IMG/VR virus record: IMGVR_UViG_3300025736_000078 | Span: 1-37,597 of that record | Strand: one strand, 5' to 3' | DNA length: 37,597 nt | Source of the DNA: a virus | Shown: positions 1 through 37,597 of the stretch, piece after piece | How the letters are laid out: every line of letters begins with the position of its first letter | Position numbering within the stretch: the stretch's first letter is position 1 | Made by a program: the position numbers and the translations under genes | Notes under the pieces: model-generated | Database searches by the model: none | What the model saw: the letters and a program-made list of their open reading frames with translations, nothing else | Told to the model about the DNA's origin: nothing

Positions 1-166
1 ATGATTCACCGATACGAGCAGGCGCCGTTGCTTCCGTAAATGCAGAAGCATCAACCGTACAAGTTATATCACCCGTCAAATCGCCGAGGTCATCCCAGAA
101 AGCCGCCCATGTGGAATAAGTGCCCGCTGATGTTTTTATTGTTACATTTCCGGTAGTCAACGCCAT
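1..166 (-). CDS. Hypothetical phage protein, partial (runs off left edge)
   Basis: Only the first 55 codons are inside the window. The ATG shares one base with the stop of the upstream gene (TAATG), so the two are translationally coupled. The visible N-terminus begins MALTTGNVTIKT and continues with a WAAFWDDLGDLTGDI stretch rich in Gly, Thr and Asp, typical of beta-rich virion or distal-tail proteins. By position, after the J-like tip protein and two accessory proteins, it is probably a tail or fibre-associated component. I do not recognise a domain. The rest of the gene is needed to say more. Confidence 0.7.
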   Translation of the reverse strand, partial: MALTTGNVTIKTSAGTYSTWAAFWDDLGDLTGDITCTVDASAFTEATAPARIGES

Positions 167-501
167 TAGCTTCTCTCCGCCGTTTGAGTAATAAATATCG
201 CACTGTCTTTGCTTTTGTCATTCCATACTGCAAGCGTTTCTTTAGGGAGTGCGTCAATATCGTATTTTGTTTTACGGTATTTCGTGACGACTGTTTCCTT
301 AGATACTATAGAGGTTTCGGGTTCACACATTGCCGCCGCTTCCGCTTCTGTGCATTTAATCCGCACAATGCCGTAGTGCTTACGCTCATTCGTTCCCCAA
401 CTCCAACCATCAGGCTTGTATGTGATGATGTCGCCACGTTTGGATACAGCACCTTTGCCGGGCTTGTCTGGTTTATCGGTCAATCTTACAAGAAACTCCA
501 T
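166..501 (-). CDS. Small conserved phage protein of the distal tail region
   Basis: A 111-residue protein with no signal peptide or membrane segment. Residues about 20-50 contain RGDIITYKPDGWSWG, a pattern I recognise from many small phage proteins encoded near tail-tip or fibre genes, in which a short GD-V-PDGW block is followed by a beta strand such as the IVRIKC seen here. No enzyme motif is visible. It sits 2 nt after the preceding structural gene and overlaps the next by one base, so it is part of the late tail operon. The function is unknown; a small virion accessory or assembly protein is likely. Family resemblance is from memory. Confidence 0.7.
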   Translation of the reverse strand: MEFLVRLTDKPDKPGKGAVSKRGDIITYKPDGWSWGTNERKHYGIVRIKCTEAEAAAMCEPETSIVSKETVVTKYRKTKYDIDALPKETLAVWNDKSKDSAIFITQTAERS

Positions 502-503
502 TA

Positions 504-971
504 TTAACCCCCTGCCAATGCAGTGTGAAGATAGGTGTATTCTACCGTGTAATCATTCACAACTGGAACAGCCGTAAATACCGCCCTATCCATCATTGTA
601 TTCCCTGTGGCTCCATTAAATAAAGCCCATTCTGTGATGTCGTAATTACCATCATAGGTAATCACCGCAACTGTTTTGTAAATATTGGAACCGCCTTCTA
701 CTTGAGTCCCTGCAATTCTCGCTATCCCTACAGGGGTTTCAAGTGCTGTATCCGCTACATCTTCAGCCGTTATTCCTGTCCCTGAATCGTGGTATTTAAA
801 ATCGCCAATACCGGTAACAAGGCCCTGCAAAGCATCTGTATAATATGCAACGTAAGCGTTTGTGATGTACTTTTCAGATACTTTCCCGTAATCCTTAACG
901 AGATTCCCGTTCGGGTCGAAAACTATTATGAAAAGCTCTCCCAATAATATTTTGTTGCCTTTTATTTTCAT
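504..971 (-). CDS. Phage tail fibre/virion-associated protein (TAE-DTAL signature)
   Basis: A 155-residue beta-rich protein. It carries a recognisable block, FKYHDSGTGITAEDVADTAL, followed by ETP, an AGTQVEGGSNIYKTV segment and a late ITEWALFN motif. Proteins with the pattern F-H-x-G-T-G-x-TAE-xx-DTAL, then a -YRTV- strand and an ITE-x-G-F/LF strand, are common next to the tail tip genes of siphophages and are usually called tail fibre or structural proteins. It starts with ATG behind an AGGGTG ribosome site, 9 nt after the J-like gene. The role is inferred from family and position: a distal tail or fibre component. No receptor-binding residues can be assigned. Confidence 0.7.
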   Translation of the reverse strand: MKIKGNKILLGELFIIVFDPNGNLVKDYGKVSEKYITNAYVAYYTDALQGLVTGIGDFKYHDSGTGITAEDVADTALETPVGIARIAGTQVEGGSNIYKTVAVITYDGNYDITEWALFNGATGNTMMDRAVFTAVPVVNDYTVEYTYLHTALAGG

Positions 972-980
972 TTTTACACC

Positions 981-3920
981 CTATCTCACTAAAGGAACAC
1001 TTGTATTGTCGTCAGTCAAACTTATAAATACGTATCCATCAGATACCACTTTATTGTTTTCATCGTATGATTGTCCGGGGACAAATTCGCCCTTCCAATC
1101 AATATCACTCTCATCTACATCCCGGAAATAAATATCCCATTCACCCCAATTTATTCCCTCATCCATTTCCCATGTAAGCATTATCGATGAGCTATACTCT
1201 CCTGTTGTCCTGTTTTTGGAAGTTATTTCTTTTGCCACTAAAGTGTCAGCAACATTATATAATAACTGAGAAGGTAAGCTCAAGGGTGGAGCGCCATCGA
1301 TACTATAAACATCCTCATCATATTCAATGCAAGTTAAAGACCGGTATTGCTCATCAGAACGGTCAATTCTCATAATTCTAAACTTTTTCAGAGATTCAGT
1401 TGCTTTAAATATTGAAAATGGTGAATATTTCTGAGGGAGTGTACTCCACGCAACAGCGAATCCCATATTTGCCGTTGTAGTTTCTACGCCTTGAACAAAT
1501 ATATTATTACTCTCAAGAGTTCCTGTGTCATGCCTAACTTGCATTGTATAAGTAACACCGGCCTCAAGCGTAAAATCTTGGTCTATAACAACAGCATCGT
1601 TCGGGGGAGAGGCGGCAGATGAAACAACCCTTCCCCCACAGCCGGAACCCCAATCAGGAACATTGTGCTGAATCTGAATTACATCTCCTACCTGAGCGGC
1701 CAGAGCATCGATATTGACATCAAAAGTGACTATCTCATTTAATAGTTGGTTGCAATTCAAAAGGAATCTTGTTAAATCGTATGCGTGAGCATAAGTTACA
1801 ACACCCCTTAACTGCATCCGAAAAGGCTCACTTACATCCTCTATAGTGTCCCAATCGGTAGTTCTCGCTGAGAAATCTGTTTTTGAATAACTTCTGTCCC
1901 GGTCCCAATATGAGGTTTCGACCAGTTTTGCTTTTCTTGATTTATCAATCCATTGATGTTTAAAGGTGTCCCACTCAATGTTACCATGTGTAAACATTTG
2001 AGTTACATCTGTAGCCATATCCGTGTATGCCCATATCTTGTTTCCAACAGGGAATACCATTCCTCGTCCCTCTTGGCAAATAGTGAGTATCGAATCCCAA
2101 ATAGTTGTAAATGTATCAAATACGATATTCAATTCAAATTCTTTTAATTCTATAAACGTAGCCCATGTGAGGAAACTTGCGTAATCAATCTTTGTATAGG
2201 AGACACCGGCCCCATAGTTTAATGAGGGTTCAGGATGTCCATCACTCCCTGATACGAGAAGGTCATAGACTGCCCACGCATGGTTGTTTGCCGGTTTCTG
2301 TTCCCACTCAACTCCCGTGTATACCCAAACGAGAGAGCGTTCACATACGCCCGTTAATTCAAAATCTCTGCTCATCGATTCGCTTGCAATAGCTTTCATG
2401 CCCAATAGAGGCTCACCGGGATAAGTAAATCCTCTTTGCTCTCCATCCGCATCTGCTCCTGCATAAGAGATACTTGCAACAGTTACCAATGTTGGGTTGT
2501 AGAATTGAGTATCATCACCATCTTTTCCGTAAGCTACTAATGAAGCTCCTATTCTTACTTCATATTGGCCTAGGTCTAACGATGTTCCTTCTGCGGTGGC
2601 TCTTAGCGCAATAGAAAATGGTTTGAGTTCTTTCCTTCTCATATACCCTGTTTCTGCAAAGTAATGAACCGAACCATTTATTTCTGCGGCACGATTTGTA
2701 AAAACAGTTGCAAATAAATCATGGAATCTTAAAGATAATGGGAAACTTTCCCAATCTTCTGAGCCAAATTTCCGGTATTCTGCTGTGATATAACAAAGCC
2801 CTTCCTCTAAATCCCCATTGCTTTTCTCAGTAAACATCCCACTGGAAAATAGAATTGTAACCTCAATATCTTGAGTAGTCTGAGTCGTCATAATAACGCT
2901 TGTCAGTGAACCCTCGGCAGGGGCGGCATTATCAGCATAAGTCCTGAAAAAAAGTTCTGTTCCTTGCGGAAAATAACTATAATTTGCGAGAAAATCCTCA
3001 ATCAAAACCTGTTCGTCATATCCCGGACGAGTCTCATATACAAATCTCTCTGTGTTTCCAGTATGAATATTGCTTAATGCGGTTCCATTTATTTGCAAGT
3101 CTGTTATTTTGGCCATACCTATTGATACTTCCCAATATCTCCAAGAATTCGTACTCCAAGGCGAGATTGAATATCTAGGGGAACCAAGGCTGTAAGCCAC
3201 ATGGTTCCTGATACATCTGTATGTTATCCCGGGCGTGTTTGTGTTTGTTATCTCTCCCCTAAAATCAGTAAATGTTAAAGGGGTACGAACTTCATCACCC
3301 ACACGATAAATAGTTCTTTCCCTACTGCTCGGAGAAGGAATCCATCTTTCTACAACCCTTTCATCAATCTGGTGAGATGCGAAAGAATAAAGAACATTCA
3401 AAGTTTGCTTATCGTCAGCACCATAAGTAATGAATCTGTTTTTTATTGTCGGTTTAACTCTCGTTTTCCCATAGATAATAGGCATCGGCTTACCTTCAGC
3501 CGCAACAAGGTTTGCTTTATGTGTCCAACCATAGGATTGAGATGTTTCATCGTCTATTTCTTCTTGATGCCGGGTCCATATATATCCGAAGATAAATGAG
3601 CCGCCTACGGCCATCATAGGCCCGATAGGAGAAGGAATAATAGCAGATGCAAGTAATAGTGAGGATTGGGCAAGCATTCGCCATGTATCGGCATCTCCAC
3701 CGCTCGGTAAGGGGACAACGAAATAATGCTCCCCTACTGCCGGGAGAATTTTGTCGATTGATTTGGTAAGAAATTCATTATTCCACAATACTATAAACTC
3801 TGCTTCGCTTTTGAGGTAATGCCGGAGCGAATAATGTTTTTTTCTCTCAAACTCCTTACAAACACCTTCATTGTCTCCGAAGGGGTCAGTGAGAAGCGTT
3901 ATTTTAAAAGTATTTAACAT
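981..3920 (-). CDS. Central tail tip protein, J-like (host specificity)
   Basis: A 979-residue protein that closes the tail tip and probably contacts the host. The first 75 residues form a small domain, then comes a hydrophobic Gly/Ala/Ile/Pro-rich segment (about residues 82-115, including IIPSPIGPMMAVGG). That segment resembles lambda gpI, for which no separate gene exists here, so this looks like an I-J fusion. A KPMPIIYGKTRVKP motif marks the start of the J core. The middle is beta-rich. The C-terminus has a fibronectin III-like segment (SSIMLTWEMDE...WDIYFRDV), then a W-x-G...Y-x2-x-x-V-x-x-DGYVFI...PLV pattern like small CBM5/12 carbohydrate-binding modules. It follows the NlpC/P60 gene with a 7-nt overlap, as in the lambda K-I-J order. 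Confidence 0.85.
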   Translation of the reverse strand: MLNTFKITLLTDPFGDNEGVCKEFERKKHYSLRHYLKSEAEFIVLWNNEFLTKSIDKILPAVGEHYFVVPLPSGGDADTWRMLAQSSLLLASAIIPSPIGPMMAVGGSFIFGYIWTRHQEEIDDETSQSYGWTHKANLVAAEGKPMPIIYGKTRVKPTIKNRFITYGADDKQTLNVLYSFASHQIDERVVERWIPSPSSRERTIYRVGDEVRTPLTFTDFRGEITNTNTPGITYRCIRNHVAYSLGSPRYSISPWSTNSWRYWEVSIGMAKITDLQINGTALSNIHTGNTERFVYETRPGYDEQVLIEDFLANYSYFPQGTELFFRTYADNAAPAEGSLTSVIMTTQTTQDIEVTILFSSGMFTEKSNGDLEEGLCYITAEYRKFGSEDWESFPLSLRFHDLFATVFTNRAAEINGSVHYFAETGYMRRKELKPFSIALRATAEGTSLDLGQYEVRIGASLVAYGKDGDDTQFYNPTLVTVASISYAGADADGEQRGFTYPGEPLLGMKAIASESMSRDFELTGVCERSLVWVYTGVEWEQKPANNHAWAVYDLLVSGSDGHPEPSLNYGAGVSYTKIDYASFLTWATFIELKEFELNIVFDTFTTIWDSILTICQEGRGMVFPVGNKIWAYTDMATDVTQMFTHGNIEWDTFKHQWIDKSRKAKLVETSYWDRDRSYSKTDFSARTTDWDTIEDVSEPFRMQLRGVVTYAHAYDLTRFLLNCNQLLNEIVTFDVNIDALAAQVGDVIQIQHNVPDWGSGCGGRVVSSAASPPNDAVVIDQDFTLEAGVTYTMQVRHDTGTLESNNIFVQGVETTTANMGFAVAWSTLPQKYSPFSIFKATESLKKFRIMRIDRSDEQYRSLTCIEYDEDVYSIDGAPPLSLPSQLLYNVADTLVAKEITSKNRTTGEYSSSIMLTWEMDEGINWGEWDIYFRDVDESDIDWKGEFVPGQSYDENNKVVSDGYVFISLTDDNTSVPLVR

Positions 3921-4297
3921 AGCTTAAAGAATCCTGCTATTCTCGGTTTAAGGAAAGGCTCTATCTTCTGTATTGTAACGCCAGTTTTCTTCATAATATG
4001 GATTATCCTGCCATCTCCAATATAAACACCTACATGATTAACAAGTTTTGGATTATTCTTTATAGCAACAATTAATGGCGCATCACTGTTTGATGGGTTA
4101 TCAACTCTGGGCCATGTCCTCATTTTATAAATAGCCATTGCATCGATATTAAATTCATCGTCAGATTTTATCCTGAAGTCAGGAAGCTCTTGCCCGAACT
4201 GCTTAAATACTTCGATTGCTAATCCCCAACAATCCAAACCGCTTAAATCTCTACCTTGGTCGAGGAACGGGACCGGCAACAAATACTGTAAGTCCAT
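3914..4297 (-). CDS. NlpC/P60 tail assembly cysteine peptidase (lambda K-like)
   Basis: A 127-residue NlpC/P60-fold peptidase. The catalytic Cys is C23 in LDCWGL, the His is H88 in NHVGVYIG, and the strand ending RIIHI supplies the usual third polar residue. It is shorter than lambda gpK because it lacks the N-terminal JAMM/Mov34-like domain, so it is the peptidase domain alone. In lambda-like phages this protein is needed for tail tip assembly and may cut peptidoglycan. The start codon overlaps the stop of the L-like gene (TAATG), and its end overlaps the J-like gene, which preserves the L-K-J order. Confidence 0.9.
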   Translation of the reverse strand: MDLQYLLPVPFLDQGRDLSGLDCWGLAIEVFKQFGQELPDFRIKSDDEFNIDAMAIYKMRTWPRVDNPSNSDAPLIVAIKNNPKLVNHVGVYIGDGRIIHIMKKTGVTIQKIEPFLKPRIAGFFKLC

Positions 4298-4929
4298 TAA
4301 TTAACTCCTTCTGCAACACCGGGGCTTCCCCCGTATCTGTGGCTATTGTTCCTTAACCGGCAGTCGGCCAAGGTATGTCTACAAGTTGCGTAATCGCTAC
4401 CAGTATATCCACACCGGGCGGCTCTCCCGTCAGTTCTTCCCGGATAGTTAAATGGATGTCGGCAAATGTTTGCAATATATCTGTCCCTCGGAAGCCTTTT
4501 ATTAAGAGGACTCGATATTCCTAACGTGAGGGCAACATTTTTATTATCTGCAACTGTCTCCAAAATAGTAAAAGTCTCAGATACCGCAGGAGACTCATTC
4601 AGAAGCGCACTATTAACAACCATTAACGTAACGCCATTCCCCACAAATCCACCATTATCCTGAATCCATGAGTTTAAATAGAGGTCTGCATTAGATAATG
4701 AAAGGCGTATTCTTGGGATTTCACCCTGCATTGATTCTGTCACAGGCTCAACCTTAAATGGGAATCTCGAATACGTCTGACCGCTAAAATCCAAAAGAAC
4801 ATCTTCATTATTGTTAGTTAAGTAGAGTGTAGTTGAGTTAGATGCAACCAGTTCGAGCAATAAATACCATGCAGAATTAGTTGATACCTGATTTATTTTG
4901 TCCCAATAATCCGATGATAGTGATTTCAC
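4297..4929 (-). CDS. Minor tail protein L-like, with C-terminal Fe-S cysteine set
   Basis: A 210-residue tail tip protein. The N-terminal two thirds are beta-rich, as in phage minor tail protein L. The C-terminal domain has four cysteines, C156 (NICRH), C173 (ARCGY), C183 (TCRH) and C190 (DCRL), followed by a YGGSPG turn. This spacing matches the lambda gpL C-terminal domain, which is known to bind a [4Fe-4S] cluster. The start is GTG at 4929 sharing a base with the previous stop (TAGTG); no better ATG lies nearby. Its neighbours are an M-like gene upstream and the K-like peptidase downstream. Confidence 0.85.
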   Translation of the reverse strand: MKSLSSDYWDKINQVSTNSAWYLLLELVASNSTTLYLTNNNEDVLLDFSGQTYSRFPFKVEPVTESMQGEIPRIRLSLSNADLYLNSWIQDNGGFVGNGVTLMVVNSALLNESPAVSETFTILETVADNKNVALTLGISSPLNKRLPRDRYIANICRHPFNYPGRTDGRAARCGYTGSDYATCRHTLADCRLRNNSHRYGGSPGVAEGVN

Positions 4930-5297
4930 TATATTTCCTCTACGTTAAATTCCACAACCCATCGTGTATAATTCGTCTGTTTCCAAGTATGATACTTTAC
5001 TGGACTCGAAAACCGAACCGTCCGTACTGAGCCTTCGTTATCAGTCCATGTGAATGTGGCAGAACCAACCTTCCTTTCTTCTGCATGTGCGAGGATAAGG
5101 TCTTTATTCGCAGTTGTAATACCGGTATATACTACCCGGAAAGCTCTTGGCATCCTTGTAAACTTCGCTCGGGAGATAACGTATCCACCCTCAGTAGGAG
5201 ATTTTACGGTAGGGTCTGTTCTGAGACTATGCTCATAGTCAGATATGTCAGGAACAAGCGGTTTCCCACCAGTTAGAGTCGGGAAAGTAGTGGCCAT
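4929..5297 (-). CDS. Minor tail protein, lambda M-like by position
   Basis: A 122-residue beta-rich protein with no membrane segment or catalytic motif. It lies directly between the tape measure gene and the L-like gene, where lambda gpM lies. Visible features are a VVYTGITTANKDLILAHAEE helix and a C-terminal strand pattern, TWTDNEGSVRTVRFSSPVKY then WVVEFNVEEI, usual for M-like or tail-baseplate connector proteins. It starts with ATG one base after the tape measure stop and ends in a TAGTG overlap. The assignment rests mainly on gene order and size, so it is good at the class level and weak at the family level. Confidence 0.75.
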   Translation of the reverse strand: MATTFPTLTGGKPLVPDISDYEHSLRTDPTVKSPTEGGYVISRAKFTRMPRAFRVVYTGITTANKDLILAHAEERKVGSATFTWTDNEGSVRTVRFSSPVKYHTWKQTNYTRWVVEFNVEEI

Positions 5298-5298
5298 T

Positions 5299-7611
5299 TT
5301 ATAAATCCCTTAAAGTTTGTCGTAAATTTGAATTTGTATTTATGCCATCGATTAAAGCATCTATAACAAACTCATTCGGATTTGCTGATTTCCTTGCCGT
5401 AAGAGGAATCCCTGAATTGTTATTGATTATTATCTTTGAGGCGGCTCCGGTTACAGCGTCAGGAGTCGGAGAAGATGCTAATGCCCTGTAAATTCCAGAG
5501 GCATCGAATCCACCCCCACTTTTCATGGCATCTGAGACATATCCGTTCCCGAATATCTGATAGAACATATTCTTTGCGGCCATCTCCGCAAGGAACGAGA
5601 TAAATGACTGTAAAATTGAATCAAACATATTGTCCATAAAATCTGCAAAGCTACTTCCGTGTTGCATCAATTTATTAAAGGATGAATCAAATCCATCAAT
5701 AATATCTCTCTGTACGTTCTCGAACATCTTGTAAACTTGCGTGAAATCATCCATTACGGTTTTTGTTGATTGTCTCCAATGGGATGCCCATATATTAGAA
5801 ATATCTTCACCGCCTATGCTTCCTGCTTGTGCGTAAGCCGGTTCAGCCCCCGGGGAAGGCAACGTAGGTTCAGGGCTTCCTGTAACAACAGCAGATAGCA
5901 TACTAAGGAAGTTTGCAAGCTCAGGGGACACCTCTTTTAATTTACCCAATATGTTATCAAAATCAGAGATTGCTAAATCTGCCATACCGCCAATAAGACT
6001 TTTAGAGCCTTCCATGAATGAAGTAGTTGGGAATTCAAGCTTTCCCGTTTTGAGAAAATCAATCATGGTTGATAATTCTTCCATCTCTTGAGAGGTAAAG
6101 CCGCTCCAATTATTTTTAAGAATCAACCATCCTATACTGAAAATAGTTCCTATTTTTGCGAATCCAGTCCACATGGAATTTAATAAGTCTGTCCAGACAG
6201 CCTTCATAAGAAAAATTTTATTTTCCCAAACTATCCCTAGGTCATCAAGTAATACCGCAAATTTCCCGGTGAAATCGTTTGCTGTTAATCTCATAGCCTT
6301 AAACGCATTGCCCCAAGCCACTTGTAGCGCATAGAAACCTGCTACTGCGACAACAACGGGAGCAATAAGCCCTGAGAATCCTGCGGTGAGAAGTCCAATG
6401 GATTTAATCATAGTTGGAAGAAGTATCATTAACGGCCCGACAACAAGGGCAAGCCCACCGATAGCAGTCGTTGTTTTTATTATTGTCATAGCTAATTCAC
6501 TATTTTCTTTTACCCATGATTTAACTGCATCAATCACCGGAATAGCTTGGTCGGCAAAGGCTCTTATTGTTGGAACAAGCCCCCGGCCAATCTCTCTTGC
6601 TAAATCTTGTACGCCACGATAAACCCGTCCAAGCTGATGAAGGAATGCGGCCATCTGTTTCTCCACAACAGCTTTCATTGTACCGTCAGCCTCAGCGAGA
6701 CTTTGTGAATATTGCTGAAGTTGCTCTTTCCCATACTCGAATATTTTAATCTGACCGGCAATAGCCCTTCTGCCGAAAAGAATCTCGAAAACCATATTCT
6801 TGTAACGCTCAGAAGCGTTTCTTAACTGGAAATTAATGTTTCCCATAAGGTCAATAAATGGGCGCATCTCTCCTGTCGATGCATCATAAAGCTGAATTTC
6901 GAGAGCATGGATAAGGTCAATCATCTCCCGAGTAGGACTCATAAGGTTAGTGAATGACCGCCTGAGAGCAACACCGGCATAGGAACCTTTAATGCCGGCA
7001 TTCGCCATAACACCGAGCATTGCGGCTACATCTGAGAGGGAGTTATTCGACATATTTGCTGTTGAGGATACATACGACATTGCTTTATCCAAATCAGAGA
7101 ATACCTGATTGGATGTAATTACAGTTTTTACAAGGGTATCTGCGACACGATTCGATTTATCGAACGTGATATTGAAACCTCGCATAATATCAACGAGGCC
7201 TTCAGCCGCTTGGCCTACTTCAACAGTCATAGCTCTCGCCATGTTGTTTACCGAGGCAAACGACTGCATCTGCTCGGTTGCTTTGAGTCCGGCAGACCCG
7301 AGGAAGTAAAAGCCCCGTACTGTCTCTGTGGCGACTTTATTCAGGTCTTTAGACATCTTCTCAGCCATATTTGACATATCATCAAATTGCTGAGTCGTAA
7401 CATCCGAAACAGCCAGAGATTCACGGAGAGCTTTATCGAAAGAGCCAATTTCCTTTACTGCAACACCGGCAAATCCGGTAATGACAGCGCCAAGCCTCGT
7501 TACATCCATACCGAGCGCACGTACATCCGCAGATACTTGTCTTTTCCCTTTTACCCATCCCGTTAAATCAAATCCCAAACGAGCAACTATCGAACCAACA
7601 TTAAACGCCAT
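5299..7611 (-). CDS. Tail tape measure protein (TP901-type)
   Basis: A 770-residue tape measure protein that sets tail length and is ejected at infection. The N-terminal 300 residues match the phage minor tail TP901 core: repeated helical Ala/Gly-rich segments, FDKALRES, then TETVRGFYFLGSAGLKA and GVMANAGIKGSYAGVALRR. Two or three hydrophobic segments lie in the middle (about residues 380-440, including TIIKTTTAIGGLALVVGPLMILL). The C-terminus is less conserved. At about 0.15 nm per residue it predicts a tail of roughly 110-120 nm. The start is TAATG-coupled to the end of the T chaperone frame, as in lambda G-T-H. Confidence 0.95.
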   Translation of the reverse strand: MAFNVGSIVARLGFDLTGWVKGKRQVSADVRALGMDVTRLGAVITGFAGVAVKEIGSFDKALRESLAVSDVTTQQFDDMSNMAEKMSKDLNKVATETVRGFYFLGSAGLKATEQMQSFASVNNMARAMTVEVGQAAEGLVDIMRGFNITFDKSNRVADTLVKTVITSNQVFSDLDKAMSYVSSTANMSNNSLSDVAAMLGVMANAGIKGSYAGVALRRSFTNLMSPTREMIDLIHALEIQLYDASTGEMRPFIDLMGNINFQLRNASERYKNMVFEILFGRRAIAGQIKIFEYGKEQLQQYSQSLAEADGTMKAVVEKQMAAFLHQLGRVYRGVQDLAREIGRGLVPTIRAFADQAIPVIDAVKSWVKENSELAMTIIKTTTAIGGLALVVGPLMILLPTMIKSIGLLTAGFSGLIAPVVVAVAGFYALQVAWGNAFKAMRLTANDFTGKFAVLLDDLGIVWENKIFLMKAVWTDLLNSMWTGFAKIGTIFSIGWLILKNNWSGFTSQEMEELSTMIDFLKTGKLEFPTTSFMEGSKSLIGGMADLAISDFDNILGKLKEVSPELANFLSMLSAVVTGSPEPTLPSPGAEPAYAQAGSIGGEDISNIWASHWRQSTKTVMDDFTQVYKMFENVQRDIIDGFDSSFNKLMQHGSSFADFMDNMFDSILQSFISFLAEMAAKNMFYQIFGNGYVSDAMKSGGGFDASGIYRALASSPTPDAVTGAASKIIINNNSGIPLTARKSANPNEFVIDALIDGINTNSNLRQTLRDL

Positions 7612-8182
7612 TATCCTTTACCTTTCATCCCAAGCATAAACCATGTATCTTCTGACATTTCTTCTTTTGACTGGAACAATTCAAGCTGTGCAATAAAAGC
7701 ATTAAAGCCTGTTTCTGTTGAAAATCCTGCCCGTACCGCAGATGCGGTTTCGGCCATTCTCTGCCTTTTGATGGCCCCGGCTTCCGCAAGAAAAAAAGCA
7801 AAAAGCCGGGGGTCCATTGATAAAAGCTCGTCCATCGTAAACAAACCGGGAAAAGTAGAGGCTATGACTGAGAATCCTCTTACTTTTCCCCGAACACGTT
7901 TTTTGATGCAAAAGCCTGTATTTCTTCAGTAAATACTTCTGTTATCGCCTTTGTGAAAATACCGAGTTTTCTGATGTCCGTTTTTTTGAACACCTTTGGG
8001 TCAACATCGACCAGTTTTGCAATAACATCCGCAAGGTCACGTTTACTGTCTTTGACATGCGAAAGTTCGCCAATAACATCATTGGGAAGGGACTTAATGG
8101 TATAAACTTTACCGTCAAGTGTAAGCACGATAGGCTCGAACATTTCTTCTGCAAGCTTATCAATGTTCAGAATTTTAGACAT
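7611..8182 (-). CDS. Tail assembly chaperone GT fusion, made by -1 ribosomal frameshift
   Basis: Extended product of the upstream chaperone. Ribosomes read codons 1-95 of the G frame, slip back one base on A-AAA-AAC (7904-7898) and continue in the -1 frame to the stop at 7611, giving about 190 residues. The -1 frame is open from the slip site through 7611. Its T part contains FTMDELLSMDPRLFAFFLAEAG and AVRAGFSTETGF, with no good start site of its own (the first possible start is a TTG at 7844 lacking a ribosome site). Arrangement and position, between tail tube and tape measure, match lambda gpG/gpGT. The chaperone is expected to coat the tape measure protein during tail assembly and not to remain in the virion. 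Confidence 0.85.
7847..7904 (-). promoter_or_regulatory. Programmed -1 frameshift signal: AAAAAAC slip site plus stem-loop
   Basis: The heptamer A-AAA-AAC occupies 7904-7898 in the correct phase: codons TCA|AAA|AAC of the G frame. After a 7-nt spacer, an arm at 7890-7876 can pair with 7861-7848: nine base pairs (7890-7882 with 7848-7856), one bulged A at 7881, then five more pairs (7880-7876 with 7857-7861), leaving a 14-nt loop. Slippery heptamer, spacer and stem are all of the classical kind for tail chaperone frameshifting. Frameshift efficiency cannot be read from sequence. Confidence 0.88.
7880..8182 (-). CDS. Tail assembly chaperone G (unshifted product)
   Basis: A 100-residue mostly helical protein, the in-frame product that ends at 7880. 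It starts with ATG behind an AAGGAG site. Residues 14-35 (MFEPIVLTLDGKVYTIKSL) resemble the N-terminal strand pair of phage tail assembly chaperones, and the remainder is helical. It lies between the tail tube gene and the tape measure gene. Its last five codons overlap the frameshift signal, so most ribosomes should make this form and a minority the GT form. The stop codon lies inside the predicted downstream stem. Confidence 0.85.
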   Translation of the reverse strand: MSKILNIDKLAEEMFEPIVLTLDGKVYTIKSLPNDVIGELSHVKDSKRDLADVIAKLVDVDPKVFKKTDIRKLGIFTKAITEVFTEEIQAFASKNVFGEK

Positions 8183-8216
8183 AAGAAAACTCCTTAAAGA
8201 TTAAAAAACGGAACTA

Positions 8217-8732
8217 TTAGATAGCACCTATATGCCATGTAAGTTTCGATGTGGAGTTCGGATATGATTTAAAAGTCGTCATATAAACTCTTTGGCCATC
8301 GTTATTATAGGCAAAATCGAAGCTCGGTTTCGGGTAGGACAGAGGAACAGTTAGCCAATAATCTTCTGAAGAAACTGCATTAGCGTGAATAGGCTTAATA
8401 ATAAGCTCTTTCGCAAGGCTGTCTGCTACAACTGCACTTCCTACCATGTTATCATAGACCGCTACGTTACCTGATTCTCCACCGGAATTGCTTCCACCGG
8501 GGATAATTGAGGCAAGGGCGGCCAAAGTGAGCCTTGTGAATGGTACATCGACTTCCATCGGCATCTGGCCGGTAATAACACAATCCACCGGGGTACTTCC
8601 GAAAGAGGCCTCAAATACTTCGGCTTCTGTTCCAGAGAAGCGAACTCCCACACTGTCATGGTATTCGCCTACTTTAGAACTGTTCCACCAAATTTCACAA
8701 TGACCCAAATCTCTTGTCGGGCCTAAAGGCAT
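8217..8732 (-). CDS. Major tail tube protein
   Basis: A 171-residue protein, the size and position of a siphophage tail tube subunit: directly upstream of the chaperone pair and downstream of the tail terminator. It has Gly/Ser-rich turns in the middle (GGSNSGGESG, about residues 79-88), a VFEASFGSTPVDCVITGQMPMEVDVPFTRLT core strand set and a C-terminal KLTWHI strand. No enzymatic motif is present. ATG start with an AAGGAG-like site. It should be one of the most abundant proteins in the particle and, with the capsid, is a candidate acceptor for the sugar enzymes encoded at 12.2-22.4 kb. Confidence 0.8.
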   Translation of the reverse strand: MPLGPTRDLGHCEIWWNSSKVGEYHDSVGVRFSGTEAEVFEASFGSTPVDCVITGQMPMEVDVPFTRLTLAALASIIPGGSNSGGESGNVAVYDNMVGSAVVADSLAKELIIKPIHANAVSSEDYWLTVPLSYPKPSFDFAYNNDGQRVYMTTFKSYPNSTSKLTWHIGAI

Positions 8733-8746
8733 GATTATTCTCCTTA

Positions 8747-9154
8747 TTAACCGTCCTGAGCAACGAGTTCAAGCCTAACCATAAGTTCCGGGTTATGCTT
8801 TTCATCATCACCAATATCATACGGTCTGCTTGCTAATATATTAACAATGTAAGTATCGCCACCAGAATAGGTTAGAGTTATTTGCTGTTTCCCATGTAAG
8901 GCGGTATGTACTGCTTCTGCGATGCTTCGGGCCGAGGGATAATCTGTGCCTCGAATCTTAACACGAAATACTTTCTGCACCAAGTCTGTTACGCCCGGTG
9001 AGGAATCAGGGACCGCATACAAATCTTCTTCAACAACAGCGCATAAAATAGGTGCGCCTTGGGGTCGCCTTCCCGGAAAAAGATTTGGCGTTAAGCCATA
9101 CATAGTGAGACTTGAGACGTTCGCCCCGATATACTCTGTCAACTCGTTAATCAT
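8747..9154 (-). CDS. Tail terminator-like protein (lambda U-like position)
   Basis: A 135-residue alpha/beta protein. It begins with an INELTEYIGANVSSLTMYGLTPNLFPGRRPQGAPILCAVVEE segment, then RVKIRGTDYPSARSIAEAVHTALHG, and ends with VRLELVAQDG. The pattern of N-terminal helix, PEGxP-type turn, strand with R-x-RG and a helix with A-x-A-x-xH is typical of siphophage minor capsid or tail-completion proteins that cap the tail tube. It overlaps the upstream gene by ATGA (9151-9154). It is placed just before the tail tube gene, as expected for the terminator ring protein. Family assignment is by pattern and gene order. Confidence 0.75.
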   Translation of the reverse strand: MINELTEYIGANVSSLTMYGLTPNLFPGRRPQGAPILCAVVEEDLYAVPDSSPGVTDLVQKVFRVKIRGTDYPSARSIAEAVHTALHGKQQITLTYSGGDTYIVNILASRPYDIGDDEKHNPELMVRLELVAQDG

Positions 9155-9675
9155 CTCAACCTCTTTTGTAGCGGCCTGAGTGCGATAGAAATATAATTTT
9201 TCCAGAACTCCATGAGTTTATTCTCAAGGAAATTCTTTTTTGTTTTATGAGTTTCATGTTGCACGGTAGAATAAGGTGCGTTCATCCCGAGAATTAAATC
9301 TAATCGCTTCGGGAATATCTTCTCTGTATGAGTCTTTGTAATGAAGTTTCTCAAAACTCTTTTCCCGGCTCCCTTAACAAATCTACGATACCTTTCAGAT
9401 GTGGCAACAAGCTTCTTGTTTACGAATGCGCTCATAGAGCCTACCATTGCTGAAGTATCGACAGGAGCTTGAGGGGCTTTCTCTGCAATATCGGTTATAA
9501 ACTGATTTGCGGAAAGCGTAAGTCCCTCAGTCAAGTCGTCAACAGAATCCTTTGTCACAAGCTTGTCAAAGCGCTTCATAAAGTCTCTGGCATCAAGTTC
9601 CATATTAATCCCCAAGGAACTATTGAACCCTGCAACACCCTTTCTGTTTGAGATATTTCCAATCACTCTTGCCAT
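9151..9675 (-). CDS. Neck/tail completion protein, HK97 gp10-like
   Basis: A 174-residue protein with a basic C-terminus. The start is taken as the ATG at 9675, which shares a base with the upstream stop (TAATG); an in-frame TTG 12 bases earlier has no advantage. Features: an ELDARDFMKRFDKL helix, TLSANQFITDIAEKAPQAPVDTSAMVGS (the APVDTG/S-like loop usual in gp10/minor tail proteins), then a mobile basic region and a terminal helix. HK97 gp10-like proteins join head and tail. It lies between the head-closure and tail-terminator genes, which agrees with this role. Confidence 0.75.
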   Translation of the reverse strand: MARVIGNISNRKGVAGFNSSLGINMELDARDFMKRFDKLVTKDSVDDLTEGLTLSANQFITDIAEKAPQAPVDTSAMVGSMSAFVNKKLVATSERYRRFVKGAGKRVLRNFITKTHTEKIFPKRLDLILGMNAPYSTVQHETHKTKKNFLENKLMEFWKNYISIALRPLQKRLR

Positions 9676-10010
9676 TAAGCCACCCAAATTTCAATATATT
9701 TCGTTGAAAAGTCTTTTTTCTTAACAATCTGTATTATTGCATGGTCCACACCATCAAAGATAACCAAATCCTCATAGGCGATATATCCCGTTCCTCTCGC
9801 AGAGAAGCCAGTCCTGAGAATAGTCCTGTTCCTGAGAGATATTTTCGCCCGGCTAATAACTTGTTCCCCCGAATCATCGATGGCCTGACGATTCTTATAA
9901 TCAACTCTTGCCCTTAAAGAAATATCTGTTGTCGGGTTTTTTGACTGGAATCTATCAGTTCCATTAAACTGTTTCAAGGTAATGGTATCTGTAAGGTAAG
10001 GCCCTATCAT
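9675..10010 (-). CDS. Head closure (head-tail joining) protein
   Basis: A 111-residue beta-barrel-type protein: TDTITLKQFNGTDRF, then ISLRARVDYKNRQAIDDSGEQVISRAKISL, GTGYIAYEDLVIFDG and a C-terminal IQIVKKKDFSTKYIEIWVA strand. The pattern is that of small siphophage head-closure proteins, with a central R-x-I-xx-SGE...ISR-A loop. It is TAATG-coupled to the next gene and starts 3 nt downstream of the acidic protein gene. No other motif is seen. Alternative: a generic head-tail adaptor; the position between adaptor and neck proteins supports closure. Confidence 0.75.
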   Translation of the reverse strand: MIGPYLTDTITLKQFNGTDRFQSKNPTTDISLRARVDYKNRQAIDDSGEQVISRAKISLRNRTILRTGFSARGTGYIAYEDLVIFDGVDHAIIQIVKKKDFSTKYIEIWVA

Positions 10011-10013
10011 AGT

Positions 10014-10415
10014 TTAACCCTTTTTTGCGTGTTGTCTGCAATATAATTCTGATTGTCCAAATCCTGCAACTCTTTTGCACCGATTCCCGGAAGCTGTTAT
10101 AGATATACAGAGTCCCGGTTCTTTATCTTCTTCTTCTTCCTCAACCTCTGTTTCATCGTCCTCGGCTTCGCCAGTAGCCTCTCTCGTAGCTTTTTCAAAT
10201 TCATCTTCCTGCGGAGTTTCCTGCGGAGCTTCCGTCAGTTCGGCAGTTTTGGCTTGAGGTTTATCGGCTTCCTTTTTTGGTTTAGTTATACCGAGTTCTT
10301 CAAGCTCCAATTTCTTTCTTTCAGGTGTTTTAAAAGGGTCGTTAAGAATACGGTCCTTTGCTCTATCAATCTCAAAGACACCTTCTTTGTTCAGGTCAGA
10401 CATCGAAATTCCCAT
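10014..10415 (-). CDS. Acidic protein with C-terminal zinc-binding motif (DUF5763-like)
   Basis: A 133-residue protein in three parts: a helical N-terminus with PERKKLELEELGI; a long disordered Glu-rich stretch (about residues 50-100, with a run of five Glu); and a 35-residue C-terminal motif, C-x9-C-x12-C-x2-H (GLCISITASGNRCKR...YCRQH). The last part matches the small zinc-binding motif in DUF5763-type proteins, recognised from memory. ATG start behind a strong AAAGGAG. It lies in the head-completion block. The function is unknown; an extended acidic linker plus zinc knuckle suggests a nucleic-acid or protein tether in the head. Confidence 0.75.
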   Translation of the reverse strand: MGISMSDLNKEGVFEIDRAKDRILNDPFKTPERKKLELEELGITKPKKEADKPQAKTAELTEAPQETPQEDEFEKATREATGEAEDDETEVEEEEEDKEPGLCISITASGNRCKRVAGFGQSELYCRQHAKKG

Positions 10416-10451
10416 TACTTACTCCTTTCAAGTTTTTTATAATAATCCCTC

Positions 10452-11033
10452 TTAGCTATGCCCGTGATAACGGATATGTACTTGTATAGTAGCACTTGCC
10501 GTCTCACATTTGGCTCTATAGTAAATTGTCTCACCAGCGGGTACATGTTCAGCCCTAAGCCTTACCTGTTGTGTTGTTCCAATCTTAGTATCCTGTGCCA
10601 TAAATCGCTGTCTTGATACTATTGTGTGTGCATCCCCATATGCAACCTCCACCATGTACACCTTATCCTTCACTGATGAGTTTTCCACCATCATGGAAGA
10701 ACCGTGTACACCCGCTATAACTCCCTTAGACGATAAGGTAACGCTATTATTATCCACTATTTCTGCCCACTCGCCCCAGACATTATTGGTTCCACCGGCT
10801 GTGAGAGTCACAGTCTCATCGGTATCTTCCGGGAAGATGGTAGTAATATGTTCAGACTCTAATACAAGCTTGTCCACCTTCACATCTACAACAGCAAGTT
10901 CCGCTCCAGTGGAGGCATCATAAGCCACATTCGCATTATCAGCCTGTGTCCTCGACTGTGCCTGTGATATATTATTAAGTGCTGTTATTTCTGCACTCGT
11001 GGCAACGCCACTAATAACTTTTAAATTTTTCAT
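10452..11033 (-). CDS. Hypothetical virion protein, beta-rich
   Basis: A 193-residue protein. After an N-terminal helix (SAEITALNNISQAQSRTQADN) it is almost entirely beta: TVTLTAGGTNNVWGEWAEI, SKGVIAGVHGSSMMVENSSVKDKVYMVEVAYGD, ending VHIRYHGHS. There is no signal peptide or enzyme motif. The composition and an internal W-G-E-W plus G-V-HGSSM pattern look like a surface-exposed structural protein such as a head fibre or decoration. It is cotranscribed between the adaptor and the acidic protein. I do not recognise a family with certainty. Confidence 0.65.
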   Translation of the reverse strand: MKNLKVISGVATSAEITALNNISQAQSRTQADNANVAYDASTGAELAVVDVKVDKLVLESEHITTIFPEDTDETVTLTAGGTNNVWGEWAEIVDNNSVTLSSKGVIAGVHGSSMMVENSSVKDKVYMVEVAYGDAHTIVSRQRFMAQDTKIGTTQQVRLRAEHVPAGETIYYRAKCETASATIQVHIRYHGHS

Positions 11034-11040
11034 ATTTCAC

Positions 11041-11520
11041 CTATGTTGCAGAGTTAGGGTCACGGTCAAGATTACCAAAAGCATCATAGCTTGTATTTTC
11101 TTCCTCATCTCTTTCCAGAGGAAGAATATATAGAGCGGTTTCTGTTGAATAATCACGAAGAAGTTCGTAGACGATGGGGGGAATGGCAATACCTTCAGTC
11201 TCACGATAAGTTTCTTTCACGATACCGGCAACCTTAACTCCCTGAGCCTGTAATCCAACACGAAGGTCGAGGTCTGGCTGATGCTGAAGGAGAAAAAGTG
11301 CATACTCAGATTGAGCATCTTTCATGTCTTGAGTAACAACTGCCGGGAAAGAGAACGCAGGGGTTCCGGTGAGCCATTTAAAAGCAGTAATGAGAGCCGG
11401 TATATTGTCAGAGCCATCGTCTGTCCACCATTCCCCGGCCTTGACACGCCCTTCCATATAGGAATTTGCCTCGGCTTCAGATTCCCAACTATTTGTTCCA
11501 ATAACAATCGTTGCCGCCAT
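11041..11520 (-). CDS. Head-tail adaptor (DnaT-like connector fold)
   Basis: A 159-residue protein with the pattern of siphophage adaptor/head-completion proteins often annotated as DnaT-like: N-terminal strand (AATIVIGTNSWESEAEANSYME), a helix with ALITAFKWLTGTPAFSFPAV, then QDMKDAQSEYALFLL. The EANSYME...W...ALI-xA-xxL-x(G)...P-xx(V)-xxA-xxEYAL succession is characteristic. It normally sits immediately downstream of the major capsid gene. Here 11 kb of other genes separate them, which marks that segment as an insertion. ATG start with ATAGGAG. Confidence 0.75.
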   Translation of the reverse strand: MAATIVIGTNSWESEAEANSYMEGRVKAGEWWTDDGSDNIPALITAFKWLTGTPAFSFPAVVTQDMKDAQSEYALFLLQHQPDLDLRVGLQAQGVKVAGIVKETYRETEGIAIPPIVYELLRDYSTETALYILPLERDEEENTSYDAFGNLDRDPNSAT

Positions 11521-11529
11521 GATTATCTC

Positions 11530-11892
11530 CTATGACATTGTTCCGTAATATGCCTTAACTGCTACTGTTGCAACTGAGCCTGAAGGGATAACAAATCCGC
11601 TTACAAGGATGTAAGGAGGCACTTTCCCCGAGTAATTCAAAAGAGTTGTTCCGTCAGTAGAAATTGTTGTGTCTAAATCATCTGCGGCAATATTGTCATA
11701 TCCTACACCGTCAAGACTACCTTGCACCCTGCCTGTAACAGACTCGCCACTCGCAAGACCGGCTACCGTTACCTGAACCCATAAATCTCCAGAAAATGGG
11801 CATTTAATAGCTTCCGTTAAGCCATCGGTAAGAGGGAGAGAGATTGCGGCAAGGGTATTAAAATTCTGATAAGCATAATCATTCAAATTCAT
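11530..11892 (-). CDS. Hypothetical beta-rich virion protein
   Basis: A 120-residue protein rich in Gly, Ser and Thr with alternating beta strands: ISLPLTDG, CPFSGDLWVQVTVAGL, VTGRVQGSLDGVGYDNI, ending VATVAVKAYYGTMS. The WVQV...V-x-GSLDG-xxYDNI pattern resembles small phage decoration or stabilising proteins. ATG start with AAAGGAA. It is the first structural-looking gene after the sugar gene block and leads into the adaptor gene. The function is inferred only from composition and position. Confidence 0.6.
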   Translation of the reverse strand: MNLNDYAYQNFNTLAAISLPLTDGLTEAIKCPFSGDLWVQVTVAGLASGESVTGRVQGSLDGVGYDNIAADDLDTTISTDGTTLLNYSGKVPPYILVSGFVIPSGSVATVAVKAYYGTMS

Positions 11893-11893
11893 T

Positions 11894-12199
11894 TTAATTA
11901 TTCCTTTCTATGTAGGCTTCGATACGTCCCATACCTTTATTAATATCATTAAGATTGATAATAAATATTTTTTGACCTTCACTGATAATATTAAGTTTTT
12001 CTACCACGCTATTTATGTCCATATCATGTTTTTCTTGGACTACTTCAATTTCTCGCTTGTTGGTTTCGGCACATTGAAGGGCTTCTAATACAACAGATTT
12101 GTTCGATGCCCTTCCACCGACATAAGTTAAGGCCATAATAAGTACTACAATAATGCTGATAAATACCTTACGGTCCCAAGAATCCGGTGCGTACCCCAT
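11894..12199 (-). CDS. Small membrane-anchored coiled-coil protein (possible holin or spanin-like)
   Basis: A 101-residue protein. Residues 11-29 (KVFISIIVVLIMALTYVGG) form one clear transmembrane helix. The rest is a charged helical tail with a heptad-like pattern, VEKLNIISEGQKIFIINLNDINKGMGRIEAYI. A single N-terminal helix with a coiled-coil tail occurs in class III-like holins, i-spanins and small phage membrane proteins. No endolysin is seen near it, so a lysis role is unproven. It is 1 nt from the last sugar gene and 1 nt from the next virion gene, with its own AAGGAG site, so it may belong to either block. Confidence 0.7.
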   Translation of the reverse strand: MGYAPDSWDRKVFISIIVVLIMALTYVGGRASNKSVVLEALQCAETNKREIEVVQEKHDMDINSVVEKLNIISEGQKIFIINLNDINKGMGRIEAYIERNN

Positions 12200-12200
12200 A

Positions 12201-12896
12201 TTACACTCCTTGAATATATTTAACTAACTCATCGTATTTTATCTTTTTAAATACTTTTATGTGCGAATCAGGGTTACAGTTATATATTGGCGGTATATGG
12301 ATACCTTTACAGTGAGTATTTTGGAGTCGTTGGTAGTGCTTATTGAATAAGGTTGTATCAATCCCTATCCGGGTTCCTCGGGGAATATTCCTTAATTCAT
12401 CGGCACGGTAGTATGAGTCTTTTTCGTTCACACCTTCTTTGCATCCGTCAACTCCAAACAAAAATATTTTACTCGGTAAGCCGCTAATTAGTATAGGCAG
12501 GAGCATCGAAAGAGAGTTTATTCTATCGGCCCCAATAGGCTCATATGTAATAAATACCCGTTCTCTGAATTTGTCAAGAAAAACATTGCCTTTATATACG
12601 TAACGTATTGCCTCTATTGTACTTATTAACAGCCTATCCTCTCCCTCTGATAGAAATTTTTCTATATCTATTGCCTTTCTCACAAATTCAAGCGGAGATG
12701 TGCAGTCAATAATATCAAACCTCTTCCCGATTCGCCCTAGAAGGTTGGCCTCAAGAATATTAAAATTATTTATACTTGCAAAACAAATATCCTTCTCTCT
12801 AAACAATTCAATATGTTTTTCGAGTTCTTTTATTGATTTGCCATGCAGGAGAACGCATACAGGCCTATTGTTTATGAGCGCCCTTAATCTTTCCAT
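12201..12896 (-). CDS. DUF115/MptE-like Rossmann protein (putative glycan transferase)
   Basis: A 231-residue Rossmann-like protein. Residues 12-24 (PVCVLLHGKSIKE) form a beta-strand plus phosphate-loop-like turn, followed by LEKHIELFREKDICFASINNF and ILEANLLGRIGKRFDIIDC. This pattern is that of the DUF115/6-hydroxymethylpterin pyrophosphokinase MptE-like fold. The same fold occurs in Maf flagellin glycosylation proteins and is close to GT42 sialyltransferases. A later KIFLFGVDGC strand fits the second half of that fold. It overlaps the radical SAM gene by 32 nt. A second protein with this fold lies at the other end of the cluster (20937-22409). Confidence 0.65.
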   Translation of the reverse strand: MERLRALINNRPVCVLLHGKSIKELEKHIELFREKDICFASINNFNILEANLLGRIGKRFDIIDCTSPLEFVRKAIDIEKFLSEGEDRLLISTIEAIRYVYKGNVFLDKFRERVFITYEPIGADRINSLSMLLPILISGLPSKIFLFGVDGCKEGVNEKDSYYRADELRNIPRGTRIGIDTTLFNKHYQRLQNTHCKGIHIPPIYNCNPDSHIKVFKKIKYDELVKYIQGV

Positions 12897-14175
12897 TCTT
12901 TCTCCGATAAAAGTCCTCGTATGTGCCTTCGAGTATTTTTCTTTTAAGCTTTGTCTCTATAATATTAACCATTTCTCCTGAGACATTCTCCCCAAACTTA
13001 TCTTCGAGCATGTGAGTAAATCTCATTGTCGAATGATAGTCAATCCACGCCTTATCTCTAAAGGCAAGCACTTCTCTTGCCGAAACATGGTTTGTGGGTA
13101 AAGGCTGAAACTCATAAGAATATTGGGAATAGCCACTATAAGTTCTGGGGAGTTTCCATCTTTTCCATATGGCATATTTCTCAACCTCTGTCTTTGGATA
13201 AGCAACAACGCAGTAAAAGTTAGAGTATTCACAATTCAGCGCTATCGCAAAATCCAAAGTTTCGTGCATAGTTTTCATGTTATCTTCAGGAAATCCTAAC
13301 ATATAATTCCCGAGGACGTTTATGCCGGAGTCTTTAAGCATCTTTACTACATTTTCAATGTCATTGTTTGTGAAAGTACCTTTACTCATTGACTCTCTGA
13401 TTCCCTGATTCCCGGATTCTATTCCGAGGCATATCCAATTTATACCGGCTTTTCTCATAAGCGGATATATATCGAGTTTCCACATAGTATCAATTCTGCC
13501 GTATCCCCAAATATTAAGGCCGGTCATTCCATTGGATATTATTTCCTCACAGAATTTTTGGAGCCAGTTCTGATTAATAATAAACAACTCATCCATAATC
13601 TTTATGTGACGTACACCATTGTCGTACAGAACCTTGAGGTCACTTATAACCTCATTAACTCCACGCCTTTTATATTTCTCTCCATAATATCCTTTTATAG
13701 CACAGAATTTACATGAGTATGGACATGAGATTGATGTATGTAGTGTTCCGTAAGGTGAACGTCTCTCAAGTCCCCATGCTTGCCAATTATGGCATTGATA
13801 TTTTGATAAATCAAAAAGGTCCCATGCAGGAGTAATGTTTAGCGGAGAGAAGTTTAGTTTATTATGGACAGTAATATCTCCGTAAAGTGCCGAAGATGTT
13901 TTGGTAAATATTTTATTTATACCTTCCTGTTCCTGAATAAACGCAGAAGGATGCACCCCTGTTGGCCATATTTCTATTTTGTCGCACCCCATAAGCTTCC
14001 TGAGTTCATTTTTTTTTTCAACTGCCATGTCAAAAACTGTGACCTTATGACCTCTCTGCCGCAGATAACTCGCTCTCGTAGCCATCCAATGAGGCGGTTC
14101 TATTGCAGACAACATATTAAGGCTCTGATAGTTTTTAACCTTAGAGCTTGGCCGTATCAATCCGATTGTATCCAT
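12865..14175 (-). CDS. Radical SAM protein with degenerate B12-binding-type N-domain
   Basis: A 436-residue enzyme. The N-terminal 120 residues look like a cobalamin-binding-type Rossmann domain (IGLIRPSSK...WMATRASYLRQRGHKVTVFDM) but the B12-binding DxHxxG is absent. The radical SAM core starts with CPYSCKFCAI (C151, C155, C158), the CxxxCxxC motif that holds the [4Fe-4S] cluster, then WGYGRIDT, GLESGNQGIRESMSKG and GNYMLGFPEDN, all typical of the B12-type radical SAM superfamily. The substrate is unknown; such enzymes do methylations, epimerisations and ring changes. It overlaps the transketolase C gene by 19 nt. Confidence 0.85.
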   Translation of the reverse strand: MDTIGLIRPSSKVKNYQSLNMLSAIEPPHWMATRASYLRQRGHKVTVFDMAVEKKNELRKLMGCDKIEIWPTGVHPSAFIQEQEGINKIFTKTSSALYGDITVHNKLNFSPLNITPAWDLFDLSKYQCHNWQAWGLERRSPYGTLHTSISCPYSCKFCAIKGYYGEKYKRRGVNEVISDLKVLYDNGVRHIKIMDELFIINQNWLQKFCEEIISNGMTGLNIWGYGRIDTMWKLDIYPLMRKAGINWICLGIESGNQGIRESMSKGTFTNNDIENVVKMLKDSGINVLGNYMLGFPEDNMKTMHETLDFAIALNCEYSNFYCVVAYPKTEVEKYAIWKRWKLPRTYSGYSQYSYEFQPLPTNHVSAREVLAFRDKAWIDYHSTMRFTHMLEDKFGENVSGEMVNIIETKLKRKILEGTYEDFYRRKNGKIKGAHKQ

Positions 14176-15047
14176 TCGATTAAGCTCTCCGTGTCAAGAT
14201 GATGGTGCTTGAGAATGTTGTCTCTCCCACCGTAAACGTAATCATATCGGTTCGCTCCAAGGCAAGCGTAATGAATATCTTCATTGACACCGATTGCCTC
14301 GCAAACAGAGCCACACAAACCTTCATAGCAATGCTCGTCAATAACATAGACTTGTTTATCGTCAACCATATCGACAATAGTCTTGGCAGAAAATGGAAGT
14401 TTAAATATTTCTATGACTCCCACATTCTTATGCTTTGCTATCTCCAGAGCCTTGTGAACCATAGCACCGGTTGTAATAATGACCTTTTTGACCCCTTTTT
14501 TATGTTCTATAATACCGCTTTTAAAGGGATGCCTATCTTCATATTCAATATCCGGCAACTCTTTTCTATCAAGCCGAATATACGTTGGGCTTGCTTGCCG
14601 AAGAGAATTAACTGCAAGCCAAGAGGCCATCTCGTTCGATGAGCAGTTATAGACTGTCATGTTTGGCAAAAGTTTCATTATTGCCATATCTTCAACCGCA
14701 TGATGAGTTGGTCCTGAATCAGCATAAGAGAAACCTGAGCCAACACCAACAATAGTGATTGGAATGTTCATAAGGCTTGCAACCACTTTAACCTGCTCGT
14801 AACAGCGTAAAGAGACGAAGGGCATGATAGCATACACGAAGGGATGAAAACCCTCTAATGCCATACCACAGGCCGTCAGAATCGCAGATTGCTCCGCTAT
14901 TCCGGTGTTAATGTAACGATGTGGGAATTCTCTCTTGAAATTATCGAGCGCAGGAGCGCCCATGTCGGCAGATACGACAGCAATTTCATTATGGTTTTCC
15001 TCTGCCAACTCGAATACTCTTTGCCAAAAGGCATCTCTCATAGTCAT
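14157..15047 (-). CDS. Transketolase, C-terminal (pyrimidine-binding) subunit
   Basis: A 296-residue second half of a split transketolase. The ATG at 15047 is chosen because it shares a base with the stop of the N-terminal subunit (TAATG) and has AAAGGA upstream; the in-frame TTG at 15068 is less likely. Motifs: VVSADMGAPALDNF; INTGIAEQSAI, whose Glu (about residue 52) activates thiamine diphosphate; SYADSGPTHHAVEDMAIM; and SPTYIRLDRKELP with the conserved substrate-phosphate Arg region. The C-terminal domain is present. With the neighbouring subunit it forms a complete TPP enzyme that moves a two-carbon ketol unit. Alternatives are DXS-like or other ketol transfer in unusual sugar synthesis. 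Confidence 0.9.
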   Translation of the reverse strand: MTMRDAFWQRVFELAEENHNEIAVVSADMGAPALDNFKREFPHRYINTGIAEQSAILTACGMALEGFHPFVYAIMPFVSLRCYEQVKVVASLMNIPITIVGVGSGFSYADSGPTHHAVEDMAIMKLLPNMTVYNCSSNEMASWLAVNSLRQASPTYIRLDRKELPDIEYEDRHPFKSGIIEHKKGVKKVIITTGAMVHKALEIAKHKNVGVIEIFKLPFSAKTIVDMVDDKQVYVIDEHCYEGLCGSVCEAIGVNEDIHYACLGANRYDYVYGGRDNILKHHHLDTESLIEWIQSD

Positions 15048-15874
15048 TATTCTATTCCTTTCAGGCAAGCAAAGGCTTTCTTAGCATCATCTCCTGATGG
15101 AGCCATGCCATGCCATAGCGGAGCGTTTTCAAGGAAATTAACACCATTACCTTTAACTGTATGACAAATAAACACAGTAGGTCCAGATGTTCTCCCTCTT
15201 GTCCTTAATAATTTTGATGATATATCTTCAATATTATGCCCATCAATATCCTGTGTTTGCCACCCAAAGGCTTTAAACTTTGCACCTAAATCAAGCAATT
15301 GGCACATATCCTCAGTAAAGTCAGTAGCTCCGAGCCGGTTTCTATCAACGAGAGCAACGAGGTTATTAAGATTCTGATGTTTTGCGAGTGTGGCTGACTC
15401 CCATATTGAACCTTCGTAGCATTCAGCATCACCGAGAAGGCAGAACACCATAGGTAACTTCCGCTTCAGTTTCAGAGCTAATGCCATTCCTGCGGCTACT
15501 CCGAGGCCATGCCCGAGACTTCCTGTTGTAAGCTCTACTCCCGGGACCGTTTTTTGTAAATGGACCGCAAAGTGACCATCTTTTTGATTAAATGTTTTAA
15601 GCCAATCTTTCGGGAAAAAGCCCATATCCGCAAGTGTTGTATAGAGTATTGGGCTTGCTTGCCCTTTCGATAAAATAAATCTGTCTCTACCTTCTGCTTC
15701 CGGTTCGAGCGGATTGACATTTAATATACCCCCATGATAAAGAGCAACGAGGATTTCTGCGATACTGAACGAGCTATTTACGTGGCCTGTTCCGGCATCG
15801 CAACACATTTTGAGTGTATCATACTTTATCTGCTCTACTTTCTTACTGAGCAGAGCTATGGTCTTTTCTGACAT
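15047..15874 (-). CDS. Transketolase, N-terminal (TPP-binding) subunit
   Basis: A 275-residue first half of a split transketolase. The ATG at 15874 is preferred over the TTG at 15892 because a GGGGAAGGGG ribosome site lies just upstream. Key motifs are present: AGTGHVNSSFS with the conserved His (about residue 31); RDRFILSKGQASPILYTTL; TTGSLGHGLGVAAG; the TPP motif starting GDAECYEGSIWE (about 148) and ending VDRN; and HTVKGNGVNFLEN before WHG. Nothing essential appears lost, so an active enzyme is predicted. Split transketolases are common in bacterial polysaccharide gene clusters, but rare in a phage late operon. Confidence 0.92.
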   Translation of the reverse strand: MSEKTIALLSKKVEQIKYDTLKMCCDAGTGHVNSSFSIAEILVALYHGGILNVNPLEPEAEGRDRFILSKGQASPILYTTLADMGFFPKDWLKTFNQKDGHFAVHLQKTVPGVELTTGSLGHGLGVAAGMALALKLKRKLPMVFCLLGDAECYEGSIWESATLAKHQNLNNLVALVDRNRLGATDFTEDMCQLLDLGAKFKAFGWQTQDIDGHNIEDISSKLLRTRGRTSGPTVFICHTVKGNGVNFLENAPLWHGMAPSGDDAKKAFACLKGIE

Positions 15875-16214
15875 CTTGAACCCCTTCCCCAACGAGAAGA
15901 TTAATTTTATTTTTTAATGTAATACGTTTCGCATTTACTTTCCGTATTTGTATAGCCCTGAGTCCGACTTCCAGAGGATTATCATCGAGTTCACCCTTAC
16001 GTACCGCAGATTCGAGGTCCCATATCATTGCGTTTATTGCGGTCATTTCATTGAGATAATCAGAGAGGTCTATCTCAGGATGAAGGGATTGTAAATTGGC
16101 ATATCCTTGCCTAAAAAGGTCATGCTCTTTAATGTTCTCTGGCTCACCTATTCTCCGTTCCTTTAAGTGCGCTATAGAAAACCTATCAATAATATCTCCG
16201 GCATCTCTTTTCAT
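15843..16214 (-). CDS. Small helical protein of sugar gene clusters, unknown function
   Basis: A 123-residue, highly charged, all-helical protein. The N-terminus (MKRDAGDIIDRFSIAHLKERRIG), a central AINAMIWDLESAVRKGELDD and a C-terminal RAIQIRKVNAKRITLKNKINLLVGEG segment form a pattern I have seen beside glycosyltransferase and nucleotide-sugar genes, without a known function. No enzyme motif. It overlaps the cupin gene by ATGA (16211-16214) and the transketolase N gene by 32 nt, so it is firmly in the same transcript. It may be an assembly or regulatory partner. The function is not known. Confidence 0.6.
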   Translation of the reverse strand: MKRDAGDIIDRFSIAHLKERRIGEPENIKEHDLFRQGYANLQSLHPEIDLSDYLNEMTAINAMIWDLESAVRKGELDDNPLEVGLRAIQIRKVNAKRITLKNKINLLVGEGVQDVRKDHSSAQ

Positions 16215-16525
16215 AATTCAATCCTTATTGAGTCGTCTGGATGAGGGGTCGATATTGAAATCAATGTCAGCCCTGCCTCTCCTGCTCTCAGCCGGTGAGC
16301 CACATCAGGTTTAATGTGGATAGATACTCCTGCCGCATAACGCTCAGATAGCGTGTCCCACTCAATTATCAATGAGCCATTGAGTACATATAATGTCTCA
16401 TCTTTTTTTTCATGCTTATGGAGACTCGTAAAGTCCCCGGGGTTTATGATGATTATCTTGCCAATATACAAATCATTCTCGGCAATCCAAATCTCACACC
16501 CCCACCTTTTCATTGTTGTTTTCAT
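16211..16525 (-). CDS. Single-domain cupin (sugar isomerase/epimerase-like)
   Basis: A 104-residue single cupin barrel. The start is the ATG at 16525, which shares a base with the stop of the radical SAM gene (TAATG). Motif 1 is PGDFTSLHKHEKKDETLYVLNGSLII, with metal-ligand His/His/Glu in HKHEKKDE. Motif 2 is the IKPDVAHRL stretch with the last His. The resemblance is to the cupin domain of mannose-6-phosphate isomerase and small sugar-handling cupins (W-G-x-EIWI start, ISTPHPDD end). Likely role: isomerisation or epimerisation of a phosphosugar or nucleotide sugar in the pathway, or a metal-dependent sensor. Reaction not determined. Confidence 0.8.
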   Translation of the reverse strand: MKTTMKRWGCEIWIAENDLYIGKIIIINPGDFTSLHKHEKKDETLYVLNGSLIIEWDTLSERYAAGVSIHIKPDVAHRLRAGEAGLTLISISTPHPDDSIRIEL

Positions 16526-17616
16526 TAGATAAAGTTCCGACACATGGGGTCGGCTCCTGTGAAAAGCTGTTCGCATTGTTCGCAATATACGCCAAAAGTA
16601 CAGCGAGTCTTGCATTTACTCGGGGTTCCACCAAAGATAAGCTTCTGATGTGCTTCTTTCCCCCAATAAGACTTAATTCTTGAAGGTTCCGGGTAATGAC
16701 TTCCAAGTTCGTATTCTGGTTGTCTTCTTTGGTCAACACAATAGTAAACCTTCCCGTCAGCGCATAACTGGATACAGAGTGCGGCTCCGTAGCAGTTTGT
16801 GAAGTTCTTTGCAGGATGGAAGTTCTTATCGAATTTATGAATGACCGTAAAGACCCGGAAAGAGTCTGTTTCGAGTTCATGGCATTTCTCCATCTGCTCT
16901 TTAATCTTTTCGACATTGACATTGGCAAGTTTCCCGGAAAGGTCTGCACCCATACCCTGATGTCGGAAATCCATAGGCCGGGCATGAAAATCCCTAACAC
17001 CCAAATCCTTTGCCAATTTACAAGCTTCGTATATTTCATGTTGATTTATAGAGGAAATTAAGAACTTAAAAGCTATGTCAGTGTCAGAGTTCTTCGCTGT
17101 GAGCTTTTTTATGCTACTTATAACGCTGTCATACATATCAACGCCTTTGAGTGCTAAGTATGTTTCTTTTGTCGCAGAATCAAGGCTTATACCTATCCAT
17201 CGGCACAGAACAGAAGCATCAATCAATTTATCAGTAAATGCTATACCATTTGTTGCAATTGATGATTCCATACCTTTGAGAGATGTGTGTACCAAGGCAT
17301 CACTTAACTTAGTGTGTAGCGTAGGCTCTCCCCCACCCCCGAAACAAATTGCCTTCACTCCCCATTCTCCGAGGAATCCGATAAGGTTCATAATGTGTTC
17401 ATCGGTCATTCTCTGAGGTCGCCCATCGTAATTATGGAGATACCGGCTTGCATTACAGTGCTTGCAATTTAGGTTGCATGCATGAATAGGGTCAAGGCTT
17501 GCCTCGATTGGCGGCAAAAACTCTTTGTTTATAATAGCCTTATAATGGTCTTGGTACAGAAGTCCTTTCCAAGAATTAAAGCTGTTGAACTGGTTTTCTT
17601 TTACCCACTCTTTCAT
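16525..17616 (-). CDS. Radical SAM protein with SPASM-type C-terminus
   Basis: A 363-residue radical SAM enzyme. The core motif is CNLNCKHC (C47, C51, C54), then the GGGGEPTLH SAM-binding loop (about 93-101) and SLDSATKETY. The C-terminus has two further cysteine groups (NCYGAALCIQLC...YYC and CKTRC...YCEQCEQ...MC), consistent with SPASM-type auxiliary iron-sulfur clusters. Enzymes of this build modify peptides (thioether bonds, epimers) or sugars and alcohols (dehydrogenation). In this sugar context an alcohol/sugar oxidation is plausible, but a peptide or protein substrate cannot be ruled out. It overlaps the upstream glycosyltransferase by 41 nt. Confidence 0.9.
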   Translation of the reverse strand: MKEWVKENQFNSFNSWKGLLYQDHYKAIINKEFLPPIEASLDPIHACNLNCKHCNASRYLHNYDGRPQRMTDEHIMNLIGFLGEWGVKAICFGGGGEPTLHTKLSDALVHTSLKGMESSIATNGIAFTDKLIDASVLCRWIGISLDSATKETYLALKGVDMYDSVISSIKKLTAKNSDTDIAFKFLISSINQHEIYEACKLAKDLGVRDFHARPMDFRHQGMGADLSGKLANVNVEKIKEQMEKCHELETDSFRVFTVIHKFDKNFHPAKNFTNCYGAALCIQLCADGKVYYCVDQRRQPEYELGSHYPEPSRIKSYWGKEAHQKLIFGGTPSKCKTRCTFGVYCEQCEQLFTGADPMCRNFI

Positions 17617-18370
17617 GGATTTTTTCTCCCAATAAGGTTACGTCTGTTTTAAAGTATTCTGCAAAGTTCTCTACCGCATGTTTACTATATTTCTTAGCGA
17701 TTCTCCCAACATTTTCAGCAATCTTATCATTTGGGACACCTTCTGTGCGGTGAGTTTTTGTGTGAATTTTAATATTAAGCAAAGGGCAATACCGATGAAT
17801 TGCATTATACAATCTTGCCAAATAGATGTCGGCTCCGTGAGCCGGGTACTGTTTGGGGAGTATGAAATTTACTGCCTCACATGCTTCTCTTGTGATAATT
17901 GGGAACCATCCCCATAACTTGCCCTTAGCTTCCTTTATTGAGGGCTTATTCGATGAAGTATCAATGGCAAATGCACAGCATATACGGTCAGATTTACCAA
18001 TAAGATACTTTTCTATTCCTTCAATCACAAGTTTATCCCAATCTTTTGTTATCATAATTACATCATCACCCATAACCCAAAAATAATCACCATTCAACAG
18101 TCCTTCTCGCCATAGCCAATTATAATACATATCTGATATATTCTCATTCCTTCCCCGGGAGACTATTCTGATGTCGATAGCTGTATATTGAGCTTGATAT
18201 TCAAACAGTGATTTTCTCGATACTATATCGTCATTATCTATAACTAATATTATCTCGAATGAGAAGAAATCTTTTGCGGTTTGGTTCACGCTGTTAAGAA
18301 ATCTTCTCACCAGTTCATGCCGGTTCCGGGTGGGGATAATAATAGATATTATTTTCTTTTGGCTATCCAT
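17576..18370 (-). CDS. Glycosyltransferase family 2-like protein (GT-A fold)
   Basis: A 264-residue GT-A fold protein. The N-terminal strand IISIIIPTRNRHELVRRFLNS is the classic GT2 start, followed by ILVIDNDDIV (about 41-50) and FWVMGDDVIMIT (GDD 101-103), which supplies the metal-binding acidic pair. No transmembrane segments, so it is a soluble enzyme that transfers a sugar from a nucleotide donor. The acceptor is unknown. It overlaps the methyltransferase gene by 22 nt and the radical SAM gene by 41 nt. Confidence 0.85.
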   Translation of the reverse strand: MDSQKKIISIIIPTRNRHELVRRFLNSVNQTAKDFFSFEIILVIDNDDIVSRKSLFEYQAQYTAIDIRIVSRGRNENISDMYYNWLWREGLLNGDYFWVMGDDVIMITKDWDKLVIEGIEKYLIGKSDRICCAFAIDTSSNKPSIKEAKGKLWGWFPIITREACEAVNFILPKQYPAHGADIYLARLYNAIHRYCPLLNIKIHTKTHRTEGVPNDKIAENVGRIAKKYSKHAVENFAEYFKTDVTLLGEKIHERVGKRKPVQQL

Positions 18371-18990
18371 GTGGCCCTGTGATGCTTTTTGTATTCCTTG
18401 GAAGGAATCTGTTTAACTACCTCAAACCCGTTTGCGCTCAGGAGCGCCCTGAGATATTTCTTCGTAGGTTTCGTAAGGAAGCGCCATTTGCCACCATGCC
18501 GTTCTTCAAGAAGTGCCGGTTCCGCATGAGGGTTGAAAATAGTTTCAATAACCAAGGTTTCTTCGCACATATCACAAAGTACCTTAACTATTTTTGCATA
18601 GTCAGTTTTCGGAAATTTGTGGATAACCCCTAAGCACATGACAATCTGAAAAGGCTTTGATGTAAATGACGTTGATAACGAATACGTACCGCAAGCGATT
18701 GCCACGCTCTGTCTCTCTGACATTATCCTTGTTATTGCCGAAGCATCTTTCCTTTCTTCAATAGCGGTAGCCATTGCACCCCTGAAGGCGAATCTCAATG
18801 CCATAAGTCCAACATGAGCGCCAATATCGACAAGGGTTTTCCCGTCCACATCAAGTTGTTCGCAAAACTGATTCCATTTAAGGTCGCGGTGAACAACGAG
18901 GTCGAAACTTCTCGGCTCAAAACCGCCCTTCTCTTTCATAACTTCATGGAAGGCTTCTACGGATAAATCTGCGCTTTGAGTCTGTTCCAT
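18349..18990 (-). CDS. Class I SAM-dependent methyltransferase
   Basis: A 213-residue Rossmann-fold methyltransferase. Motif I is TLVDIGAHVGLMALRFAFRGA (about 53-73), followed by the acidic end of strand 2 (TAIEERKDA) and motif IV-like FQIVMCLGVIHKF (about 113-125). The C-terminal half contains RFLTKPTKKYLRALLSANGFEVV, typical of small-molecule methyltransferases. In this setting it probably methylates a sugar or sugar-linked group. ATG start with GGGAG upstream; 2 nt after the stop of the preceding gene. Confidence 0.85.
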   Translation of the reverse strand: MEQTQSADLSVEAFHEVMKEKGGFEPRSFDLVVHRDLKWNQFCEQLDVDGKTLVDIGAHVGLMALRFAFRGAMATAIEERKDASAITRIMSERQSVAIACGTYSLSTSFTSKPFQIVMCLGVIHKFPKTDYAKIVKVLCDMCEETLVIETIFNPHAEPALLEERHGGKWRFLTKPTKKYLRALLSANGFEVVKQIPSKEYKKHHRATWIAKRK

Positions 18991-18992
18991 TG

Positions 18993-19682
18993 TTACTCTC
19001 CCTTATTTACAGTTTTAAAACTCATACCCCATGTAAGATTCTTTCTTTTTCGCATACTATATGTCTGAATATCTCGGCTTTTATGGATTCTATTGTGTCG
19101 ATGCGTTTCATCTTCAGGGACTCCTGTGCATGGATGATGGTGAATAAGAGTGGGGCCTCTACCAGTCCATGCTTTATCAACAATTCTTGCATAATCCTCA
19201 AGTTCTTCGTCAATATAAAGACATTTGTATTCAGGACAAAAAACATGATTATTAGGGAATCTTTGTATGAATTCCTTCCCGATTGCTCCAAATGCAAGCC
19301 GGTTGTCGGTATTTGGGATATTTTTCTGATGAATACCAACAACTCCATCAAAATCCTTAATAAAAAATTTGAAAGTCTGCCCAATAAGTCTCAAGCAGTT
19401 ATGTTCTATTTCGACATCATCATTAAGGTAAACAAATACATCACCATTAAAATTATGTTCAAGATAATAATTCCAAAAGGTAGGAGCAGTATATTTCTGT
19501 TTATACATTATGTGATTAATAAAATCATCTCTGTATTTTTCCCCCATTTTCAACCATTCATCCCTGATAGAATAAAAGATATTGAGATGGACACCCGGAA
19601 TCCAAGCCTTACGTATCGACTCAATACATTTACCAAGCTTTTCTTCTCTCTTGTATGTAGGAATTACTATTTCAATTTTCAT
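18993..19682 (-). CDS. Glycosyltransferase family 2-like protein, second copy type
   Basis: A 229-residue GT-A protein, clearly different from the one at 17576-18370. It starts MKIEIVIPTYKREEKLGKCI, carries the acidic motif VYLNDDVEI (NDD 87-89) and a later HHHPCTG segment. No membrane segment. The missing long C-terminal region and compact size suggest a soluble enzyme acting on a small or protein acceptor. The start is the ATG at 19682, 27 nt after the previous gene, one of the few small gaps in the cluster. Confidence 0.8.
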   Translation of the reverse strand: MKIEIVIPTYKREEKLGKCIESIRKAWIPGVHLNIFYSIRDEWLKMGEKYRDDFINHIMYKQKYTAPTFWNYYLEHNFNGDVFVYLNDDVEIEHNCLRLIGQTFKFFIKDFDGVVGIHQKNIPNTDNRLAFGAIGKEFIQRFPNNHVFCPEYKCLYIDEELEDYARIVDKAWTGRGPTLIHHHPCTGVPEDETHRHNRIHKSRDIQTYSMRKRKNLTWGMSFKTVNKGE

Positions 19683-19709
19683 TTTCTCTCTTAGTCTGAA
19701 GATGTTTGT

Positions 19710-20246
19710 TCATTTTATAAACAATATCCAAGGTGAGTTGTCTCTTATTGGTTTAATTTTAAACTCTTCCATAAAATGCTTTATTGCGAGTGAGGCTTCC
19801 CATGTTTTTTTAGGATACCAGTCATGGCATAATATCAAACCACCTTCCGAGGTATGTCCCCAAATCCATTCCAGTGTTTTGAGTGTCGGGAAATAATGGT
19901 CGAGGTCTACATGGGAAAAGGAAAGAACTAAACCTGACTCAGTTTCCAAACTCTCTGGAAGAAAGCCTTTATGGATGATAAAATTATCTTTTTTTGATTC
20001 TTTTAATCTCATAGAAAATCTATCTACATCCATTTTCATACTACCCTTTTCGTAGTGGCATTCCCCTTTCGGGTCAGTATCTTGGGGGGTTGGCTCTGCA
20101 AATCCCTCAAAGCTGTCAAAGGCATGGGCTGTTTTATTCTGTATTTTAGCCTCTCTAAGTATCCGCATGAAGTTATTTCCGGCATGAACACCAAATTCCG
20201 CAAAATCCCCATCAATATCTTTTACTGTTTTTAAATACTTAATCAC
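19710..20246 (-). CDS. TylF/macrocin-type O-methyltransferase
   Basis: A 178-residue methyltransferase of the TylF type. Signature blocks: DGDFAEFGVHAGNN (motif I, residues 12-25), AHAFDSFEGF (strand 2), FIIHKGFLPESL and the acidic-loop block SFSHVDLDHYFPTLKTLEWI. These metal-dependent enzymes methylate sugar hydroxyls (for example in macrocin/tylosin) and also appear in surface polysaccharide clusters. It overlaps the preceding fusion gene by 8 nt. This supports an O-methylated sugar as the product. Confidence 0.88.
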   Translation of the reverse strand: MIKYLKTVKDIDGDFAEFGVHAGNNFMRILREAKIQNKTAHAFDSFEGFAEPTPQDTDPKGECHYEKGSMKMDVDRFSMRLKESKKDNFIIHKGFLPESLETESGLVLSFSHVDLDHYFPTLKTLEWIWGHTSEGGLILCHDWYPKKTWEASLAIKHFMEEFKIKPIRDNSPWILFIK

Positions 20247-20940
20247 TTAAACCCCCTACTGTCCTTCGTTCGATGTCTATACCATCATATTTATAATTAT
20301 ATATCTCTATACAACTAACATCAGTAATTGCTGTGAATTTATGGAAGAATCCTACTGGTATTTCCCGGGGCGGTTGACCTGCCTTGATAGTAATAGTCCT
20401 CTTTGTATCATCCTTCCACCAAAAATCTATTTTAAGAGTGCCTTTAATCACATGGAATATATTGGTTTTTTGATTGTGCTTATGCTCTGAGCAGTAGCCG
20501 CCCTTCTTAATATCGAGATAATGTACTGTTGAGGTTGAATTCCTAAATATCTCAACGGTTGTACCCCATACTTTTTTCTCTGGTTTACAATCCCACTGAG
20601 GGACCCAATCCGCTCGGCTACTGAATTTTGTTGTGGGAGATGCACAATCAGCATAAACCATCACATCAACCGTGCGTTTTAATTTATGAGCTACCGCAAT
20701 CCTATGCCCACCATTTTCAATCCACCGGCACTTTTTACAGTAATATAATGGCTCAAATTTCTTTTCATCGAAGTTATCTACTATGCTATTGACTTTCTTT
20801 GTCCACCTTTTATTCTGAACATCTTTAGTTCTAAAAGAAGCATCGACAGCCTGTTCATCGAGACTTACATTTGTTACAAGGGTATCTGCCGGATATTCAT
20901 AAAGAGATGAGCCTTCTTTATATCTTATGATATGTTTCAT
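20239..20940 (-). CDS. ParB-like N-domain fused to a cupin
   Basis: A 233-residue two-domain protein. Residues 1-100 contain an IENGGHRIAVAHKL block (75-88), the core motif of the ParB/sulfiredoxin fold (DG-xHR-xxA...), preceded by IVDNFDEKKFEPL. Residues 125-225 form a cupin: KGGYCSEHKHNQKTNIFHVIKGTLKIDFWW with His ligands at 153 and 155. ParB-fold proteins use nucleotides (CTPase; free serine kinase SerK), so a metabolite kinase joined to a cupin is one possibility; a sensor is another. It overlaps the upstream gene by ATGA. I do not know a characterised protein with this pairing. Confidence 0.75.
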   Translation of the reverse strand: MKHIIRYKEGSSLYEYPADTLVTNVSLDEQAVDASFRTKDVQNKRWTKKVNSIVDNFDEKKFEPLYYCKKCRWIENGGHRIAVAHKLKRTVDVMVYADCASPTTKFSSRADWVPQWDCKPEKKVWGTTVEIFRNSTSTVHYLDIKKGGYCSEHKHNQKTNIFHVIKGTLKIDFWWKDDTKRTITIKAGQPPREIPVGFFHKFTAITDVSCIEIYNYKYDGIDIERRTVGGLSD

Positions 20941-22409
20941 TGGCCTACCTCTCGCTTTAGATGTCGGCTTGCTTGGTAGAATTCAATAACAGGTTCTCCA
21001 AGTTCTGACATTGAATCGAATATCTGACAATACGAATCTGGAAGTTTAATAAAATTAATATTGCTCTTATTGCGGTCTAACACTGTCTTGAGATTATGTT
21101 GCTCCATTGCAATTCTGGCAAAAGAGTTTTTATTCTCATTTATCCATTCCTCTACAAATCTATGAGTCTTGTTATTGTTTTTTAAGAAGATAGCTCCACT
21201 GAGCAGTTCTATTCCGCTCTGCCTAGGACTCTTTTTGTATTGACTCCAATCGACAATACAGACAGATATATCGGCTTTTGTTTTTAGAAGGAAGTCTGGC
21301 ATTTGGAAAACAGCGCTGTCGGCATCGAGCCAGACAATGTTTCTGCCGGGGTGCTTATCGAGCATTTCCTTCAGGAAGGTTGCCTTATAATAAGTATTTT
21401 TCTTCCATCCCCCGAGGCTGTCGATTCCTTGAATATCATAATCAAGATTAAAATTATTGAGGGAACCCATGAGACGATGAGCTTCTTTCTCATATCCGGT
21501 ATTTTTTGTATAATATGAGACAAAGAGAGGCTTTTCTTCTACCTTTATTTTTTTCTCATTCAGTACATTTTTTACCTCATCAAACTTAAAACACTTCAAG
21601 GCTGATTCAGGATTTAGATTAATTACCTTTATTCCTCTTTTCTCCCAAGCAGGAGCGACTTCATGTAGATAGTCCCGGAATGTTTTATAGACACCTTCGC
21701 TCTGTTTGTCAGGGTATCCATCATGGAACCATCTTTGATTGCCCTTACCGTCACCTTTCATATCGAATCCGAGAAGGTATATTTCCTTTGCCCCGAGTTC
21801 TATTGCGAGATTAATAGATGCGTGGCCGGAGTTCGTTCCACAAATGCCGAGGTCCGGGACCGTAAAAATATTATCCGGGAAACAGAAAGTTCCGTTATTA
21901 AGCCATACCTGATAGCCCCCAAAGTTTTCATATCTAATCCGGGCTTCCTCTCCCAATTTGCCTCTTACGAGCCATCCCCATACCCTTGTGTCCATAGAAA
22001 AAAGGATTGTGGGGTCATACTTCTCTATTGCCCTATTGATGCCAATAGAAAGCTCACCTTCGAGAAGCTTAAAGTTGAAGTCTTTCAGGCTTGGGCCGCC
22101 CCCGACTATAAAAACTCGTTGATTTGCCCATGAATTTCGAGGGACAGCATCAAAAAAGATTTTCGATTTTGCGAGATTGTAATTTAATATTTCCTGATTA
22201 GGACTTAGATTAGGATTCTGTGCCAGATTAGGCCATTGCCTGATACGGTCAAGACGGGTTTTTTCTTTGATTTTATTGAGAACACGCTTGTCGGACATTG
22301 TAAGAATGGGGGATTGCTTTTCTGCGGCATCTTTGCTTTTTAATTGGTTTTCTTTGATTCTTTTATTCTGTAAAACTTTCTTAGTGTCGGACATGCGAAC
22401 GATGGTCAT
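20937..22409 (-). CDS. Fusion of DUF115/Maf-like domain and a second glycosyltransferase domain
   Basis: A 490-residue protein. Residues 1-85 are a basic helical linker. Residues 97-275 are DUF115/MptE-like: VFIVGGGPSLKDFNF (about 99-113), IGINRAIEKYDPTILFSMD and ELGAKEIYLLGFDMKGDG, also close to GT42 sialyltransferases. Residues 293-485 form a GT-A-like domain with NIVWLDADSAVFQMPDFL (DAD 362-364) and SGAIFLKNN. The start is ATG with AAAGGATTCACA. It is the first gene after the capsid gene. DUF115 is the catalytic part of Maf proteins that glycosylate flagellin Ser/Thr, so a direct transfer of sugar onto a phage structural protein is a reasonable but untested idea. Confidence 0.75.
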   Translation of the reverse strand: MTIVRMSDTKKVLQNKRIKENQLKSKDAAEKQSPILTMSDKRVLNKIKEKTRLDRIRQWPNLAQNPNLSPNQEILNYNLAKSKIFFDAVPRNSWANQRVFIVGGGPSLKDFNFKLLEGELSIGINRAIEKYDPTILFSMDTRVWGWLVRGKLGEEARIRYENFGGYQVWLNNGTFCFPDNIFTVPDLGICGTNSGHASINLAIELGAKEIYLLGFDMKGDGKGNQRWFHDGYPDKQSEGVYKTFRDYLHEVAPAWEKRGIKVINLNPESALKCFKFDEVKNVLNEKKIKVEEKPLFVSYYTKNTGYEKEAHRLMGSLNNFNLDYDIQGIDSLGGWKKNTYYKATFLKEMLDKHPGRNIVWLDADSAVFQMPDFLLKTKADISVCIVDWSQYKKSPRQSGIELLSGAIFLKNNNKTHRFVEEWINENKNSFARIAMEQHNLKTVLDRNKSNINFIKLPDSYCQIFDSMSELGEPVIEFYQASRHLKREVGQ

Positions 22410-22432
22410 TGTGAATCCTTTTCTTTAAATGA

Positions 22433-22454
22433 GGGGGGGATATTCTCCCCCCCC
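22433..22454 (-). terminator. Hairpin after capsid gene, 7 G:C pairs (attenuator-like)
   Basis: Seven G (22433-22439) and eight C (22447-22454) flank a 7-nt loop, giving an all-G:C stem 23 nt after the capsid stop and 23 nt before the next start. There is no run of U after it on the minus strand, so it is not a typical intrinsic terminator. A strong stem here could slow RNA polymerase, protect the upstream capsid mRNA from 3' exonucleases, and so keep capsid high and the sugar genes lower. Confidence 0.6.
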
Positions 22455-22477
22455 AATCTTAATTAAGGCGATGCAAA

Positions 22478-23500
22478 TTACGATGTTGAACAGCGAACGA
22501 GTTGTTTTGTTTCTCCAATCGCTCCACCGTACCGTAACCATCCTGCAACGAGGTTTGCATAAGCTAATACGTCAGGCTGACCCGTAAGAGTCAAATCCAT
22601 TCTGTATCCACCCATCATCTTCCGTTTCGGGAGAATTACATAATACTCTGTTGAACTCGAAAGCATCGTTGTGTATATGACCCGGACGTTGAAAACTGAG
22701 TGTCCAGTGCTTCCTGCATACGGCTGTTGAACCAGTCCGAGCGCTCTTGCAAGCCGCTCTTTGAGTTCCACAGGAGCCAAGATAATGAACTCGGCATCCG
22801 CAGTTGCATCAGCAAAGAGATTACGAGTACGGCTAAGAATATCCGTACAGGCTTGATTGATGGTGCGAATATCCCTCAACGGAACATAATTCTCGTTCGT
22901 GTTGGGGATAGCGCCTTCAACCACTCTCCATTCTTGGTCGTATGTTGCCGCAACCGCATCGATAAGAGCATAGAAGTTTGTAGCCCGAGAGCTAAAAGCT
23001 TTATTCCTGAACGAAGCGGCAGTATTTTCGATGGTCCACCAATGATTGTCGTCAAACCACACTTTCAACCATTGTAATGCTCCACCGTAGAGGTCAAATG
23101 TTACGGTTTCCCTTGCACCTGACATCTTGTAAACTCGGGCTTTATCGCCCTGCTCGACTTTATTAAAGGATAAGCCGTCTGCAATATCATCGATGTAGAA
23201 CCCTGACTCCCGGGTTCCTGTGAAATCGATAATGTCAAAGACTTGCTCGTAACCTCTGTCAAAAGCCGTAAGCTGTTGATATTTTCTGATTGCGGTAAGA
23301 ACTTCTGCCGGGAAATCACCGGAAGCTGTGAAAGCCTGAGCCGGATTGCCATGTCTCGAATAAGCTTCAGCCATAACTAAAGCTTCGGGAGAACTTGGGA
23401 TGTCAAAAAATGCTTGGATTGCTCCGTACACTTTTCTAACATCATTCGGGTTGTATAAGTTAACACCATCCCAATCAGAAACAATTTTTCCTTTAAACAT
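22478..23500 (-). CDS. Major capsid protein
   Basis: A 340-residue protein at the position of the major capsid gene, directly after the decoration protein and scaffold genes. It has a long amphipathic N-terminal region (NPNDVRKVYGAIQAFFDIP), an ETVTFDLYGGALQWLKVWFDD segment and a C-terminal beta-rich part ending GAIGETKQLVRCSTS. It most likely has the HK97 fold. No N-terminal delta domain is obvious, so scaffold function is likely given by the separate upstream protein. It would be the most abundant virion protein and is the first candidate acceptor for the sugar cluster that follows. Confidence 0.85.
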   Translation of the reverse strand: MFKGKIVSDWDGVNLYNPNDVRKVYGAIQAFFDIPSSPEALVMAEAYSRHGNPAQAFTASGDFPAEVLTAIRKYQQLTAFDRGYEQVFDIIDFTGTRESGFYIDDIADGLSFNKVEQGDKARVYKMSGARETVTFDLYGGALQWLKVWFDDNHWWTIENTAASFRNKAFSSRATNFYALIDAVAATYDQEWRVVEGAIPNTNENYVPLRDIRTINQACTDILSRTRNLFADATADAEFIILAPVELKERLARALGLVQQPYAGSTGHSVFNVRVIYTTMLSSSTEYYVILPKRKMMGGYRMDLTLTGQPDVLAYANLVAGWLRYGGAIGETKQLVRCSTS

Positions 23501-23517
23501 TTTGTATTGTCTCCTAA

Positions 23518-23916
23518 TTAACTTACAACTCCGAGTGCGCCAATAAGCGTGATTTCGACAGTAGTATCACCAACAGCACCGTTTTTCTGAACGATACCGC
23601 ATGGAGTATTGCCGGATGCGGTTTGTGTAACCGTTTCTGCGGAAGAGTCGAAATAGACTTTACAGCCCACTTCCCATACTCCCGAATCTCCGGCTCCTGA
23701 TGCCATAGCCGCACAGGGAACAACAATACGAGTTGCTTCCCATACGAATACATCTGCGACACCAGTTGCCTTTGTGGACACAAAAACACCGACAACATCG
23801 TTGATTTTAGCCATATCTCCGGCTGTAACACCCGAATGACCGTCATACTCAAAAACTGTATAAGTATCACCGAGAGTTGAGGACCGGAGTTTAAAGGCAG
23901 TACCACCGATAGCCAT
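23518..23916 (-). CDS. Capsid decoration protein (DUF2190-like)
   Basis: A 132-residue beta-barrel-like protein with the recurring pattern of DUF2190 head decoration proteins: GVTAGDMAKINDVVGVFVS near the N-terminus, a central WEATRIVVPCAAMASGAGDSGVWEVGCKVYFD, then TQTASGNTPCGIVQ and a closing TTVEITLIGAL strand. It is located between the scaffold/protease gene and the capsid gene, the standard place. ATG start with AGGAGTGT. It should trimerise on the capsid shell surface. Confidence 0.8.
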   Translation of the reverse strand: MAIGGTAFKLRSSTLGDTYTVFEYDGHSGVTAGDMAKINDVVGVFVSTKATGVADVFVWEATRIVVPCAAMASGAGDSGVWEVGCKVYFDSSAETVTQTASGNTPCGIVQKNGAVGDTTVEITLIGALGVVS

Positions 23917-23968
23917 CTTTTACACTCCTAAAAGGATTAAAAAATTAAAGTATTACATAAATAAATAT

Positions 23969-25150
23969 TTAGACAATTTGGGCTGCTTTTTCTGCCGCAC
24001 CCCCCGGGATAAGGTTGTTTTTACCGGGGTCAGATAGGTCGCCTCTGAACGGAGCCTCAGATGTTTGGTTTTGGGGGTTAACGTGTGCGTTCGTCTCATT
24101 AGTTTCAGTGTTTTGCGAATTCTCGTTTTCTCCCACAACTTTCACACCCAAAATCTCTGCTACCGATTTGAGCTTTTCCAACCCGGTATCAACAAACTTA
24201 TTCAAATCTTCCTTCATTGTTGCTTCATCTGTGGCTTCGGTTCTGAAATTAGTAAGTTCAGAAGTTAGATACTTCGCCTGTGGTTCAGGAAGCTTTCTTT
24301 CACCGATGATAGCACCGAGGACACCCGTTGATTTAAGTACGAGGTTTTCGGACTTCAGAGTTTTTGTCTCTTTTGCATGTGTTTCGTCTGCGGAAGTGAT
24401 TTGGCCTTTAAGTTCGTCCATCTCTTTCAGGTGTCTTTGGTTCTGATTCCACAAATCATGCTTTTCGGTTTTGATATGCTCGACAACAATGTTGTCTGCC
24501 TTGAGCGTCTCAGCATCGAAAATGTCAGAAGGTTTGTGTTGACCGGTTGCAACTGCATTCTTAATGTCTTGGATATTCATTACATTGTTTCCTTCTCCGG
24601 CAAAGGCTTGCATAGCCCCCACCAAGGTTGCTTCAGGAAATCCCGGTTTGTCTGTGGCTGAATTACCGAGTGCTATTCCTGAGATTTTGTCTATTGCAAC
24701 AGGCCAATTTGCCACGCCATCCGTTTCAGTTGCAATATTCGTTTCTATCGAGGCGACATTAAACGGTTTCTGTTTAAATTGAGGATAAACATATACTGCG
24801 GCAAGCACATTCAGCTTATCTCCAATGTTTTGAAGCGACTTTCCAACAACTTCTCCAATCTTGACCCTTCCTTCATGCTCGTTTCCAGTAGGCTCATGCT
24901 TCTCAAATAGCGGAGTGCTGATTGGAAGTTTTTCATAAATGGCATTTACAGCGCCTTTTAGGAAAGTTGTAACCCTGTGTCCCATTCCCGGGAAAGTAAG
25001 ATTGGCATCGCCTTCATGCCCAACCGAAAATACTTTAATCTCGGGATGTTCCTCTTTTGTCTTAATCTCATTAAGCTTTTGAGGGTCTACTATTTCCTCA
25101 ATTTCTGCCTGAGACATCGCTTGCGCTGTTGCCAGAAGGGATATTTTCAT
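23969..25150 (-). CDS. Capsid scaffold with putative maturation protease domain
   Basis: A 393-residue protein. The N-terminal 190 residues (EIKVFSVGHEGDANLTFPGMGHRV, RVKIGEVVGKSLQNIGDKLNVLAAVYVYP) form a beta-rich domain of the kind found in phage prohead proteases, but I cannot place the catalytic residues with confidence. Residues 210-290 are a strongly charged coiled coil (LKADNIVVEHIKTEKHDLWNQN...), and the C-terminus is a disordered Asn/Thr-rich tail. A protease-scaffold fusion is common when no separate scaffold gene exists, as here. It overlaps the portal gene by 53 nt; an alternative in-frame ATG lies at 25117. Confidence 0.7.
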   Translation of the reverse strand: MKISLLATAQAMSQAEIEEIVDPQKLNEIKTKEEHPEIKVFSVGHEGDANLTFPGMGHRVTTFLKGAVNAIYEKLPISTPLFEKHEPTGNEHEGRVKIGEVVGKSLQNIGDKLNVLAAVYVYPQFKQKPFNVASIETNIATETDGVANWPVAIDKISGIALGNSATDKPGFPEATLVGAMQAFAGEGNNVMNIQDIKNAVATGQHKPSDIFDAETLKADNIVVEHIKTEKHDLWNQNQRHLKEMDELKGQITSADETHAKETKTLKSENLVLKSTGVLGAIIGERKLPEPQAKYLTSELTNFRTEATDEATMKEDLNKFVDTGLEKLKSVAEILGVKVVGENENSQNTETNETNAHVNPQNQTSEAPFRGDLSDPGKNNLIPGGAAEKAAQIV

Positions 25151-26483
25151 TGTTTGGACTCGTTTGGGTTAATTGTTTTTTCTTAACATCTACTTCTATT
25201 TTCTTAATTTCCTCTTTAATATCAATATCAGAACTCAGGAATGATAACAATGTTTCCAGAGAGATTGCATTCGCCATATACATCGGGAGATAAGTGTCTC
25301 CAATAAGCCTTAGCTTTTCAGAAGATGAGAACGGTAAAATTGCATTCACGGCATCAGGTCTGAGGTTTTGTTTAAAATTCTCATTATACATAACGATTGC
25401 CTTCTCGAAAAGCTCATCATATCCTGATACCCATGTCTTGCGCTCTTTGGTTGTGGAAAGTTCAATAAGTTCAAGAAGATTCTCTGCGGTGGCTCTGTTG
25501 CTCAAAAGGTCCGGGTATCCTAAAAAGTGGACAGGTACACCGGTTGTGCCTGATATAATCTTTATATCACCCTGAATTGCTTCCATGATGGTTGTATATC
25601 CCTCACCCTGATAGCCTTCAAGCGTGAACTGTGCGGTAGTTACAATCGTCATGCCTAAGCGCCAGTTGATAGTATTTAAGACGTTTCGCAACTGTTTAGC
25701 CTGAGCTTCAGACTCTACCTTAAATACAGGGGTCGGACTTGCATAAAGATGGTTGTTCTTTCTCCAATCGAACAATTCTTTATCGAGATATTCCATGTGG
25801 GCAAGAACAAAGGCAACTTTTGGGGGAGTATTATTCACCATTGAGGCAGTACCACCGAACTTCAGATAAACAAATTCGGGTTCAGCGTAATCAAAATTCT
25901 TCGATGTGTCAGAGCTTTCGTACTGCGCCCTGACATAATGGGAAAAATCTCCCTTCTCTGCGGTCACTTTATATGGCGCTTCCTTGTAAGGCTTTAAAAC
26001 AACCCTGATATTCTTTTTCTTTTCATCCGGGGAGATATGTAGAAGTGACTTACCCTCAAGTTCACTCATTGTAGCCCATTCGTGGGGTCTATCCTCATTG
26101 ATGTTGTTGAATTCCATGAACTCATTGATAAATTTAAGCTCTCTCTCTATATCGGGATATTTTTTAGAGCTTCTTACCTGTACGCCTGAGCCAATTTGGA
26201 AAGCAGACCGAACATCTACGATATTTTTGCATATCATACATCCCCAATCTGCCGTGAGATTGTATTTGTTACTGAGTGCATTTATTTGAGAGGAATAAGT
26301 GTTATAGGGGTTTCCGGTGTAATGCTTGTTCTGAGCGTCCACATCCTGCACATTGGATAAAGCAACGTCAACTGTAGCTTGCATAACTTTCATGTGTTGT
26401 CGAAGGAATTTAAGGCTTCTATCGGATTGAATTATCCGATATTCTCTATCGAATAACTCAGTTGCCTTACTGAGAATATTCAT
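25098..26483 (-). CDS. Portal protein
   Basis: A 461-residue portal. The N-terminal helix, GNPYNTYSSQINALSNKYN, WGCMICKNIVDVRSAFQIG and a long stem/wing region are followed by a conserved late segment, GTTGVPVHFLGYPDLLSNRATAENLLELIE. The block GVP-x-H-x-LG...NRATAE is typical of siphophage portals. It lies between large terminase and scaffold. This is the dodecameric ring through which DNA enters and leaves the head. It is the first gene of the putative structural transcript starting at the promoter at 26537-26563. Confidence 0.88.
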   Translation of the reverse strand: MNILSKATELFDREYRIIQSDRSLKFLRQHMKVMQATVDVALSNVQDVDAQNKHYTGNPYNTYSSQINALSNKYNLTADWGCMICKNIVDVRSAFQIGSGVQVRSSKKYPDIERELKFINEFMEFNNINEDRPHEWATMSELEGKSLLHISPDEKKKNIRVVLKPYKEAPYKVTAEKGDFSHYVRAQYESSDTSKNFDYAEPEFVYLKFGGTASMVNNTPPKVAFVLAHMEYLDKELFDWRKNNHLYASPTPVFKVESEAQAKQLRNVLNTINWRLGMTIVTTAQFTLEGYQGEGYTTIMEAIQGDIKIISGTTGVPVHFLGYPDLLSNRATAENLLELIELSTTKERKTWVSGYDELFEKAIVMYNENFKQNLRPDAVNAILPFSSSEKLRLIGDTYLPMYMANAISLETLLSFLSSDIDIKEEIKKIEVDVKKKQLTQTSPNNENIPSGNSASDVSGRN

Positions 26484-26497
26484 AACTTGCCCACATT

Positions 26498-26523
26498 TAA
26501 GTATAGTTAAGTTGCTATATAGC
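26498..26523. promoter_or_regulatory. Putative operator: TTAAGT repeats and GCTATATAGC palindrome
   Basis: Just downstream of the TATAAT at 26537, the + strand shows TTAAGTATAGTTAAGTT (26498-26513 contains two TTAAGT copies) and the perfect 10-bp palindrome GCTATATAGC (26514-26523). The pentamer TAAGT/ACTTA also occurs at the two rightward promoters and near the leftward promoter, which suggests one regulator for all of them. Confidence 0.5.
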
Positions 26524-26536
26524 TATTTGTAAGCAA

Positions 26537-26563
26537 ATTATATTAAAGAATCTTTTTTGTCAA
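26537..26563 (-). promoter_or_regulatory. Sigma-70-like promoter for structural genes
   Basis: On the minus strand TTGACA (26563-26558) and a perfect TATAAT (26542-26537) are separated by 15 nt, a little short of the best 17. It lies in the 88-nt gap between large terminase and portal, the only sizeable gap in the packaging and head block. Downstream are an AGTTAAGT-type element and a 10-bp palindrome. Confidence 0.6.
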
Positions 26564-26571
26564 GCACTTTT

Positions 26572-28110
26572 TTATATTGGATTCGTATCATGGTCTAAAA
26601 CTTCGGCCCCTACGTTACCGCCTCTGGCAATTTTCACATCGACAAAATATCTTATTTCATCCATTGTATGGTCCATTGCTTTTACGATTACATAATTACC
26701 GGCAGGAAGCTTCTTTACTTTGTAGCTTGCAAATTCTCTGCGGCATTCCTTGCAGATTCTATTGAAAAATATTTTAGGGTTCCCGAGTGTGGGGCTGAGT
26801 GCTGATTTTACATTCTCTATTCCGGGGTCAACATCAGTATTTGGAAGGTTCACTTCTACATTCAACCCACTGAGTAAAAATTCATCTTCCCATTCCTCAA
26901 TACAATCAGGCCGCCTCGGGTCTGGAATCATTTCTACTATATTCTTCCACCAAGGCGCTTTCTTGCACTCTTTTATTACTTTACCGTTGGTAGTTTTAGC
27001 CTTAAAGACTTCCGTAACTCTGATATACGCATCATCTCCGAGTTCAGGGGGCGCTTCCTGCCATACACCTACCGAGAAAGGGTTTGCTCCCCCAAAGTCA
27101 ACAGAAATATATACGGGCGCTGAGAGGTTAAGCCTTGCATTTACTAAATGTATTTCCTCATCCCATTCTTCTTGATATACCAAGTCTCCACGACCTGTTT
27201 TTATGCACAACCAATCTCGTTGTATTGAATCCCATGAAAGGGTATTGAGCTTTTCAATGAAGTCCTGAATCTTGTAATACCCATCTGCTTCCTTCATGTG
27301 TTCCCCCGGACAGAAAGAGGCAAGGGGGCATGTTGAACATTCAAAATCTACACACGCCTCAAGGCATTCCCATACGCAGTACCGATAAACTTTATGACCT
27401 TTTTTTGCGGCCCGAGCGATAGCTAAATCCATCTGACCGTTCACATGATGATTTGTACTGAACATTCCGAGGACAGAGGGATGCCCAAATTTTGACTGAG
27501 GAATAGACAGGGCATACTCATAGATGATGGGGTCAATCTCATCAACCTCATCGAGCTTGAGCGATATTGTGTGAGGGCCTCGAACAGATTTTGGGGAAGC
27601 TGTAAGGATAGAGACTTTTGAGCCGTTCTTTAAATTGCCAGACTGTTTCAATAGCCCGGGATGCTTAAACAATTCTTTTTCTGTGTTTGTGATGTCAACA
27701 AATTCCCTCATAGCATCATAAGATAATTGAGACTGTCCCTCAGAACCACCGAGAATCTTTGTGGAGTAATTTGGCTTCGTAATTGATTTATAGAAGGTAT
27801 CAAGTCCACCATAGATATACGTCTTTGAACCGCCCCGGTTCGCCCATATCACATAATAATTTGACTTATCAAGAATTAAATCACAGAATATATCAAAAGG
27901 GGATATATGGTTAGGGTTTACAATAAGCTCCCCTGTCTCCCTGTCGGTAATTCTGCAATTAACTTTCGTCCCCACTACTGGCCGGTTCATCGCTTTCAGG
28001 AACAGCATCACTTCCGTTACTGTCTTTGCCGGTTTCAGAATCAGCCTGTTCAGTATATCCTTCCTCAATATCTTTTGGGCGAGAGCTAAGGAGTTCGATT
28101 TTTTGTTCAT
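26572..28110 (-). CDS. terL: Terminase large subunit
   Basis: A 512-residue packaging motor. ATPase domain: Walker A-like ANRGGSKTY (90-98), Walker B LKLDE (184-188) and an FSTNHH coupling motif. A Cys-rich insert (C245, C249, C253, C258, C261 and C267 in CVWECLEACVDFECSTCPLASFC) sits between ATPase and nuclease domains, as in several phage terminases, and probably binds zinc. The RNase H-like nuclease domain starts with ISVDFGG (D338) and ends with the DHTMDEIRY block carrying a late acidic residue. The ATG at 28110 gives a 152-nt overlap with the small subunit; the internal ATGs at 28008 or 27987 are alternatives if the first 34-41 residues are not used. Confidence 0.92.
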   Translation of the reverse strand: MNKKSNSLALAQKILRKDILNRLILKPAKTVTEVMLFLKAMNRPVVGTKVNCRITDRETGELIVNPNHISPFDIFCDLILDKSNYYVIWANRGGSKTYIYGGLDTFYKSITKPNYSTKILGGSEGQSQLSYDAMREFVDITNTEKELFKHPGLLKQSGNLKNGSKVSILTASPKSVRGPHTISLKLDEVDEIDPIIYEYALSIPQSKFGHPSVLGMFSTNHHVNGQMDLAIARAAKKGHKVYRYCVWECLEACVDFECSTCPLASFCPGEHMKEADGYYKIQDFIEKLNTLSWDSIQRDWLCIKTGRGDLVYQEEWDEEIHLVNARLNLSAPVYISVDFGGANPFSVGVWQEAPPELGDDAYIRVTEVFKAKTTNGKVIKECKKAPWWKNIVEMIPDPRRPDCIEEWEDEFLLSGLNVEVNLPNTDVDPGIENVKSALSPTLGNPKIFFNRICKECRREFASYKVKKLPAGNYVIVKAMDHTMDEIRYFVDVKIARGGNVGAEVLDHDTNPI

Positions 28111-28642
28111 CGGTCATTTTTCCTAATTGTTTTTTCATTTCATTTTCTGCTCGGGACTTACCATCTTCATCCTTCCCGGCCAGTTCGATGTATAGCTTGA
28201 TAAGTTCCTTCTCTGCATTCACTAAATCAAGAAAATCCTTTGCATGTCGTATGTCAAATGTTGGGACAAGTTTTCCTTCTTCATTGACAATAAAACAGCC
28301 CTCAATCACTTTACTTATTTGGTTCACTACTCCCCTGACTTGCGTCTGCCCCTCTACCTCGTTAATAGTAGGAACTGGGTTGCTTAATGAGCTATCCATG
28401 CCACGCACATAGTCACTTGCTTCAATAACACGTTGCCGCCAGTTAAAACTAAGCGCCCATTTCTGGACGCTCGTAATTGTTGTCTTAAAAGCCTCTGCAA
28501 CGAGTCGATATGTACGCTCCGGCCCAAGCTCAAGATAGTATTTATAGGCCTTCTTGTGTTTGTACTTCTCAGTTTTGAGAAGGTGCATATAATCAATCTT
28601 CGGCTGTGTTGAGGCTGTATCCGTCTTTTTCTTTTTTACCAT
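27959..28642 (-). CDS. terS: Terminase small subunit
   Basis: A 227-residue DNA-recognition subunit. The N-terminal helix-turn-helix is ERTYRLVAEAFKTTITSVQKWALSFNWRQRVIEA (residues 43-76), the common TerS pattern ending in W-x-xRV-x-x-A. A helical middle (FLDLVNAEKELIKLYIELAG) supports ring formation, followed by a long acidic tail (GYTEQADSETGK...). It starts with ATG after GGAAGG and overlaps the preceding small gene by 50 nt. It is placed directly before the large subunit. Confidence 0.85.
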   Translation of the reverse strand: MVKKKKTDTASTQPKIDYMHLLKTEKYKHKKAYKYYLELGPERTYRLVAEAFKTTITSVQKWALSFNWRQRVIEASDYVRGMDSSLSNPVPTINEVEGQTQVRGVVNQISKVIEGCFIVNEEGKLVPTFDIRHAKDFLDLVNAEKELIKLYIELAGKDEDGKSRAENEMKKQLGKMTDEQKIELLSSRPKDIEEGYTEQADSETGKDSNGSDAVPESDEPASSGDES

Positions 28643-28898
28643 CCTGATTTTCCTTCCCTACCCGAATTGCAACCCACGAACGATACATTTTAAGCAGGGC
28701 CTTATCCGGGTTTTCTGATTTTTTTGCAACATGATAATCTTTTAGGAATTGCTTTACCTTAAGAATGGGAACATTCTTGTCTTTCATTTCCTCATAAATA
28801 AGGTCATAAAGCCATTCAACATCTTCCATTACTTCCCGTTTTACATTGATGATAATATGGGGAAGTTTTGGTTTTACAATTTTACGTTCTTCTAACAT
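28593..28898 (-). CDS. Small hypothetical protein upstream of terminase
   Basis: A 101-residue charged protein. The first half (MLEERKIVKPKLPHIIINVKREVMEDVEWLYDLIYEEMKDKN) is a strand plus helix; the rest is basic and helical. No known motif. Its start overlaps the end of the ribbon-helix-helix gene (ATG of this gene over TGTTAG of the other), and its end overlaps the small terminase gene by 50 nt, so all are translated from one message. A packaging accessory or regulatory role is possible; the function is unknown. Confidence 0.6.
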   Translation of the reverse strand: MLEERKIVKPKLPHIIINVKREVMEDVEWLYDLIYEEMKDKNVPILKVKQFLKDYHVAKKSENPDKALLKMYRSWVAIRVGKENQDGKKEKDGYSLNTAED

Positions 28899-29065
28899 GG
28901 TTTTTTAATCCTTTTATTCCTCGCCAGTTCATTTTTGATAGCACAGAGAATAAAGTGATGGCGAGATTTATACTTATCTCTATGCTTGCTAACCGATGCC
29001 TCAATATCATCGCTGAGTTCTGCTGTCATGCTTACTGATACGGGGTGAATCTTTGTTGCGGCCAT
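28892..29065 (-). CDS. Small ribbon-helix-helix DNA-binding protein
   Basis: A 57-residue protein. The beta strand PVSVSMTAEL, then helix LSDDIEASVSKHRDKY, a turn with SRHHF and helix ILCAIKNELARNK fit the ribbon-helix-helix fold (CopG/Arc type), which binds DNA as a dimer with the strand in the major groove. ATG start with AAAGGAG. It sits in a tight chain between the nuclease-fold gene and the terminase region. Likely a phage regulator, possibly acting on the leftward or rightward promoters of this window. Confidence 0.8.
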   Translation of the reverse strand: MAATKIHPVSVSMTAELSDDIEASVSKHRDKYKSRHHFILCAIKNELARNKRIKKPC

Positions 29066-29067
29066 AA

Positions 29068-29436
29068 TTACTCCTTTATTAAGTCTTTAAGTGTGATTTC
29101 CTGTATCCTCGGAGTCCATTTACGGGCTTTCATGCCACGTTTTACTTTCAAATTTCGCCAACTCCATATTTCTATACGACAACCGGCCTTCAGCCAAGCT
29201 CTTGTATTTTCAACCTCATCAACCGTTATCTTTTTTACGTGAGACTGAAAATCCTGTCCGCATACCTGAATGCCAAGAGCATATTTATCTAAAACTAAAA
29301 TATCAATAATGTTTAGCAAATCATATTTTTTACCGAACGGCATTGGGTATTTTCCAGTAACCTCAACTTTTCGATGGAATACGCCTTTATCTTTAAGGAC
29401 CGCCAATGTTCTCTGCACCGGGGATGTGCTTGCCAT
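29068..29436 (-). CDS. Small restriction-endonuclease-fold-like protein
   Basis: A 122-residue protein with the pattern FGKKYDLLNIIDILVLDKYALGIQVCG, followed by HVKKITVDEV and WLKAGCRIEIWSWRNLK. It belongs to a frequent phage family with consensus DL-x-G-xIDLLAL...LG-x-Q-V-T...H-x-xKI...WL-x-aG-R-I-E-V-WSW, which looks like a minimal PD-(D/E)XK or VRR-NUC-like nuclease core with Asp, then Gln/Glu and Lys. Here the catalytic residues are not certain (IQV in place of ExK), so activity is doubtful. It is TAATG-coupled to the initiator gene. The recognition is from memory. Confidence 0.65.
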   Translation of the reverse strand: MASTSPVQRTLAVLKDKGVFHRKVEVTGKYPMPFGKKYDLLNIIDILVLDKYALGIQVCGQDFQSHVKKITVDEVENTRAWLKAGCRIEIWSWRNLKVKRGMKARKWTPRIQEITLKDLIKE

Positions 29437-30128
29437 TATTTTACCTCATCGGTTATTACTTCAACATCCATACCAAAAGCATCCATCAAAGATTCTTTTC
29501 TTAAATCATCCCTCATTAACCGGCCTCGGACATACTCAGTTGGAGAGTAAAGGGACACAACCTTATCTTTTTCAGAGATAAACCGCAGGGGGTCGATGAG
29601 TAACTTCATGTTTTCTTTTGAGAATTCAGCATTAAGCAGTTCATAAGCCTCGGGATGTGAGTCTTTAATGCCCTTTCCTTTTTTTATTATCTTTTGTTTT
29701 TTTAGTGACTCTTTATCCTCATCTTTTTTGTTAAACAGGCCGACATCAAGCATCTCGTCCTTATGGTATTTGATATACTTGTCCTGAATGTTTTGAGGAA
29801 GGCTTTTTGCAATATTGAGCATCCCAGTCCTGATGTGGGTATTGCTTCTTTTCTGATGTTTATAAAAATTCAGGATTATAATATATCCATCATCAAACGC
29901 CATTTTTTTGTCTTTAATAAAAGCGTTTATTATCTCCCTTATTTTCTTTTCGGGAATGGATGTGTCGTAAGAAATGCGCTCGGCAGTAATCTCAAATATG
30001 CCAAGTATGTTTGACATAGAGCTTGTAAGTAGGTTAATAAACACTAATTTGCCATCAACGTCAAGCTTCTTTATATACCCATCTTCCCAAAAGAAAGTAT
30101 TTACATATCGATTCGTACCCTTCATCAT
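29436..30128 (-). CDS. Replication initiator: DnaD-type N-domain, DnaA domain I-like C-domain
   Basis: A 230-residue protein. Residues 1-115 are a winged-helix replisome organiser: NTFFWEDGYIKKLDVDGKLVFINLLTSSMSNILGIFEI, then a second helix block and DGYIIILNFYKHQK, typical of phage DnaD-like N-domains. A basic linker (ESLKKQKIIKKGKG) follows. Residues 160-225 match the pattern of DnaA domain I: LIDPLRFISEKDKVVSLYSPTEYVRGRLM...LMDAFGMDVEVI. DnaA domain I recruits helicase and other partners. So the protein probably binds the origin with the front and recruits the helicase machinery with the back. It overlaps the DnaC-like gene by ATGA. Confidence 0.8.
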   Translation of the reverse strand: MMKGTNRYVNTFFWEDGYIKKLDVDGKLVFINLLTSSMSNILGIFEITAERISYDTSIPEKKIREIINAFIKDKKMAFDDGYIIILNFYKHQKRSNTHIRTGMLNIAKSLPQNIQDKYIKYHKDEMLDVGLFNKKDEDKESLKKQKIIKKGKGIKDSHPEAYELLNAEFSKENMKLLIDPLRFISEKDKVVSLYSPTEYVRGRLMRDDLRKESLMDAFGMDVEVITDEVK

Positions 30129-30952
30129 CCCCCCATTTCGATAGTTGCGTATTCTTTTATTTTCTCTCCGAAAACGTCACCGAAGTCATTGTCTATTTTA
30201 TCCTTGGAAAATGGGGTCGTTATAATGGTCTGCCGATGCTCAAAATACCGGGATGAAATAATTTGATAAAGAATATCTCGCCTGTGTTCTGTTAGTTTTA
30301 TTGAGCCAATATCTTCGAGTACAAGTAAATCATAATCGACAATTCTGTTTGTTATGATGGCGTAATCTTCATCGTTTGCAATTTTCTGCTGAATGAGTGA
30401 GTATAATTGAGGCACAGACTGGAACCAACATTTATAAGGCCGGTTCTTACCGTATTTTAAGAGAAGCCCTATTGCTAAATGAGTCCTGTCTTTCCCGTTA
30501 ATTATCAGACATTCGTTGGCTACAACTCTTGTTTTTACTTTTGAGGTATGGTCAAATGTGAGGTTTTCGAGAGTCATTGAATGTAAACCTGACGGGATTC
30601 CCATTTTTTCACAGAGTTCGGGGATACCCGTACTTTCAGTTATTTTCCCTTCGTAATTCTGTTCCTCTAATCGCCATCTCCTAATAACTGCCTGATAGTC
30701 CTGACATTTACTGTTCGCACAGAACCATCTTGGCCACCCTATTTTACTGTCAGGGTCGTTGATTGTATCTTCATACATCTCTTGTCCACATACGGTGCAT
30801 TTAGGCTTTTCACCCCACGCAAGAGACGCAACCAACTCTGCCCTACCCTCACATATTACCCCGATGTTCTTTCTCACATCGTCAGGGTGTTTTTTTATAA
30901 AATTATTTATAAGTTTTATGTATTTCCGTGAGAAATACTCATGCTTTTTCAT
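30125..30952 (-). CDS. DnaC-like helicase loader ATPase with zinc site and degenerate P-loop
   Basis: A 275-residue protein; the ATG at 30952 is chosen for its AGGAAGGAAG site (a TTG or ATG 21 nt upstream is weaker). Residues 52-83 have a zinc-binding set (CTVCG...CANSKC). The ATPase part has INGKDRTHLAIGLLLKYG (about 152-168) where loaders normally have GxxGxGKTHLA: the usual GKT is DRT. The Walker B strand YDLLVLEDIG (about 207-216) and sensor-1-like IITTPFSKDKI are present. The DNA was read again to confirm the P-loop change. It still looks like a DnaC/IstB-family loader; ATP binding may be weak or different. Confidence 0.85.
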   Translation of the reverse strand: MKKHEYFSRKYIKLINNFIKKHPDDVRKNIGVICEGRAELVASLAWGEKPKCTVCGQEMYEDTINDPDSKIGWPRWFCANSKCQDYQAVIRRWRLEEQNYEGKITESTGIPELCEKMGIPSGLHSMTLENLTFDHTSKVKTRVVANECLIINGKDRTHLAIGLLLKYGKNRPYKCWFQSVPQLYSLIQQKIANDEDYAIITNRIVDYDLLVLEDIGSIKLTEHRRDILYQIISSRYFEHRQTIITTPFSKDKIDNDFGDVFGEKIKEYATIEMGG

Positions 30953-31097
30953 TATCTTCCTTCCTACATTCAACCATTATCTGAAATTGAGTGAGCTTAT
31001 TAATAACATAATCTATTTCATAAAGTTCTATTATAACCACACTTGAATTATGGGTTATAAAAACATGCTTGTCATTAAATGACTCGACTTTAATCAT
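30939..31097 (-). CDS. Small 52-residue hypothetical protein
   Basis: A short gene between the nuclease and helicase loader genes. ATG at 31097 overlaps the nuclease stop (ATGA), and the stop at 30939 overlaps the start of the loader gene, so the gene is fixed in place by both ends. The protein starts MIKVESFNDKHVFITHNSSV and ends VECRKEDNEKA, with a small beta domain in the first half and no known motif. It may be a small replication or regulatory partner. Without the overlaps it would be easy to miss. Confidence 0.65.
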   Translation of the reverse strand: MIKVESFNDKHVFITHNSSVVIIELYEIDYVINKLTQFQIMVECRKEDNEKA

Positions 31098-32095
31098 TCT
31101 ATAGGGTCGATGTTGACTGTTATTTTTTTGCCTCGCTTAACTTTAACCTCATAGTTTCCGCATACAAAATAATCCAAGTTTGCGGCTTTAATAATGTCCT
31201 TCGCTTGCTTATCGACAGTATCAAACTCTTTTTTTACTATCTTTAATGGATGGCGCTTATCAAGGATAGCTTCAAGCTTTGTGTCAATAAGAACTCGGGC
31301 GTGGGCCTCACGGTATTCATCAGGAAGGCAAATTGTTCTGTAAGGACAATACTGGCATATCTCGTCCTTATTGAGACGTTCCGGTAGCTTGTCCTCTATA
31401 ACTTGAGCAATTTCATTTTTAATTGCAAGGTAATCAGTAAAATCATCTTCCTGTTTAAAGTCAGCGATGTCATGTATTTGATATTGTTCGAGAAGCATTG
31501 CTTTGATTTCGTCAACAATGACGTTAATATAATCACACTTTTTGAAGCAGTCCTTAACTATTTTCATGTCAAGCTCTACATCGAATTGCTTTAGCTCCCC
31601 GGTGTTTTTGTTTTTACAAAGGAAAAAGCCTCTTTTGACTCCCTTACCGTATATGTAAAGATTCATCTGACCGATGTATGCGAGATGCCAGTAATGTTTA
31701 TTGAAATCACTAAGCTCTTGTACTCCTTGGAACGAATACTGGCTCATGGTTTTGAAGTCAACTACTCTCCGAACTCTGCTCTGTACCCACATACCATCTA
31801 TATGACCAAATAGTCGGTGCTGAGGGAAAGATACCTCAGACTGTTGTTCAATAATCTCGACACCCATATCGAGTAAATCTCTTTGGATAATAAGCTCCTG
31901 CCGATTCCCTTCATTGAATATTACCTGAAGTCCCGGGTCTATGTCAGGTAGAGCGTCCCTGCGAACGAGGTCATATACAAGCTTTCTAACGCACGGAAAC
32001 CCGATTGATGAACAGCGATTTGCGTGTTGCGGCCAAGGCTTTCCTGCTTGTTTTGCTACATGCTTATAGTACTTTTCAACGATTGTATCTGCCAT
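31094..32095 (-). CDS. RecB/Cas4-like PD-(D/E)XK nuclease with Fe-S cysteines
   Basis: A 333-residue nuclease. Motifs: LFGHIDGM (D100) and VVDFKT (D113-x-K115) form the PD-(D/E)XK active site. C35 (PCVRKL) and the C-terminal CQYCPYRTIC (C247, C250, C256) are spaced like the four ligands of the [4Fe-4S] cluster in AddB/Cas4-type nucleases. Typical role: 5'-3' resection of double-strand ends to give single strands for annealing or repair. It lies in the same operon as the annealing-type protein at 33735-34754. GGGGATT site upstream of the ATG. Confidence 0.88.
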   Translation of the reverse strand: MADTIVEKYYKHVAKQAGKPWPQHANRCSSIGFPCVRKLVYDLVRRDALPDIDPGLQVIFNEGNRQELIIQRDLLDMGVEIIEQQSEVSFPQHRLFGHIDGMWVQSRVRRVVDFKTMSQYSFQGVQELSDFNKHYWHLAYIGQMNLYIYGKGVKRGFFLCKNKNTGELKQFDVELDMKIVKDCFKKCDYINVIVDEIKAMLLEQYQIHDIADFKQEDDFTDYLAIKNEIAQVIEDKLPERLNKDEICQYCPYRTICLPDEYREAHARVLIDTKLEAILDKRHPLKIVKKEFDTVDKQAKDIIKAANLDYFVCGNYEVKVKRGKKITVNIDPIE

Positions 32096-32204
32096 TATAT
32101 TAATCCCCTAAATTACCTCTTTGTGATGTGCGGCCCCGGTGGAAATCTCCCGGAAATATTGTCTTAACAATAAAGCCTTTGTCTCTCAACGGGGGCCGAC
32201 ATCT
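32096..32204 (-). other. Intergenic RNA with long-range stem
   Basis: CGGCCCCG at 32131-32138 pairs with CGGGGGCCG at 32190-32198 (one bulged G). Between them TATTGT (32157... actually 32157-32162) pairs perfectly with ACAATA (32167-32172) over a four-base loop. This would be a folded element within the leader of the nuclease gene. There is no U-run, so it is not a simple terminator. Confidence 0.45.
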
Positions 32205-32927
32205 TTATCCGAGTATATTCTCGTCAATGTGAAAAACGAAAGAACAATTTGGACATTTTAAAGTTTGTCCTACTTTTTGTTTCAAATCCTCATGCTCGGT
32301 TTTGATTTCTTTTATTTCCTCATCCTTTTTGACGATAACACCCTTTACGAGTTCAAGGTTGCTTTCGGCAGTCTGAATTGTTTTTTTCGCAACACGCACT
32401 TCCTTTTTGGATGCTAAAAGCTTTTTATTCTTCTCATCCAAAGCACGTTTGAGTTGAGCGTTTTCTTTCCGAATCCTCGCTTGCTCTATACAGTCCTCAT
32501 TCACCTTGCGAAGTCGTTCGGTTTCCTGCTCTTTCTCATACTTCTCCCTGCGGACCCGAGCTTCCTCTTTTGCTTTGATTTCGATGTAATGTTCCTGCTT
32601 GTCAAGATGGTCCTCGATTGGTTCAAGAATAGTTCTGTAAACTTTTGCGATTGCATCGATAGTCTGACCTCTACGGAGAGAATTCTCTTTCTTGCGCTTG
32701 CGCTCTTTTTCGAGGTCAAGCCGAACTCTTTGGATAACCTTACGCCCTACCCCGGCACGTTGCATGTCCACAATCTGAGACTCATGCGTGATGTTAATGT
32801 CAAATGCTTCCTTCTCCCACTCTCCGACAAGAGCAAAGATATTATTGAATGTTTCGAGGATTTCTTCGGCCTCTGTTTTCTGAAGCCCTGATTCTTTAAC
32901 AATTACCTGAAGTTGTTTATTGTCCAT
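32205..32927 (-). CDS. Coiled-coil protein (DUF1351-like) of recombination module
   Basis: A 240-residue helical protein. The segment RRGQTIDAIAKVYRTILEPIEDHLDKQEHYI (about 83-115) resembles DUF1351 proteins, usually beside phage recombinases. Residues 115-220 are one long charged coiled coil. The C-terminus has LKCPNCSFVFHID, half of a zinc ribbon (one CxxC), which could complete a site in a dimer. It has no enzyme motif and probably acts as an oligomeric partner of the annealing or nuclease proteins. It overlaps the winged-helix gene by 11 nt. Confidence 0.7.
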   Translation of the reverse strand: MDNKQLQVIVKESGLQKTEAEEILETFNNIFALVGEWEKEAFDINITHESQIVDMQRAGVGRKVIQRVRLDLEKERKRKKENSLRRGQTIDAIAKVYRTILEPIEDHLDKQEHYIEIKAKEEARVRREKYEKEQETERLRKVNEDCIEQARIRKENAQLKRALDEKNKKLLASKKEVRVAKKTIQTAESNLELVKGVIVKKDEEIKEIKTEHEDLKQKVGQTLKCPNCSFVFHIDENILG

Positions 32928-33297
32928 GTTCTCCCTCTGTGTTTGGAATTAACTTATATTCCCAAAGGCCAGACTTAGCCCCTGAGCGCCTTTTGTCTAC
33001 TGTGTGGCTACCATTACCCTCTTTTCGTAAATTACGCAACTGAGCGCTAATTGAAGCCTCTCCATCACCGGTTATCTCTGCTATTTCAGGAAGGCTACGC
33101 CACTCCCCATCTTTCATGCAGTCATAGATTCGATAAATCTGCCGGGTAAGCCGTTCTTTATCCTTTGCCGGTGTGTATTCTGCTCCGTGAAATGTTTCCA
33201 TTGTCTTATTTTCTTGGCTGATTGGATTTGAAACAGGAATCATTACTCCTTTACGGTTTTTGCCAATGTTGCCAAATAAGCTCATTTGATTTTCCAT
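32917..33297 (-). CDS. Winged-helix DNA-binding protein
   Basis: A 126-residue protein. The ATG at 33297 is taken for its GAGGATAAC ribosome site. The N-terminal 50 residues are flexible. The C-terminal domain, RLTRQIYRIYDCMKDGEWRSLPEIAEITGDGEASISAQLRNLRKEGNGSHTVDKRR, is a classical winged helix with a recognition helix and wing; a GLWEYKLI strand closes it. Family members are common near phage replication genes. Likely a transcription or replication regulator. It overlaps the coiled-coil gene. Confidence 0.8.
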   Translation of the reverse strand: MENQMSLFGNIGKNRKGVMIPVSNPISQENKTMETFHGAEYTPAKDKERLTRQIYRIYDCMKDGEWRSLPEIAEITGDGEASISAQLRNLRKEGNGSHTVDKRRSGAKSGLWEYKLIPNTEGEHGQ

Positions 33298-33304
33298 GTT
33301 ATCC

Positions 33305-33580
33305 TCAGTACATTTCTTGGAATGTAACAATATTTTGAATTAGTATTCTCATGCTTTCTACAAGGCTGTAATATACTTCATTTCCTACTCGTCTTGCTTT
33401 AATGATTCCGCTTAATCGTAATATTGTAATCTGTTGTGAATTTAAAGACTGCTTCATACCTACTGCTTTGGCGATAGCACCAGACTTTACTTCTGTACGA
33501 TAGAGAAGAAGTATTACAATTTGGAGTCTTTTTGTATGCCCAATGGTTTTTAGAATTTCTGCTGTTCTTTCAAATTTCAT
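33305..33580 (-). CDS. ArsR-like winged-helix regulator
   Basis: A 91-residue HTH protein: TAEILKTIGHTKRLQIVILLL, AIAKAVGMKQSLNSQQITILRLSGIIKARRVGNEVYYSLVE. It has the full ArsR pattern (dimer helix, H-T-K-R-L, recognition helix with SQQI-x-LRLSGI, and wing RRVGNEVYYSL). No metal-binding Cys set is visible, so it is probably a non-metal-sensing member. GAGGATAAT precedes the ATG. The gene is the second of the leftward early transcript and may control the promoters at 34.9-35.1 kb. Confidence 0.85.
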   Translation of the reverse strand: MKFERTAEILKTIGHTKRLQIVILLLYRTEVKSGAIAKAVGMKQSLNSQQITILRLSGIIKARRVGNEVYYSLVESMRILIQNIVTFQEMY

Positions 33581-33734
33581 ATTATCCTCGGTTTAATGTT
33601 GGGGGCTTTAATAGGGCTTCCACCGCTTCAACCACACGGTAATTTAATCGATATTATCCTAACCGCTACAAACCCGGACATCGTATAAGGAATTACGTCC
33701 TGACCCTCACCGGAGTCTCGCCCCCTCAAATTAT
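33581..33734 (-). other. Structured intergenic region between early genes
   Basis: 154 nt without an ORF. GGGGGC (33601-33606) is complementary to GCCCCC (33720-33725), which would fold the whole spacer into one closed domain on the transcript; smaller helices are possible inside, for example around the GGAC/GTCC pair. No tRNA T-loop or cloverleaf is found. It may be a structured leader or small RNA. The other early gap (32096-32204) shows the same layout. Confidence 0.4.
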
Positions 33735-34754
33735 TTAAAATGGTAAATCAGGCTGATAATCATCATCATCTCCATCGACCGGGGGAGAAGGTGGCACATC
33801 AGGTTTGTCAGGTGCAACAAGTTCCGGGGGAACCTCAACAGGAGCTTCCTCTGCCGGTTGATTCTTCTGAGCCTTGAGATGTTCGTGATAATCGTCTCTA
33901 ATTTTATCGATGTTGTATTTGACTTGATTCTCAGTGAGAAGTTTAACAGACCGCTTACCCTTCATTTTCTTTTTGTCCTTCGTTTCCCATTGAGTATATC
34001 TCTCAAGCATGTCTGCGGCAATTTCTTTATCATCGTTTGACATGGACATGAGCATCATGGCAATCTCATGCTTTGATTCTACTGTCTCAGGGTCAGAAGC
34101 ACCCTTATTACCGCCCTGAGAGCCGCCCTTAAACTCAACCTTACCAATCTTACTCGTATCGAATCCAAGGTCTTTCAACTGTTCCAAAGTGATACCTGAG
34201 AGGCCAAGAAGCCGGGAGATACCGTCACGATACATCTTTGTCCGGGCAACACCTTCCATGTGAGTGATTTCAATATTATCAACTTCTTTATATCCTTCAC
34301 TCGTTTTGCCTAAAAGCTTAAAATGAGTATCGCATTCTCCAAAACCAACATCGAGCATTTGCCCCATTTTAAATGTTGCACGATACGTTACTCTCTGGCG
34401 CTTTGCAGTATCGCTTTCGAGTATTTCTAGGCCTCGGAGAGGAATGCGCTCCATATCCATTACAGAGATACCAAAATATTTCTTCAGTTTAACGCATCCA
34501 TGTCCTTCGAGATAAAGCGTTTTTCCGAACATTGTGAAATCGCTTGGATAAAGCTGTTGGATTGCAAGCTCGGTTATTTTGGTAATTGCCTCGTTCTTAC
34601 GCCTTACTTGGTCTACATACCGGTTCACTTCTGCATCTGAATTAAAAGTTGGCATATCGCTCGACTCACCGGGAGTAACTACCATCCGGCCTTCACGCAC
34701 AGGAACTATCTGAGCATCTTCAATTCCCATCTCTTTGTCTAAATCATCAACCAT
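33735..34754 (-). CDS. Putative single-strand DNA annealing/binding protein with SSB-like tail
   Basis: A 339-residue protein of a phage family that I recognise by pattern, not by name: LAIQQLYPSDFTMFGKTLYLEGHGCVKLKKYFGISV, then a beta-rich middle and EITHMEGVARTKMYRDGISRLLGLSGITLEQLKDLG. The last part is a flexible proline-rich tail (PPELVAPDKPD), and the final residues DDDDYQPDLPF copy the acidic tip of bacterial SSB (DDDIPF) that docks repair proteins. With a RecB-like nuclease in the same operon, it is likely a single-strand annealing or recombination mediator. First gene of the leftward operon. Confidence 0.65.
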   Translation of the reverse strand: MVDDLDKEMGIEDAQIVPVREGRMVVTPGESSDMPTFNSDAEVNRYVDQVRRKNEAITKITELAIQQLYPSDFTMFGKTLYLEGHGCVKLKKYFGISVMDMERIPLRGLEILESDTAKRQRVTYRATFKMGQMLDVGFGECDTHFKLLGKTSEGYKEVDNIEITHMEGVARTKMYRDGISRLLGLSGITLEQLKDLGFDTSKIGKVEFKGGSQGGNKGASDPETVESKHEIAMMLMSMSNDDKEIAADMLERYTQWETKDKKKMKGKRSVKLLTENQVKYNIDKIRDDYHEHLKAQKNQPAEEAPVEVPPELVAPDKPDVPPSPPVDGDDDDYQPDLPF

Positions 34755-34858
34755 TTGAAACCTACCTTTCTCTCCCGGGGGAGTTTGGTTTGAAATCTAT
34801 ACAAGGCTCCCGGGAAGACCTTATTTGAAATCTGTCAGTACGTACCGGGAGACATCCC
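34754..34858. repeat. Three-copy 35-bp-period repeat, TTTGAAA-N13-CCCGGG
   Basis: On the + strand TTTGAAA occurs at 34754, 34789 and 34824, exactly 35 bp apart. In each copy a CCCGGG-type core begins 20 bases after the first T (CCCGGG, CCCGGG, ACCGGG). Only these two blocks are conserved; the 13 bases between differ. The array fills the untranslated leader of the leftward transcript, and the first block touches the start codon of the annealing protein gene. It could be a regulatory protein site in DNA or RNA, or an origin-type iteron. Confidence 0.7.
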
Positions 34859-34898
34859 CGGGGCATCCGTAAAATTGTTTGCGCAATGGCATAGGTTT

Positions 34899-34927
34899 AT
34901 TCTACGGAATCTTCCCGGGAATGTCAA
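34899..34927 (-). promoter_or_regulatory. Leftward early promoter
   Basis: Minus strand TTGACA (34927-34922), 17 nt, then TAGAAT (34904-34899). Perfect -35, one change in -10, ideal spacing. The spacer contains the palindrome TTCCCGGGAA (about 34912-34921). The mRNA would have a leader of about 140 nt carrying the 35-bp repeats. Confidence 0.75.
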
Positions 34928-34966
34928 GTTTATAGCGTTATAACTATATTAGACTTTACTTAACTT
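34927..34966. promoter_or_regulatory. Putative operator upstream of leftward promoter
   Basis: An imperfect inverted repeat AGTTTATA-GCG-TTATAACT (34927-34945) is followed by ACTTAACTT (34958-34966). The latter shares the ACTTA pentamer found in tandem at 35078-35092 and, in reverse, at 36259-36273. Confidence 0.45.
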
Positions 34967-35046
34967 CTTCTCCCTTTTCACATATTAAACACGTAAGACT
35001 TAAAAGGGTTCCAATTTATTTTATTTAGCATTTCAAAAGATTTTTC

Positions 35047-35074
35047 TTGACAGAATGAAATAAAGGAGTATATT
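35047..35074 (+). promoter_or_regulatory. Rightward early promoter 1
   Basis: TTGACA (35047-35052), 16 nt, TATATT (35069-35074). The first ten bases, TTGACAGAAT, are identical to those of the promoter at 36232, so the two form a pair. Confidence 0.75.
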
Positions 35075-35077
35075 GTT

Positions 35078-35092
35078 ACTTAACTTAACTTA
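35078..35092 (+). promoter_or_regulatory. Operator-like tandem pentamers, ACTTA x3
   Basis: Three head-to-tail copies of ACTTA (35078-35092) begin 3 nt after the -10 box, covering the expected start point of transcription. The site at 36259-36273 is its reverse complement (TAAGT x3) at the same place relative to the second promoter. Confidence 0.6.
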
Positions 35093-35119
35093 CTAACCAA
35101 ATAAAGGAGACGGAAAATG
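35090..35119 (+). repeat. Duplicated translation leader, copy 1
   Basis: A 30-bp stretch ending in the ATG of the 53-residue gene. It differs from copy 2 (35289-35318) at one base. It carries the strong ribosome site AAAGGAGACGG. Confidence 0.8.
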
Positions 35120-35278
35120 AGTAACATGAGTTATTGTAGGTTTCAAAACACAGCGCAAGACCTTGAGGACTGCCAAGACCATTTTGGCGATAATGATTTA
35201 AGTGAAGATGAAAAAGAAGCACGGGGATTTATATTACAAATGAGTATTGACATTGTTCACGATTATGGAGATGAATAA
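35117..35278 (+). CDS. Small conserved phage early protein (MSYCRFxNT family)
   Basis: A 53-residue protein, MSNMSYCRFQNTAQDLEDCQ... through LSEDEKEARGFILQ to DIVHDYGDE. It belongs to a small family seen in many phages: an N-terminal MSYCRF-x-NT, two Cys spaced in C-x10-C (C7 and C18 here), then a charged helix with EKEAR and an acidic end. The family function is unknown. ATG start in the duplicated leader with AAAGGAGACGG; it is the first gene after the rightward promoter at 35047. Acidic and small, so an early host-interaction protein is likely. Confidence 0.85.
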   Translation: MSNMSYCRFQNTAQDLEDCQDHFGDNDLSEDEKEARGFILQMSIDIVHDYGDE

Positions 35279-35288
35279 TATAACCTAT

Positions 35289-35318
35289 TTACTAACCAAA
35301 CAAAGGAGACGGAAAATG
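35289..35318 (+). repeat. Duplicated translation leader, copy 2
   Basis: The same 30-bp leader as at 35090-35119 with one difference (C for T at position 13), again ending in an ATG. The two genes behind the copies are unrelated in sequence, so only the leader has been copied. Confidence 0.8.
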
Positions 35319-35624
35319 GCTGAGAGGAAAATTAAATTTATTTCCAAAACTGTTAAATGGTTTGATAAAGTAAATGGTAATACATACCATAGCAATCGAA
35401 TCATAAGAGTAAAAGACAGTAAAACGATTGTAACACCTTTTACTTATGGATACGGGGAGCAGTATAAAACTACGGCATTAGAAACTATGCAAGAAAACAA
35501 ATGGATTCCCCGGAAGTATTGGAATGAAAATAAATGGTGGTATTGCCGTGAAAACAATTATCCGATTCATTGGGAAGTTTCTCATGGATTAAAACGTGAT
35601 TGTATTGCAAACGGGAGTATATAA
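35316..35624 (+). CDS. Hypothetical small early protein
   Basis: A 102-residue basic protein. The start at 35316 is chosen because it lies in the duplicated leader with AAAGGAGACGG, 23 codons inside the longer open frame. It begins MAERKIKFISKTVKWFDKVNGNTYHSNRI and has two Trp-rich, positively charged stretches later (KWIPRKYWNENKWWYCREN). These aromatic/basic patches look like a nucleic-acid or membrane-surface binding protein, but the family is unknown to me. Confidence 0.75.
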   Translation: MAERKIKFISKTVKWFDKVNGNTYHSNRIIRVKDSKTIVTPFTYGYGEQYKTTALETMQENKWIPRKYWNENKWWYCRENNYPIHWEVSHGLKRDCIANGSI

Positions 35625-35628
35625 CACT

Positions 35629-35796
35629 ATGACCTATTTACTATTGTTTCTTGTCTCATATACTGCAATCGTTATAACGGTCGGAACAGTATTGCATTTT
35701 AAGACAATCCGGTTTATAAAGAATGACACACAACAAAGATGCTTAGATTTAGAGTCTGAAATACAAAACTTTTTATGTGATATGGAAAGGGAATAG
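35629..35796 (+). CDS. Small membrane protein, one transmembrane helix
   Basis: A 55-residue protein; the ATG at 35629 is chosen because a GGGAG site lies upstream and the longer frame begins inside the previous gene. Residues 3-24 (YLLLFLVSYTAIVITVGTVLHF) form a transmembrane helix, followed by a charged cytoplasm-facing tail ending CDMERE. A phage early inner-membrane protein of unknown function; superinfection exclusion and similar roles are possible but not shown. Confidence 0.65.
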   Translation: MTYLLLFLVSYTAIVITVGTVLHFKTIRFIKNDTQQRCLDLESEIQNFLCDMERE

Positions 35797-35797
35797 A

Positions 35798-35944
35798 ATG
35801 CACTCATATTTTAAAATTGTTATTAAGTATGATGAAGAACATCCCGAAGCAATAAACGAATTTCAAATTCAAGAAGAACTTATAACGGTGTTTGAGGCAA
35901 AGGATATTGATTGTGTAATTGATGTTTATGATTTAAAACAGTAA
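35798..35944 (+). CDS. Hypothetical 48-residue acidic protein
   Basis: A 48-residue protein, MHSYFKIVIKYDEEH...VYDLKQ. It starts with ATG 1 nt after the previous stop (AAGGGAATAG ribosome site overlapping it) and ends just before the intrinsic terminator. The alternating strand and acidic helix pattern gives no recognisable domain. It is the last gene of the first rightward unit. Confidence 0.65.
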   Translation: MHSYFKIVIKYDEEHPEAINEFQIQEELITVFEAKDIDCVIDVYDLKQ

Positions 35945-35960
35945 CACCGGGAGAAAGAAA

Positions 35961-36046
35961 TTTGAATTCTCACTTGAAAACTATTATTTGAAAGGCCTTA
36001 TTTGAAATATAGGGCCTTTTTTTATTTGAAAACGTTTGACTTGAAA
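35961..36046 (+). repeat. Cluster of TTTGAAA-like motifs
   Basis: TTTGAA or CTTGAA occurs at 35961, 35973, 35987, 36001, 36025 and 36040, spaced 12-24 bp. The 13-mer CCTTATTTGAAAT (35996-36008) is repeated exactly at 34819-34831, in the 35-bp repeat array beyond the first rightward genes. Confidence 0.55.
35991..36023 (+). terminator. Intrinsic terminator
   Basis: AAAGGCC (35991-35997) pairs with GGCCTTT (36013-36019), a 7-bp stem, and a run of T to 36023 follows. It ends the first rightward transcription unit 47 nt after its last gene. Confidence 0.85.
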
Positions 36047-36231
36047 ACTATGTATTCCGAGGCCGAGAATTTTTAACCAAAATAGTAAGAATAATAAATA
36101 ATAATATAGTATTATCACTATTTCTAATTATCTCACTCCCCTATTGCGATATTGTTTTATCGAATAGATAAACGATAATATTTTATCTTTAAACTATTTT
36201 TAATCCCCGGAAAATAAATTGCATTTTTTAC

Positions 36232-36259
36232 TTGACAGAATCAATATTAATGTTATATT
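36232..36259 (+). promoter_or_regulatory. Rightward early promoter 2
   Basis: TTGACA (36232-36237), 16 nt, TATATT (36254-36259). Same hexamers, same spacing and same TTGACAGAAT start as the promoter at 35047. It precedes the 356-residue gene. Confidence 0.75.
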
Positions 36260-36273
36260 AAGTTAAGTTAAGT
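36259..36273 (+). promoter_or_regulatory. Operator-like tandem pentamers, TAAGT x3
   Basis: Three tandem TAAGT copies (36259-36273), the reverse complement of ACTTA x3 at 35078-35092, directly at the expected start site of the second rightward promoter. Confidence 0.6.
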
Positions 36274-36312
36274 TATTTTATTAATATTAATTTTTATTGA
36301 AAGGTGTACGCA

Positions 36313-37383
36313 ATGAAAAAACATTTATCGAATCATTCGGAAGTATTACATTTTTGGGCCAATGAAAAACAAGATACGGGATATTGTGGAAACATTGAAT
36401 TTGAGAATAAAACGATTTATTCTTATGGACATCATTTTCCAATGGCCCGGCATATCCCCGGTGATTATGTTTTAATAACAACAAGAAAAGACTCAGTAAC
36501 AACTGCCGGTCATTTGTCGGGATGCTTAAGCGCTATTCCGGCCCATAAAACAGTTATATATTGTGATTATGTTTTCCCGTTGGGATATTATAGCAATGAT
36601 GAGGATTTATTTTTCCCGATGGAATCACATATATCCAATTTACAAATTATGTGTACTGAATTGGAAGAAATAAAATTGCGTTTTAAACATGCAAGAATTT
36701 ACAAAGAACATTATTTAAATGATTATTCCCGAAAACTTGACAATATGATATTATATACAACTGTTTTTAAGATTAAATCCAAAATCCCTTATGCAATAAA
36801 ACAAGTTATTAAGGCCGGGCCAATAGTAAAAGACGAAAAATATTTTAAATGGGAAAAAAGAAAGAAAGAATTAGATATTATTAATCAAAAAAAAGAAGTA
36901 GAAAGACAGCGACAATATGCAATAGACAATAAAGAAAGACTTGAGCGGGAAAAAGTAATATTAGATAAAAAAATAAAAGAATTCCCCGGGAACCTTATTA
37001 AATGGCGTAAATGTGAATCAAATAATGGTCAATTATTAAATGGTTTCAATTATGACTTTTCTTTCCCGGAACGAAATGAAACATATTTGAGAGTTAATAA
37101 AGAATTAAATCTCATTGAAACAAGCAAATATGCAAATATAACAATAAAACAGGCTATAAAATTATGGCCTTATATTCTTAAATCTTTTGAGGAAGAAAGT
37201 ACAATAACTTTACCGGGAATAGAATTAAGCGGTTACAGAATAAACGATATTAAATCCGGGGATTTGTCAATTGGGTGTCATAATATTAAATATATTGAGT
37301 TGTATTATATTGCTAATGAGCTAAAACTTATTAAGCATTCCTTTATTAAAACAATCATTCAAAAGATTCTTAACTTTTTTTAA
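36313..37383 (+). CDS. Conserved phage early protein, SYGxHF / TTAxH family
   Basis: A 356-residue protein. The ATG at 36313 is chosen for GAAAGGTG upstream (two codons in the longer frame precede it). The N-terminal domain is recognisable: MKKHLSNHSEVLHFWANEKQ, GNIEFENKTIYSYGHHFPMARHI and a TTAGHLSGCLSAIP block. The middle (about residues 180-225) is a charged coiled coil. The C-terminus ends with IKSGDLSIGCHNIKYIELYYIANEL, also typical of the family. It is found in many phages with the same HFWA...SYGSHF...TTxxH motifs and has no known function. Codons are much more AT-rich than in the late genes. Confidence 0.85.
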   Translation: MKKHLSNHSEVLHFWANEKQDTGYCGNIEFENKTIYSYGHHFPMARHIPGDYVLITTRKDSVTTAGHLSGCLSAIPAHKTVIYCDYVFPLGYYSNDEDLFFPMESHISNLQIMCTELEEIKLRFKHARIYKEHYLNDYSRKLDNMILYTTVFKIKSKIPYAIKQVIKAGPIVKDEKYFKWEKRKKELDIINQKKEVERQRQYAIDNKERLEREKVILDKKIKEFPGNLIKWRKCESNNGQLLNGFNYDFSFPERNETYLRVNKELNLIETSKYANITIKQAIKLWPYILKSFEEESTITLPGIELSGYRINDIKSGDLSIGCHNIKYIELYYIANELKLIKHSFIKTIIQKILNFF

Positions 37384-37397
37384 AGGAAACTGGGGAT

Positions 37398-37469
37398 ATG
37401 TTATTTATAATTTGTGCTATATGCTATATAATCTTTTTACACTTTCATTCCAAAAATATAAAGGGATAA
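37398..37469 (+). CDS. Possible 23-residue membrane peptide
   Basis: A very short frame, MLFIICAICYIIFLHFHSKN then IKG, almost entirely a transmembrane segment with a basic end. A GGGGAT site precedes the ATG; the gene sits 14 nt after the previous stop and 4 nt before the next start. Small membrane peptides are common in phage early regions, but a frame of this length could arise by chance. Confidence 0.4.
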   Translation: MLFIICAICYIIFLHFHSKNIKG

Positions 37470-37473
37470 AAAA

Positions 37474-37597
37474 ATGATTATACGAATTTATTCACTCAAT
37501 AACACATTTATACAAGAATTTAGAATAAAAACTCTGAAACGTGCATACAGAATAGCGAAAAAACTTCGTTCAATGGGATTTAACGCCGTTATCATAT
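37474..37597 (+). CDS. Hypothetical protein, partial (runs off right edge)
   Basis: The first 41 codons are visible: MIIRIYSLNNTFIQEFRIKT, then LKRAYRIAKKLRSMGFNAV. AAGGGATAAAAA precedes the ATG. A strand, a turn and a basic amphipathic helix are seen; the rest is outside the window. No family recognised. Its position after the 23-residue frame continues the rightward early unit. Confidence 0.6.
   Translation, partial: MIIRIYSLNNTFIQEFRIKTLKRAYRIAKKLRSMGFNAVII

Follow-up and report, generated by a model that had tools for sequence, protein, structure and literature searches.

Organization of the tail locus

The window (the whole stretch of DNA analyzed here, a virus record of 37,597 bases) carries tail genes on its minus strand in the order tail tube, G, T, and tape measure (Table 1). 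The identity of the tape measure gene is secure. Distant relatives of the tail tube protein occur in phages of Paenibacillus, Bacillus, Pseudomonas, Stenotrophomonas, Klebsiella, Escherichia, and Salmonella. The probable tail terminator or head-tail connector gene next to it matches the PF12691 tail terminator family at 7.7e-4, under its cut-off.

Table 1 Features of the tail chaperone locus (window coordinates)
Feature	Position	Strand	Evidence and remarks
Tail tape measure protein	5299..7611	-	TIGR01760 (5.8e-57), PF10145 (2.9e-36), PHROG tape measure families
T segment, -1 frame, 95 codons and stop	7611..7898	-	Reading frame and codon usage
Stimulatory hairpin, 14 bp, bulged A at 7880	7848..7890	-	Sequence and folding
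G stop TAA	7880..7882	-	Within the 5' arm; last A of TAA is the bulge
G, 100-aa tail assembly chaperone, unshifted product	7880..8182	-	ORF, G profile, place between tube and tape measure
7-nt spacer GTGTTCG	7891..7897	-	Sequence
Slippery heptamer A_AAA_AAC	7898..7904	-	In phase with G codons 93-95; sequence and codon phase
Tail tube (major tail) protein	8217..8732	-	Relatives annotated as Ig-domain protein or major tail protein
Probable tail terminator or head-tail connector protein	8747..9154	-	PF12691 and PHROG minor head and connector

On the minus strand, G ends with the codons GCA TCA AAA AAC GTG TTC GGG GAA AAG TAA, and the first base of the heptamer lies 25 nt from the end of the gene. 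The hairpin that follows is built from a 5' arm at 7890-7876 (10 bp, the bulged A, then 4 bp), a 14-nt loop at 7875-7862, and a 3' arm at 7861-7848. An earlier note on this DNA had described the site as an in-phase A_AAA_AAC followed by a 7-nt spacer and a bulged 14-bp stem, and this anatomy was confirmed base for base. The note was also right that the G stop is buried in the stem, TAA at 7882-7880 falling in the 5' arm, and that the junction comes after Asn95, the 95 codons up to that point ending with the heptamer. As it had claimed, the -1 frame stays open as far as the tape measure gene. The stop of T and the tape-measure ATG share a single base, at 7611. Conceptual translation of the GT fusion gives a protein of 190 aa.

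Sequence signals in G and T

G has no near relatives in the viral_contigs, genome_contigs, or phages sets, no Pfam or PHROG match at 0.001, and no NCBIfam match at 0.1; its single-sequence structure model is poor (pLDDT 56.5) and retrieved no PDB entry at E<=0.001. When 46 non-redundant G proteins from relatives were built into a profile, this G came top of 390 stretches (E=4e-4) and was the only one above threshold, a weak match in that pairwise identity was 13-24% in an 8-sequence alignment.

T looks coding by codon usage, because its score of 0.238 was reached by none of 1100 off-frame stretches (off-frame mean -0.074); in-frame stretches, taken as 96-codon pieces of 24 window genes, averaged 0.226. 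Profile and homology searches detected no sequence relative of T: the profile of 45 T segments from relatives missed it (E=3.4, rank 5 of 390 stretches). To the eye, T resembled its counterparts in SSU5-type and Rhizobium phages, but the profile test gave no support for this likeness. T segments diverge strongly, and relatedness of T is not a defining feature of the G/GT class.

The hairpin compared with chance expectation

The 63 nt 3' of the heptamer fold at -19.9 kcal/mol (z -2.74), a value equaled or bettered by 4 of 200 dinucleotide shuffles; when a 45-nt frame was scanned at spacers of 4-9, z was -5.2 with 60 shuffles and -4.4 with 100. Across the 45 minus-strand genes of the window there are 82 in-phase X_XXY_YYZ heptamers, four of them A_AAA_AAC, and the one in G ranks first for downstream structure (-19.5; runner-up -14.7). 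Structure as good was found at 4 of 3921 sampled in-frame positions. Only two of the 82 heptamers have a -1 frame open for at least 60 codons—the site in G and one in the gene at 30125-30973, where the open -1 frame enters the next, overlapping gene. Stimulatory structures generally begin 5-8 nt past the heptamer (PMC4066793), and the hairpin here, which starts 7 nt past it, falls inside that range; structures of this kind are frequent, not required, in the G/GT class.

Two further ideas about the hairpin were not supported. The longest ungapped pairing of the loop with the next 45 nt was only 4 bp, too little to argue for a loop pseudoknot. Nor did strong hairpins appear to offset the weak A-site codon AAC relative to the shifty AAG: among 37 sequence clusters of tube-related loci, median hairpin z was -1.7 for AAC clusters (n = 9, window left out) and -1.0 for AAG clusters (n = 16; Mann-Whitney p=0.69).

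The same layout in related loci

A tube-profile scan of viral_contigs yielded 135 confirmed tube relatives, and 80 of these loci were used. Two lacked a G ORF, and the other 78 reduced to 68 distinct G-T regions. A -1 extension of 85-130 codons was present in 62 of the 68, whereas four have a +1 extension in that size range; for the six loci without a -1 extension, the ORF picker possibly chose wrongly. Within the overlap, 46 of the 62 extended loci have an in-phase X_XXY_YYZ heptamer (A_AAA_AAC in 13), and 16, among them SSU5-like loci, have none. Five of the 37 sequence clusters take in the 13 A_AAA_AAC loci, KLEB27-1, Unity, and the window. Eleven named phages were also compared, ten recovered by tube searches and Tadhana by the tape measure search. 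All 11 have a G-like ORF followed by a T frame and a tape measure gene; in each, the -1 frame continues through the G stop, staying open for 110-144 codons, and nine of them carry an in-phase heptamer. Searches of viral_contigs with the tape measure, tip protein, capsid, and terminase returned this virus alone.

Among the relatives, G proteins belong to PHROGs 893 and 18210, and T segments to PHROGs 1131 and 18850. These four families are listed without a known function; judged by place and layout, they are very likely tail assembly chaperones.

The survey also turned up sites of other composition. Several loci (L088, L094, L097, L028, L030, L032, and L054) have hairpins of -24 to -29 kcal/mol after an in-phase G_GGA_AAG or A_AAC_CCT; the latter, which is outside the usual efficient slip motifs, was seen in several clusters. 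The SSU5-like loci (L012, L013, L034, L072, L074, L075, L077, L078, L083, and L090-L093) keep the -1 extension with no X_XXY_YYZ in the overlap, which measures 13 nt in most and 37 nt in L013. In SSU5 and similar loci, the slip site must be something other than X_XXY_YYZ.

Comparison with known systems

The locus resembles the G/GT pair of lambda, in which the heptamer is G_GGA_AAG: a pair ahead of the tape measure gene, a short and a -1-extended product, a heptamer near the 3' end of G, and a T reached through the shift. It differs in having A_AAA_AAC, and then a strong hairpin containing the G stop. Other parallels are the Bacillus phage KLEB27-1 and the Paenibacillus phage Unity, which share a related tube protein, the same gene order, an in-phase A_AAA_AAC, and a T whose -1 frame stays open until just short of the tape measure gene; the Unity record annotates a joined CDS for a tail assembly protein. 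In KLEB27-1 and most of its IMG/VR kin (the Bacillus-type cluster), the hairpin starts 7-8 nt past the heptamer, as it does here. On the other hand, KLEB27-1 and Unity have 40 nt rather than 25 between the heptamer and the point where the G stop ends, their stem is shorter, has an internal loop, and is of different sequence, and the downstream fold of Unity is weak (z -0.4). An uncultivated IMG/VR locus, L022, likewise has A_AAA_AAC followed by a hairpin (13 bp) that encloses the G stop, although there the stop sits within the loop, the fold used puts the start of the stem 4 nt past the heptamer, and the two stems differ in sequence.

The heptamer itself has been proposed for chaperone genes of several other viruses—Acinetobacter phage Loki and phage IME_AB3 (PMC5313236), Caulobacter phage phiCbK and four of its five relatives (PMC3556154), and the haloarchaeal virus HCTV-2 (PMC5009743)—and is given as "possibly" the slip site in Paenibacillus phage Dragolir (PMC6003738). 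The portions of these reports that deal with the sites of Loki, the phiCbK group, Dragolir, and HCTV-2 make no mention of a downstream hairpin.

A probable programmed frameshift and its alternatives

Taken together, the gene order, the codon usage of T, the G profile match, and the same -1 layout in relatives support the reading of the earlier note that this is a tail chaperone GT gene, and we regard it as very probable that the site directs programmed -1 ribosomal frameshifting of the lambda G/GT type. On the other side of the balance stand the miss of T by the T profile, the absence of family matches for G and its poor structure model, and the low shiftiness of A_AAA_AAC in E. coli together with the lower tolerance of bacterial ribosomes for such re-pairing. 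It is an ordinary G/GT site, a device well known in tailed phages, here in a new bacterial or archaeal virus.

Three other explanations were weighed. T might be translated independently, as a small gene starting within the -1 frame (ATG 7835, TTG 7844, or ATG 7817), perhaps coupled to the G stop; T frames are often annotated as their own genes in relatives, and ATG 7835 would give a 74-aa frame with good codon usage (0.263). Against this, no Shine-Dalgarno-like sequence precedes any of these three starts, whereas G and the tube gene have AAGGAG ahead of theirs. ATG 7835 sits 45 nt past the G stop, just behind the hairpin. The open -1 frame also extends back over the heptamer, and a separate gene would give no reason for a heptamer and hairpin at exactly the right spacing. 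We therefore consider a separate T gene quite improbable, and the statement of the earlier note that T lacks a good start of its own is a fair one. Its stronger form, that T can be reached only by shifting, agrees with the first starts in the frame but is slightly overstated, since a weak AAGG lies upstream of ATG 7757; a start there could at most yield a shortened C-terminal piece of T.

The remaining explanations both turn on the run of six A. A sequencing or assembly error in that run could have broken a single gene into G and T; the run is represented in one metagenomic contig, and none of six contigs of the same virus that were checked (99.9-100% identical) covers the slip site. Against this, the same split is found at the same place in 62 of the 68 distinct related loci, and here the stop lies within a hairpin at canonical spacing, so we give a split by error hardly any credence. 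The frame could also be changed by RNA polymerase slipping on the A run rather than by the ribosome. Polymerase slippage usually requires longer runs, however, and it would account neither for the hairpin at ribosomal spacing nor for the phase of the heptamer, and we judge it equally far-fetched. A programmed ribosomal frameshift remains the reading that we adopt.

Proposed operation of the site

We infer that the shift occurs, how often it does so, and what G and GT each do. Most ribosomes would read G to its TAA and release the 100-aa chaperone, while a minority would be paused by the hairpin with the P site on AAA and the A site on AAC. The two tRNAs would then each slip back by one base, pairing anew with AAA and AAA, and the ribosome would continue in the -1 frame to give GT. 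A minority shift likewise makes GT in lambda, the rest being G, at a ratio given as 30:1 in the section of PMC5009743 that treats it. By analogy with lambda, binding of the tape measure protein would fall to G and recruitment of the tail tube subunit to the T part, so that the G:GT ratio would matter for tail assembly. Systems of the G/GT class characteristically make the fusion at a low, fixed ratio and leave it out of the virion.

The choice of heptamer may bear on that ratio. A_AAA_AAC is described, in the part of PMC5009743 concerned with E. coli, as far less shift-prone than A_AAA_AAG, and re-pairing of the AAC-to-AAA type is less tolerated by bacterial than by eukaryotic ribosomes (PMC4066793). 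Such low shiftiness, as seen in E. coli, would suit a low share of GT or call for a strong hairpin. The G stop in the stem, its last base forming the bulge, could conceivably set termination and shifting in competition: the hairpin would slow arrival at the stop, and the G:GT ratio would be set by hairpin melting and not by A_AAA_AAC alone, given host ribosomes that accept AAC-to-AAA re-pairing. This is a speculative and, in our estimate, unlikely elaboration.

For annotation, the frameshift reading likely gives the right names to two genes that the family libraries searched leave unnamed. It adds a clean example of A_AAA_AAC with a hairpin, and suggests a function for the four PHROG families of unknown function.

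Other features of the window

Between the head and tail genes, positions 12201-22409 hold 13 ORFs on the same strand. Pfam matches among the ten that were scanned include two radical SAM proteins, a two-part transketolase, and two family 2 glycosyltransferases, with weak methyltransferase and sugar-related matches besides; the block looks like a phage-borne cassette for surface sugars or modification. Three contigs of the same virus (L007, L099, and L100) are nearly identical to the window and end inside the cassette, at 20414 and 19401; base 20414 is where two of them stop. The cassette possibly differs from genome to genome. L100 is without about 527 bases of the window (36945-37471), and both L098 and L100 extend beyond the window end.
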